From: Pseudopyrenochaeta lycopersici
Taxonomy: Eukaryota; Ascomycota; Dothideomycetes; Pleosporales; Pseudopyrenochaetaceae
Length of the DNA: 64,000 nt
Assembly: GCA_003313425.1 (NCBI GenBank)
Contig: NHZP01000009.1
Location: forward strand, 62,001-126,000
Direction: 5' to 3'
The position numbers and the translations under genes are program-made. How positions within the stretch are numbered: the stretch's first letter is position 1; every line of letters starts with the position of its first letter. The notes below the pieces were generated by a model. That model had not been told where the DNA came from. It saw only the letters and a list, made by a program, of their open reading frames with translations, and searched no databases. Of the stretch, positions 1 to 64,000 are shown in pieces.

Positions 1-3000
1 CTAAAAACCTTTAAGAGGGATAGCGCTGTTGCGGCCACCCCCTCTATATTTTTAGAGCTAAGAGTTGACAGGGACTAGCTCTGTTAAGGCTGTATCCTTA
101 TTATCTTACTATAATAAATTAAGACTTCCTATAAGATAAGTAGAAGCTAACTTAGTAGTAGCAGGATAAGAAGACAAATAAGAATAAGATAATAGAAGAC
201 AGAAATAAGAACAACTATAAACAATTAAGAAATAATTTAGAAGTAGTATAGTATTAGATTTTAGTTAATTATTAGCGTTAGCAAGGAACTGCCTAGTAGT
301 TGCAGTCTCTTTATTTAGTTATACTAAAGGGCTATAGCAGCCTATTTAGGATTCAGCCTTTAGCTATCCTTATAGCTAAATTAACACTAGATTTGCTATT
401 ATTTAGATTAGATCTTACGCCTGCTATTAAGGTTATTAAAAAATATACTATAGATACTAGCAAAGTACTTATACTTATAAGGCTAGTAAGGAAAGACTTT
501 CTATTTATAGGAAAGGACGTTACTAAGTTCCTAGATAACTTTAATTACTAGGCAAATAATAGCAGCTATAATAACTATTAAAGGATAAAAATCTTTCTAG
601 ATTTCTGTAATACTATATATAGAAGCTTTATTAAGAAAATAAGGCTATATAGAATACTAGACTAGAAGAAGCTTTAAGAAGTAATAAAAGAGTATTAGTA
701 TAATTAAGATATAGCTTAACGTATAAGAACGCGAGCGTTCCTAGAGACCTATATTTCTAAGATATTAAGAAAATTCCTAGGACTATCTAAGTATTTAACT
801 AACTTCGCAGCGTACAGTAATACTTATATTAAGATAGGCTAGCTATATAGGATAGAAGCTAGCTTCTTTTTTACTAGAGGCCTTCTAAGAGAAGACTAAG
901 ATATAATCTTTATCTATATATATAAAGAGCTAATTCTAGATAAGCTAGAGAGTTTTAATATTAAGAAGATTTATACGTATCTTAAGCGCGTATACTGCTA
1001 GAGAGAGGAGATAAAACAGATATCCCCTAGCTATATAGAAAGAGAGGCTAAGCTTATATACTAGATCCTAGATTAAGAAAAGAAAATATTAATAGCTAAG
1101 TAGCTAAAAGACGTAGTTAATAAGTATAAGAAAAGTAAAGTTTAAGAGGAAGCTAGGCCTACTCTTCTACCTAGTGTAGATCTAGAGGTTTATAACCTTA
1201 TTTTAGCCCTTAGTAACTAGAAGATTAGCTTAGCTAAAGTTAATAAGATAATAGTTTATCCTAAGCTTAGTTAGATTCTAAGGAACCTAGCTACGTACGC
1301 GTACTTTATTAGCTAAGTCGTCTTAAGAGATAATGCTAAGCAGCTACTATTAGAAAGGAAGAGTAGCTTATATATAATAACAGCTCTTTATAACTTAAAT
1401 CCTTAGTAAGGCGCAATTACTATCTAAGGCCGTAAATATTAAAACACTTATAATATATATAATCTCCCTAGTTATATTACTAGAGAATATAAGCTATATT
1501 AGCTACTTTTGTATCTTAGCTAGATTAGCTTTAAGTAGAATAGGGAAGTTAGATATAAGACTTACTATTTTAGTCCTTTGCATAAGAGGTTAGGGTAAAT
1601 CTAAGGAACTACACTCTAAATACTATAGCTCTATTAGTTAAAACAGAAAATTTAGGAGTATTATAAAGTTACTAATAATATCCTAGATTAGCCAGTATTA
1701 GTAGTATATCTAGAGAAGTTTAATAGAGTAGACTTAAGGCCTACTTAATATTAAAAGCTTAGACTACTAGCTGTGCAGTAACAGAAGGTAGTTAGTCCTA
1801 ATATAAATATAATTATAGAAGATAGATATAGTAGGATAGCTATAAGCCTAGCTAAGAACCTACTAAACTTTTAGAATGTTAGGATATTACTAAGAGGCTT
1901 AACTAAGGCGTGTTTTACCCTTAATAAGGTTATATCTTAGGATATTATTCTAAGTGCTTTTAAAGAAGGAGTAGTAAATACTAGCTTAACTTAAATAGTA
2001 ATACGCTCTTAAACGCGTTAAAATGTTAGGAAAGATTTAGTTCTTAAGAAAGTTAGGTAGAGTAAAGTTTAGAAGTAAGCTCCTACTAAACCTCCTTATT
2101 CTAAGTAACTAAAGCAAGTTATAGTTAAGAACTATTATATACCTACTATAAGGAGTAATACTATATTTAAACTAATAGATATTAAGGAGTTTAAATAAGT
2201 AGAGCTAATTCTATTCGCTAGCTAAGCCTATAATAAGCTATTCTCTCTTATATAGCCTCTAGATAATAATAGAAGCTTTTAAGATTTAAAAGCTAAGCCT
2301 AAATTTATTAGTTAGAATAAGAAAAAGAAGAACTAGAATAACAGCCTTATTAATATAGAGCTCTGTTATTTACTAGGCCTTTATCTAAACTATATTACTA
2401 CTACTATACTACGTTAGAAGGTGCGTAGTATAACTTTTAATGACCTTATAAGCTAATATTAGCTTTAAAAATAAGTTAGAAATATATTAAAAGTAATTAA
2501 TAAGCCTGCTGCGTTATTAGCTAGCGTAAACGCTGTAGAATTAAGTATTAGGCTAGCTAGCTAATTAGTAATTACTAGGTTAGCTAAGTGAGACCTGCTA
2601 AAACCTAATTAGCTAACACTGTAGTGCCTTACCCTGTATAACTCTGCGTCCGCCTATAATATTAGGGATATTTAGAGGCATTTTTCTAATAAAGAAAATC
2701 GTAAATTAAATTAAGTAGAGATAGTTAGTCTTAAAAAAGGACTAAATTTAGGGCTTAACTTAATATAATTTAGGACTTTTAATACCTAAACTAGATATAA
2801 AGCCCTAGGAATATATAACACTTAGTATAATGCTTTAGTTAATCCTACTAAATAAGAAGCTATAATAATTTAAAAGAAGATAGGTATAGCCTACGTACAG
2901 TATAAACTTCTAACCTGCTAGGCCTTATTTAATAGGCATTAGGCATGCAGTAAAGTATCTTATTAATACTAGCGCACAGATAAACCTTTTAAGATATAGT

Positions 3001-3909
3001 GTAGCTAAGGTATTAAAGCTTACATATAAAGACTATAAGTAAAGTAGCTTATATTAAAATAGAGTAGTTACTGTAAATAGAAGTACTAACACTTTTATAG
3101 GAACTACGTAGAGTATCCTAGTTAAAGTAGGGGAGGTAACTATTATTAGTTACTTTAGGATTATTTAAAACCTAATAAGATTAGTAATTTTAGGTAGACC
3201 TTAGTACGCTTTAGTAAAGTTATTAATTTAGTATAACGTATATAGAAGGATTACGTACAGAATTATTTCTAAGAATAGAGACAGAAACACTATCTTTATA
3301 GCCTCTAATCCTGCTCTGCTATATCTAAGAGACTATATACTAACTTCTAAAGATAAGGAATATATATAGTAGACACTCTTTCTAAAGAGGAGTGTCTAGA
3401 TTTAAGTAGAAGATACTTAAGATAATATTTTAGTTTAGAATCTTATTTATCTTATACTTAGGTTAAGTATATTTAGGAGGCTAAGTTTATAAAAGCTTCT
3501 ATTAGATTTAGTAAATTTTTACCTATTTTTATAACTAATAATAAGCAGTAATTTAAAGAATAAGTAAAGTAAGTAATAAGCTATAGAGTTAGAGCCTCTA
3601 AGAATCTTTTAGCTGTGTAAGAATTAGAGTCTTTTTTAGTTATGTGTAAACTTAACTATTAGGCGTAATAAGAAAAGAAAAGGAAGTGCATAGATAGTTA
3701 GGTTAATACCTTATATAAGAGAGTAGCTAATAAAGTATAACTTATAGATATTCCTGCGGTATTAGATATTAAGGAGTTTAGGCGTAAGAATTAAAAGTAA
3801 TATACTATTAAACTATAACTCTTAAGAAAAAGTCTAAGACCTCCTAATATAGGGCCTTTTAATTACCTTTTTAAATATAGATATATAGTGTGGAGTTAAC
3901 AAGGTAGTT
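1..3909 (+). mobile_element. RIP-degraded retroelement, 5' part
   Basis: AT-rich sequence saturated with TAG and TAA stops in every frame. Reading through the stops on the plus strand gives long continuous lysine-, tyrosine- and leucine-rich stretches that lead towards the reverse-transcriptase remnant beyond 4277, so I read this as the gag-like and protease-like part of the same dead element. No LTR, gag zinc knuckle or protease motif could be recognised with confidence. The short open frame at 300-551 is a remnant between stops, not a gene. No host gene is visible. Confidence 0.45.
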
Positions 3910-4276
3910 CGGCACAATCCCGCAGTTCTGGTGTTGTGAATGAGAGGAAACGTTGGAATCCAAGCGTGCGTGAATAACAGGAGCAGCCCTGCCTGTGCAG
4001 TCTGCTAGAAACGAAGGTAAGTATGGAGCCTGATTAAAAGTAATAAACAAAATGGTCTGAAATCTTATTGAATTGACGTAACTAATGCACTAGCTACTTT
4101 GCAAAATCTCAGTTTTGAAGTGAATTATCGTGGAGTGTGGTGCATGAGGTTTGGTGCATCACGTTTGGTGCATGACGTTGAGATCTCTCGCATCTCCAAG
4201 TCTTATCATCAAATTTCGCTGACAAAGGAAACCCATCATCACCTGATTGCCCAGGTACCCTGTGCAACGGCACAAT
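3910..4276. mobile_element. Unmutated 0.36-kb insertion flanked by 9-bp direct repeats
   Basis: A stretch of normal base composition lies abruptly between two RIP-degraded blocks. The 9-mer CGGCACAAT occurs at 3910-3918 and again at 4268-4276, and could be a target-site duplication around about 349 bp. Inside are three close repeats of a GTTTGGTGCATSA-like word near 4137-4178. It has no convincing ORF (4109-4294 minus is a short chance frame) and no clear terminal inverted repeats. It could be a recent small non-autonomous element or host DNA; the right boundary is better supported than the left. Confidence 0.4.
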
Positions 4277-5410
4277 AGTATTCTTATAAGGCATAAGATT
4301 AATACTAGAAAAGCTAGCCTTATAAAAGTTTAGATCTAAGTTAATAAAATTAGAAGTTTAGCTATTTATTAAAATATTAATAAATAGAGAAAGCGTAATT
4401 ACTTTTACTTTCTCTAAGATAGGACAAATTATTAAGGATATATATCCTCTATATAAGATACAGACTATTAAATATAAAGCTTAGTAAGAAAAATTATTCC
4501 TAATAGCGTAAGCTATTAAGGAAGAGGTAATTATAATATTTAATAACAGACTTAATTAAGGGGTACTAGAAAGATGCGCTAGTTAGTATAAGAACTTATA
4601 GTTTCTAGTTAAAAAGAAGGATAAGAGTTATTAGATAATACTTAGGTTAATTAAGATAAACGCAGTATCTCTTAAGGATACTAATCTACCTCTAATAGTA
4701 GATAAATTCTCTAAGTATTTTAGTAGATATTATATTCTGTCTCTTATAGATCTAGTCTTAGGATATAACTAGATTATACTTTATCTAGATAGTAGAGACA
4801 TAACTACCTTTTATACGCTAGTTAGTTTACTTTAATACTATATAATAGTTTAAGGCATAACTAACTTAGTTATAGTCTTTTAGTAAGTAGTTATAAAGAT
4901 TATAAAGGATTATTAGCTATATACTATTCCTTTTATAGATAATATTACTACTAGTAGTCCTAAAACTAACTATAGAGGAGAAGAAGTATTTCCTAGAGTA
5001 AGAAGATATATATTAGAATATATTTAATAGCTAGATAGGGCCCTAGCTAATATAGAAAGAGCTAAAGCTATAATTTCAGGTAAGAAGTGTTATTAGGGAG
5101 TCTCTAGATTAGGGGTAGTTAGATATAAGGTTACTGCGCAAGGGAGACATCTAGATCAACAAAAAGTAGCTAAGATTCTAGATTAGCCAGAATGTAGAAA
5201 CGTAAAAGAAGTAAGGGCGTTTATAGGTATCTATGTCTACTACAGGATATAGGTGCCTAGCTTTACTATTCGCGCGAAGCCCCTATTCTAGTTAATAAGA
5301 ACTAGCGTTAAATAGATATAGTAGGAGGCTTAACAAGAAGCTATGCGTACCTTAAAGTAATACATTACTTTAGCCTTAGCGTTAGCGAGTCCTAATTATA
5401 AGAATAGAGG
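4277..5410 (+). pseudogene. Reverse transcriptase remnant of old gypsy-like element
   Basis: Plus-strand translation through stops gives a Ty3/gypsy-like order of motifs. There is a WFLVKKKD-like strand near 4600-4625, an LIDLVLGYNQI-like RT block near 4745-4775 (Asn-rich after G-to-A changes), and a FIDNI motif near 4930 where FIDDI is expected, so one catalytic aspartate is lost. The KIL-stop-PE, VKEVRAFIG and YYRI motifs near 5160-5250 mark the RT/RNase H connection. The frame is then interrupted by element E1 at 5411. Its continuation should lie at 17719, but that part is too degraded for me to prove it. Confidence 0.6.
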
Positions 5411-5798
5411 TGTTACGATCCTGCTGGAACCCTGCCCCAGCGGCCCCAACTGGACCTTACAGGTATTGGACTAACAACCGAGGTCACGTGACGTGCTCAG
5501 TTGATCAATTTAATTAGTAGCACTAAGCACACTAAGCATACTGAGCAACATGCATAGCTTCTATGTATATAAACCACCACAATAAACCCTTATAGCTTAT
5601 TATGTTTAACTTAATATTATACTCTATAGTATAGTAATAGTAATACTAATTATTCTTAACCCTTAGTACTCTTTACAGAAGCACTATCTTACTGTCTTAG
5701 TATTAAACCCCTTCTATCTAGTCCCTTACTCTATCCTAGAGAACTAACCTTACAATCTTATTAGTTATCCCTACTAATAGCTTTTAAGATTCTTTATA
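5411..5798 (+). repeat. 5' LTR of E1
   Basis: Begins TGTTACGATCCTGC and ends TCTTTATA, where the family end is TTCTTCACA. It is 388 bp, the same length as both LTRs of E2. It keeps the family landmark GGTCACGTGACGTGCTC near 5484-5500. Differences from the E2 LTRs are mostly C-to-T and G-to-A transitions. Confidence 0.9.
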
Positions 5799-5815
5799 CT
5801 TTAAACACCCTCAAG

Positions 5816-8060
5816 ATAAGTAACACTTATATAGAAAACGCGGCCTACTATACTACTAGACTAGGCAACGCTGTCGCTAAACTAGACCTCTTCTATAGAG
5901 ATTAGTTTAAGCTTAAAGAATAGCTACTCTAGTTTAACCTATTCTTTAAGTTTAATGCGACTACTATAGATAACGACCACCAAGCAGTACTTATAACAAG
6001 CTACATAAGGGGCGAAGCTGCTAAGTAGGTGAAGCCTTACTTAGTTAAGTACCTAGCTAAAAGAATTAAACCTAAAGAGCTGATTAAGATATTTAAAGAC
6101 ACAGGAGAATTTAAGATACGCATACAATAAGCGTTTAGACTGCTAAACGAGACTACTATCGCAGAATAAAAAATCTAGAACATGCGACAAACCTAGTCTA
6201 TAGCTAATTACGCTAATAAGTTTTTAGGGTATGCTAGACAAACTAACTAGAATAATAACACCCTAAAAACTATGTATAAACAAGGCCTAAAAGTAGACGT
6301 CTAGACTAAACTAATGCGCTCTAGTATAGGTATTAATACGCTAGACAACCTAATTAATAAAACTATCTAACTAGATATAGAACTCTATAAGCTCTATATA
6401 CGACTTAGAGGATAACTACTAGGACAAATAAAAGAAGACAAGAAACCTTAGGAGGGTTATCGTAATAAGCTAAATAACAGTCGCCTATAGTACTAGTATT
6501 AGCTATAAAGAGTACCTAGACAGTATATATTTAGGGGCCCTAAGGTAATGCATCTAGATAACCTTAATAAGGAAAAGTTAGGTAAGAGCAGGAAGAAAAA
6601 AGAAATAACTTATTTTAACTGTAATAAGAAAGGCTATATAGCTAAGGACTGTAGATAAAAGAATAAAGTAACCCCCTAGATTAATATATTAGCTATAAAA
6701 GAAGAAAACAGTAATAATAAAATATAGGAAGTCGTCGCTACCTAAGAGGAAAGAGCTTAAGATATAGAGATGTTACTGCTACCTTACTAGGAACCTACTA
6801 AGAGAAGGATTCCTAAAACCTAGCATAGCAAAGATAAGGAAGAGAGTAATAGCTCTCTATCCCTAGTCTATAAAGATATAGAAGAGGATCTTAGTAATAC
6901 TATAGTACTCCTAATAAAGGAATAAAAAAGAGAGAACTTCTAATACTAATATTAACTAGGAACTCTAAAGCTATTAATACCTATAGAGGCAGAAAAAGAT
7001 ATTATAGAACTTAACTGCTAATTACGCGCATAACACATATATAAAGTATAATATATTAATGCGCTTACCCTAGAAGAATAGGAAGCAGCTATAATATAAG
7101 GAATAAGTATAATTATCCTAGCTAAATAAGTAATATAAGATATATTGCGGGAATACTACTATTACCCTAAACATTATATAAAGGTAATATAAGAGTAGGT
7201 AGAAAAAGCTAAAGAAGTATAGTAACCTGTAAGCGTTAGGAACGCACTATAGAAACTTTAACGAGCTAGACAAATATAGGCACTAGAACCCCTAGTAGTT
7301 AAGACCCTAGAATATATATTATAACGCCAAATAATACTACTACTAATAAGGGAAGACGCCTTCTATATACCTAATACTTAGGACCTAGTACGATAAGGGT
7401 ACCTTTAAGTTAATTTCTACAGTAAAATCGTGCTTATAGACAGTAAGAAATAAGACATTTATACTTAGCTTAAATAATAAATGCATTAGGAGGATAACAA
7501 GGAGAACGTTGACCCTAACTAGCACCTTACAGAGGAGGAAGCTAGAGACTATTACAAGCGCGCAGAAGCGGCTTAAACCCTATATACTATGCGCAAAGGA
7601 CTATAGAAACTAGTACTAGACTACTTAATAGACCTACGCAATAAGCAATACAGTGTTGTCTACTAGTCTTTCTGCACTACAGATCTGTGTGCAGTACACT
7701 ACTTAAGTAAAACAGAATAGGGATATTTCCCTTACTTATTTTACTAATATAAATACTAATAGTATAATTATCCTAAAGTTAAATGCGATAACTATCTATA
7801 GGATAAGAGGACTGTCCTCCACTTCCTAGGAAACGACAACCCTGCGGCTACTATAGTAATATAGCTAGTCTTTAATAGAGAATGTAATTAGTAATAATAG
7901 TAAACGTGCCTTAACTCTAACTACCTTAAGTATAAAGACGTTAAGACACTAAACAGGTACTAAGAGGAATCTTTTTTAGAGTCGCGCCTACTAATAGGTA
8001 AGAATCGCGAACTCTATATGCGACAGGCGCATAAAAACTCTTTAAGCTAAATATTAAGCT
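5816..8060 (+). pseudogene. E1 gag and linker region, RIP-inactivated
   Basis: Homologous to the E2 gag that starts at 30381. The start codon is now ATA (5816-5818) where E2 has ATG, so initiation is lost. A Retrotrans_gag-like block lies near 5850-6420. A CCHC zinc-knuckle remnant (YFNCNKKGYIAKDC) lies near 6610-6655, where the first Cys and the His have become Tyr, as expected from G-to-A and C-to-T changes. A long linker then runs to the protease. Stops are mainly TAG and TAA at former CAG, CAA and TGG codons. Confidence 0.8.
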
Positions 8061-11000
8061 TAATAGAAGCTAGATAAAGGCACTAGTAGATTCTAGAGTA
8101 TAATAGAGCTATATTTCTGCGCGAGCGATAGAATAAGCTAGCTTTATCCTATTATTAAAATTAGTACTATATCTATTAATAGTAGCTAATAGACAACTAA
8201 TGCTATTAGAGTCTGTAATCACACACGAAGTATAGAGCGTGCAACTTATTATCTAGAACTGTAGGGAAATAATTAACCTAGACGTCTTTAGACTATTATA
8301 ACACGATGTAATACTAGGACTCCTATAGTTAAGAGAACATAGTCTAGACATAAATTAGAAAAAGAAGAAGTTCTTATTTAAATACTGTAGAATAGACGTA
8401 ACTACGAGTAAGCCTACGCTGCGGCTGAGTGCCTAGGTAGATAAGAAGATAATAATTAGAATCTTTACTTTAAATAAGGATAACCTTAGAGCACGAGGAT
8501 CTGACTTAGCAGGTACTAATAGGAGGCCTTTAGACTAATAAGCTAGAGTAAGGAGTAAAGCGCAACTCTAGTAATCCCTAATAAGTATAAAGAATATAAG
8601 CTACTCTTTTAGGAAGAGACAACTATAAAAGTATTGCCTAAATATTAACCCTAGGATTATAAGATAATCCTATAAGAAGGAAAGTAACTAACTTTTAGCC
8701 TAATTTATAGTTTATTAGAAAAAGAACTTAAAACTCTGCGCGAATATATTAAGACGAACCTAAAGAAAAGATTTATTAGAGAATTATAATTACTAGCAGG
8801 ATACCTTATACTATTTATACTAAAGAAAAATAGGAAGTTAAGATTATGCGTTAACTACTAGAAACTTAATAATATTATAATAAAGAATTAATACTCTTTA
8901 CTAAATATAGTAGAACTATAGGATTAACTAGCCTTTATAAAAGTCTTTATAGTATTAGACTTAAGAGGAGCGTATAACCTTATTTATATAAAGGAAGGCG
9001 AAGAATAGAAGACTGCGTTTAAAATACGCTATAGCTACTATAAGTATATAGTAATACTCTTTAGTCTTACTAACGCACTAGCTATATACTAGGTACTTAT
9101 TAATAATATATTAAGAGAATACCTAGATATATTTATTATCGCATACCTTAATAATATCCTTATATACTCTAATAATCTATAGGAACATATTAAGTATATT
9201 AAAATAGTTCTTACCTATTTAGGAAGATTTAGGTTACTACTTAAACCTAAGAAATATAAGTTCTATAAGGAAGAAGTTAAGTTCTTAGGATATATAGTAG
9301 GTGCACATAGAGTAAAGATAAGTAAAGAAAAAATAAGAGTAGTAAAAGAATAGCCTAAACCTAAAATAGTTAAAGATATATAGTTATTTATAGGATTTAT
9401 TAACTTTAACTAATAGTTTATTAAAGACTTCTCTAAGAAATCTATCTTACTTACTAAACTTATAAGAAAATAGATAAAATAAGAATAGGGAAATAAATAA
9501 AGAAAAGTATTCTAGATACTTAAGGAAGCCTGCATTATACTACTAGTATTAATTATATTCTAAACAGGAGAACTCTTATAGTTTAAAACAGATGCCTTAG
9601 ACCTTACACTAGGTGTAATAGTAAAATAAGAACGTAATAGGAAATAGTACCTAATCGCCTACTACTCTAGAAAATTCACAGACCCTAAGGAACGCTACAA
9701 CGTGCATGACAAAGAGCTTATAGCAGTTGTTAACGCCCTTAACTACTAGCAGATCTACGTAGAGAGCTGCTTAGATCTTACGATATTTACAGATTATAAG
9801 AACTTAGTTAACTTTACTACTACTAAGACCTTAAACTAAAGATAGGTTAGATAGGCTAAAATATTAGGATAATATAAGTTTAAGATTATATACACACTAA
9901 GGAAGGACAACAGTAGAGCTAATACTCTTAGCTAAAGAACAGATATTACTAGAATAAAAGTAATAGTTAGCGATGCTATCCTTTAAGTAAACTAGGATGG
10001 AAGCCTAGGACCTAATAAGTTATTAAATAATACTATAATAATTACGTCTAAGGTACCTAAAGAATTATAAGAGGTAATTATCTAATAACACTATAATAAC
10101 TTAGTATATAGTTACTCTAGAATTAAGAGAATAATAGAACTTATACAGCGATACTACAGCTTTAAGAACATAAAGATTAAGGTTAAATAGTTTATTAAAA
10201 AATGCGCAGACTGTTATAAGAATAAATATAGTACTTACGTACCTTACGGAGAAATGCAAGCTATAGAGCTACCTAACGAACCTTAGGCAGATATTTCTAT
10301 AGACTTTGTAATAGGGTTACTACTGTCTAAAGACCCTATAACAGGAATTAAGTACAACGCTATCTTTAATATAGTCTGTAGGTTTATAAAAGCAGTAGAG
10401 ATAATACTGTTTAGAAATAACTATAATATAGAATAGCTAGCGTTTGTTATCCTAGACAGATTAATATAATACTATAGTATACCTAAGTCTATTATAAGTA
10501 ATAGAGATAAGCTCTTTACATCTAACTTCTAGTCTATATTAATAGCTGTAATAGAGACAAACAGAAAATTGTTAATAGCTTATTACCTATAAACGGACGG
10601 ACAAACAGAAAGAATAAACAGAACAATAAAAACCTACCTAAGGATTTACAGTAATTAATAGTAAAATAATTAGGTTTTACTATTACTAATAGTATAACTA
10701 GCCTATAATAACAAATTATTAGAATTAACTAAAAAGATACTGTTCTTTACTAACTACAGGAGACACCCTAATCTATTTATAAAATTATATCCTAGTAGAA
10801 AAGCTAAAGTAGCTATAAAAACAGCTAAAGAAATAAAGAAAATACACGAATAACTCTAAGAAAACCTTAAGAAAGTATAACGTAATAGTATTTCTTACTA
10901 AAATAAGAAAAGAAAAATAGCACCTTAGCTAAAGAAGGGGGATAAAGTATACTTACTTACGAAAAATCTACGCAATAAGCAACTAAGTAAGAGACTTAAT

Positions 11001-11430
11001 TACGTTAAAGTTAGACTATTTTTAGTTAAAGAATAGAATAGACCTATAAACTATACACTTAAGCTACTACTAGATATAAAGATCTACTTACGCTTCTATA
11101 TTTCTAAGTTAGAACTAGCTAACTCTGTAATACTACTATAGAAAACATTCTAGTATAAACTAGAAGAGGAAAATAAGTTTAAAGTTAAGAAAATCTAGGG
11201 TTACTAATAAAATAGAAGAACTAACGACCTAGAACTAAGCTTTAGTTACCTAGTTAAATAGGAAGGGTACCTAAGCGTAGAAAGCACGTAGGAACTACTA
11301 GAAAACCTAAGAAACTGCTAAGAAAAAATTAGAGAATATTAGGAAAGAGAGGAGAGGAAGAAGAAAAAACAAACAAACCTTAAAAAACGTTAGGAGCTAG
11401 AGGAAACTACTAAGTCTACTACTAATGGCC
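8061..11430 (+). pseudogene. E1 pol (protease, RT, RNase H, integrase, chromodomain), dead
   Basis: The order of domains follows E2: a protease-like VDSRV remnant near 8085-8100, RT around 8750-9350, RNase H near 9540-9990, integrase core near 10290-10650 and a chromodomain near 11235-11330. The RT active site reads YLNN near 9150-9165 where Y-x-D-D is expected, so both catalytic aspartates are asparagine. Many in-frame stops are present. The cytoplasmic replication role belongs to the ancestor only; nothing here could be expressed as a functional enzyme. Confidence 0.8.
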
Positions 11431-11971
11431 TATTGCTAATTAGGGCCTCCTAGTACTTAAAGGGGAAGCCCTTAAACGCACCCTAGGTGCTGGGTGACAA
11501 ACTAAAACTAAGGGCATTAGAAGCGTTCTTAGGTAACAAGGCCTCTGCCGCTTCTTGCTCCTTAATATCCCGCTCTTCTACGGCTATTGCTTCTTCTACA
11601 CGCTAGTTAATTAAATCTATCTATTATTATAACTACTCTTTATAAGCTTAAGTAACGCGCAGCTCTTCTAGAGCCTTTTTATGCGCCTTTATTATAACCT
11701 CTTACGTATTTCTAGATTCTTTTATTTGCTCCTAAAGCTTTGTCTTTTAATTAACTAGTTGTTTAAACTTAGATTTTATAACTCGCACGTTATAACGTTG
11801 TCCTTAATAAAGGTACTCGCTATATTTCCCTAAGCAAACATTAACCTTGCACACCTAGTTATACTTTATATATGTTGTACACTTCTAAACTATAGCTTCC
11901 CTAAAAGAGTTAATAAAATTATAGAAGCGTTAATAATAAATAGTACTAGATACCTGTAGATATTTAGGCAT
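11430..11971 (-). pseudogene. Opposite-strand accessory ORF of E1, degraded
   Basis: Minus-strand reading frame between the end of pol and the 3' LTR, homologous to the better preserved copy at 35990-36537. Translation from the ATG at 11971 keeps the same order: a short N-terminus, a Cys cluster, then a Lys/Glu/Gln-rich coiled-coil region. It is interrupted by TAG/TAA stops. It overlaps the distal part of the element in antisense orientation. Function is unknown. Confidence 0.6.
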
Positions 11972-12056
11972 AGCGAGACATAGTAAAGTAAAAAGTAAGA
12001 AACGCCTGCGTTATATAATAAGCACTAAGGACAGCGCTAGGATAGGAGGAGGATAG

Positions 12057-12167
12057 TATTATAATCCTGCTAAGACCCTGCCCTAGCGGCCTTAGCTAGA
12101 CTACGAAGGCATTAGCCCAATAACTAAGATTACGTAACGTGCTTAGTTAATTAGTCTAATTAGTAGT
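12057..12167 (+). repeat. 3' LTR of E1, left part
   Basis: Starts TATTATAATCCTGC (family TGTTATAATCCTGC) straight after a purine-rich tract at 12039-12056 (AGGATAGGAGGAGGATAG) that fits a polypurine tract. It is cut at 12168 by the copia element and resumes at 17434. Confidence 0.88.
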
Positions 12168-12361
12168 TGTCAGATGAAATGCTGAAATGCACTTTGCAGA
12201 ATTAATGATTGCGATAAATCGATTGTGTGTTGATCATGATTGTATTCCTCGTTTCTTCTACTGTGTTCTCTTGCCTTTTATACTTCCAGGACTTCCGTCG
12301 TATCAGCCCTACTATATTGCCTACTACTAACATTACCTAGTAGAGTAGCATGTATCTAACA
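12168..12361 (-). repeat. Copia 3' LTR
   Basis: A 194-bp LTR, TGTCAG...CTAACA on the plus strand. It differs from the other LTR at nine positions, all transitions: seven in CpA/TpG context and two in CpG context. The pair is otherwise identical. Confidence 0.93.
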
Positions 12362-12369
12362 CACCCCCT

Positions 12370-15300
12370 TAGCTTGGAAACCGTTTCAAGCTAGAGAAGA
12401 ACTGCTTATATTGTCTTCTAGTAAGCCTAGAGCTCGTGTGCAAGAAGCATTAATCACCGTCTAGCTACGCCTGCTCAATCTCTAGCTTCTCAATTTAGCT
12501 TTAGATCTCTTCAAGGCGCGCTGCTGTTAGATCTCTCCTTCCTGTGCGCTCTACAAGGCCCATTTAGCTTAGAAACTGTGCCCATTTGTTAGCTAGGAGC
12601 GCCTTTGTAAAGCCATCAGCTAGCATGTCAGCTAATTAGACATAGATAACCTAAATACTTCTTCTTAACACTTCCTGTCTCAGCTAGTAATTATGAATAT
12701 CTATATGCCAGAGCTTAGTTTGTAATCGTGAGACCTCTTTATTAATTAGCCAGATAGTTTAAGTGTTATCGCATTATATCGTAATTATATCCTCAGGCAG
12801 TTTAATTTGTAGTTCCTTAAGTAGTCGTGATATAAATATAGCTTCTTTTGCAACTTGTGATAGCGCAAGAAGCTCAGCTTCTGTCATTAAGGTTATAACT
12901 ATATCTTGCTTGCTTGCTTTCTAAGCAATTAGGCCACTAAACAACTTAATTATATATCCCTGCAAGCTCTTTCTGTCTAGTGTGTTATTAGCAAAAGAGG
13001 CGTCGCTCGCGACTTCTAGTCGACTATCTCCGCTAAGCTCGAGCGCTCGATTTCTGGTGCTCTGCAGGTAGAGGAGAACTCAATCAGCTGCATCATAATG
13101 CTCCTATCCCGGATTCATCAGAAAGCGTGCTAGTCATAACGTCGCAAATACAATGTCTAGACGAGTAGTCACAGCTGCAAACATTAGAGATCCAATCTTT
13201 CGCTAGTACCTGTTAATTTCTAAAAGAGTAGCTAGGCCTTCCTAAGGCTTAAGTTCAATAGCCGCCATTAGAGTATTGTGTCGGATGTCCTTTCTATCAA
13301 CTAAACAGCTGATTTTATCCGCGTATGCTGCTTATAATAGCTAGATCTTGTGCTGCTCTCAGCTCCTAATAACTTCAACTCTAAGAAACTATTAAAGATT
13401 ATCTCCGCCAGTTATTAAGTACTTATCTCTAAGATATTAGATCGCTTACTAGGCTTCAGTCTCCTTCTGCCTACTATATATAAGAATAATATTGTTAATA
13501 TAGAAGAATATAATAATTCTATCTTTAATTAGGCAGCATAGCTCGTGAGGGACACTCTAAAAGCCCAGTTTCTTAAGGGTTAATATAAATTCCTTCTGCT
13601 AGAGGACTAGTAATATTCGGAGCCTATATAAGGCCTTATTAACTTATAGAACTGTCCTAGGCTTCTAATAGCTATGTAGCATTCTTATATAGATCTCTTA
13701 GTCTATTACTGCATAAACAAAAGCATTCGTAACGTCGTACTGTTTAAGCTTAAGATTAAAATAAGTAGTAATCACTATTAGTATTTAAAACGAACAGCTC
13801 GCGAGAGTAGCTGTATAAGTTTCCTAAGAAGTAATATTTCTCTGTTAGTCTCCTCAGACAACTAATCGCGCCTTACAGCTCTTAAAGCGATAGTCCTTAT
13901 TAAGCTTATAGGTGTACACCTATATGCAGTCTAAGATCTGTTAACCCTTTACTTTTACTTTCTTTGCGGGCACTTCAGACTATAATTTTATATGCTTATA
14001 ACTCTTAAGATGCTCTCTCTAGGCTTCCTTCTAGTAGTCTCTAAGTAGATATTCTTCTACCTGCCTCTAGGTTAACAGTAGCAGTAGAAGTTAGTTAAGA
14101 TAAGGCCTTAGTCTTTGTGCCAGCATTTATTTTATTTAAGCTTTATCTACTAGCCTGCCTTCGTACGTTCTAATATTCCTAGCCTGTGTCCTAGCTATAA
14201 ATACGGCCTTTTATGGGACAGTCTTTAATAAGGCATCTGAGTCTTAAGTGTCTTCCTAATAAGCGCCTGCTAGCAGATGCGTAAGCAGCGCTACTAGCGG
14301 TAGAGTCGCTAGTAGCGTAGGATAGGTGTACCTCGTCTTCCTTCCTTAGCAGTATCCTAGGCTATTATATTCTTAGGTTAGCTTAGTATCCTGTGTTATA
14401 TTATCTTTAAAGAACGTTTTAGTCTCTAGTTGATCGTAGGTAGGTTCTAGAAGCTCAGCAGATCTTACCCATGTAGCTATCTCGTTTAAGGTGCTGTGCA
14501 TGAGATTATCTATAATATCTTCTGTCTTCCTGTTAAATATTGTGTCTTCATCGAACACTACGTCTTGAGTGCTAATCACCTTGCCTATAGTTAGAATCCA
14601 GATCCTGTAGATATTAGACGACCGATATCCAACTAGGTATCTAATCTAAGCTCGCGGATTAAGACGTTAGAGTCGTAATTTGCCTTAAAGAGTATTATTA
14701 GTCAAGGCAAAGGCCTTACAGCTATATACTTTTAGGTGTACTAGGTTCAGTTTTCGAGGTGTTGTAGCGATACCGTTTTGGAGAGCTGCAAATATAAAGA
14801 AGACTTTATACAGTAACTTCTAATAATTTAAGTAGTTCAGCGTTCGATTATATAGATACACCGCTGCTTGTGTAATCTCTAGCCATAGCTCCTATAGTAG
14901 GTTTACGTCTAGCCTTATCGCGCGAGATTTATCTTTAACTACACCCCTTGAGCGTTTAGCACTACCGTTTTGTGCTTAGGTATCTAGAGCTGAAGGCTCG
15001 AGTTGTATTACTTACGCGGTATACTATCGTGCTACCTCCAGCTTTGTAGTTACAATCTCACTGTTATATTTAATTACTTTAACAGTAATGTTATACTGCT
15101 TCTTTAGGAACTAGATAATAATATCTAGTAACCTAATAATTAACTTCCTAAGTTAATTATCCTTAAAGTAAAAGTCCTATAGGAAACTGGAGTATTAATT
15201 AGTAATAAGCATTTAACTCTTCTCTTTTGTTAAGCTTCCCTCTTTATAAGAATAGAAGTTAATAGCTAGTCTTTCTCTAGGGCCTTCGTAGTTTAATCAA

Positions 15301-17201
15301 GACGCGCGTTGTATTTAACGCTTAGTTTTAGCTCTTCTACACGCGTCGCACTTAACTGTTATAACTCCCTTAATGCGCACTCCCTTAGATTACTGGACTA
15401 GGTGTTCAATAGCTGCCGGTCCTGGATGTCCTATGCGTTTATACCAGCGCATCGCATCAGCTTTCTGTAGTGCTCGCTTCGCTCGAGAATTAATTATTCT
15501 TATATAAAAGACTGCCTAGATTTTGTCTTGTTACTTAAGTATCTATTATCTATATGCTTCTTTTAGGGATGCGATCGTTAAGTTGTCTCGCCTCTTAAGA
15601 GTTATAGGCTTATTCTTATTATCCTACTACACACCCTATTGCCTAAGCAGCCTAAATAATACTAGATTGCATAGGATTTCTAGACACCATACTACATCGT
15701 TCAGCACAAGCCTTGTTGGTCTATATAGCCCTCTTAGGTTAAGCTATACTATTCTATATCCTTATATCTAAATTTGTGTGTTCCTAGCTAATATAAAATC
15801 TGCCTTAGCAGGAGGACGCAGGTTTTAAAGTTGAGTTCAGTCGTTCGTAACGTAGATTGTCGAGCCTAAGTTAAGGATAAAGGATTGTCTTAGTAGGTAG
15901 TCTAAATACTCAGCTTAGAAAGATACAGTAATAAACGCAGTACTAATTATTGTAATCTTCTAACCTTTAAGTTAGTTAGCAGATATCTTAGGCGTAGGAG
16001 TGTAAGAGTTCTTGAAGCTTAGTATTTGTGTTTGTTGTCTTTTTAATACCTTTACTTGTTCCTGTATATTAGGATTGTATTATAGGCGTAGCTTTACTAG
16101 CTCTAATATTAATTCCCTTAGCTTAAACTAGTCTGGGGTATTGTTATTATTAATATAGAGGTAGTTAGCAAGAAGATGGCGTAGTCTATAAGCAGGGCAT
16201 TTTATGCCTCTAGCTGCCGCTTTATCCTAATTCTAGGACTACTTAGATATAGTCAAATAACTAGCTAGGCGTTTTTTTAACGAGGACTTCCTCCTTAACC
16301 CCTGTTTAGGTTAGTTAAATGATGCGCTATCGGGCACGAGAGAGGCGTCCCTGTCTGTGTCCTAGGTGGATTTACTACTACTAGCAAGATATAAAGCTTT
16401 ACTTACAGTAAAAGCGCCCTTCTACTATCTCCCTTTTAGGTAGTATAAGCTTATGTAATCTTAGAAGCGTTTTATTATTTCTTTTTAATTTATTCCTAGC
16501 TCGCGTCTTCCTTAGTCTTGGAATGATAGTACTTAGTTAGGGCTGACCTTACTAACTGCGTTCAGGAAATCTTGTATTACATGATTAAGTTTTTAGACTT
16601 CTCTAATTTCTTCAGTCTCTGCGATAGTTACTGCGTAATCATACTTAGTCAGCTAGCTGTCCTAATATGTTAGTTGTCTTATTAGCTTTAAGGCTGCAAT
16701 GTATTAATCCTAAGCGCGCAGTTGCTCTTCCTTATTGTTAATGCTGACAGTGCTCTTTAAAGTAGCTACCTATTCTCGGATTAAGAGCTTTAGTCTGCAG
16801 CACGTCTTCTTTAGGTAGACAGAGACTGTTACTCGAATGTAGACTGACAGCTTATCTAACCTTACATCTTCGTCTTTGTAGTTTGTTACTGTAACTTTGT
16901 ACGAGTCAAGTCGCGTCTTATAGTAATTAACATTAGATTTAAATGCGGTTTATCTACCGTTTGTTAAATTAGATAGATTTGCTAGAGGTCGGTCTCTAAT
17001 TGCCGTGCGTTTCTCATATATTTTAATGTTTGGCTTAGTTGGAGGGGTCGGCTCTGTCTTCGGCACAGCATCGCTCGTAGGGTTGACGAGGTGCTACACC
17101 CTAAGTAATAGGCATCTGGCTTCTAGCTGCTCGTACTAAGGCTTCTAGCTCATATAATCTGTAAGGATAATGTCGGAATCGCGGTTTATTGGTTGTGCCA
17201 T
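12370..17201 (-). pseudogene. Copia gag-pol polyprotein, inactivated
   Basis: Minus-strand frame opening with ATG at 17201 (MAQPINRDSD...), followed by gag and, near 15300-16300, the integrase zinc-binding and core remnants. The open stretch at 14373-14579 contains QDVVFDE, the copia hallmark that follows the integrase core. The RT active site at 13491-13502 reads YINN where YVDD is expected, so both catalytic aspartates are lost. The RNase H region lies at about 12400-13000. Stops and frame breaks are numerous. In a live element this would encode the capsid and the enzymes for reverse transcription and integration. Confidence 0.82.
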
Positions 17202-17239
17202 TGCTTCTCGCGTAAGGTTAAGGCAGTGAGACTCTTAAT

Positions 17240-17433
17240 TGTCAGATGAAATGCTAAAATGCACTTTGCAGAATTAATAATTGCGATAAATCGATTGTGT
17301 GTTGATCATAATTGTATTCCTCGTTTCTTCTACTGTGTTCTCTTGCCTTTTATACTTCCGGGACTTCCGTCGTATCGGCCCTACTATATTGCCTACTACT
17401 AACATTGCCTGGTAGAGTAGTATGTATCTGACA
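17240..17433 (-). repeat. Copia 5' LTR
   Basis: A 194-bp LTR, TGTCAG...CTGACA on the plus strand, directly followed by the target duplication GTAGT. The inner neighbour on the minus strand begins ATTAAGAGTCTCACTGCC, the primer-binding region. No obvious full tRNA match was recognised there. Confidence 0.93.
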
Positions 17434-17718
17434 GTAGTACTAAGCATACTAAGCACACTAAGTAACCTGCATAACCTCTATATATATAGATTACTATAAT
17501 AAACTCTTATAGATTATTATATTTAACTTAATATTATACTCTATAGTATAGTAATAGTAATACTAATTATTCTTAACCCTTAGTACTCTTTATAGAAGCG
17601 CCCTCTTACTATCTTAGTATTAAACCCCCCTTCTATATAGTCCCTTACTCTATCCTAGAGAACTAACCTTGCGGTCTTATTAGGTTATCCTCACCGATAG
17701 CTTTTTAAGATCTTTACA
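17434..17718 (+). repeat. 3' LTR of E1, right part
   Basis: Continues the E1 LTR after the copia insertion, starting with the duplicated GTAGT and ending CTTTACA. With the left part it gives about 391 bp, close to the 388-bp family length. Confidence 0.88.
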
Positions 17719-18026
17719 AGTAATTACTATTACTAAAAAGTAGTAACCCTGGATAGAAACATAAGTGCCTAACTTTACTAGAGCATACTTCTTATACGTA
17801 TTAAGTTAGTATTATAAGACAGCGTAATATAGACAGGCTTGTATAGCCACACAACTCCTATGTCCCCTTGTCTTCTGCTTTGCCTAGGTCGCGCATCTTT
17901 AAAGGGCCTTAATACGTTTACCTGGCCTGAATAGTAATAACGTTAAGGGCGTAATAAGACTGGGCAGCCTATAGAGATACTAAGAGACTATTAGCTATAA
18001 TAATTACTACTACCTAAACTAGACTA
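17719..18026. other. Degraded sequence after E1; no gene seen
   Basis: RIP-altered sequence, probably the continuation of the retroelement broken at 5410. I could not align it to RNase H with confidence. A less mutated patch at 17850-17935 (GCCTAGGTCGCGCATC) has no recognisable coding content. Confidence 0.4.
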
Positions 18027-18192
18027 ATATATACTCCTAATGAATCTGGAAACAAGCGGAACTTGATCAATTAAGACGAGTATAGCAAAGATCTTGATCC
18101 CGTTTGTGAGGATACATTGTGCTATCTCATCCAGTAAATATAGTCTGGTCCCAGCGTCTTGTAATGCTTTCCTGATTGCATCTTCCGACATT
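18027..18192 (-). pseudogene. N-terminal fragment of a fungal kinase-like protein
   Basis: An open 55-codon minus-strand frame from ATG at 18192 to TAG at 18027-18029, too short for most ORF lists. It begins MSEDAIRKALQDAG and contains a hydrophobic TNGIKIFAILVLI segment. In my recollection that pattern is typical of the N-terminus of multicopy fungal protein-kinase-domain proteins. The frame stops just where the degraded retroelement sequence begins, so the rest of the gene has been cut off. The assignment rests on pattern memory only. Confidence 0.4.
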
Positions 18193-19249
18193 GCTTAGCA
18201 AAGCAAGAGCTGAGGGATGTACCATCGATAATACGCGTTCTTGCGGCGAAGATCTTTGAGGCGAAACTTCAGGCCGTCCAGATTTTGATCCATGATTCGT
18301 TCTATGCCAGGTTAGCGCATAGTCAAAAAGAGTATCTTACTAAGTTTATAGAATGTAGTGCACTCTTTAACTCACCCGCCGGGAGTTATCTCAGGGGAGC
18401 ATTTTCGGCTGAACAGCTAGCCAGTCTGGCCAGCCTGTTCCAGAGGTTGATCAATAAGATAAACCGCGAACAAACCAAGGAGCAACTACAACATCAATTG
18501 CCACAGTGCTTGCGGAGGGCATGTGCAGGGCAAGTTAGAATTAGGGAAGGTCCAGAGCCTAAGGTTAGACCTGTCGGGGCAGGGCACGGACTAGGCAGAT
18601 TTAGGCGAAGCCAAAGCTTGGCGCCGTCGCCACGCCAGAGCTCTTTCTTTCAACTAAAACTAAGACGTAAGGCCTCAACCAGTCAAGCCAGGAATGAGTA
18701 GACCGGTCAAATCAGTAAAGAGGGTAAGGCTAACATCAGTCAGGCGCAGACGACGCAAAGTTTAGGAAGAACCGAAGCTTAGCGCGATCGCCACGTCAGA
18801 GCCCAAAAAGTCGACCGAAACCCGGGCGGGCAGCCGTCATAGTAAGTCTTCTGTCGCACTGCACGTGCTAAAACGATGAAAGATGAGATAAATAAGCAGC
18901 AGCGTTGTATTGATGATGTTAGTGTCTAAGATGCGCAAGTATCTATCCAGAAGTGTTTCAGGTCGTCTCGAGCAGCTTACTCTGCGCATAAGCAGAGTTT
19001 TTTGTATCTAGATTTTGTCTTCCTAGGGCCTATTATCAAGTCTTTAAAGTTAACTTCGTCATACGTATAAAATAGGTAGCGAGCGGGGTAATAGAATCCG
19101 CTCCCGCCTATGTTAGTCCTGCAATTATTTCAAATTTAGGTCAGCGAACTGCTTTCTCTGTACTAAAAATCTAGGTTTAGTGGTAGCATAATTAGTAGTA
19201 TTTACAGCGAGCGGTTAAAGCGCTAAATACCTTGAACTTGCCACTGCTA
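18193..19249. other. Intergenic sequence with a diverged direct repeat
   Basis: Moderately GC-rich, little RIP. The frame at 18285-18701 plus (138 codons) has low-complexity Arg/Gln content and no recognised domain; I do not call it a gene. A diverged duplicate is visible: AAGCTTGGCGCCGTCGCCAC near 18614 and AAGCTTAGCGCGATCGCCAC near 18776, each followed by G(C/T)CAGAGC, a spacing of about 160 bp. Near 19080-19110 there is a short imperfect palindrome, GAGCGG...CCGCTC. No RNA gene was recognised. Confidence 0.35.
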
Positions 19250-19287
19250 GCAGAGAGGGCGGTTGACCCGCTCCGGCCACACTCTTG
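19250..19287 (+). repeat. Left terminal inverted repeat
   Basis: 38 bp beginning GCAGAGAGGGCGG, containing GACCCGCTC and ending CACACTCTTG. It is preceded by TA and matches the reverse complement of 23989-24025 with a few transitions and one 1-nt gap. Confidence 0.65.
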
Positions 19288-19598
19288 TGAGTGCCACCTT
19301 GCATTTGAAATGGAGAGATGGCAGTGAAGTTGAATGTTTGTACGGAGTTAGTTGGTGTCGCATAATGATAGTGTTGTGGCGAGTAAGCACAGCCGCATTT
19401 ACAAGCCACAGTTTCCCCACCTTTTGCACTAGAGCTGAAAGTAGGTTAGCGCATAAGGTTGCTGAGTCAACAGCGTTCAGACCTTTTATCCTCCAGCCGC
19501 TCTTCACCATCAACGTCCACTTTATGATACCGGTCCTTCCTACGGCGTGACATACGGCTATGTCAATATCTTGAATAGCTGTAAAGGAACATCAGCAT

Positions 19599-21124
19599 AT
19601 CACGCCGCCCTCGAGTTTCATCGACGCGCCTTGGACGCCTCCGCCATCTGACGAGAAAGCCTTTAAGCAAGCCCCCCGAGTTATCGCGCTTTTTAAGGAT
19701 ATTAAGGCTGGCAGACATATCAGCGATTAACTGTAGACAGAGTTTTAACTTACTAGAGGAGAGTACGATAAGATAAGGCGCTAGCTAAGATAAAACGAGT
19801 CTCTATTTAACTTCGTTAAAGACAAGATATAGTTCGTGTGCTAAAGAATTAGTAGAGGCGGTAGCTAATAATAAGGATAATACAGATATAACTATTGCGG
19901 AGAAAGCCACCGACTTTTCGTTCGGATGCTAACTAGCGTACATAAGCTCTTTATTAATAGTGTTAAAGACGCGATTTGAAGCTAGCTAAAAACGACTCGC
20001 AGTGGAGGTAATAAGGCAGCGTTCTTCGCGCAGAAAGTACAGCCGGCCTAATCTACTAAAATATACTGTGCCGATGCACTTAGTAACGTAGTTACTAAGG
20101 GCATCTTAGCTAGGGTTAGGTAGGCTTAGCTAGGAAATCTAGGTATAAAGGTAGATAGATAGGACCTCCTTAGGAGGTATTAAATCTACTAAGTATTACC
20201 TACGCTGTACTGTTAAGTCCTGCTTCAACAGAGTCTTAATTATTCAATTCACCGTTGCCTATCCACCCTTGTCTACCTCGTTACCCGTCCCCGCACCTCA
20301 CCATCTCAACCAACACGAGATGCTCAGTTGCTTCCACTGCGCGCAAGGCTACCATCAAAAGGGAGAAGTTGGCTGAGGCCTCTGTTCCTGCACAATACTT
20401 CCTAGGCGACAATGCTCCACCTAGTACTAGGTCAAAATATGAGCCGGATGCGTCTTTTTAGTATAAAGATGTACAATATCCTAGGGTTATAATTGAAGTA
20501 GCATATTCGCAGAAGAAGAAGAGGTTAGCTTAGCTAGCTAAGGACTATCTTCTGGATTCGAACGCTAGCGTGTAAGTTGTTGTTAGCCTAGATATTAAAT
20601 ACAGTAGGAAGGGCTCGCGGAAGGCAACTTATTAGTGTGGCGGACTCATGTAGTTATTGCTCCTAAAGGGAATAAGTTAAGAGTGGTTTAAGAAGTTGAG
20701 GATAAGGTAAATTCTCTTCTATAATAATACTATATCTTTTTTACCTAACATTCTTCCTAGGTATTCCGCGATAATTAAGGAAATCTAACTAATCTTCTAG
20801 GCTTGCGGCTTTAGCTGAACGATTTTGCTTATAAAGAACTTACACAGAATAAGCTTAGCAAGGATAACTAAGAAGTAGTTGTTTCTACGCACTAACTCTG
20901 CAAATACCTTAATGCGGCGGAGACTATAGTAGGACGGCTAGATTTACTTAGCAAGTATGCAATTACTTAGACTTAAGAAGCAGAAACGATTAGAGATACC
21001 CCCCTACTAAATCACTTCTAGTGATAAGGCAAGGTATGTTAAGCAGGAGGAGAGAGCTGCGAAGCGTATAGAGCAGGATGATTTCAACTATGCAGATGTG
21101 CTAATCAAGAGCTCGCCAGAATGA
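19599..21124 (+). pseudogene. Broken gene of an uncharacterised multicopy fungal family
   Basis: Plus-strand frame recognisable from ITPPSSFIDAPW (19599) to KSSPE-stop (21122-21124), with at least 15 TAG/TAA stops. The order of blocks is a PPSDEKAFKQAPRVIALFKD N-terminus, RMLTSVHKLFI (near 19926-19960), KYEPDASF (near 20436-20460), VIIEVAYSQKKKRLA (near 20490-20535), LLDSNASV and VVSLDIKYSRKGSRKATY. A basic C-terminus has KRLE, DKARYVKQEERAAKR. The VIIEVAYSQ and DxxV blocks recall restriction-endonuclease-like folds, but I know no proven function. The original start codon is not visible. A 328-bp insertion sits at 20067-20394; without it and one TSD copy the frame reads STKIY-FLGDNAPP with no shift. 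A short chance ORF at 20255-20461 spans the junction. Confidence 0.65.
20067..20394 (+). mobile_element. 328-bp TG...CA insertion, copy 1
   Basis: Begins TGTGCCGATGCAC, ends TTCCTGCACA, and is flanked by a 4-bp duplication ATAC (20063-20066 and 20395-20398). It interrupts a coding frame that closes up exactly when it is removed, so both ends are well defined. Next to the left end is a palindrome, TAGTAAC-GTA-GTTACTA (20080-20096). It shares both termini with 37120-37579. TG...CA ends with a short duplication suggest a solo LTR or TRIM-type LTR fragment; no ORF is present. Confidence 0.75.
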
Positions 21125-21805
21125 AAGCAAATACGTTAGTTGCAGCTAGTGACTATTTCTGATATGTTCGCGTTTTTATACTCTAAATTACACGGTTACG
21201 TCTTATATAGAAGCCGCAACGTCAGCTAACGCTTCTGGCGCAAGTGCAAGAGGCGTTGAGATTGTCTGAAAGATATGATATTTGAGGTTGTAGTAGTTGC
21301 TGCTACCTAGCTATCCGTAGTGCCTAGATTTAGCTCCCGCAGTGGGGTCTAGACCAGATCGCTTTCGGTTTCAGAGCTCTAACCTATTATAGGAAAGTCT
21401 AGCTCGAAGACCTATAGCACGTGCGATATCGCTGGTAAGCTTTTAGTGGTAACCACGCATACTCCAACCCCATTCTTCAAAGGGTTCAACGCTTCTCACA
21501 CAACTTGCGCGAGAGGCGTTATTTTCTAGTATTAACGAAGAAAGAGTTTAGGAATAGGTGTTATTGCTACCAGATAGCACTAGTGTAGTGGGCGCTAAGA
21601 GATTTTAAGCGCAATCTCTGCTAAGTTGCCCTTTTTTCCTATAATACGGAGCGCATCGAATTTCCGAAAGCTAAACAGAGGGCGCAGTTAGGAATGTAAC
21701 TCACGAAATTTATAGAAGCAGGCTTGCTACAGTAATATCTCCACGGTCTATGTGTCCCAGCACTTCGCATATTCTTCGTCGCTTCTAAACAACGACCGTC
21801 CTAAA
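21125..21805. other. Intergenic, no gene seen
   Basis: Mixed composition with several stops in all frames and no recognised protein or RNA. It may include the former promoter of the deaminase pseudogene. Confidence 0.5.
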
Positions 21806-22273
21806 ATAAGCGTATCAGAGACCTAGTCTAGTCCTTTAAAACCAAGAATCCAGGCCCTTATTAACGCCGCAACTACTATAATCAACTCTATCCCTGTCTC
21901 TAATACCTACAGCGTTGCCTCCGCAGCCCTATCCTCAGACGGTCGCATCTTTACAGAGGTAAACGTCTTCTATTTCACAGGTAGTCCCTGTGCCGAATTT
22001 GTCGCGCTCAGCAACGCCACTGCTAACAGTGCAGCGGACAAATTGACTTATATAGTTGCTGTAGGAAACGAGAATAGGGGTATGATTCCGCCTTATAGTA
22101 AATATAGGCAGATGTTGTTGGATCTGTGTCTAGGGATTCAAGTTATTATAATAGACGCAGATCAGGATAAAACTAAGGAAGGAATAGAAGGATTAAAGGC
22201 TGTGCTAAATTGCGAGCTGTTACCAGAGGCCTATAAGATTGCTAATTATCTGCGGGAGGCTATAGGAAGGTAG
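21806..22273 (+). pseudogene. Blasticidin-S-deaminase-like cytidine deaminase, inactivated
   Basis: The translation closely follows the fungal blasticidin-S deaminase (BSD) pattern: [50 protein letters not shown], then RQMLLDL and a longer C-terminus ending EAIGR-stop. The family hydrolyses an aminopyrimidine to the uracil form using a zinc held by three Cys, with the Glu of CAE as proton shuttle. Here PCAEF keeps one Cys and the Glu, but the expected PCGRCRQ is PYSKYRQ, so the two other zinc ligands are Tyr. All four changes are explicable by G-to-A. The probable start is ATA (21806-21808), a mutated ATG, and an in-frame TAG lies at 21824-21826. The open stretch at 22043-22273 is only its C-terminal half. 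The C-terminus is about 20 residues longer than I expect for BSD. Confidence 0.8.
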
Positions 22274-23381
22274 TAGTTTAGTGTAGAGGCAATTTTAGAA
22301 GGGTTATAAAATTTCAGGATAATATAGAAACTAATTTAGTTAAGATTTAGAATTTTAGCCTGTTATTTTAATGCTACAGAATCTTTTAAAAGGGTACTCG
22401 AACGAAACAATTATATCAGAATCTTTAACCTAAACGATACTAGTTATATTCAAGAGGACTCTTATAACGCGTCCAATTGACTGTTCTAGTTAGATATCAC
22501 GATCGCTTAGAAAATTTCACGAAGCTCTCAGCTATTCCTATACCATACGACTCTACTGCCACGAAGATCTAAATAGCTGTGCTAGGTGAGGTGAAAAGGA
22601 TGGGGTCGCAAAGACCCGATGTACGATGGATAATATAGGGAAGAAAAAGGTTAGATTCTCCGCTCAATTAAGTAGGCAGTGAGCGGATTATTCCTGTTGC
22701 CTTCGTCGTATCCTCTAGTTTCTATACAACACATCTGTTAGTCCTCCTAAAGCTACATCATCTACTAAGGCCTTTTTAGCTTTAGTATTATTGCGTTATC
22801 TTCTAAAGCATTATTCTACTCCCTATAGCCCTCGCTTAACAGGACGTTGTTTTCTTTGCGATAAGCTTCTTTAGTTAAGGCTTATTATTCCTTGCTGCCC
22901 TTCTGCTGTAGCAAACAACGGCTCATGTTAGTATCCGTAGATTGAAGCGGGCGACGTCGCTTTAGTTGTAGTGCCCGTGGGAATGAGCTACGAGCGCGTT
23001 TTTGGGACAGACAAAGAGGTTAGGGCTAGGGTGGCTGGTTAGCGAGCTATTCGCGAATAACGGCGGAGCTAAACGTTAGGGGAGTGTGCGGGCACTAGAT
23101 GCTGCTAGAGTCGCAGCCAGGCGAGGCGCTGGGCATGCAGAGCGAGAGTAGAGAGTGGAGGGTTGCCTGAGGACTAGATTGTTCGTTATTCGAGAATATT
23201 AGTGTGTCGTTGTCTACTGATTATCACTAGTTGTAGTACATCTGTCATAGCAACGACGCGCTTAGAGGCACGACGCAAAACATAGCTATAGAATGGGCAG
23301 CAATGATCCATTATAATCAATAGTCACGAGTTCAGAAAAGATTCGAGCGTTGAGTGGGGAGGCTAAGAGGATGAAGAGGAA
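22274..23381. other. Intergenic with possible minus-strand coding remnant
   Basis: No intact gene. On the minus strand from an ATG at 22927 to about 22750, reading through two adjacent stops, a Lys/Glu/Asn-rich frame (ALTKEAYRKENNVLLSEGY) looks like decayed coding sequence, family unknown. At 22660-22688 there is an inverted repeat CCGCTCA...TGAGCGG with a 13-nt loop. The remainder shows nothing I recognise. Confidence 0.35.
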
Positions 23382-23558
23382 GTGGAAGATGGAGATCTCA
23401 TCGCAGTGTTGGTGCCAAGCCGGGACTTCCGCGGCAGAAGTGCCTTACAAGGCTTGGCCCGCCATAATCGATATTCGACCTCAACCTCCATCTCAACTTT
23501 GAAAGAATGGCTAGTCAACAACACAACCTCACAAATACCTGCTGCAGTGGCAAGCTGT

Positions 23559-23620
<62 letters not shown>

Positions 23621-23819
23621 CTATTATGGCCATGCACCCTATGGGTATGGGCCGTTACGATGCGCCAGCTATGTACATTCTGTTATCAAGCACCTACTCC
23701 AGTTCAGAAGCCAACCATGAGACCTGCTGATCGAATATCTAACACTGTGCTCAACATAGGAAATAAAGAAAAAGTGATACGCTACAGTATGCTGTATATA
23801 GTTGAAAGTTGATAGTGAG
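23382..23819 (+). other. Unmutated sequence around a GT microsatellite; possible gene fragment
   Basis: Base composition is normal and RIP signs are absent. Overlapping frames at 23382-23720 and 23507-23812 run through the GT repeat and are probably artefacts of it. After the repeat, a frame from 23627 reads MAMHPMGMGRYDAPAMY..., with a Met/Gly/Tyr composition like a regulatory-protein segment, and ends at a TGA after 35 residues. I do not recognise it. It may be a truncated exon. Confidence 0.3.
23562..23619. repeat. (GT)29 microsatellite
   Basis: 58 bp of uninterrupted GT. The opposite strand is (CA)n, an ideal RIP substrate, yet it is unmutated, so this block has not been through strong RIP since the repeat formed. 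Confidence 0.95.
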
Positions 23820-23988
23820 CCAGCTTGTTTTCTGGCCTCCCCCATCCGCAGGGCAATTCCGGCGTCGTGCGCCTCTTAATCGGCAGCGCGCTGGCGGAGG
23901 TTCATAGGTGGCGGCTCTCTGCTAACTTAGTTCTAGTTAGTTAAAGCGTGGGCATAGGAATTCGTAGCCATTGTCTCCGCCTCTGCCG

Positions 23989-24025
23989 CAAGAGTGTGGT
24001 TAGAGCGGGTCGGCCCTCTCCCTGC
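23989..24025 (-). repeat. Right terminal inverted repeat
   Basis: 37 bp, CAAGAGTGTGGTT...CTCTCCCTGC, the reverse complement of the 19250 end with a few differences. It is followed by TA. Confidence 0.65.
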
Positions 24026-24027
24026 TA

Positions 24028-24315
24028 GGTGGCAAACCCAAAGCTATCTTCGCCGTTATCCGATCTCATTCCAGAACACACTTACTCATTGTCAAAGCAT
24101 AGCTTATAGTTCATTATGCGTGTTGCTGCCAAGAACTCTGACATGTGACAGATCCGCCTGCTTGCAGCTGTTTGGGGCTGAACCGACGGCAGTACGCATT
24201 ATGCGGACAACTATGTTGTCGCTGCTACTGCCTCTCAATCTTTCAAACATAGAGGCACCCCTCTGTCACCTTCCGACTCCCCTATACTAGAAGCATACCA
24301 CTGTTTGCTCATACT
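24028..24315 (+). promoter_or_regulatory. Upstream region of the NLR gene
   Basis: The 288 bp between the right inverted repeat and the NLR start. It contains pyrimidine-rich tracts (24256-24290) and a TATACTAG-like sequence about 30 bp before the ATG, plausible for a fungal promoter, but no defined transcription-factor site was recognised. Short frames on both strands here have no support as genes. Confidence 0.35.
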
Positions 24316-27300
24316 ATGGCGCCTTGGACAGAACGGCTCAAAGCAAAGCTCGGGAGAAAGAAACCGCCAACATCCCCGCTTGGTGAAGCCTCGTCTACCT
24401 CCATTACCCCACACGCACCAGCCACCCCTGATCCTGCCGCGCCTCCACCCAGCTTGCCAGAGCAACTGTGGAACCAAGCATACGACCAGGCGAAGACGGG
24501 CGATTCGAGTACTGTCGATACATACGAGAAGATTCTTTCTGCCCGACTGAGCCAAAAAGATGCAGACCCTGCGGACTCCTCACACTCTGCAGACCTCGCA
24601 TCGCAGCAGAACGCGATCGAACAGGACCCAGGCAAACGATGGAAGCAGATGTGCCAGCTCGTCCAAGATGGCCTGCATAGGACAGAGAAGGACGCCAACG
24701 TGAAGCACGGCATGGAAGACGGCATCCAAGCCGCCATGGCTGTGAAGGAGGTCGTGGGCAGGGCGGTGCAGGCGTCGCCAGAAGCAGCTCTCGCATGGGT
24801 CGGCGTGTGCTTTGCTCTCGAGGTTGGTCCTATTGTCGTTAAGATAAGCGATTGACGCTGATGTTTTGTGTCAAGATCCTGATGAACCCACTTACCCAGG
24901 CGAGCTCCAACCGGCAAGGCATTGCCTACGTCGTGTCAAGGATGGACTGGTACTGGAACCTGTCAAGCCTGCTGCTAGACAAGAACATGACCGAAGCGCA
25001 CTCCCAATGCCTGCGAGGCGAACTCGAGAAGATCATCATCCAGCTCTACGCGAAGCTGCTGCTGTACCAGATGAAGAGCGTGTGCTACTATCACCGCGGA
25101 CGGCTTTCGGTGTTCACGCGGGATCTAGTCAAGCTGGACAACTGGGACGGCGAGCTGAGCGACATACAGGCGGCAGAAGCGGCTGTACAGAGCGACTCAG
25201 CGCAGTACAACACGCTCTTGATTAGGACTCGCCTTGGCTCTATTGCTGAGACAGCCAAGTCGCAGAATGCCAAGCTTGACAGCATCAGCTCAGCGATTCG
25301 CGAACAGACTAAGCAGCGAGAGAGGATGCACGAGACCAGTGCAGACAACAAGTGCCTGGCGGATCTGTGCAGCACTGATCCTCGCCACGACAAAACACGT
25401 ATCGAAGAGACTAAGGGCGGCCTACTCAAGGACTCGTACCGCTGGATCCTCAAACACCCAGACTTCCAATGTTGGCGCAATGACCTTCAGAGCCAGCTGT
25501 TGTGGGTCAAGGCCGATCCTGGCAAGGGCAAGACGATGCTGCTTTGTGGAATCATCGACGAGCTGCAGAAGTCAATGGCCCAGGCAGGTCTTCTGTCCTA
25601 CTTCTTCTGCCAAGCCACTGACTCGCGGATCAACAACGCCACGGCCGTGCTGCGAGGTCTGCTGTACTTGCTTGTCGACCAGCAGCCATCACTTATTTTA
25701 CATATACGGAAGAAGCACGACCACGCAGGCAAAGCGCTCTTCGAGGATGCAAATGCCTGGACTGCCTTGTCCGAGATCTTCACAAACGTCCTGCAAGACC
25801 CGAGCTTAAATAGCACATCCTTGGTTATCGATGCCCTCGACGAATGTGTAACAGACTTGCCGAAACTGCTAGACTTTATCATCCAGAAGTCGTCTGTATC
25901 TTCTCAAGTCAAGTGGCTCGTCTCTAGCCGCAACTTGCCTGACATCGAGGAACGGCTAGAGAGGGCGGGCCATAATGTGAGGATGTGCCTCGAACTGAAT
26001 GCTGAGTCCGTGTCTACAGCGGTTAGCATATTTATCAGGAACAGAGTGCGTCAGCTAGCGGAAAGAAAGAATTACGACGACAAAATGCGAGACGCTGTGT
26101 TAGGCCATCTATTTTCAAATGCGAACGGCACCTTCCTCTGGGTGGCTTTGGTTTGTCAAAACCTCGAGAAGATCCCACGATGGAATACTCTTGCGAAGCT
26201 AAACGCATTTCCGCCTGGACTTAACTCTCTCTACGAGCGGATGATGCAGCAGATATGCAACTCGGACGATGCTGAGCTCTGCAAGCGGGTACTGGCCTTA
26301 ATTGCGATCGTATACCGACCCATCACACTTAAAGAGCTAACATCTCTTGCCGAGATGCTCGAGGATATAGCCGACGATCTAGAGTCGTTACAAGATATCA
26401 TTAGCCTTTGCGGCTCGTTTCTTACCATTAGACAAGGCACTATCTATTTCGTGCATCAGTCTGCAAAGGACTTCGTTTTCGCACAAGCATTGGATAAGAT
26501 CTTTCCGTCCGGGAGGGAAGAGGTCCACTACGCAGTCTTCTCCAGATCCCTCCAGGTCATATCCAGGACGCTACGGCGAGACATGTACAACCTAGGTGCG
26601 TTTGGATATCCTGCTGAGCGGATTAAGCAACCAGACCCAGACCCTTTAGCAGCATCGCGCTACTCATGTGCCTACTGGGTCGACCACCTCTGTGACTGGA
26701 ACCCCAACTCTCATACAAAACGCAGGGTTGATCTGCAGGATAGAGGTGCTGTCCACAGCTTTTTACAAAACAAATATCTTTACTGGCTTGAGGCACTCAG
26801 CCTCTGCAAGAGCATGCTGAGGGGGGTATTTTCAATGGCGAAACTCGAGGTATTAATCCAGGTAATTCTTAGATAAGCAATACCGTCAATAAATGATGCA
26901 CGTTAACGTAACCTAGGGAAGGGAAGATGCATCCGCATTAATCGAGCTAGTTCGAGATGCGCGCCGATTCCTTATGTATCACAAGTGGGCGATAGAGAAG
27001 AGCCCTCTTCAAGCATATGCGTCCGCACTCGTGTTTAGTCCAACCCGCAGTCTGATACGGGGCCTTTTCAAGGAGGAAGAGCCGAAGTGGATCAGGATGA
27101 AGCCAGCTATCAGAGATAAATGGAGTACCTGCCTGCAGACGCTCGAAGGCCATAGCGGTTGGGTCTGGTCGGTCGCCTTTTCCCACGACTCGGCACGGCT
27201 CGCGTCGGCGTCAGGTGACAGGACGGTTAAGATCTGGGATGCAAGCAGTGGCGAGTGCCTACAGACGCTCAAGGGCCATAGCGATTCGATCAACTCGGTC

Positions 27301-29223
27301 GTCTTCTCCCACAACTCAGCGCGGCTCGCGTCAGCGTCGGAAGACAAGACAGTCAAGATCTGGGATACAAGCAGTGGCGAGTGCCTGCAGACGCTCAAGG
27401 GCCATGGCGGTTCGGTCTTCTCAGCCGCCTTCTCCCACGACTCGGCACGGCTCGCGTCAGCGTCGGATGACAAGACAGTCAAGATCTGGGATACAAGCAG
27501 TGGCGAGTGCCTGCAGACGCTCGAGGGCCATAGTGATTCGATCAACTCGGTCGCCTTCTCCCACGACTCAGCGCGGCTCGCGTCAGCGTCAGGCGACAGC
27601 ACGGTTAAGATCTGGGATGCAAGCAGTGGAGAGTGCCTGCAGACGCTCAAGGGCCATAGCGGTTGGGTCAGGTCGGTCGTCTTCTCCCACGATTCGGCAC
27701 GGCTCGCGTCAGCGTCGGAAGACAAGACAGTCAGGATCTGGGATGCAAGTAGTGGCGAGTGCCTACAGACGCTTGAGGGCCATAGCGATTCGGTTAACTC
27801 GGTCGCCTTCTCCCACGATTCGGCACGGCTCGCGTCGGCGTCCGACGACAAGACAGTCAAGATTTGGGATGCAAGCAGTGGGAAGTACCTGCAGACGCTC
27901 GAGGACCATGGTGGTTGGGTCTGTTCGGTCGCCTTCTCCCACGATTCGGCACGGCTCGCGTCGGCGTCAGGCGACAGGACGATCAAGATCTGGGATGCAA
28001 GTAGTGGAGAGTGCCTGCAGACGCTCGAGGGGCATAGCGGTTCGGTCTTCTCAGTCGAATTGTCTCACGACTCGGCCCGGCTCGCGTCAGCGTCATCCGA
28101 CAATACGGTCAAGATCTGGGATGCAAGTAGTGGCGAGTGCCTGCAAATGCTCGAGGGCCATAGCGGTTCTGTCTTCTCAGTCGCCTTCTCCCACGACTCA
28201 GTACGGCTCGCGTCAGCGTCAGGCGACAGCACGGTTAAGATCTGGGATGCAAGCAGTGGAGAGTGCCTGCAGACGCTCAAGGGCCATAGCGGTTGGGTCA
28301 GGTCGGTCGTCTTCTCCCACGATTCGGCACGGCTCGCGTCAGCGTCGGAAGACAAGACAGTCAAGATCTGGGATGCAAGTAGTGGCGAGTGCCTGCAGAC
28401 GCTCAAGGGCCATAGCGGTTGGGTCAGGTCGGTCGTCTTCTCCCACGATTCGGCACGGCTCGCGTCAGCGTCGGAAGACAAGACAGTCAAGATCTGGGAT
28501 GCAAGTAGTGGCGAGTGCCTGCAGACGCTCGAGGGCCATAGCGGTTCAGTCTGCTCAGCCGCCTTCTCCCATGATTCGGCACGGCTCGCGTCAGCGTCGG
28601 AAGACAAGACAGTCAAGATCTGGGATACAAGTAGTGGCGAGTGCCTGCAGACGCTCGAGGGCCATAGCGGTTCAGTCTGCTCAGTCGCCTTCTCCCATGA
28701 TTCGGCACGGCTCGCGTCAGCGTCGGAAGACAAGACAGTCAAGATCTGGGATGCAAGTAGTGGTAAATGCCTGCAAATGCTCGAGGGGCATAGCGGTTCA
28801 GTCTACTCAGTCGCCTTCTCCCATGACTCGACACGGCTCGCGTCAGCGTCGGAAGACAAGATAGTCAGGATCTGGGATGCAAGTAGTGGCAAGTGCCTGC
28901 AGACGTTTAGTGTTGGCAAGCCACTCTTTAACATATCATTCGATGCCACCGGCTCATATCTTTACACTGAGGTTGGCACTATCGATATTAGAGTACTATC
29001 AGTTTCAAATATGACACCCAGTGTTACGGATCCTCAAAATCCTCGATACCAAGGCGTAGGTCTGGGTCCAGGTGGGGCATGGATAACATATAATTCAGAG
29101 AACCTTGTGTGGCTACCCTCAGAGTATCGGCCGTTATGTTCGGCCGTGTCAGGGAAGACGATTGGCATCGGTGTTGGATCTGGAAAGGTACGGATATGCA
29201 ACGTTGAGCTCGATAAATCTTAA
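24316..29223 (+). CDS. NLR: NACHT NTPase with 14 WD40 repeats (HET-E/HNWD-like), intact
   Basis: Inferred exons 24316-24822, 24876-26861 and 26917-29223, with GT-AG introns of 53 and 55 nt, both in phase 0, give about 1599 residues without a stop. Residues 1-45 are basic then Pro/Ser-rich. Residues about 48-330 match the NACHT_N domain of fungal NWD proteins (LWNQAYDQAKTGD, YEKILSARL, IAYVVSRMDWYWNLSSLLL). The NACHT has Walker A ADPGKGKT (382-389), Walker B LVIDALDEC (485-493) and an SSRN sensor (519-522). WD40 repeats of exactly 42 residues span 906-1493, then a degenerate blade-like tail. The family triggers heterokaryon incompatibility or innate-type defence when the WD propeller senses a ligand. 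Start: first ATG of an open frame that fits the family N-terminus. Without splicing, stops at 24853-24855 and 26874-26876 would break it, so the introns matter. No death-effector domain such as HET is seen at the N-terminus. Confidence 0.88.
24823..24875 (+). other. NLR intron 1
   Basis: 53 nt, GTTGGT...TCAAG, with branch-like ACGCTGAT about 20 nt before the end. Removing it joins FALE to ILMNPLTQ, the continuity expected for the domain. The sequence shows this only indirectly; RNA reads would settle it. Confidence 0.8.
26862..26916 (+). other. NLR intron 2
   Basis: 55 nt, GTAATT...CCTAG, with branch-like GTTAAC. Splicing joins VLIQ to GREDASALIELVRDARRF and brings the NACHT exon into frame with the WD40 exon. 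Confidence 0.82.
27139..28902 (+). repeat. 14 tandem 126-bp WD40 units within the NLR
   Basis: Exactly 14 x 126 bp with no indels between units. The consensus is TLxGHSxxVxSVxFSHDSARLASASxDxTVKIWDxSSGECLQ with variation at few positions, mainly residues 3, 6-10, 12-13, 28 and 30 of each unit. Units 10 and 11 are identical at protein level, and the block of units 4-5 is nearly identical to units 9-10. This homogeneity points to recent unit exchange or duplication. Confidence 0.97.
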
Positions 29224-29975
29224 GAAATTGCAGCGTTTATATAGAGGGTAACTAATTACTTGCTTTATATTTTTTTATTAATCTCTATTTCATAGAAAGC
29301 TTCCATGGCGCGTCTAAATCAGTAGCAAGGTGGCTAGAACTACTAAGCTTAAAGATTTGCCGCGCTTAGGTCTTGTCAGAAGCAGACGAATGCCTTGATC
29401 ACGCTAGCAGGGAGGGCGGCCGACCCGCACCGGCCATAGGTTTGCGCTGGAGGCGTTGAATTTTTAAGTCTGTGTTAGAAGAGGAAGAGGGTGCGTAGAG
29501 TCGCCACTAACATAAGCATCTATTAAGTCGGTTACTGCCAAGACGTGTTCCACAGGGTACTAGATGTAGGACCCTACTTAAGCCTGAAACTAGTGTTAAC
29601 TAAGTTAATGTTAGAGCTTAATCCACTGCGGGAACTATAAGCGGGACATTTATAATTAACAGGCACGATCCTGCCTTAAGCGCAGCACTAGCTACAAATA
29701 CACTATCGGTCTTAGTTGTTACCTATTATTACCAAGTAACCTAGAACTAACAGCAGGTTGCTTACGAAAGCGCTAAGGCATTAAATATTACGAAGATTTA
29801 TACACTATGCCTCGTTATAGTAAGAAAAGTTATTTCATATCTAGAGAGCATAAGGGTGTAGGTTAGTTTATATGTAACGAAGTATCGTAAATCTAAATCT
29901 TAGTGTTGCAGTATAATTGCGCTAGGCCTTTCTAAGGGCTAGCGCGCACTGCGGCGGACCTACTTAAAACCTGCG
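29224..29975. other. Downstream of the NLR: a lone inverted-repeat end, then degraded sequence
   Basis: The first 180 bp are the NLR 3' flank. At 29407-29440 there is a third copy of the inverted-repeat end. From about 29460 the sequence is RIP-altered and featureless up to the E2 insertion; it continues after E2 at 37016. No gene was found. Confidence 0.55.
29407..29440 (+). repeat. Orphan left-type inverted-repeat end
   Basis: GCAGGGAGGGCGGCCGACCC...CCATAGG, preceded by TA (29405-29406). It matches the ends at 19250 and 24025 over about 30 bp and then diverges. No partner right end was found further right. It faces away from the NLR gene. Confidence 0.55.
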
Positions 29976-30363
29976 TGTTACGATCCTGCCGGGACCCTGC
30001 CCCAGTGGCCCCAACTGGACCTCACAGGTATTGGACCAACAACCGAGGTCACGTGACGTGCTCAGTTGATCAGTTTGATCAGTGGCACTGAGCACACTGA
30101 GCACACTGAGCAACATGCATAACTTCTATGTATATAGATCACCACAATAAACCCTTATGGCTCATTGTGTTCAACTCAATATTATACTCTACAGTATAGT
30201 GATAGCAATACCGATTGTTCTTAACCCCTAGTACTCTTTACAGAAGCGCCCTCTTACTGTCTTAGTCCTAGACCCCTTCCATCTAGTCCCTCACTCTATC
30301 CTAGAGAACTAACCTTACAATCTCATTAGTTATCCTTACTAATAGCCTTAAAGATTCTTCACA
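29976..30363 (+). repeat. 5' LTR of E2
   Basis: 388 bp, TGTTACGATCCTGCC...TTCTTCACA. It contains the palindromic GGTCACGTGACGTG landmark and a TGAGCACAC tandem at 30088-30112. It is the least RIP-changed LTR of the family in this window. Confidence 0.95.
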
Positions 30364-30380
30364 CTTTAAACACCCTTAAG

Positions 30381-32600
30381 ATGAGTAACACTAAGATAGA
30401 GACTACTAACCATTATGCCACAAGGCCAGGCAACGCTGTCGCCAAACCAGACCTCTTCTATAGAGATCGGTTTAAGCTCAAGGACTAGCTACTCCAGTTC
30501 AACCTATTCTTCAAGTTCAACGCGACTACTATAGACGACGACGACCAAGCGGTACTTATAACGAGCTACATAAGGGGCGAAGCTGCTAAATGGGTGAAGC
30601 CTCACCTAGTCAAGTACCTGGCTAAAGGAACCAAACTAGAAGAGCTAATCAAGATATTCAAAGACACGGGAGAATTTAAGACACGCATGCGACAAGCATT
30701 TAGGTTACTAAATAAGACTACTATTGCAGAACGTAAAATCTAGAACATGCGATAAACCCGGTCTGCAGCCGATTATACTAACGAGTTCCTAGGGTACGCC
30801 AGACAAACTAACTAGAATAATGACACCCTAAAAACTATGTATAAACAAGGCCTAAAAGCAGATGTTCAAACTGAACTAATGCGCTCTAGCATGGGCATTA
30901 CTACGCTAGACGACCTAATTAACGAAACTATCTAACTAGATATAGAGCTCTACGAGCTCCGTATGCGACTTAGAGGACGACTACTAGGATAAATAAAAGA
31001 AGATAAGAAACCCTAGAAAGATTATCGCAATAAGCTAAATAATAGTCGCCTATAATATTAGTATTAACTATAAGGAGTGCCTAGATAATACCTGTTAGGG
31101 GGCCCTAAGGCAATGCATCTAGATAATCTTAATAAGGAGAAGTTAGGTAAGGGCAGGAAGAAAAAAGAAATAACCTACTTTAACTGTAATAAGAAAGGCT
31201 ATATAGCTAAGGACTGTAGGAGTAAGAATAAAGTAACCCCCTAGATCAACATAATAGTGGTAAAGGAAGAAAACAGCGACGACGAAACATAGGAAGTTAT
31301 CGCGACCCGAGAGGAAAGGGCTCAAGACACGGAAACGACGCAGCTACCTCTCCTAGAACCTACTAAGAAAGGGATTCTAGGAACCTAGTATAGCGATAAG
31401 GAAGAAGAGAGCAGCAGCTCCCTGTCTCTAGTCTACGAGGACGCTAAGGAGGACTTCAACGATACTATAGTACTCTTAACTAAGGATTAGAAAAAGGAAA
31501 ACTTCTAGAAGCAATATTAACTAGGAACCCTAAGGCTATCAACGCCTACAGAGGTAGAAAAAGACATTGCAGAACTTAACCGCCAGTTACACGCATAACA
31601 CATATACGAAGTATAATATATTAATGCGTTAACCCTAGAAGAATAGGAAGCAGCTATAAAACAAGGAATAAGTACGATTATTCTAGCTAAACAAGCGATG
31701 CAAGACATGTTACAGGAATATTACTGTTACCCTAAACATTATACGAAGGTAATATAAGAATAGGCGGAAAGAGCTAAAGAAGCATAGCAACCCGCAAGCG
31801 TTAGGAACGCACTACGGAAACTTTAATAAGCTAGGTAAACATAGGCACCAGAACCCCTAGTAGTTAAGACCCCTAAATACACACTACGACGCTAAATAAT
31901 GCTACTACTAACACGGGAAGACGCCTTCTATATACTAAACACTAAGAACCTAGTATAATAAGGGTATCTTTAAGTTAACTCCTACAGTAAAATCGTGCTC
32001 ACAGACGGTAAGAAGTAAGACATTTATACGTAGCTTAAATAACAAATATATTAGGAGGATAACAAAGAGAATGTTAACCCTCTCTAGCATCTTATAGAAG
32101 AAGAAGCCTAAGAAATATACGAGCACGCTGAGGCAGCTTAGACCCTATATACTATGCGTAAAGGACTATAGAAACTAGTACTAGACTACTTAATAGATCT
32201 ACGCAATAAGCAATACAGTATTGTCTATTAGTCCTTTTATACTACAGACCTATGCGCGATCTATTATTTAAGTAAAACAGAACAGGGATACTTCCCTTAC
32301 TCGTTTTACTAATATAAATACTAATAGTATAATTATCCTAAAGTTAAATACGACAACCACTTATAGGATAAGAGGACTGTCCTCTACTTCCTAGGAAATA
32401 ACGACCCTGCGGCTACTATAGCGATGCAGCTGGTCTTTAATAGAGAATGTAATCAGCGATAATAGCAAACGTGCCTTAACTTAGATTACCTTAAGTATAA
32501 AGATATTAAGACACTAAACAGGTATTAGGAAGAGCCTTTTTTAGGGTCACGCCTACTAATAGGCAAGAACTGCGAACTCTATGCGTAACAGGCACACAAG
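30381..32600 (+). pseudogene. E2 gag and long linker
   Basis: Starts at ATG 30381 (MSNTKIETTNHYATRPGNAV). A capsid-type Retrotrans_gag region follows (DRFKLKD, VLITSYIRGEAAKWVKPHL, MRQAFRLLN, MRSSMGITTLDDLI) to about 31000. The zinc knuckle at about 31168-31222 reads YFNCNKKGYIAKDC, having lost the first Cys and the His to Tyr. A linker of roughly 400 codons then leads to the protease. Stops are almost all TAG, at positions where CAG or TGG would fit. Confidence 0.85.
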
Positions 32601-35600
32601 GACTCCTTAAGCTAAATATTAAACTTAACAGAAGCTGGATAAAGGTACTAGTGGATTCTGGAGCATAACAGAGCTACATTTCTACGCAAGCGATAGAACA
32701 AGCTAGCCTTGTCCTATCGTTGAAATTAGTACTATATCTATTAACAGTCGCTAATAGATAACTAATGCTATTAGAGTCTGTAATTACACACGAAGTATAG
32801 AGCGTGCAACTTATCATCTAGAACTATAGGGAAACGATTAACCTAGACGTCTTCAGACTATTACAGTATGATGTGATACTAGGACTCCTATAGTTAAGAG
32901 AACATAGTCTAGACATAGATTAGAAAAGGAAAAAGTTCTCGTTTAAATGCTGTAGAACAGACGCAACTACGAGTAAGCCTACGCTGCGGCCGAGTGCCCG
33001 GGTAGATAAGAAGATGACGATTAGAATCCTTACTTTAAACAAGGACGGCCTTAAGATATGAGGGTCCGACTCAGCAGGTACTAATAGGAGGCTCTTAGAC
33101 TAACAAGCTAGAGTTAAGGAGCAAAACGTAACTCTAGTAATCCCTGATGAGTATAAAGAATATAAGTTACTTTTTTAGGAAGAGACAACTATAAAAGCAT
33201 TGCCTAAGCATTAACCCTAGGATTATAAGATTATCCTACAGGAAGGAAAGTAACTGACTTTTAGCTTAATTTACGGTTTATTAGAAAAAGAACTTAAGAC
33301 TCTGCGCGAATATATTAAGACGAACTTAAAAAAGGGATTTATTAGAGAATTACAGTTACTAGCAGGATACCCTATACTATTTATACTAAAAAAGAATAGG
33401 AAGCTAAGATTATGCGTTAACTACTAGAAACTTAATAATATTACAGTAAAGAATTAATACCCTTTACTAAATATAGCGGAATTATAGGATTAACTAGCCT
33501 TTATAAAAGTCTTTACAGCATTAGACTTATAAGGAGTGTATAACCTTATTCGCATAGAGGAAGGTAAGGAATAGAAGACTGCGTTTAGAACACGCTACAG
33601 CTACTACAAGTATATAGTAATGCCTTTTAGTCTTACTAACGCACTAGTAACATGCTAGGCACTTATTAATAATGTGTTAAGGGAATACCTAGACGTATTT
33701 ATTATTACATACTTTAATAATATCCTGGTGTACTCTAAGAATCTACAGGAACATATTAAGCACGTTAAAATAGTTCTTGCCTGCTTAGGAAGATTTAGTT
33801 TACTGCTTAAACTTAAGAAATGTAAGTTCTATAAGGAGGAAGTTAAGTTCCTAGGATATATAGTAGGTGCACACGGAGTAAAGATAAGTAAAGAAAAAAT
33901 AAGAGTAGTAAAAGAATAGCCTAAACCTAAAATAGTTAAAGACATATAGTTATTTATAAGATTTATTAACTTTAACTAATAGTTTATTAAGGATTTCTCT
34001 AGGAAATCTATCCTACTTACTAAACTTATAAGAAAAGATATAAAATAGGAATAGGGAAATAAATAAAGAAAAGCATTCTAGATACTTAAGGAAGCTTATA
34101 TTATACTACTAGTGCTGATTACATTCTAAATAGGAGAACCCTTATAGTTTAAAACAGATACCTCAGACCTTGCACTAGGTGCAACGGCGAAATAAGAACG
34201 TGATAGGAAATAGCACCTAATCGCGTACTACTTAAGAAAATTTATAGACGCTAAGAAACGCTACGACGTGCATAATAAAGAGCTTATAGCAGTCGTTAAT
34301 GCCCTTAATTACTAGCGAATCTACGCAGAGAGTTGCTTAGATCTTACGATATTTACAGATTATAAGAACTTAGTTTATTTTACTACTACTAAAACCTTAA
34401 ACTGTAGACAGGTTAGATAGGCTAAAATACTAGGATAATATAAGTTTAAGATCGTGTATACGCTAGGAAAGGATAATAGCAGAGCTAATGCTCTTAGCTG
34501 TAGAATAGACATCGCAGGAATAAAAGCAATAGTTAGCGATGCTATCCTTTAAGTTAACTAGGATAGAAGCCTAGGACCTAATAAGTTATTAAATAACACT
34601 ATAATAATTACGTCTGAAGTACCTAAAGAATTGTAAGAGGCGATTATCTGATAACACTATAATAACCTAGTATATAGTTACCTAGGAATTAAGAGAATAA
34701 TAGAACTTATACAGCGATACTACAGCTTTAAGAATATAAAGGCTAAGGTTAAATAGTTTATTAAAAAATGCGCGGACTATTATAAGAATAAACACAGTAC
34801 CTACGTACCCTACGGAGAAATGCAAGCTATAGAGCTACCTAACAAACCTTAGGCAGACATTTCTATAGACTTTGTAACAGGGTTACTACTATCTAAAGAT
34901 CCCGCGACAGGAATTAAGTATAACGCTATCCTTAATATAGTCTGTAGATTTACGAAAGCAGCAGAAATAATACTGTTTAGAAATAACTATAACACAGAAC
35001 AACTAGCGTTTATTATCTTAGACAGACTAATATAATATCATAGTATACCTAAGTCTATTATAAGTAACAGAGATAAGCTCTTTACATCTAACTTCTAGTC
35101 TACCCTAATGGCCGCGATAGGAACAAAGAGAAAATTGTTAACAGCCTATTACTTACAAACGGACGGATAGATAGAAAGAACGAACAGAATAATAAAGACC
35201 TACCTAAGAATTTACAGCAATTAATAATAAAATAATTAGGTCTTATTGTTACTAATAGCATAACTAGCCTATAATAATAAATTGTTAGAATTAACTAGAA
35301 AGACACTGTTCTTTGCTAACTACAGGAGACACCCTAATCTCTTTATAAAGTTATATCCTAGTAGAAAAACTAAAGCAGCTATAAAAACAGCTAAAGAAAT
35401 AAAAAAAGTATATAAATAACTCTGAGAAAATCTTAAGAAAGCATAACGTAACAGTATTTCCTACTAGAATAAGAAAAGAAAAATAGTACCTTAGCTAAAA
35501 AAGGGGGATAAAGCATACTTACTTACGAAGAACCTACGTAATAAGCGACTAAGTAAAAGACTTAACTACGTTAAAGTTAGACTATTTTTAGTTAAAGAAC

Positions 35601-35990
35601 AGAATAGACTAGTAAACTATACACTTAAGCTACTACTAGATATAAAGATCTACCTACGCTTCTATATCTCTAAGTTAGAACTAGCTAATCCTGCTACACT
35701 ATTACAGAAAATATTCTAGTATAAACTAGAAGAAGAAAACAAATTTAAAGTTAAGAAAATCTAGGGATACTAATAAAATAGAAGAATTAATAACCTAGAA
35801 CTAAGCTTTAGCTACCTAGTTAAATAGAAAGGATACCTAAGCGTAGAGAGTACGTGGGAACTACTAGAAAATCTAGGAAACTGTTAAGAAAAAATTAGAG
35901 AATACTAGGAAAGGGAGGAAAGGAAAAAGAAGAAGTAAATAAACCTTAAGAAACGTTAAGAGCTAGAGGAAACTAACAGACCCGCTACTA
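32601..35990 (+). pseudogene. E2 pol with chromodomain, inactivated
   Basis: The protease motif LVDSGA near 32648-32665 is intact. RT covers about 33250-33930, with active site YFNN at 33710-33721 where YxDD is expected, so both aspartates are Asn. RNase H follows (QTDTSDLALGA-like, about 34155), then the integrase core (DISIDFVTGLL near 34857, QTDG near 35157) and a chromodomain at about 35810-35880 (YLV-stop-KGYLSVESTWELLENL). The chromodomain would have directed insertion to marked chromatin. The open stretch 33674-33919 is only the RT core between stops. Confidence 0.87.
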
Positions 35991-36537
35991 GTAGCCCATC
36001 GCCAGCTAGGACCTCCTAGTACTTAAGGGGGAGGCCTTCAAACGCACCCTAAGTACTGGGTGATAAACTAAACCTAAGGGCATTAGAAGCGTTTTTAGGC
36101 AACAAGGCCTCCGCTGCTTCTTACTTCTTAATGTCTTGTTCCTCTACAGCTATTACTTCTTCCGCGCGCTAATTAATTAAATCTATTTATTATCGTAACT
36201 GCTCTTTGTAAGCTTAAGCAACGCGCAGCTCCTCTAGAGCTTTTTTATGCGCCTTTATTGTAACCTCTTACGTATTTCTAGATTCTTTTATCTGCTCCTA
36301 AAGCTTCGTCTTCTAATCTACTAATTGTTTAAATTTAGACTCTGTAACTCGCACGTTGTAACGTTACCTTTAACGCAGACACTTGCTACATTTCCTGGAA
36401 CGAACATAGACCTTACATACCTAATTATACTTCGCGCACGTTGTGCACTTTTAAACTATAGCTTCCCTAAAGAAGTTAATAAAATTATAGAAACGTTAGC
36501 GACGAATAGTGCTAGACACTTATAGATGTTTAGGCAT
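35990..36537 (-). pseudogene. Opposite-strand accessory ORF of E2 with Cys cluster and coiled coil
   Basis: Minus-strand frame starting at ATG 36537 (MPKHL). It contains a Cys cluster, KCTTCAKYN-x-VCKVYV followed by SRKCSKCLR, i.e. C-x2-C-x6-C-x8-C-x2-C. A Lys/Glu/Gln-rich segment with heptad character follows (about 100 residues: ESKFKQLV, AHKKALEELRVA, EEVIAVEEQDIKK). It lies antisense to the stretch between the chromodomain and the 3' LTR. Stops are TAG/TAA at former Gln, Arg or Trp codons. A zinc-binding, nucleic-acid-binding or regulatory role is only inference; I know of similar multicopy fungal hypothetical proteins but no function. Confidence 0.7.
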
Positions 36538-36622
36538 GGCGAGACATAATGCGGCAAGAAGTAGGAAACGCCTGCGTTATATAATAAGCACTAAGGACAG
36601 CGCTAGGACAGGAGGGGGATGG

Positions 36623-37010
36623 TGTTATAATCCTGCTGGGACCCTGCCCTAGTGGCCCTAACTGGACCTCACAGGTATTGGACCAACAACCGAGGTCACG
36701 TGACGTGCTCAGTTGATCAGTTTGATCAGTGGCACTAAGCACACGGAGCACACTGAGCAACATGCATAACTTCTATGTATATAGATCACCATAATGAACC
36801 CTTATGGCTTATTATGTTTAACTTAATATTATACTCTACAGTATAGTGATAGCAATACTAATTGTTCTTAACCCCTAGTACTCTTTACAGAAGCGCCCTC
36901 TTACTGTCTTAGTCCTAGACCCCTTCCATCTAGTCCCTCACTCTATCCCGGAGAACCAACCTTGCAATCTCATTGGTTATCCTCACCGATAGCCTTAAAG
37001 ATTCTTCACA
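36623..37010 (+). repeat. 3' LTR of E2
   Basis: 388 bp, TGTTATAATCCTGC...TTCTTCACA. It differs from the 5' LTR mainly by transitions such as ACGATCC to ATAATCC. It is followed by the target duplication CTGCG. Confidence 0.95.
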
Positions 37011-37119
37011 CTGCGCTAGCTGCGCAGAGTAAGGACGATAAGTATTATTCTCTCCTATAGCTAAGTAATAGTAATATAAAACTATCCCTTTACTATTATC
37101 TATAGTATAAAGTAAGTAC

Positions 37120-37579
37120 TGTGCCGATGCACTTGGTGACCTGGTCACCTGGCCACTAAGGGCATCTCAGCTAGTTAGATGCAGCAGTTCAGATGCAGCA
37201 GTTCAGATGCAGCAGCTCAGGCCACAGCAGCTTAGGCCACAGCAGCTCAGACTTCAAGGCAATTAAGCGAGATTAGCAGAAAAATAAGGAAATAAGGAGG
37301 CAGGCAGGCGGAACCATCAAGAAAACCAGGAAACCAAGTTCCACTATCCAGGGGGAATATCTAAGGAACATCCAGAAGTAATTAAGATAGTACAGACAGA
37401 CAGACAGACAGATACAGATACTACAGTTACTACCCCCCCCCCCCTATTATTGTTCATCCTTGTTTACCTACCTCCAACCTCTTATCTCATCCTTGATGGG
37501 ATGACTACCTAGCTGTGTTCAGTGAGCTCAAGGCTACCATCGACAGGGAGAAGTTGGCTGAGGCCTCTGTCCCTACACA
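37120..37579 (+). mobile_element. 460-bp TG...CA insertion, copy 2
   Basis: Same family as 20067-20394: starts TGTGCCGATGCACTTGG and ends CCCTACACA, with a 4-bp duplication GTAC (37116-37119 and 37580-37583). Close to the left end is the palindrome GGTGACC-T-GGTCACC. The extra length relative to copy 1 lies in the middle: three ATGCAGCAGTTC-like repeats (37178-37245), a CAGA run (about 37402-37421) and C12 (37433-37444). The last 90 bp match copy 1 closely (AGGGAGAAGTTGGCTGAGGC). No ORF. Confidence 0.75.
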
Positions 37580-37583
37580 GTAC

Positions 37584-39470
37584 TATTACCTAAAACTATA
37601 CGTTATATAATAATACTTCTCTATATAATAGTCTAGAGGTAGTTCCCTCTACGTAATCTAGTAAATAGGCTGCCTCTGCTAGTAAGACACCTAACTCTCT
37701 TATTAAAGTTAAACTATAATAAGATAAAGAACTACTAACTCTTAGTATAAGTACACTTCTAATACTTAATAAGCGTATCCTAGCTACTAAAAAGAGGCGT
37801 AATAAGCTTTAAGTACTTCTACGCCTACGCGTAATTAAAGAAGAAATTATATAGCTAGAAAGTATTAAATATAACTTTACCTTAGCCTTATTAGTAGATA
37901 GAACTCTTAAAGTTTAGGTTATAGAGGCGCGTAAGAGGAGCGTACTTAACGCGTCTTTACTTTTATACGTAAAACGTACGCTTAAACCTAGAGATCTATC
38001 TAAATACTAAAGAAGAAACTTAAAAGAATATTATAAGTTTTTTTACTTATATAAAGTAGTATTTTAACTCTTACTATAAGAATTTTATCTTAATAATAAT
38101 AAAGTTATCTAGGCTATATAGTACTTAAGAAGAGACTTAAGAAACTATTAGTATACGTACTATAAGTATATATTTAAAGTAAATAAAATAATACTTACCT
38201 AGGAATGCTTTAAGTAGTATATACTTAACTTACTATCTAACCTAATTAATTACAGCCTTAAAGCAGCTATAGTATATACTTAGGCTATATAGTAGAAAGA
38301 CTAGACTATTTAGTCTTTTATAACCTACTTTAATATTATTAAAAATTAACTTACGCTCTATACTAAGGTATAGAGAGTTTAGTATCTCTTCTTAAAGTTA
38401 AAGCCTAAATTATAGAAGGCTATTACTAACTACTACTAGATTCTTATAACTAGAGAGAATTTAATAGTATTAAGCTCTATACTTAAGTAGAACCTACGCT
38501 AAGCTTTACTAACGTAAGACTAGCACACGCGTAATATATCTAAAGGAAAATCTTAAAAAAGTACTCTATAATATAAATTAGATAAGCCTTTCTATAGACT
38601 ATAAGATAAAAGTAAAGTTACTTACTTTAATTATAAGAAGGTTAGATACTATACTAATAAGTACTAAAGTAGTAATCTAAACTACCTTCTAGTACGCATT
38701 AACTAGACAGGAAAAAGTTAAGCCTTACTAGTAATCTAGGAATAGTAAGGCGTATACTTATTAATATTTTACTAAGTATAAAGTATAAGTGCAGCGCAGC
38801 TGTAGAGACAGGCCTTAAGAAGGAACTCTAAGTTATTCTTAACTCTTAGGCTAACGTAAGCTTAATTAGTTAGAAGCTAGCTATTAAGATAAGACTACTA
38901 CTACTTAAAGGAGTAGAGCTCCTAAGACTAAGATAGATTAGTACCTAACGTTAGAATACTTATATAGTATATAAGCTTTAGGTGCGTTTAATAGATAATA
39001 ATAGCGTTAATTACTAAGCTTAGGTTATAGCGTATAGAGTAGATAAAGAGGGCGTTCCTCTTTTACTTAGTAACCTTTTTTTATAATAGCAGAATATTTA
39101 TATTAACTATAGCTCTTAAATATAGTATTAGGGATATACCTTAGCTAATATTAAGCTTATTACTACTATAGAAATTTATAAAGATATAGAGTAAACTAGC
39201 TCTAATATATACCTTCTAGGAGTACTATAGGTTATAGGTAAAGGTTTAGAGTATAATACTCGCATCTTTAGAGCGCGTGTCGCGCTAGAAGCGTGTATTC
39301 CTAATATATTAGCTAACTATAGTAATATATTTAATAATAAAAAGGTAGAAGCCTTACTAAATTTTAAGACTTTAGACTATACTATCTTACTTATAGCTAG
39401 GGTTACCGTTTACTATAGTAATAGTAATTACTATTTCTAAAAATAGAATATCTAAAACTATAAGTTTATA
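37584..39470 (+). pseudogene. Gag-like remnant of another gypsy element
   Basis: Heavily RIP-altered. Read through stops, the plus strand gives a long Leu/Tyr/Lys-rich frame with a gag-like core (LYFYT to ILKI-like segments, about 37950-38540). A zinc-knuckle-like YFNYKKVRYYTNKY lies near 38625-38670 with the expected Cys and His positions changed to Tyr. A protease-like region follows but no RT is found, so the copy is truncated near the (TA)n run at about 39466-39490. No LTRs were identified. Family placement is tentative. Confidence 0.45.
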
Positions 39471-40275
39471 TATATATATATATATATATAAAGAAAAGTA
39501 GAGAGAGTAAAGCTAAGAATAATAGGAAATAAAGAAGCTACTATAACTATTATATAGAATAGTCTTAAGCCTTAGATATAAAGTTAAGTTTATATCTTAA
39601 GATATTCCTAAATAGTACTATTAAAATAAATAAATTCTATAGTAACTTAACTATAGTTTATAAAAGGTTAATTCTAACTAAGTTCTATTGTTTTAAGTAT
39701 AGTTAATATAGAAATTAAGCTAAAATTAGTTAAGTATTTAAGTTTTATAAAGATAGTACGTAAGAGTCGTAAGATTTTAGCTTAAGCCCTTTCTTACTAT
39801 CTTACTTAGTATTAATACTAAATTATTAAGCTAGATATTATTCTAATTAGAATTTATAAAAAGTTAAATACTCTAAATAGTTAATACTTTATCTTTAATA
39901 TATCTTTATATAAATAAATAATAATATTAAGCTTAGATAGTTTAAGTCTCTTAATATTATATAGATTACTAATACTAAAATAGTAATCTAGATACTAATC
40001 TTATTAGATTTTATAAAAAATTATAATTAACTATAAATAACTAGCTAGGATTTAATATAGCATATATACTTAAAGAGAGAAATAAAGCTAGATAGTCTTA
40101 GTATCTTAAATAGCTAAACTATATATAAAGTACTATATAAAAGCTAAATAATAAGATTATAAAAAGATAAGATTATTAATTATATAATTTCTAACTCTTA
40201 ACTAATCTAACTAATAGTTATCTTAATAATATCTTAGTTATATATAGTAACTAGCTATTTATAAGGTATAGTATT
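39471..40275. other. AT-rich flank of the hAT element, no gene seen
   Basis: Opens with a (TA)n run and is otherwise extremely AT-rich with dense stops. It probably contains one end of the hAT element, but no inverted repeat or 8-bp duplication could be fixed. Confidence 0.4.
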
Positions 40276-40309
40276 TTATTCTATATTACTATTCTTACTC
40301 TTACTACTA

Positions 40310-40495
40310 CTATTATAACTATTATAACTATTATAACTATTATAACTATTATAACTATTATAACTATTATAACTATTATAACTATTATAACTATTATAAC
40401 TATTATAACTATTATAACTATTATAACTATTATAACTATTATAACTATTATAACTATTATTGCTATTATAACTATTATAACTATTATTAGAATTA
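40310..40495 (-). repeat. 9-bp tandem repeat (Asn-Ser-Tyr) in hAT C-terminus
   Basis: About 20 copies of AACTATTAT, one with a TGCTATTAT variant near 40460. On the coding (minus) strand it reads as repeated Tyr-Asn-Ser beyond the conserved dimerisation domain. Confidence 0.9.
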
Positions 40496-41710
40496 TAACT
40501 AGTAATACTAGTAGTACTTTTATCTTCTAAATAGCCTTCTTCCTCTTCTTCTAATACTATTTGTTTATTTTTCCCTTTATAATTATTAATTAAGTTATTA
40601 TAGTTAGATTCTTCTAAAAATAGTAAGTTATTATTAATAAGTTCTTCTTTATTATCTATAGTATTAAGTTCTTTTAAAATAATTAGATTTTTAATAGAGC
40701 TAGGTAGTAGTCTATTTCTAGAGTTAGTTACTATATTACCTACTTTAGAAAAGTAGATTCTAACAGAGTAGAAGTAGCTAAAATAGCTAGATAATCTCTA
40801 GCTATATTATAAATAATAGGAAACCTACTTTTGTTAGTATTATAATAATTATCTATAGTAATTTCTTTAAGTATTCTAGGCTCTGCTAAATATAGTTCTC
40901 TTTTATTATCTAAAGTATTAAATAATCTAGTAGGCGTTAAATATAGTTTATCTTAAACTAAATCTAGATTACTACTAAAACTAGATTCTATATTAGTACT
41001 AGACTCTATTATAGTATTATTATCTTTATAACTATTAGATTGTTCTATAAAATTCTTTTTAATATTATTAATTATTTCTATATTATAGTTTAAGCTATAA
41101 AAAATATCTAATTTAAAATGCGGATCTAGTAAAGTTACTATATATAAGTCTTTAAGTTTATTTATATTAGTACTAGTTATAAGATAATAATATAATAATT
41201 TATTTATAGCTTCTTTTAAGCCTTCTTTTATAAAGATATGTTCTTCTTTATAACTATATTCTTTTAATTTCTTATAAAGCCAACTAATATATACTATAGT
41301 ATATATATTACTAGAAGAACCTTGTAGTTCAATAGTAGGTTTTTTAAATAATTCTAAGATATCTCTTAGTTTAATAATATAATTCTAATTATCTATTAAT
41401 ATATTAAAAGACTCTATATTTATATCTTTCTTCTTAGAATTAGATAAAATACTAGCTTTATATAATACTAAATTTATCTTATCTTTAAAATAAATAAATC
41501 TTTCTATTATATTATAAGTAGATAACTACCTAGTAGTATTATCTGTAACTAGTATCTCTAGTCCTTTTATATTATTTAGTTTATTAGATTTTACTACTTT
41601 CTTAAAATTATTTTTTAAGTAGTAATTATATTTAAATTTATTAATTATAGTTCTAATTAGACTAGGTAAAGCTTTTCTATTATTAATAAACTCTATAGTA
41701 CTATTAGTAC

Positions 41711-41836
<126 letters not shown>

Positions 41837-42825
41837 TAATCTCCTCTATTATTCTATTAATATTATTATTAAACTTTTTAGTATTATTTATATTAAAGAA
41901 AGTATAATCTAAAAAGCTATTACTAATTAAATTTAAGATATATGCTACGCACTTAATATCTATTATATTATAATTATACTTTTTATTATATTTATTTTTT
42001 AATAATTCTATAGTACTATTAATAGATGAAGCATTATCTCTAGTTACACTAATAAGATTTTTTCTTAAATTAAATTCTTCAAGAATATTATTTAGTATAT
42101 TATATATTATAATACTAGTATAAGATTCAAAGTTATTTAAATCTTCAAATCCTATTAAATAACTTTTTAATATAAAGCTATTATCTAAATAGAGTATAGT
42201 AATAGCTAAAAAATCTATATTATTACTAGATCTCCACTCATCTAAAGTAATAGAGAATCTACTATTATTTTTACTTAATACTACTTTTAATTTATTTAAC
42301 TCTAGCTTATAAAAAGTATCTAACTCTTTTCTTATAGTAGTTCTTCCTATAATAGGTATATTATCTTTTAAGTATTTTACTAAGTTATTAAAACTAGTAT
42401 TTTCTACTATACTAAAAGGTAAGTTATTATTTAACATAAAAGATAAAACTAGGCCTTTTTTTTATATTAGTATTTTTAAAATAAGAGTTTAAAGTATTAG
42501 TAGTAGTAACACTACTACTTCCTATATTAGAACTATCTTCTCGATTAAAGTCTTCGTCTTCTAAACTAATAGGCTTATTTAAATTAAAATACTTAGTTTT
42601 ATAGTGCATATTTAAGTTAGTAGTTTTAATAGGCCACTTTACTTTAAAATAATAAGTACAGCTAGTAAAAATAACTTTAAATAATCTAAGTTCTCCTTCT
42701 TTATAAGGTAAAAGTTCTAGTTTAAACTTTCTAGTTTTAAAAATAGGAGCTAAATTAGCTATAGAAGGTAGTTCTAAAGTAGAAGATAATAGATCTTCTT
42801 CAGAAAAGATTATTCTAGAAGACAT

Positions 42826-43217
42826 AATACTTCTAATACTAAATAATAATAAAAATATATTTAAACTATAGTTTATTATAGCTAAGAACTTTAAATATAC
42901 TAAAAAGTATTTAAAAAGTATATATAGTAATATATTAAAAAAGCTATATAACTATAATTTATATAGTTATACTACTATTTAAAAGAAATAAATAAGTTTA
43001 TATAACTATACTCTATATAGTTATATTCTTATTAATTTCTATAAAAGTACATATAAAAAAGTAGAGTAAAGTAATATAAGATAAAAGTATAGTAAGTTAC
43101 TAGCAAGATTTTTTCTAAAGAGTAAAATAAAAAGAGAGGATCCTTTATTATATACTAAAGAAAACTATACTTAGTATATTATAAATCTTACTATTATAAT
43201 AGTACTCTAATACTTTA
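42826..43217. other. hAT upstream flank, no gene seen
   Basis: AT-rich non-coding sequence with several near-repeats of TATATAACTATA (42950-43025). It probably holds the 5' subterminal region of the hAT element. Confidence 0.4.
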
Positions 43218-43946
43218 AGTTTCTAAAAGCCCCTTAAGTTTTAAAATAAGCTTTAAGTTTTAGAATAGGCCTTAAGTTTTAGAATACACCTTAAGTTTTA
43301 GAACAGGCCTAAGTTTTAAAATGAGCCTTAAGTTTTAAAATAAGCCTTAAGTTTTAAAATAAGCCTTAAGTTTTAAAATACGCCTTAAGTTTTAAAATAA
43401 GCCTAAAGTTTTAAAATAAGCCTTAAGTTTTAAAATGAGCCTAAAGTTTAATAATAAGCCTAAAGTTTTAAAGTAAGCCTTAAGTTTTAGAATAAAATAA
43501 GCTTTAAGTTTTAGAATAAAATAAGCTTTAAGTTTTAGAATAAAATAAGCTTTAAGTTTTAGAATAAAATAAGCTTTAAGTTTTAGAATAAAATAAGCTT
43601 TAAGTTTTAGAATAAAATAAGCTTTAAGTTTTAGAATAAAATAAGCTTTAAGTTTTAGAATAAAATAAGCTTTAAGTTTTAGAATAAAATAAGCTTTAAG
43701 TTTTAGAATAAAATAAGCTTTAAGTTTTAGAATAAAATAAGCTTTAAGTTTTAGAATAAAATAAGCTTTAAGTTTTAGAATAAAATAAGCTTTAAGTTTT
43801 AGAATAAAATAAGCTTTAAGTTTTAGAATAAAATAAGCTTTAAGTTTTAGAATAAAATAAGCTTTAAGTTTTAGAATAAAATAAGCTTTAAGTTTTAGAA
43901 TAAAATAAGCTTTAAGTTTTAGAATAAAATAAGCTTTAAGTTTTAG
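43218..43946. repeat. Minisatellite: degenerate about 20-bp units, then 19 perfect 24-bp units
   Basis: From about 43218 to 43490 there are variable 18-21-bp units built on CCTTAAGTTTTAAAATAAG. From 43491 to 43946 there are exactly 19 copies of AATAAAATAAGCTTTAAGTTTTAG (24 bp), essentially identical. The uniform block looks like a recent expansion from one unit of the older array. No ORF or known satellite family was recognised. Confidence 0.95.
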
Positions 43947-44475
<529 letters not shown>

Positions 44476-44842
44476 TGTTAAAGATCTAATTAAGTAGTTA
44501 CAATATAAAGCAACTAGTGTTAACTAGTTAGGCTCTTTAGAGTATTCTATAGATATATAGTAGTATACTTATAGATTATCTAAAGTTAATTATAATATAC
44601 TATAGAGGCTATATTATATAAGTCTATATACATAATTATCTTATAGGATTCTTATAAGGCCTGCTCTAGGTTTTTTAAGTTTATCTCTGTCTTATAGGAT
44701 ATAGTCTATCTTAGCGTAGGTTTCTTAGGATTACGTAATACTAGCGTTATTAGTTAGCTTAGAGGCTTAGTTTCCTTATTAGTTATCTATGCCTCCTTCT
44801 ATATCCTTATAACTGCCGCCCTTCCTACTTCTATTTATAACA
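44476..44842 (-). repeat. 3' LTR of C
   Basis: 367 bp. On the minus strand it starts TGTTATAAATAGAAG and ends TTTAACA. It aligns with the split copy at 52502-52597 plus 60749-61058, but lacks about 39 bp present there around the D insertion point. Confidence 0.85.
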
Positions 44843-44883
44843 CTATCCTCCTCCTTTAGTCCTTATATCCTTATAACTAACTT

Positions 44884-45426
44884 ATAGCTTCTTATAGTAC
44901 TACCTAGCGTTATTCTATTAGAGATTATATAAATACTATTAGTTAAGTTATAATAGTTTCCTGTAAATATTATTTAAAAAAAAAGCTAGAGTATAAGATA
45001 TTATTATTAAAAGCGAAGTGTAGAAATTATTATTATAATAGGGTGTTATTATATAAGCTAGTAGACGTACTAGTTCTAAACTTTTCTTGTCTAGATAAGA
45101 AATTAGCTTACTTAGACGTGTAAGAAGCTAAAGCTAATAACGCAGAAGAGAAGGCGCTAAATACTCTTCTTACTACTTACGTAAAAAAGAATTAACTTTA
45201 TAAGTAGTAGAAATTATTATAGTATTATAAATAATAATAGGTAGATAATTCTAGTTATATTATAGAAGAGATTAAAGTATTAGAGGTAATTAAGGATATT
45301 AACTGTAAGGTTAACGTTCTTAAGTAAGAGTTAATGCCTAGCACTTCTACCTTAAACTAGAGTATCTTTACTCTATCTTAGCTTAAAAGTAACTCTCTTC
45401 CTCTAAGAAATACGTTATTAGATTAA
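44884..45426 (+). pseudogene. Opposite-strand accessory ORF of C with Cys cluster
   Basis: Plus-strand frame (180 codons) antisense to the 3' end of element C, starting 42 bp inside the LTR boundary. The probable start is ATA (44884-44886), a mutated ATG. It reads IVSCKYYLKKKLEYKILLLKA, then KCRNYYYNRV, so several Cys of a C-x2-C-type cluster are now Tyr. A charged region follows with heptad-like Leu (SCLDKKLAYLDV, EAKANNAEEKALNTLL, IIEEIKVLEVIKDIN). Stops are TAA/TAG at plausible former Gln/Arg codons. Layout matches the antisense frame of E1 and E2, although the sequence is different. Function unknown. Confidence 0.6.
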
Positions 45427-47350
45427 GTTAGTTATAGTTCTAATACTTAAAGTCCTCTTATTCCCTATTATAGTTATATTTACTAATTTATTCTTTATAG
45501 TTTCTTAAGTTTAACTTAAGTTCCTATATATTTTCTAAGTTAAAATTGTCTTTCTATTTTATAAGGTACTCTCTTTCCTTATATTAGTTTTCTATAATTT
45601 TAAAGTATCTTTTATTAAAGATTCTTTTAACTTTATACTCTATTTCTTCTATAGTCTTATACCTAAAGGTTTTTTATAATAGTATTACTAGGTACGCAGG
45701 TTCTAATAGTTTAACGTAGAACCTTAGATAGATCTTTACGTTATTAAGTAGTTCTAATATATACTTAACTAGTCTATTATATTACTTAACTAAAAATAGT
45801 CTAACTTTAATATAGTCTAATCTTTTATTAGGTTATTTTATATATAGGTTTTTTATAAGTAAATATACTTTATCCCCCTTTTTTTAGCTAAGGTGCTGTT
45901 TTTCTTTTCTTATTAATATATAAAATTTATTATCTTTATTTTTTCTTAAGTCTTTCTTATAGTTATTTTAATATTTCTTATAGTTCTTCTACTATCTTAA
46001 CTACAGCTTCTACTTTAATATTTAGAAAGTTTCTTTTAAATAGGTTTAGGTATTTCCTATAATAGGCGTAGAATAGTATTTTACCTATTACTTTAGATTT
46101 ACTATTATTTAACGTAATTTATACTATTAGTAATAGTAATACCTAGTTATCATATTATTTATAATACGCCTGCAGGTATTATTTTAGGGTTCTGTTTATT
46201 TATTCTATTTATCTGTTAGTTTCTAGGTAATACGCTATAGATAGTTTCCTTTAAGTACCTATCTTAGCTATAAAAGTTAACTAGAAATTAGATATAAATA
46301 GTTTATCCCTATTACTTATAATAGTCTTTAGTATACTGTAGTATTAGAATACTTAATCTTTTAGTATCTCTGCGAGTTATAGTACTATAAAGCTTTTTCT
46401 AAACAGTCTAAACTCCGCGTATTTAATATATCTATATACTATATTATATATCGCGTTATACCTATATCTAGTTACTTTATCTATAGACTTAGGTAAGTTT
46501 ATAATAAAGTCTATTACTATATCTTCTTATAGTTTTATAAGTATCTTAATTTCCTATAACTCGCTGTAAGGTATATGCATAGCATGTTTATTTTATTAGC
46601 AGGATACGTATTTCTTTATATATATTTCTACTTTCTACCTTAGGTTTATAATATAGTAGTTTTATTAGATAAGTTCTATAGTTTTTATAATTCCTAGGTA
46701 TCTATATATTAGATTATTATAGTGTTATTATATAATAGTTTTATATAAGCTTTTAGGAACTTCTACTTATATTTTTAAGATTACGTAGTACTCTTATAAA
46801 AGTCCTAGAGTTCTATCTTTATTTATTTTTAGGATTACTATATAAACTTTAGTCTTTTTACTTACTATATTATATCTTCTACTTAGTACGTCTACTCTTC
46901 TATTTTCTTTTCTTAGTATATATATAATCTTAAACTTATATTATCCTAAAAGTTCTAACTATCTTACTTATCTTTAATTAAGTTATTTTATTATTATAAA
47001 ATATGTTAGGTTTTAGTAGTCTATATAAATAGTAAGTTCTAAGTAGCTTTCTATATATACTCTCTAATATTATAGTGCGTTAATAATAGCTATAAGTTCT
47101 TTATTATAGATATTATATTATTCCTCTACTTATAAGAACTTTTATAAGTAATATACTATAAGGTGCTATTTTCTATCTTTTCTCTATAAGGCTACTGCTC
47201 TAATTACAAGATCTAATATATCTATTTTAATCCTTAGTAGTTACCTACTAGTAAAAAATATAAGTACTAGTTTAGCTATATATGCTTCGTTTAGTATTTT
47301 AAAGGCTTATTATTATTCCTTATTCTAGTCTTATTTTTCTTCTTTCTTTA
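45427..47350 (-). pseudogene. C integrase and chromodomain region
   Basis: On the minus strand, near 45570-45530, the sequence reads EYLIK-stop-KDN, a chromodomain start (family EYLVKWKGY). Upstream, integrase-like frames run from about 47200 to 45800, heavily stopped. A Fot/pogo element separates this part from RNase H and RT. Confidence 0.65.
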
Positions 47351-47415
47351 ACGTGTCCCACAAGCGAGCGCCGCGCACAAGCGAGCGCCGCACCCTACCA
47401 AGTTTGAGCACCTCT
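47351..47415 (+). repeat. Pogo left TIR
   Basis: 65 bp, identical to the reverse complement of 49210-49274. Contains two tandem copies of CACAAGCGAGCGCCGC, possibly transposase-binding sites. Confidence 0.95.
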
Positions 47416-47779
47416 ACCAGCGTACAGCTTAACTATAAATTTAAGTAATCTATAGATATTAATATGCAAGCTTAAGTAGCACCTATAGTATCGTTTTTAC
47501 ACGTGCGCGAGTTATGCCCAGTCTCTCTGCACCTTTTACAGCGCGATAGAGCCCGGCTGCTAAGGCCTAATTACTCCCTACTTTAACGCATTTCACGCCT
47601 AATCTGTTAATTAGCCTCTTATTAAGCAGCTATATCCTCTCCAACTCCCTTTATTAAGACTCCTCCCTTCTAAATCCACTTTCTCTTGCGCTGCTTTCGC
47701 TGAGTTACTGCCTTATTAGCCTTCTTAAGGCTATTAATCCTATCCTCTATTAGCTTAGCTTGATATGCCCCTACTATAG

Positions 47780-49169
47780 CCCCCTTTATAAACTAATTAA
47801 GCGCCTCAATAATTGGGGCTGGTGATGAGCTCTTATGCCGTCGAACGCGATCGCTAATTAGAGTCAATTGAGCCTCAAACTCACGTGGGTTCCTTGGTGT
47901 TTAAGGCTCCCATAGAGCTCCTTGCTGAGCTCCTTGCTCAGCTCCTAGCTGAGCTCCTAGTTGAGCTCCTAACTGAGCTCCTTCCTGAGCTCCTAACTGA
48001 GCTGGTGGTGATGGCGTACGCAGCTGGACATCTAGCCTTGACAAGACAACGTCTAGCTGGAGAGGAACAAGGCCTGCTCCTCAAAATGCTGAGCGTATAT
48101 TAACTGCAGTGAAAGCTTAATCAAATGCTGCTTTAAAGGCAGGCAGAAATTCAAGCTTAGTAATATGGTTGATGTGGGCCTTAATCAAGCTCTCTATCTA
48201 GCGGCTGTACGCCTTCTTAAGAGGAGAGAAGCAGCCAACGTTAAGAGGCTGCAGCAGATAAGATGAGTGAGGTGGCATGCAGAGGGTATAGATGTTGCTC
48301 TCTCTGCAGATCTCTTGAAATTTAAGAGAGTGATAGCTCTTATAGCCATCAAGGATAAGCAGCTGACGCGCGCCTACTACCCTTGTCTTTGTATAAGCAT
48401 TAAAGTGCTTTAGCTATGCTACTCTAAGCTGATTAGTTGTCTAGCCGTTGTCACTAACTAAGATAGCCCAGTGGTGTGGGATAGCTTCTTCCTGGTACCA
48501 GGCACGATGGTGATGCTGGCCAGCAAAGATTAGGAAGGGTGGGATTGCCCAGCCAGCAGCGTTAATGCCTTGAATCAACGTTACCTACTTACGGTTGCCT
48601 GGCTTGATAGCCTTTAGCCGCCCTCTCCTCTCTAACCTAGTTACGACTAGCTAAGTTATTATCTTGCCTATTATAAAGCTAGCTTCGTCAAAGTTAAATA
48701 TATCCTTATCTAGTATGCTGTACTTTACCTTTGTCTCCTCTACTCGCTTAAACTAGCTGTTAACTAACTTTAGATCCTTACATAGAGCTCTCTGCCTGTC
48801 GTACGCTTGGGTAAAACGCGTCGTCAGACTATTTGTACGCTTAACAGAGTTAGATGGCTAATTTATGCCAACCTAACCTCCACTACGCGTTGATAGCAGC
48901 TTATTAGCTATATCACGGATAGCTGCGTACGTAGGCGGAAATCCACGTTAATCTAGATTAAGTATATAATTAACTATTACCTCCTCTTCTAGCTAGGTAA
49001 GCTTCCTTAAGTTGGGCTAGCAATCGCGTCAAGTAGTAGTCCCAGCGCGTTGGCGACGGATTGTTCTTTCAGACACGTTAAAGATTGCTGCAGCAGGCTA
49101 GTTGCTACTAATTTAATGCGTATAAATAGCTAAGATAGCAAGCTAGATATCTGCTTCGTTTAAAGGCAT
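47780..49169 (-). pseudogene. Fot/pogo-type transposase, inactivated
   Basis: From ATG 49169 (MPLNEADI) a helix-turn-helix N-terminus is followed by a CENP-B-like part (GFPPTYAAIRDIANKLL). The DDE domain has FNFDEASFIIGKI near 48690-48650, LIQGINAAGWAIPPFLIFAG near 48585-48525, AILVSDNG near 48470-48450, and [15 protein letters not shown] near 48370-48325. [21 protein letters not shown] lies near 48275-48220, where the last Asp (LQPLDVG in the family) is Asn. TAG/TAA stops are scattered. The C-terminal codons overlap a 12-bp repeat (47915-48003). It would catalyse cut-and-paste at TA sites; this copy cannot. Confidence 0.88.
47915..48003 (-). repeat. 12-bp repeats GAGCTCCTTGCT in transposase C-terminus
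   Basis: Seven or so copies of GAGCTCCTxxCT in tandem, with single-base variation. The plus-strand Leu-rich frame over it (47885-48103) is a by-product. Confidence 0.85.
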
Positions 49170-49209
49170 TTAAAGAGCGTAGTGTTAAGCTATTATACGT
49201 TGAGATGAG

Positions 49210-49274
49210 AGAGGTGCTCAAACTTGGTAGGGTGCGGCGCTCGCTTGTGCGCGGCGCTCGCTTGTGGGACACGT
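49210..49274 (-). repeat. Pogo right TIR
   Basis: 65 bp, a perfect inverted copy of the left end, followed by TA. Confidence 0.95.
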
Positions 49275-52200
49275 TATTAGTTTTATTAAGGGTACTATAA
49301 TCTTAGAGAAGTCCTTAATAAACTATTAATTAAAGTTAATAAATCCTAGAAATAACTAGATATCTGTAACTATTTATAGTGTTTTCTATTCTTAGATTAT
49401 TCTAATCTTAGATTTACTAATCTATACTCCTTATCTTCTAACTATATATCTTAAGAATTCTACCTCTTTTTTATAAAATTTATACTTTTCTAGTTTTAAA
49501 TCTAGGTAGTAGTCTCTTAGTTATTATAGTACTTCTTTAATATAGTCCTAATATTTATCTATATTCCTTAAGTAAACTAAAATATTATCTAGGTAGGCTA
49601 TAGTATATATATTAAGATATTCTACTAAGATATTATTTATTAGGTCTTAGCACGTTACTAGTATATTTATTAAACTAAATAGTATTACTATATATTTATA
49701 ATATCTATATTATATCTTAAAGGTAGTTTTCTATTCCTCTCCTTCCTTTATTCTAATAAAGTTATACGCTCTTCTTAGATCTAACGTAGTAAAGTATTAA
49801 GCTCTTATTAGTCTATCGCATAATTCTTATATATTAGGTAGTAGGTAGCAGGTCTTCTTAGTAATGTTATTTAACTTCCTATAATTAATATATAATTTTA
49901 GTACTCTATCTTTCTTTAGTATAAATAGGATAGGGTATCTTACTAAGAACTTAGATTTCCTAATAAAACTTTTTACTAAATTTTTATTAATATATTTTTT
50001 TAGAACACTTAGTTTATAGTTACTAAGATAGTATATTAGTATAAACTTAGGCTACTTACCTTCTATAAGTTCTATCTTATAGTCTTATAGTTAGTATTTT
50101 AGTAGTACTCCTTTTCTTACCTTTTTAGTAAATATATCTCTAAATTCTTTATATTCTCTTAGGATTTTAGGAGTAGTAACTAACTCTTTATTCTTCTTAG
50201 TGTTTCTTAATAGCTACTAATAAAGTAGCTCTTATTTGGCTTTTTATAAAGGTTTAATATTTATTATTACCTTCTTATCTACTAAGGCATATTACTATTA
50301 CGTAGGTATTCTTGCGTAGTCCTTAATATATATAGATACTTTTTATTCTACCTAGTTAATTACTAGATTATAGTGTCTTAACTAAAGTAGTTCTAGGATA
50401 ATATTATAGGCAGCTGTCCTAAAAATATCTAGTCTAACCTAGTATAATTTAGAGGCTAAGCTAAGGTAAGTAGTAACTTTATAAGTTATTATTCCTTCTA
50501 ATTTTCTATTTACTACTATTATCTAGTAAGGTTTTTTCTTTAAGATAAGATATAGATTTACTTTTAATATAGCTATCTTAGAGATATAGTTTACTTATAG
50601 TCTAGAATCTATTAGTGTCTCTAGCTCCTTCCCTTAAAGTTTTATTCTAAGTCTAAAGAGGTTCTCTTCCTCTTATTAGATAGCCTAGTATTATTTCTTA
50701 ATATTAACTAGTTATAGTTAAATCCTTTATCTAGCTCTAGCCTTTAGGCTATAAGAACGTTTAGCTTCTAGTTTTACTTTAAAAAAGAATTATTATTAAA
50801 GCTATTAGTTTCCTTTTCTAATTTATAACGCGTATATCCTGCGTTTATATATACCTACTATAACTTATTAGTATAGCGTTTGTTTATAATAATGTTTTAG
50901 TTAGCTATATACTTATCGTTATATCCTAGGAAATAGTTTATTATCTACTTATCTTATAAGTAGTTAACATAATTATCCTATTACTATTTATATACTCTCT
51001 TTAGTATTAGGAAATGTCCTTCTTATAGTTTAATAGTATAGTAGTAGTTATAATAATTATATATATAATAGAGGTATAATAGTAGTTTATACTAAAGGTT
51101 TCTCTAGTTATAATTATAACAGAATAGTTTTTATCCTTTCTCTACTTATATAATAGCTTTTTATTCTATCTATTATTTAGCGTGTTCTATAGAGAATCCT
51201 TAATACTTAATATCCTTAATTACGTATTCCTAGTATATATATATTTTTTTTTAAAAGTTTACACTTTATTTTTTAGTTCTAGTACCTTATATATATATAC
51301 TTTCTACTTTACGCCTTCTATAGTACTAGTTTACCTTTTATTTCCTTAATTTTATAGTCTAGTACTTACGTTTATACTTTCTTAGTACTTCTTATAGCTA
51401 GTAGTTAGTCCTAGTTAACTCTAGTTCTTAGATATAGCTTTAGTAAAACTTTATTATTCTAATTAATTTCTTAAGTAGAAGTAGGTACCTATCTATAAGT
51501 TTCTTTTATCTAGTTATTATCTTACTAAAGTAGTAATAAAAGTCTAGTACTATAGTTAAGAGTAGTAACTACTTCATAGTCTCTAATTTAGGTATTATTA
51601 AAGCTATTAATTATATTAACTTTAAGTTAGGTAACTTTATTCTTTTATCTATAATTCTTTATAAAGTATCTCTTCTTTCTATAATTATAGTAATTACTTT
51701 TTAACTTCTCTATATCTATCTTCTAGTATCTTACCTTTCTATTCTTTTACTTTTTATTAATATTATCTAAATATATTAGTTCTAGTTTATTAGAAGTATA
51801 GTAGCTAGTAGTATAAGTATTTTTTACGTAGTAAATATAGCCTTTCTATTTACCTATATATATTATTTTTCCTTTTCTATAGCGTTATAGTTCTTAGTTT
51901 AATTTATATAAATTATTATTACTTCTTATATAGTTATTAACTAGATTATTAAGGTCTTTAATAACGCATCTTATTCTTATAAGTTCTTCTCTAACTTATA
52001 GTTCTAGGCCTTATTAGAATATTTACTTAAGAGCCTTATTATCTTATCTAATAATTATAGAGTACTACTTAAACTTATTAGTATAGTTAGTAATAGAGGT
52101 ATATTATTTTAGTTCTTATATATATTATTCTACTATAACTTTCTCTATCTATATACTAAAAATCTATTAGATATATTTTTTAAACTTATCTTAAGCCTTA

Positions 52201-52501
52201 AATATTTCTATATTATCTTTATTAATAATTCCCTTATCTATATATTATTTTAATTATAGCGTAACTAAGTCTAGTACCTTACTTATAAAGTAAGTAATTA
52301 TAATAAGTACTTTATTACTTTTATTAATATTTTTATAGAAGTAGAAGTATAGGTTAAGTTAGAGTAACTATCCTTTAAGGTATTATTAGTTACTACTAAA
52401 TATAGTAGGCTTACTAATTAGATAACCTTTAGTAGTTATAGTTAAAGAGTTAAGAGTAGCTATATATTTACTAGTACTACTTATCTTAAGAGTAATTAAA
52501 A
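49275..52501 (-). pseudogene. C gag, protease, RT and RNase H region
   Basis: The minus-strand translation contains FTTLDLRRAYNFIRIKEG and the RT active site YLDN near 49582-49600 (YLDD expected, second Asp changed), then FLGFINFN and DFSKI of the RT/RNase H connection near 49350. Gag and protease lie to the right, up to the 5' LTR at 52502. Stops are everywhere. It resembles E in RT but has different LTRs. Confidence 0.72.
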
Positions 52502-52597
52502 TATTAAAGATCTAATTAAGTAGTTATAATATAAAGTAACTAGTATTAACTAGTTAGGCTCTTTAGAGTATTCTATAGATATATAGTAGTAGGTAAG
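52502..52597 (-). repeat. 5' LTR of C, left part
   Basis: Matches 44476-44571 (TGTTAAAGATCTAATTAAG; here TATTAAAGA). Cut at 52598 by element D. Confidence 0.85.
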
Positions 52598-52802
52598 TGT
52601 TAGGGACTGTTAGTAGAGGTCGAGGTTAAGTAATATAGGATAGTATTAAGACTAATCCTTAACCTCTGCTTAGAGGGGGTAGCTCTTATTTATATACTAG
52701 CCCGTCTCTAGTACAGTCCTAAGCCTTTCTAGGCTCTATCTAGTATAGGTCTAAGGGCCCTCCGCTAGGTTGTCTCCTGCTAGGTCTAGTGTGTTCGTAA
52801 TA
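52598..52802 (-). repeat. 3' LTR of D
   Basis: 205 bp. Plus strand TGTTAGGGACTG...TTCGTAATA. It differs from the partner by transitions only in the stretches I compared. Confidence 0.9.
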
Positions 52803-54640
52803 ATTACTCTTCTCTTTTTTTAAGAGTTGTCCCTAACCTGTATAGACGTTACGCGTACGCTGTTTGCGCCGCCCTAGTCCTAACGCGTCTCTAGTCGTTC
52901 GCTAGGTAACGTAATATATTTTCTATAGGCAGCTTTTATAGCTTTACCTGTAAATCTTTTTACGTAAGGTAGCTGCCTTTACAACTATTATACAGTTGCT
53001 GTTTCCTAGCTGCCTTAGCGTGTTCCTTTCTTATAACTACTATTAGCTAGGGCCTTACGTGTTTAGCTTATAAAGTTTGCGTATATAACGCTATTGCGTA
53101 GGTAGGTTATTATAGCCTATCTCTACTAGCTACTCGTTACCTCTTTACGTAGTTTACCCTTTATAGGTAAGTTGCTAGCGAGCTACTGCTTATAACTACC
53201 CTAGTAAGAGGCTAGGTTTTAGAGGGTCTGTAGGCGCAGAGGTGTATAAGTATACTACTCCCCTTCTCCCTACTACCTACATCTACTTCCTTCTTCTAGG
53301 TAATTATACTACTCTTTAACTTACTTAATAGGTTCCTAAATGCTAACTAGCGTAAGTAACGCGCCTCTTCTTAGTTATATCTATAGTTTACTTAGTAATA
53401 TATAGCTATAGCTATTACTTACTTAGTTTTAGTATAAGGCCTGCATCTCTGCTCTCTCTATAGCGTCCTGCGGAGACCCTAACAGTATAGTTTAGGGCAT
53501 ATTTTATATATTTTGCTTAGGTAAAGGCTATTATATCTATAAGAATAACTTTAGTATATATAGCTATTATTCCTCCTAGAAGAAGGGGGGTTATATTAAG
53601 GTAAGTAACTTGCCCTTACTTCTAAGTTTAGCTAATAGGTCTCCTAGATTAAACTTTTATTTTAGCGTACTATTAATTTGCTTAACTAGCTAATTATAGT
53701 TGCGAATTATAAAACTAATATAGCCTTATCCTATCTTTAACTTAGGGATTCGCTGTCTAAGATCTTTATTATTAATAATTATATTACGCTTACTTAGACG
53801 CGTGCTTATAATTATACTATAGAGTTACGTTAGGCCTTCTCTACTATATTATAGGCCTATAATTACTTTATTTATTCCTATCCTAGAGAGAAGATTAAGT
53901 TTAAAAAGGCCTACTAGGTGTCTTAAAAGTTAAACGTTAAGCGATACAAAGTAACTTTCTTACTACTTCCTTTAGTAATATATAGCTAATATATATAGTT
54001 AGGAATTAGTACGTTTAGTTTAAAGTGCCTAGAAAATATAGTTATAGATAAAGGTATTAAGCGTAACTTTTAGTCTACTAGGTATTATAGTAACTATAAG
54101 CGTCGCTAGTACTATTATAGAACTAATATTCCTGCTAAGTCTAATATTAGTTTACCCTTTACCTCTTCACCTATTAAAAAGTCTATTTATTTAGGTTTAC
54201 CTCCTACCTTTAGTAGTTCTATTAGTAGCTAGGATTTAGCGCTTAGGATTATAGCTATGTTAGGTCCTAAGTAAGATTATAATACCTCTATATTACCTTC
54301 TTTTTAGCCTTCTATTTCCCTTAGTGCTTAGTCTGCCTGCCTTTAAGCTGCCCTTTATTCTATAGAGTTACCCTTAAGTTCTATTCTTATAAATACTTTT
54401 AATAAGGTTTTTTATAGTAGTCTTTTACTCTTTACTAGTCCTCTTACTAGTAGTTATACGTCGCGTTATTCTAATCGCCTGCGTTAGGCAGATACTAGTT
54501 AGCGTAGAAGTAGTAATATAGAGATAAGAGACTAAATAAGTCTAGGGCGTATTCCTAGTAGGCCTTATATAGAGTGTATTAGTTTAGTTTATAAGTATAT
54601 AGTAATATTATAAATATCTTCTTATTCTCTTCTAAGCTTC
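52803..54640 (+). other. Extra 3' region of D with a candidate opposite-strand frame
   Basis: 1.8 kb between the D chromodomain and its 3' LTR. On plus, from about 53990 to 54610, one frame is broken mainly by TAG and reads plausibly (ISTFSLKCLENIVIDKGIKRNF, SIYLGLPPTFSSSISS, YIECISLVYKYIV). A neighbouring plus frame at 53585-53985 is also fairly open. This is the position of the antisense accessory frames of C and E, but I see no Cys cluster, so the call is weak. The minus strand is not clearly better. Confidence 0.3.
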
Positions 54641-57600
54641 TTCTAAGGCTAGCCTTATTATTATTCTAGTTATCTTCTAAAAGGTACTTAGGGGTTACAC
54701 TCTAGGGATACTAAGTAGTCTTATAAAAGTTTATTATAGTAGTTAAGATTCTCTTCTAGCTCCTAGGTTATATCTTTAATACTCTAACCTAGCTACTTTA
54801 CTTTAAGCTTGCGCCCCTTTATAAGAGTTTTCTTATAATCTAAGATTCCTTCTACTTTATATTAATCTCTTATAGAGGCGTCTACTAGGTCCTAGATAGG
54901 GCTTAGTTAGAACTCTCTCTATATTAGAGGTTCTACCTAGGGCTCTAATAGGGATACGTAGAAGATAGAGTAAATTCGCGCTATTAATAGTAAGAGGGCG
55001 AGCCTATATACTAGCTTACTAATACGCTCTTTAATCTAGAATAGCCCTAGGTATCTTACTATAAACTTCTTTAAGGGTCTTAAGGTTACTATATTCTTTA
55101 CTTATAATAGTATTAGGTCTCTAACAGAGAAGTATTAGTTAGACTATTTTATATTATACTACTTTATATTACTTTACTACGCCTTTTCTAGGCGTGCCCT
55201 TACCTCCTCCTATTATTAGTGCTATTTATTTAGTCTATTACTAACTTACTACCTAAGTTCTAGTGCTTCTGTAGGACTATCCTAGGTTAGAGGTAGTTTA
55301 CAGAGCTAGTAGCTGTTAAGGATTCTATTAAATCTCTTTAGGTCTATCTTAAACGCCGCCTTAATAGAGCTTATACTGTGTGCTAAGTAGTTTTTTAAGT
55401 TGTAGGCGTACTCTGCGTAGGGTAGTAGCTCTACCTAGTTATCTTACTAGTAGTTTATATAGATATAGAGGTAGGTCTCTAGTTCCTAGTTCTAGCGTTT
55501 AGTTTACCTATCTATTTAGGGGTAGAAAGTAATGCTAAGCCTATATTTAATTTTAAGGTAGTAATAAATATCTAACTAGAACTAGCTTATAAATACTAAC
55601 CCTTAATCTAATAGAAGGGTGTCTAGTAGCCCCTACTTAAGGAAGTATTATTTTAGTAGTAACTCTATTACTTACTAAGACGTAATTATCTTTATTATAA
55701 GCAAGTACTAGATATATTTTATAAAGTAATCTACTAGTACTAGTATAGCGTTATACTTATTCCCTTTATTATCTATTAACTTTAGTAGGTCTATAATAAA
55801 GTCTAGGGAGTAGTGCCTCTATACTATCTTAGGAAGGGGTAGTAGTAATAATAAGCTTTAGAGCTTATATCTCTAGATCTTATTTAGCTAGCACTGCAGG
55901 CACTAGCTAATATACTTCTAAGTATCTTTCCTAAGGTAGAGCTAAAAGTATTTTCTTTAGAGGACCTTAGTAGTTTTATTTACCCTATAGTACCCTCCTA
56001 TAGGGTTATTATAGTTCCTCTAGAGTATATTTGCGCAGAGTAAAGCGTTCTTAGGGATTTATACTTTCCTGCTCCTACGCAGGAGGCCTTTAGGGTTAAC
56101 TTCCTAAGTACTAGCCTTCTTCCTTACTTCGCCTGCGTTCTAACCTACTAGCACTGTAAAGCTAAAATAGGCCTAATCCTATACTTATACTAGCTAGACG
56201 TGTTTAAGGAAGCGTCCTAAAACTTCTAAGGCGTAGGTAGACTCTTCCTACATAGCTACTACTATAAAGTAGTTAGGTACTATTACTTAGAACCCTAGGC
56301 TGCGTAAAAGCCCTTTAGTAGCTAGTAAGTATAATAGCTTAGCTTATAAGTTTCTTTCTGTGCTAGCTTTATTACTTATAGTTTAGCTACAGGCAGGAAT
56401 AAGTAATACATTACTAATAACTAACTACTTATTAAGAAATTCCTAAGTAGGTAGATTCTCTTTTAGGAGTTAACGCAGACCTAGCTAGGTTCTATTCTTA
56501 GAGAGGTATAGTTCTTATACTACCTATAAGGCAGTTAGAGCTATAGACTCTTAAGGTGTCTACTATTAAAGCTTTTATTAGAGTGTAAAGAGTATTATAC
56601 TCTTTAACGCTTAAGATTCTCTTGCTAGGAGTTCTTACGTAAAGTTAGGCTTTTAAGAGAGCCTGTTAGTAGAGTTCTTAGGTCCTAGTTTATACTCTAC
56701 TTTAAAGTTAAATTCTGCTAGCTCCTTAGCTTATTAGGCCTACTTAGGAGAGAGCTCTTTTATTATTATAAAGTATTAGAGGTTATTATAGTTAGAGAGT
56801 ACCTAGATTGTTATTAGGGTGTGTTAGAGGTAGTGCCTCTACGTCCTAAATACTTCTCTAATAGTGCAAAGCTCTTTATTATAAGTATACTAATTTAAAG
56901 ATAGTCTAGAGAACTTCTTACTCTAGAACGTAATAGGCTTCTAGTAATACTCTATTACCTACCTAGTTAAGGCTAGTTATAAGAGGATAGCAGCTATTAT
57001 AAAGTCTAAAGCGTTAGTAAGAACTATTACTAGTTCTACTAGGTTAAAGTGCTAAAGCACAGGGGCTTCTAAGAACTTCTAGCGTAGCGTAAAAAACGTA
57101 TTCCTTACGTAGTTAGGCTACGCCTATAGCTAGTACTATCTTATAGGTCTCTTATAACTCTTTATAGCCTTATTTATAGCCTTACCTATAAGGAGCGTAC
57201 TTAGGTCTATTACTAGGTTCTAAGTAGTTATTATATAGTCTACTAACGAACGTACTATAGCAAAGTAGTTAAAGATAAATCTTTAATAGAAGTTAGTAAA
57301 CCTAAGGAATACTTAGATATCCTTATAGCCCTAAAGTTCTAGCTACTCTCTAATAGTCTATACTCTTATAGGGTCTATTACTACGCCTTCTAAGGTTACT
57401 ATAAACCCTAGGAATTCTATAGATCTAGTAGAGAAGGTATACTTACTTACTTTATAGTATAAGCCCTATTCTATAAGTTAGTCTAAGACCTCCTCTACGT
57501 AGCTATTATAATCTTTCTTATTCTCTAAGTAGATTAGTATATTATCTAGATATACTACGTAAGTATAGTCTATAAGCCCCTTAAGGGCTCTATAAATATA

Positions 57601-60400
57601 AGACTAGAAGGTTACTAGTACGTTAGATAATCTAAAGAGTAGAATAAGGTACTTAAAGTAGCTATACCGCGTCTTAAACGCTATTTTCTACTTATTACTC
57701 TCTTTAATCTAAAGTCTATAATAGGCGTCTTAGATATCTAACTTTATAAAGATTTACGCCTTTAAGAAGTAGTCTAGTATCTTACTTATAAAGGGGATTA
57801 AGTACTAGTTCTTTATAGTTACTTTATTTAGGCCTTAGTAGTCTACGTATAGCTAGAGTATTCTATCTAATTTTAGTATAAAAAGAATTAGGGCCCCTAC
57901 TAGCAACGTGCTAGGCTAGATCTATCTCTTCTCTTACGCTGTATTAAGGTATTCCTAGAGGATGTTTAGCTCTTAGCATAAGAGGTTATAAATAGGGAGG
58001 TTTAGGACTTTTTATCCCTCCTCTAACGTAATCGCGTAGTTATACTACTTATAGGGGCGCAGTACCTCTATCTAATACTTACTAAAAGCGAGCTACTTAT
58101 AGTATAGCTTCTAAGAGACGTGCCTTAATTTCTCTTCGTCTACGCAGTCCCTAGCAGAGTTAACTTATAGGGTATCCTCCTTAGCTAGGCTAAAGAGGAT
58201 ATAGGGTGCTACTAGGAGAGTAGCGCGCTAATTAGAGTTCCTGTTGCGTATACTAGATACTACGCGCTATACTGTCTCTGCGGGTAGCTAGGCTAGCTAG
58301 GATTCCCTTCAGACACACTCCTTTAGGTAGTCTATAATACTAAGGACTAGGTTTTATAGCTAGAGTAAGCCCTAGTAATAGAACTATTCTGCGTTATATT
58401 CTATATCTCTACTAAGCTTAGCAGGTTCTAACAAATTTATAGTAGTTACCTAACGTATCTCTTCTTAGGCTACTCTTTTAGCCTTACTAGTTAGAGTATT
58501 ATAAGTTAAGGCTCCTAAGTAGAGGATATAGGCTATCTCTCTAGGGCTAATATCGCCTAATAGGTCTGCAGTAGTAATAACTTAGACCTAGTTAGTATCT
58601 CGCGCAGCCTACTATTTAAATTCTCCTATAGAGAATTAAATCTTAAGATTAGCTTCCTTTAGCTATAAGTATCCTAGGATAAGGTTATAGCCTTTAATAT
58701 TAGTAGACTAAAATAGTTATAGGCCTACCTATTTTACTATACCTTTTAAGTCCTAGTACTAGATAGACAGATTATATACAGCTCCTAGTAGGAGTAGTTA
58801 ATTATTAACTAGGCTTACTGTAGGCTTCTAGTAGTAGTTTGCTCTAGGCAGGAAGTAAAGCTAGGTAATCTTACTTAATATAATATTAATCTCCGCGCCT
58901 AAGTTATATAAGGCTTAGAGGAAGAGTAGGAGTCTATTAGCTACCTATAGCTAGACTTTAATCGCTATCTAGAGTGCTTTCCCCTAGGTGTTAGGCCCTA
59001 GTAGTAGTTAGGATAGATTAGTAACTAGAGCGTTGCGTTTCCTAATTAAGGCTTAGGTTAAGTTTGTTTATTAGCTCTGCCTCTTACGTTTCCCTAATTA
59101 TAATTCTTCTAGTAGGGTTAGGTTATGCCCTACTTAGCTAGGTTCTAAGAGTTTTTAGGCATCCTTTAGTACTGCAGCAGGTTTTATATAGGCTTTAGAT
59201 AGGGTAATCTTTAGGAGTAGTTTATCTCTAAAAGTTTATTATCTTACTTTTTACTAGTCCTCTATAGGTTAGAGAAAGAGTTTAACGCTAGGCGTTTACC
59301 CTAAGAAGGGCCTTTAGCGTTAGCTTTTTAAGTGTCTCCTAAGAAGTAATTAGCGCAAGTTATAGTTTCTGCATTACGTAAGGCTCTTTTAAACTTAGGC
59401 TATAAGTTAATAGTCTTAAAGACCCTAGTACGTATAATCTCCTTACAGTATTCTTCTAGAAGTCTTAACTATATAAAGGTAATCTTTAGCTTATAGTTAT
59501 CTTCTTTATTTTTTAGCTTAAAGAAGTTATAAGTTAGAAAGGATTCTTTTTTCTCTAGCTAGAGGAGGAAGGTATTAACGTTATTATCCCTTTACTACTT
59601 AAAGTTAAAGAACTAAAAGTAGTTATTATAGTAGGTAAGAATAAGATCTTAAACTAGCTTACGTTCCTCCTATTTAAGGTAAGCCTATAAAGTAATACTC
59701 CTTTTAGTAATATATTATTAGAGGAGTTCTTAGTAGACGTAATACTAGATAGTCTCTAGAGCCTAATAAGTGTAGGTTACTATATCTTCTAGTACCTAGG
59801 CGTACGCGAAGGTAGTTTTAACGTCCTTTACTTATTAGTCTACCTACTATACTAATAGGGCTTAGGTTTCTAATCCTACTTTTAGTTTAGGTTACACACT
59901 ATTTAGAGCCCTAATAAGCTTCCTTACCTTATTAAAAGCAGGCTAGGGGGGTTCTAGTAGCTTCCTAGCCTATTCTACCCCTAGTACTTATAACGCGTAA
60001 TTAATTTAGTCTTTTAGCTTTTTAATTACTTCCTCTAAGGCTCTAGTCTCTTCTACCTTAAAGAGGTTAGCTAATAGACTTTAGATAAATATTTTATTTA
60101 AGATTCCTATTATTAGCTTTTTCCTAGTAGAAAGAGGTTAGGTTTCTACTAGAACGTTAGCGGCACTAGACACCTCTGTTAGGGTTTCGCTAACTTAGTT
60201 AAGTCTACTACTATAAGTGCGTTAGTCTAGGAGTAGTCCTAACTCTTACTGTAGGGTACCTATTATATTAGAGTCCTAAAAGTTTTAGTTTAAGGCGTCT
60301 AACGTGTTTAATTATTAGGGGTCTTCTAATGTCCCTAGGTCTCTCTAGGCGTCTTTAGTACTTCCTTAGGAAGGCTCTAAGTTAGCGTTGCTCCTAGGTT
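54641..60400 (-). pseudogene. D gag-pol with chromodomain, inactivated
   Basis: Minus-strand blocks from right to left. A gag-like region lies at about 60300-59350 (FNFK, LLEEYCKEIIRTRVFKTINL), then a protease region. RT has YVDYQGLNKVTIKNQYLIP near 57830-57770, FKTRYSYFKYLILLFRLSN near 57670, and an active site YLDN near 57530-57560 where YLDD is expected. RNase H and integrase extend to about 55000. A chromodomain at about 54830-54700 reads QVK-stop-LG-stop-SIKDIT-stop-ELEENLNYYN. Stops are mainly TAG/TAA. Confidence 0.75.
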
Positions 60401-60543
60401 TTCTATAAGTACCTGCTATAATACTTCCTCTTTTTTTTTTTTTTTTTTACTATTAGGTTATAGGCATGCTATCCTTAGGCTCTTAACAGTACTTTAAAAG
60501 AGAGTTTCTTAACTGCTACCCCTAGAGTAAGAAAGATTAGAAT

Positions 60544-60748
60544 TATTAGGGACTATTAGTAGAAGTTAAGGTTAAGTAATATAGGATAGTATTAAGACTA
60601 ATCCTTAACCTCTACTTAGAGGGGGTAGCTCTTATTTATATACTAGCCTATCTCTAGTGTAGTCCTAAGCCTTTCTGGGCTCTATCTAGTATAGGTCTAA
60701 GGGCCCTCTGCTAGGTCGTCTCCCGCTAGGTCTAGTGTGTTCGTAACA
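60544..60748 (-). repeat. 5' LTR of D
   Basis: 205 bp. Plus strand TATTAGGGACTA...TTCGTAACA; on the coding strand it starts TGTTACGAACAC, sharing TGTTACGA with the LTRs of C and E. A T18 run lies inside the element at 60431-60448. Confidence 0.9.
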
Positions 60749-61058
60749 GTTAGTTAAATATAGAAGTATTAGATAGTAGTATACTTATAGATTATCTAAA
60801 GTTAATTATAATATACTATAGAGGCTATATTATATAAGTCTATATATATAATTATCTTATAGGATTCTTATAAGGCCTCCTCTAGGTTTTTTAGGTTTAT
60901 CTCTATCTTATAGGATATAGTCTATCTTAGCGTAGGTTTCTTAGGATTACATAATACTAGCGTTATTAGTTAGCTTAGAGGCTTAGTTTCCTTGTTAGTC
61001 GTCTGTGCCTCCTTCTACATCCTTATAACTGCTGCCCTTCCTACTTCTATTCGTAATA
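60749..61058 (-). repeat. 5' LTR of C, right part
   Basis: Matches 44563-44842 after about 30 bp that the other LTR lacks. Ends CGTAATA (TGTTACG on the coding strand, one transition), followed by GAGGA. Confidence 0.85.
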
Positions 61059-61428
61059 GAGGATAATAAGCTCTAGGTTTTTTTTCTAAGTGTATAATAT
61101 AATTATAGGTATATAATATAATTATAGGTGTATAATATAATATTTAGGGGTTCTTTTTATACCTTTACGCTTTATAACTGTAATATCTGTGATTTACGGT
61201 GCTATGTTTCGCTTATTAACACGCCAAGGGAATATACTACTAAGCTTGGCCTGCTGGCCTATTCACTGGCATGCCTCAACTGACTTTTACAACCCGAACA
61301 TGATCTGCCCTGCCCTTGCTTTAATTAATCTCCAGCGCCTTGGAGTTACCCCCAGATTTAACACTCTGCAATACTTTAGTCGCTTTCTCTAGGCATCCTT
61401 TGGATCGTTTCGATCTCCATTTCGAACA
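61059..61428. other. Upstream flank of the kinase-like pseudogene
   Basis: Contains three tandem copies of a 19-bp unit TGTATAATATAATTATAGG (61091-61144). A less mutated stretch at 61190-61420 probably represents the former promoter and 5' UTR. The chance frames at 61189-61392 and 61340-61663 are not genes. Confidence 0.5.
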
Positions 61429-63241
61429 ATGTCTGCATGTCCAGATTGTAACTACGAAGATTACTACCGCTACACTAGTGGGCGCTGGCTATAGGACGAG
61501 GATTCTCAGCTTCGCGAGCGGTATAAACGCTTTAATGTGTCTGAGCTTAAGAAGATTACAGCTAAAAGTATTAGCGCGCAGGCTTGCGTGTCTATTAGCA
61601 AGCTTGCTAAAGGCGGATTTAATAAAGTCTTTCAGCTTATTATGGATAATAGTACTATCGTAATTGCGCGTATACTGAACCCTAATGCTGGGCCTCTATT
61701 CAAGGCAACCGCGTCTGAAGTCGCTACTATAGATTTCGTATGTTGACTAGTTCACCGTAATTTCAAGTTACCTAAGCTGATATAATCAAATTCTTAGGCT
61801 TAGACTGTCCTTAAGATCCCCGTGCTAAAGGTCTTGTCCTAGAGCGCAGAGGTTAAAAACCCCGTGGAATTAGAGTATATTCTGATAGAGAAGGCTACTA
61901 GAAATCAGCTCAGTAAGGTTTAGGATAAGATAGAGCTTCATGATAAGCTTAAGATTGTCGACGATATTATCGCTATTGAGAGAAAGTTTCTGTCCCTATT
62001 ATTCACTTGGTCTATTTCTCTAAATTAGTATACTTATGCTAGCATAGTTAATGGAGAACTACAGTTATGGAAATCTTTACTTCGCGAATGACGCTTTCCC
62101 AGGCTGCGAAAAAGCAGAAATTATTAGTGAGGTGCCGTAATTAATAAAGAAAGAGGTGGAGAACTAATTTATAATAGGTCCAGTCATTAATTAAGGTTTC
62201 TAGTACTAAGAACGAGAATTTATAGGTATTAATTGTAGCCCCTGTAGGTTATATCGTATACAAACCGCAAAGTACAGTTATACTAATGTTATATTGTAGG
62301 GAAAACCCCTCAAGATTATCTTAGAGCAATTAGCTAACGAGAGATTGCCTGGATAGATAGTCACGCCGCTCAAAAATCGTCAGGTGGTCTATTTGCAACG
62401 TCCGAAGCGCAGCGCACTCCAAATACTTACATCGCCCTTTATAGGAAGTTTCTAGACGTTGCTAAATATCTATTACCTAAGGGTAATCAGATTAGACCTA
62501 CCCTATAGCATTAGGATATTTATGCCCCTAATATATTTATTTACGAAGATTATATCACTAGTCTTATTAACTGGCAGGATACATAAGTCAGCCCTTTGTT
62601 CTTTTAGGCACGACATCCGCGGCTTGTAGATTATAACAGAGAGCTTATAATAAGGCTGCCTAAAAGCTACGACGCTCTTAAAGATAAAGACGAAAAACTG
62701 CGCGTTCGGACCTAAGTTAAGAAGTCGATTGTCTTATAGACATACGAAACTGAGACTAAAAACACGAATCCGATCCTCTATAACATTTTGCACATAAATT
62801 AAGGGCGTATGAGGCGCGACACTGTAGACTTTACTGCTAACACGTGGGATAGAGATATTATTCCCTTTAGGCAATGTCTTATTCGCATAGCACGGTATGT
62901 TTGGCCTAATAGCTACTACTTAAACTTAACGTAAACCGCTAATACATAAGAGCTACAGTCACTAGAACGAGATTAACACTGCAATCCCCTATCCGATAGA
63001 ATTTACTAAAGAGGAGATTAAAGCACATCTCCTCGACAGGGAAGGCTGGAATGAGAATGCGGACTTCTGGGACTCACTTTAGGGGCTCGTACATCGCGAT
63101 GGATGGACGTCGAACGAAAATTATGGGCAGGTACTTGAGATATTCGCGCAGCTGAGAGAGCATGGATTGCAGAGCCTGAGTGGCGAAGAACGGTCGGTGT
63201 TTGAGGAGAGTACACGCTGGGCTGTAAAAAAGCCTGAATAG
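61429..63241 (+). pseudogene. APH/AIM9-like kinase-fold gene, RIP-inactivated
   Basis: From ATG 61429 (MSACPDCNYEDYYRYTSGRW) the translation follows fungal phosphotransferase-family (APH, AIM9-like) proteins. ISKLAKGGFNKVFQLIMD is the nucleotide-binding loop. VIARILNPNAGP and ASEVATIDF follow, then EYILIEKAT and YGNLYFANDAFPGCEKAE. The catalytic loop reads stop-H-stop-DIYAPN near 62500-62525 where LWHWDIHAPN is expected, so the Asp is kept but two Trp are stops and a His is Tyr. INWQD replaces the metal-binding DWQD. The C-terminus is well kept (YPIEFTKEEIKAHLLDREGW...STRWAVKKPE-stop). Inferred introns: 61738-61797, 62010-62064 and about 62899-62965. Substrate unknown; proteins of this type are often mitochondrial. 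Around 15 stops make it non-functional. Confidence 0.82.
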
Positions 63242-63778
63242 ATTGGGAATGTGTAGTTCAGAGAGACTTCTAGCCGACTAGACTTCTGAACTAAAGTAAA
63301 AATGGCACAATAACTTTACAGTTATTAGTTATCAAAGGGAGTATATAGTAACCTTAGGGCTAACCTTGCTGTGAGGGGATTTGTATAACAGCGAACACAA
63401 GTAGCAGAAGGAGGCAGTTATTATGTAGAAAGATTAATTCATATCGTTCTGTTCTCCATCTTCACTCCCCTTTTTGCACTCGTCGCGTCGACGCGCAAGC
63501 GCCACGAATGGTGAGCGCGTGTAAGCTCTATCAAAACTTTATCCTCATACTAGTATAGATACCTCTCTGCGTACTGTACGGGAGGCTAACTGATACATAA
63601 GGGATGGTAGCTAGCTCGTAGACTAGGCTTCACTAGGCTTAAGGGAAGGCTAGACAACAGCCGCGACCTTTAGTCAGCGATTCTAATCTCTGTCGGGCTT
63701 GAAGCTGTGTAGATTATCGATCTTGATTTTGTGCATCATATTAATTAAATTTGTCCAATTTCTCATCAAAGTCATCTT
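63242..63778. other. Intergenic, no gene seen
   Basis: Low RIP, mixed composition. It includes a GTCGCGTCGACGCG palindromic patch (63481-63493). The minus frame 63018-63215 overlaps the pseudogene and the frame 63683-63865 is antisense to the tRNA; neither is a gene. Confidence 0.5.
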
Positions 63779-63864
63779 GCATCGGTGGTTTAGTGGTAAA
63801 ATTAGCCGTTGCCATTCGAAAGAATAGATTCGGCTAGCCCCGGGTTCGATTCCCGGCCGATGCA
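63779..63864 (+). tRNA. tRNA-Gly(GCC) with 15-nt intron
   Basis: 86 nt, 71 after intron removal. The acceptor stem GCATCGG pairs perfectly with CCGATGC, discriminator A. The D-arm region TGGTTTAGTGGTAAAA serves as A box. The anticodon stem AGCCG pairs with CGGCT around loop TTGCCA/T, anticodon GCC. A 15-nt intron (TTCGAAAGAATAGAT) follows position 37, the canonical site. The T arm CCGGG-TTCGATT-CCCGG contains the B box. CCA is not encoded. A T-rich tract (63871-63890) downstream suits polymerase III termination. The gene is intact and shows no RIP. Confidence 0.95.
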
Positions 63865-64000
63865 TTTTGCATTTTTTAATCTTTTTAGCCTTTTTTATGT
63901 CCTTTTTTGCATCTTTTTAATCGCTTCAGTGTAGTACTCGAGGCCTGGCGAAGCGAGGGGGTAGACATAAACAACGCAACGTTAGCGGCGCGCGCCTACC
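63865..64000. other. tRNA 3' flank
   Basis: Several T runs (TTTTTT at 63874-63879, CTTTTTAGCCTTTTTT near 63882-63897) give likely polymerase III terminators. Beyond them the sequence is GC-richer with no recognisable gene before the window edge. Confidence 0.6.

Follow-up and report, generated by a model that had tools for sequence, protein, structure and literature searches.

Results

A NACHT_N-NACHT-WD40 receptor gene lies within the window

The window analysed here, a stretch of 64,000 nucleotides from Pseudopyrenochaeta lycopersici, contains on its forward strand an NLR gene predicted from its reading frame to encode a NACHT_N-NACHT-WD40 receptor of 1599 amino acids without inactivating change. 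Its three exons join into 1599 codons with zero internal stops, and the donor of the first intron, GTTGGT, is weak. The features of the gene are:

24316..24822, + strand: exon 1 of the NLR (gene model, homologue alignment, profile)
24823..24875, + strand: intron 1, 53 nt, GT-AG; its removal makes NACHT_N profile position 113 continuous with 114
24460..25196, + strand: NACHT_N domain, residues 49-276, spanning intron 1 (PF17100, E 5.5e-80)
24876..26861, + strand: exon 2, with the end of NACHT_N, NPHP3_N/NACHT and winged helix (gene model, profile search)
25512..25535, + strand: P-loop ADPGKGKT, residues 382-389 (homologue alignment)
26862..26916, + strand: intron 2, 55 nt, GT-AG (gene model)
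26917..29223, + strand: exon 3, with linker, WD array and divergent C-terminal tail (gene model, Pfam)
27130..28893, + strand: 14 WD40 units of 126 nt (TRF), variable at unit positions 11, 13, 29 and 31
28894..29223, + strand: divergent C-terminal tail that may represent cryptic blades; also present in the consensus of the homologues

The initial annotation had proposed that two introns restore one frame of about 1599 codons, and the NACHT_N profile agrees, being joined exactly over intron 1 with position 113 at the end of exon 1 and 114 at the start of exon 2. The nearest relative over residues 1-930 among the 120 homologues listed, a Zopfia rhizophila protein, aligns with those residues from 1 to 930 at 81% identity and spans both splices. 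Profile searches matched NACHT_N, NACHT and WD40: among the best 25 of 62 Pfam families, NACHT_N is complete and WD40 accounts for 14 stretches, and exon 2 carries NPHP3_N (E 4.8e-35), NACHT (E 5.6e-14) and a winged helix. The conserved NACHT NTPase motifs are present: of the 123 columns that are invariant among 34 homologues, the receptor retains 123. The annotated domains of a complete P-loop NACHT with 14 WD units stand, but the first P-loop residue is Ala instead of Gly, as it is in 15 of the 117 homologues with a readable motif. The likeness drawn to HET-E and HNWD architecture does not hold at the N-terminus, which in those proteins is HET; NACHT_N was the sole match in exon 1 at E values up to 0.01, and a HET domain was absent. 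In the predicted structure, model confidence is low in the NACHT_N part, and the tail in the exon 3 model lies mostly below 50 pLDDT. The gene is intact as annotated, and its description as the only long gene is uncertain because other open frames exist, for example of 311 and 174 aa at 41526-42951. On its own the NLR gene is a fresh member of an already known type, and its protein is not distinctive.

The WD40 array is highly repetitive (126-nt period, 14.1 copies, TRF score 2502). Its units have a mean identity of 82.8% at the aa level and 86.7% at the nt level, and two of them, 10 and 11, are identical. In PMC4986451, highly alike repeats are defined by more than 85% identity over at least 100 aa. 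The four HNWD-type positions hold 39% of the unit entropy, a value matched by 3 of 111,930 four-site sets, and the variability profile agrees with that of 27 other repetitive homologues (rho 0.66, with homologue unit boundaries set by a simple scoring rule). At these four sites pN/pS is 0.91, that is, not greater than 1; at the remaining 38 unit positions it is 0.21, and the array is therefore constrained.

A second copy defines exact boundaries around the gene

A near-identical intact copy of the NLR resides on a second contig (C25). Homology between the two spans 23988-29444 and ends within 1 bp of a CAA on the left and a TTG on the right; the sequence further out differs. The interval is bounded by imperfect inverted repeats whose match scores 39, compared with a maximum of 22 among 473 random inverted pairs, and the 16 bases before the repeat core differ between the two cassette ends. 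The initial annotation had not noted this inverted-repeat structure. These features are:

23989..29444, + strand: candidate mobile cassette, CAA...TTG, 5456 bp; C25 homology ends there on both sides
23989..24031, + strand: left terminal inverted repeat; inverted match to the right end, core pattern found 106 times in the genome
29400..29444, - strand: right terminal inverted repeat; inverted match to the left end
23560..23988, no strand: outer module left of the cassette, (GT)n plus a dispersed repeat; found as well beyond the right end of the copy on C25
19174..19288, - strand: terminus of a further inverted-repeat element belonging to the cassette family

No direct repeat that could represent a target-site duplication was found beside the CAA and TTG of the window cassette.

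The C25 copy differs at 12 positions in the 3142 bp upstream of the array, and has 12 WD units versus 14 in the window. The extra window unit lies at the 4/5 junction and matches units 9/10 exactly over 160 nt, units 10/11 constitute one exact duplicate relative to C25, and one unit is chimeric between the two near-identical copies. From this alignment the window array looks expanded relative to C25; the proposal that the array is newly amplified was only partly right, covering one extra unit and one exact duplicate.

Close homologues of the gene occur across many Pezizomycotina, so the NLR gene is old. This fits a reading in which an ordinary resident NLR has been kept by selection in a gene-poor region mutated by RIP, the C25 copy being a chance segmental duplication and the ends unrelated dispersed repeats. 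The assembly does contain identical segmental duplications (C34/C88), and 55 of 64 NLRs have no repeat core within 3 kb. Such an account is nevertheless unlikely, since two independent gene pairs both lose homology no more than 2 bp from the inverted ends. The second of these is a pair of HET cassettes (C1/C54b) with the same exact boundaries, 99.9% identical over 2856 bp, with related right-hand flanks. Different cargo at the same locus in C41 and the absence of the association from transposon controls, both described below, also count against it.

The gene is little affected by RIP within heavily mutated DNA

An intact NLR amid heavily RIPed DNA had been noted from the sequence, and the composite RIP index bears this out: all 1-kb bins between 23001 and 29000 have negative values, one other bin (18001-19000) stands at -0.09, and the remaining bins of the window all have positive values. 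In the comparison with C41, each 300 bp carries 15-34 window-side transitions as far as 23394 but 0-4 beyond that point, placing the left step about 0.6 kb outside the cassette edge. The fall in RIP load near the cassette indicates that the cassette either arrived after its surroundings had mutated or was never a RIP target. Around the C25 copy, the index is negative in 19 of 20 bins.

Three causes had been offered for this contrast. That RIP is inactive now fits the few differences between the duplicates before the array, the six hAT copies that are open at 100% identity among the matches listed, and the C34/C88 copies, which are identical where read. The search for DNA methylases gave four exon-level matches, one of which contains three TAA codons, too few to judge the RIP machinery. 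That RIP damaged the array and selection then eliminated bad copies appears highly improbable. The constraint on the array is in its favour, as is the bias of the window copy, where 14 of 15 transitions relative to C25 have A or T on the window side; for the latter reason a fully clean history of the window copy is doubtful. However, unit polymorphism at CpA sites (8 of 16) is not in excess of that elsewhere (31 of 68; p 0.79), and a RIP signature among the units was rejected. Purging is further weakened because silent RIP mutations would be expected, yet the index is low across the whole gene, and the surroundings of the C25 copy are also largely negative.

Most related cassettes read across the genome carry recognition genes

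The repeat end core has 106 matches in the genome versus 1 for the reversed pattern; positions of 100 of these, and two added manually, were used. For 50 plus-strand cores, partners within 12 kb were facing in 24 cases, parallel in 5 and diverging in 6. The facing cores lie 1.9-11 kb apart, and the cassettes are mostly single-gene. Twenty-two of the 24 facing pairs were read (C96 and C54:224322-235498 were left out), and NACHT or HET genes were present in 17 of them; the other five contain neither in the frames tested. One sibling (C54a) encodes a HET-NACHT-WD40 protein. Because the cassette recurs elsewhere and most siblings that were read hold recognition genes, these data suggest that a mobile-element family carries part of the recognition repertoire of this fungus. 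The identical NLRs of C34 and C88 were rejected as proof of transposition, as their flanks are identical too; C55 differs.

Cores lie within 3 kb of 9 of 64 NLR genes and 12 of 150 HET genes, against 0 of 51 hAT and 1 of 39 LTR controls. The NLR set comprises 64 of 67 rows after merging three adjacent fragments, the HET set 150 scored of 520 candidates, and the controls 51 of 52 hAT and 39 of 44 LTR rows; P-values assume random placement. It seems quite improbable that independent MITE-like ends merely gather near NLR and HET genes because these occupy TE-rich compartments. The genome is indeed rich in DDE_1 and hAT elements, and it contains pairs of MITE size (136-694 bp) that have the same outer terminus; but the cassette ends face one another with a gene in between, in 8 of 22 cassettes the left and right ends agree in all 16 bases preceding the core, and neither the hAT nor the LTR controls rise above background.

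The window locus (C9) and C41 are copies of one duplicated locus with common outer flanks, within which C9 holds the NLR cassette and C41 a HET cassette. This arrangement could reflect recombinational exchange, in which ectopic gene conversion swaps genes between inverted ends without a cassette-level transposase. We regard this as possible though somewhat doubtful, and as a variant of the cargo reading rather than exclusive of it. The mosaic composition of the outer modules and the CAA/TTG ends lacking target duplication are also in keeping with exchange, as is the distribution of DDE_1 transposases, for which none of 150 scored matches (the best 150 of 742 candidates) fell inside 35 element intervals, so that DDE_1 was rejected as the mover. 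Against exchange, C9 and C41 have their boundaries at CAA/TTG despite differing in the bases immediately inward, and conversion tracts are expected to end at varied places.

At the outer level, a HET element on C43 has a TA target duplication and a corresponding unoccupied site in C34 and C88; of 9 end pairs, 7 have TA at each of the two junctions. The outer terminus (100 of 130 matches used) lies within 3 kb of 3 of 64 NLR and 4 of 150 HET genes and of no controls, an association weaker than that of the cores. A search for the TA|ACGT terminus gave no match in the window, nor in the 20 kb surrounding the copy on C25. A hAT element on C68 was rejected as the mover, as it belongs to a separate family of 52 rows, in which, besides the six open copies at 100% identity, three more at 100% have one stop.

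Discussion

We consider it probable that the NLR gene is the cargo of a family of short inverted-repeat cassettes, moved or exchanged at exact CAA/TTG ends. The gene would be carried within the CAA...TTG cassette at 23989-29444. Members of the family would mostly hold a single recognition gene, either a NACHT or a HET gene, and some members would be nested in longer terminal inverted repeats, which have TA|ACGTCCCC at their ends and cause duplication of a TA target. Movement or exchange probably involves a putative transposase acting in trans. The receptor may show little RIP because it entered already mutated DNA or was single-copy at the time, and its array would have continued to change after the last duplication by unit gain or transfer. 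By analogy with its protein family, the gene would be expressed as an intracellular sensor in which the variable surface of the WD array binds a ligand, the NACHT ATPase oligomerises, and the helical NACHT_N domain triggers cell death or a defence response. The chances are about even for the broader proposal of a dedicated mobile family with recognition cargo, in which swappable NLR and HET cassettes move between loci and shells while arrays shuffle internally.

Fungi build large strain-specific recognition repertoires in genomes that punish gene duplication. A transposon family carrying single NLR and HET genes would provide a direct route, spreading them via movement rather than tandem duplication, swapping recognition genes at one locus, and letting them reach RIPed regions while escaping RIP themselves. 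Such a family predicts that empty sites occur and that strains differ in the cargo of a given locus. Taken alone, the window would be an ordinary NLR; the finding lies in the pattern across the family.

The order NACHT_N, NACHT, WD40 is that of the NACHT_N (Goodbye-like) NLRs of Pezizomycotina. The protein resembles the HNWD/NWD NLRs of Podospora anserina (het-D, het-E, het-R) in joining a NACHT to highly alike 42-aa WD units and in the four variable unit positions, which are those given by Paoletti 2007. As in those NLRs, near-identical copies differ in unit number and have chimeric units. HNWD proteins control heterokaryon incompatibility. Unlike HNWD, its N-terminus is NACHT_N, the gene sits within a gene-sized cassette with inverted ends, and it has 14 units versus the usual 11 that PMC12222747 gives for active Podospora alleles. 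Apaf-1 ranks among the best sequence matches of the WD region, and a modelled homologue has it, after MalT, as one of its best matches by fold (E 8e-8); the receptor has no CARD, and because identity is 12-13% and whole-chain TM-scores are 0.23-0.41, the likeness is at the domain level.

Pack-TIR and Pack-MULE elements of plants are non-autonomous TIR elements with captured genes; the cassettes hold long open genes of one functional class, not assorted fragments. ToxhAT-like hAT elements generate an 8-bp target duplication, which was not seen at the cassette or outer junctions. As in the gene-carrying TIR transposons of Dothideomycetes, ToxhAT among them, terminal inverted repeats bound the cargo; unlike those transposons, the cassettes are smaller, carry recognition genes and hold many different cargo genes in one genome. 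Their outer level has a TA target, and no target was seen for the cassette itself. Starships are reported in PMC9594970 as carriers of NACHT and HET genes, whereas the cassettes described here have inverted repeats, extend over 1.9-11 kb between facing cores and mostly carry a single gene.

The NLR gene and its repeat array

The NACHT_N-NACHT-WD40 receptor gene (NLR) of the window is modelled as three exons:

24316-24822 (+), NLR exon 1
24876-26861 (+), NLR exon 2
26917-29223 (+), NLR exon 3

As the initial annotation had claimed, the gene bears no inactivating change: its translation comprises 1599 aa with 0 stops across 2 GT-AG introns of 53 and 55 nt, and removal of intron 1 brings positions 113 and 114 of the NACHT_N profile together. 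An HMM search, proposed there as a check, matched NACHT_N, NACHT and WD40; Pfam placed NACHT_N at residues 49-276 together with 14 WD40 (among the matches listed, 25 of 62 families), and profile search of exon 2 recovered NPHP3_N, NACHT and a winged helix. The claim of a complete P-loop NACHT stands for the domain, which retains all 123 columns invariant among 34 homologues, but not for the first P-loop Gly, which is Ala here as in 15 of 117 homologues. A Zopfia rhizophila protein is 81% identical (residues 1-930 on 1-930). A protein search (7993 scored) gave 1912 matches; among the 120 listed, the named homologues are all fungal, chiefly Pezizomycotina. Exon 2 had 0 matches to solved-structure sequences at E up to 0.1, the modelled closest homologue (mean pLDDT 71.7) resembles MalT, Apaf-1 and CED-4 with low TM-scores, and the WD region is similar in sequence to repetitive WD proteins and Apaf-1. 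The available part of one source ties NACHT_N to MLKL/HeLo-like bundles and leaves its function open (PMC9815663). The NLR is ordinary in kind.

The array contains the 14 units originally counted, each of 126 nt, 13 of them distinct (mean identity 86.7% nt, 82.8% aa). Among the 120 homologues listed, unit number peaks at 12 (31/120), with 14 or more in 10/120; in unit likeness the window ranks 26th among 119. Paoletti et al. 2007 (PMC1805685, in the portion available) describe diversifying selection at codons 7, 9, 25 and 27 of such units and constraint at 8 and 26. If codons 8 and 26 correspond to V12 and D30 of the window units, as we infer, the variable positions are 11, 13, 29 and 31. These hold 39% of unit entropy, a value reached by 3 of 111,930 four-site sets, and the variability profile correlates with that of 27 other repetitive homologues (rho 0.66). 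pN/pS is 0.91 at the four positions and 0.21 elsewhere, so that positive selection is not established.

A second copy on contig C25

The window maps to C9:62001-126000 of a 62.7-Mb assembly of 188 contigs, in which exon 2 has at least 67 matches; the next best, at 99%, lies on C25. This copy is open and encodes 1515 aa with 12 units, of which unit 4 fuses half of window unit 4 to half of window unit 5, whereas unit 9 is identical to window units 10 and 11. Window units 4/5 and 9/10 share a 160-nt exact match, which, with 14 versus 12 units, points to unit gain in the window and lends partial support to the suggestion that the array is newly amplified. There are 3 silent and 5 non-silent codon changes; Leu at residue 817 occurs in 0 of 18 homologues.

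A cassette family carrying recognition genes

The block common to both copies spans 23988-29444, and its imperfect inverted ends, CAA...TTG, delimit a cassette at 23989-29444. The inverted match of these ends scores 39, against a maximum of 22 among 473 random inverted pairs. The core of these end repeats has 52 forward and 54 reverse genomic matches (reversed control, 0 and 1). For the 50 plus cores used, partners within 12 kb were facing in 24 cases, parallel in 5 and diverging in 6; cargo was inspected in 22 of the 24 facing pairs.

Cargo of the inspected cassettes (letters distinguish cassettes on one contig)
NACHT/NPHP3_N: C9, C25, C34, C54a, C11 (broken remnant), C12b, C25b, C51a
HET by Pfam: C1, C54b, C47, C43, C46, C51b
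HET by position: C13, C14, C5
Other: C42 ankyrin, C37 DUF7104, C23 GDSL, C12a NUDIX, C68 hAT

NACHT or HET is present in 17/22 cassettes, or 15/20 when each of two near-identical pairs is counted once. By the NLR and HET lists alone, 12/24 pairs contain a match, with about 1.9% expected for each. A core lies within 3 kb of 9/64 NLR, 12/150 HET, 0/51 hAT and 1/39 LTR rows scored, and within 6 kb of 9, 16, 1 and 2 of the same rows. Zones of 9 kb around cores and termini (a terminus being the outer end sequence of longer inverted repeats around some cassettes) make up 4.0% of the genome and hold 22 of the 67 NLR rows. Two cassettes (sections L034 and L039) carry long DUF7104 arrays of 10 and 21 matched stretches, one also with TPR and HET matches; these may be a further sensor-repeat type.

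Boundaries and movement

The C1 and C54b HET cassettes are 99.9% identical over 2856 bp and have only 2 and 1 bases in common outside. The outer flanks of C9 and C41 are alike, and C41 contains a 2936-bp cassette with a HET match. Recombinational cassette exchange is a variant of our reading of a mobile family, and the confidences in the two therefore overlap.

Several cassettes are nested in longer inverted repeats (C51b arms, 1164 bp, 99.9% alike). Of 9 end pairs, 7 have TA at each of their two junctions; elements C25c and C25d have no clear left end. The terminus has 67 and 63 genomic matches (controls, 0 and 0), and two elements picked solely by termini carry a HET domain and TPR repeats. 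The C43 HET element sits within a smaller element of the inverted-repeat family, and a shorter relative of this host element lies at C54:69.9-70.4 kb; the insertion spot is empty in C34 and C88 (CTGTC-TA-TTCTC) and the occupied form is flanked by TA on both sides. The 3102 bases read from C34 and from C88, including flank, match without exception (L077-L078, L080-L081), reflecting a recent segmental duplication or a duplicated haplotype in the assembly. A scan for the terminus, allowing up to 3 mismatches in 16, gave no match in the window or in the 20 kb surrounding the C25 copy. That relatives of the window cassette are mobile is well supported; the window cassette itself is probably mobile.

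RIP in and around the cassette

The composite RIP index is below 0 across 23001-29000 and above 0 elsewhere in all bins except one, in agreement with the RIP-laden neighbours reported on both sides. Two copies of an LTR-type element flank the NLR:

5410-12000, LTR-type element
29975-36921, LTR-type element

Its end repeat occurs in about 40 genome rows, most 90-96% identical. The repeats at 29975 and 36622 differ by 14 transitions among 15 differences (9 CpA, 5 CpG); for the internal pair 8549/33115 the pattern is not as clean (15 CpT, 9 CpA). The flank at 20395-23987 shows 230 transitions from C41 (143 CpA, 71 CpG), 220 being A/T in the window. Each 300 bp carries 15-34 of these as far as 23394 and 0-4 beyond; on the right, 4 occur in the 146 bp abutting the cassette and 14 in the following 150. 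The interior shows 10 window-side changes in 3142 bp relative to C25, a comparator of different age, so that a clean step exists only within the C41 comparison. Outside the array, the window has A or T at 14 of 15 window/C25 transitions, and 6 of those 14 are at CpA. Of six exon-2 differences polarised by paralogues, that at 26223 is clearly window-derived (7/7) and that at 26818 weakly so (2/2 readable paralogues); for two others the window state recurs in one paralogue. Around the C25 copy the index is negative in 19 of 20 bins. The cassette arrived after RIP, or existed as a single copy at that time, and RIP aimed at duplicates is not evident since then. RIP is expected to clash with NLR duplication, NLRs being diversified otherwise, according to the accessible part of PMC12258605.

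A hAT transposase (section L044:4429-7080) has six open copies at 100% identity among the rows listed, plus older stop-laden ones; the former are a recent spread without RIP. DNA methylase-family matches lie at C11:521041-521996 (genome G000); one contains 3 TAA, possibly a clue to lost RIP machinery, or an intron.

Other features of the window are:

21827-22273 (+), blasticidin-S deaminase-related remnant in RIPed DNA (E 4.9e-37 to a solved structure), broken as judged by eye
41526-42951 (-), two open frames (311 and 174 aa) at 15-20% GC, a composition in which frequent stops are expected; by eye they look transposase-like, and the 311-aa frame has 12 relatives (sources jgi, ena, lgn)
43232-44228, adjoining AT-rich tandem arrays: 19-nt, 24-nt (20 copies, 99% alike) and (TAC)48

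Comparison with known systems

The C54a cargo, HET-NACHT-WD40, has the architecture of HNWD. In active alleles, 11 units and three cryptic ones form two 7-blade propellers (PMC12222747, as far as the available text goes); the window's 14 units and divergent tail do not add up likewise, so that this allele may or may not be active. In titles and abstract openings of the open-access literature we met no description of small elements that have inverted repeats and carry one NLR or HET gene each, absence from print being unproven; the same literature does report Starships and ToxhAT, and a Starship carrying NACHT and HET genes appears in the part available of PMC9594970. What is new is that this NLR is packaged in a family of inverted-repeat cassettes whose cargo is rich in recognition genes.
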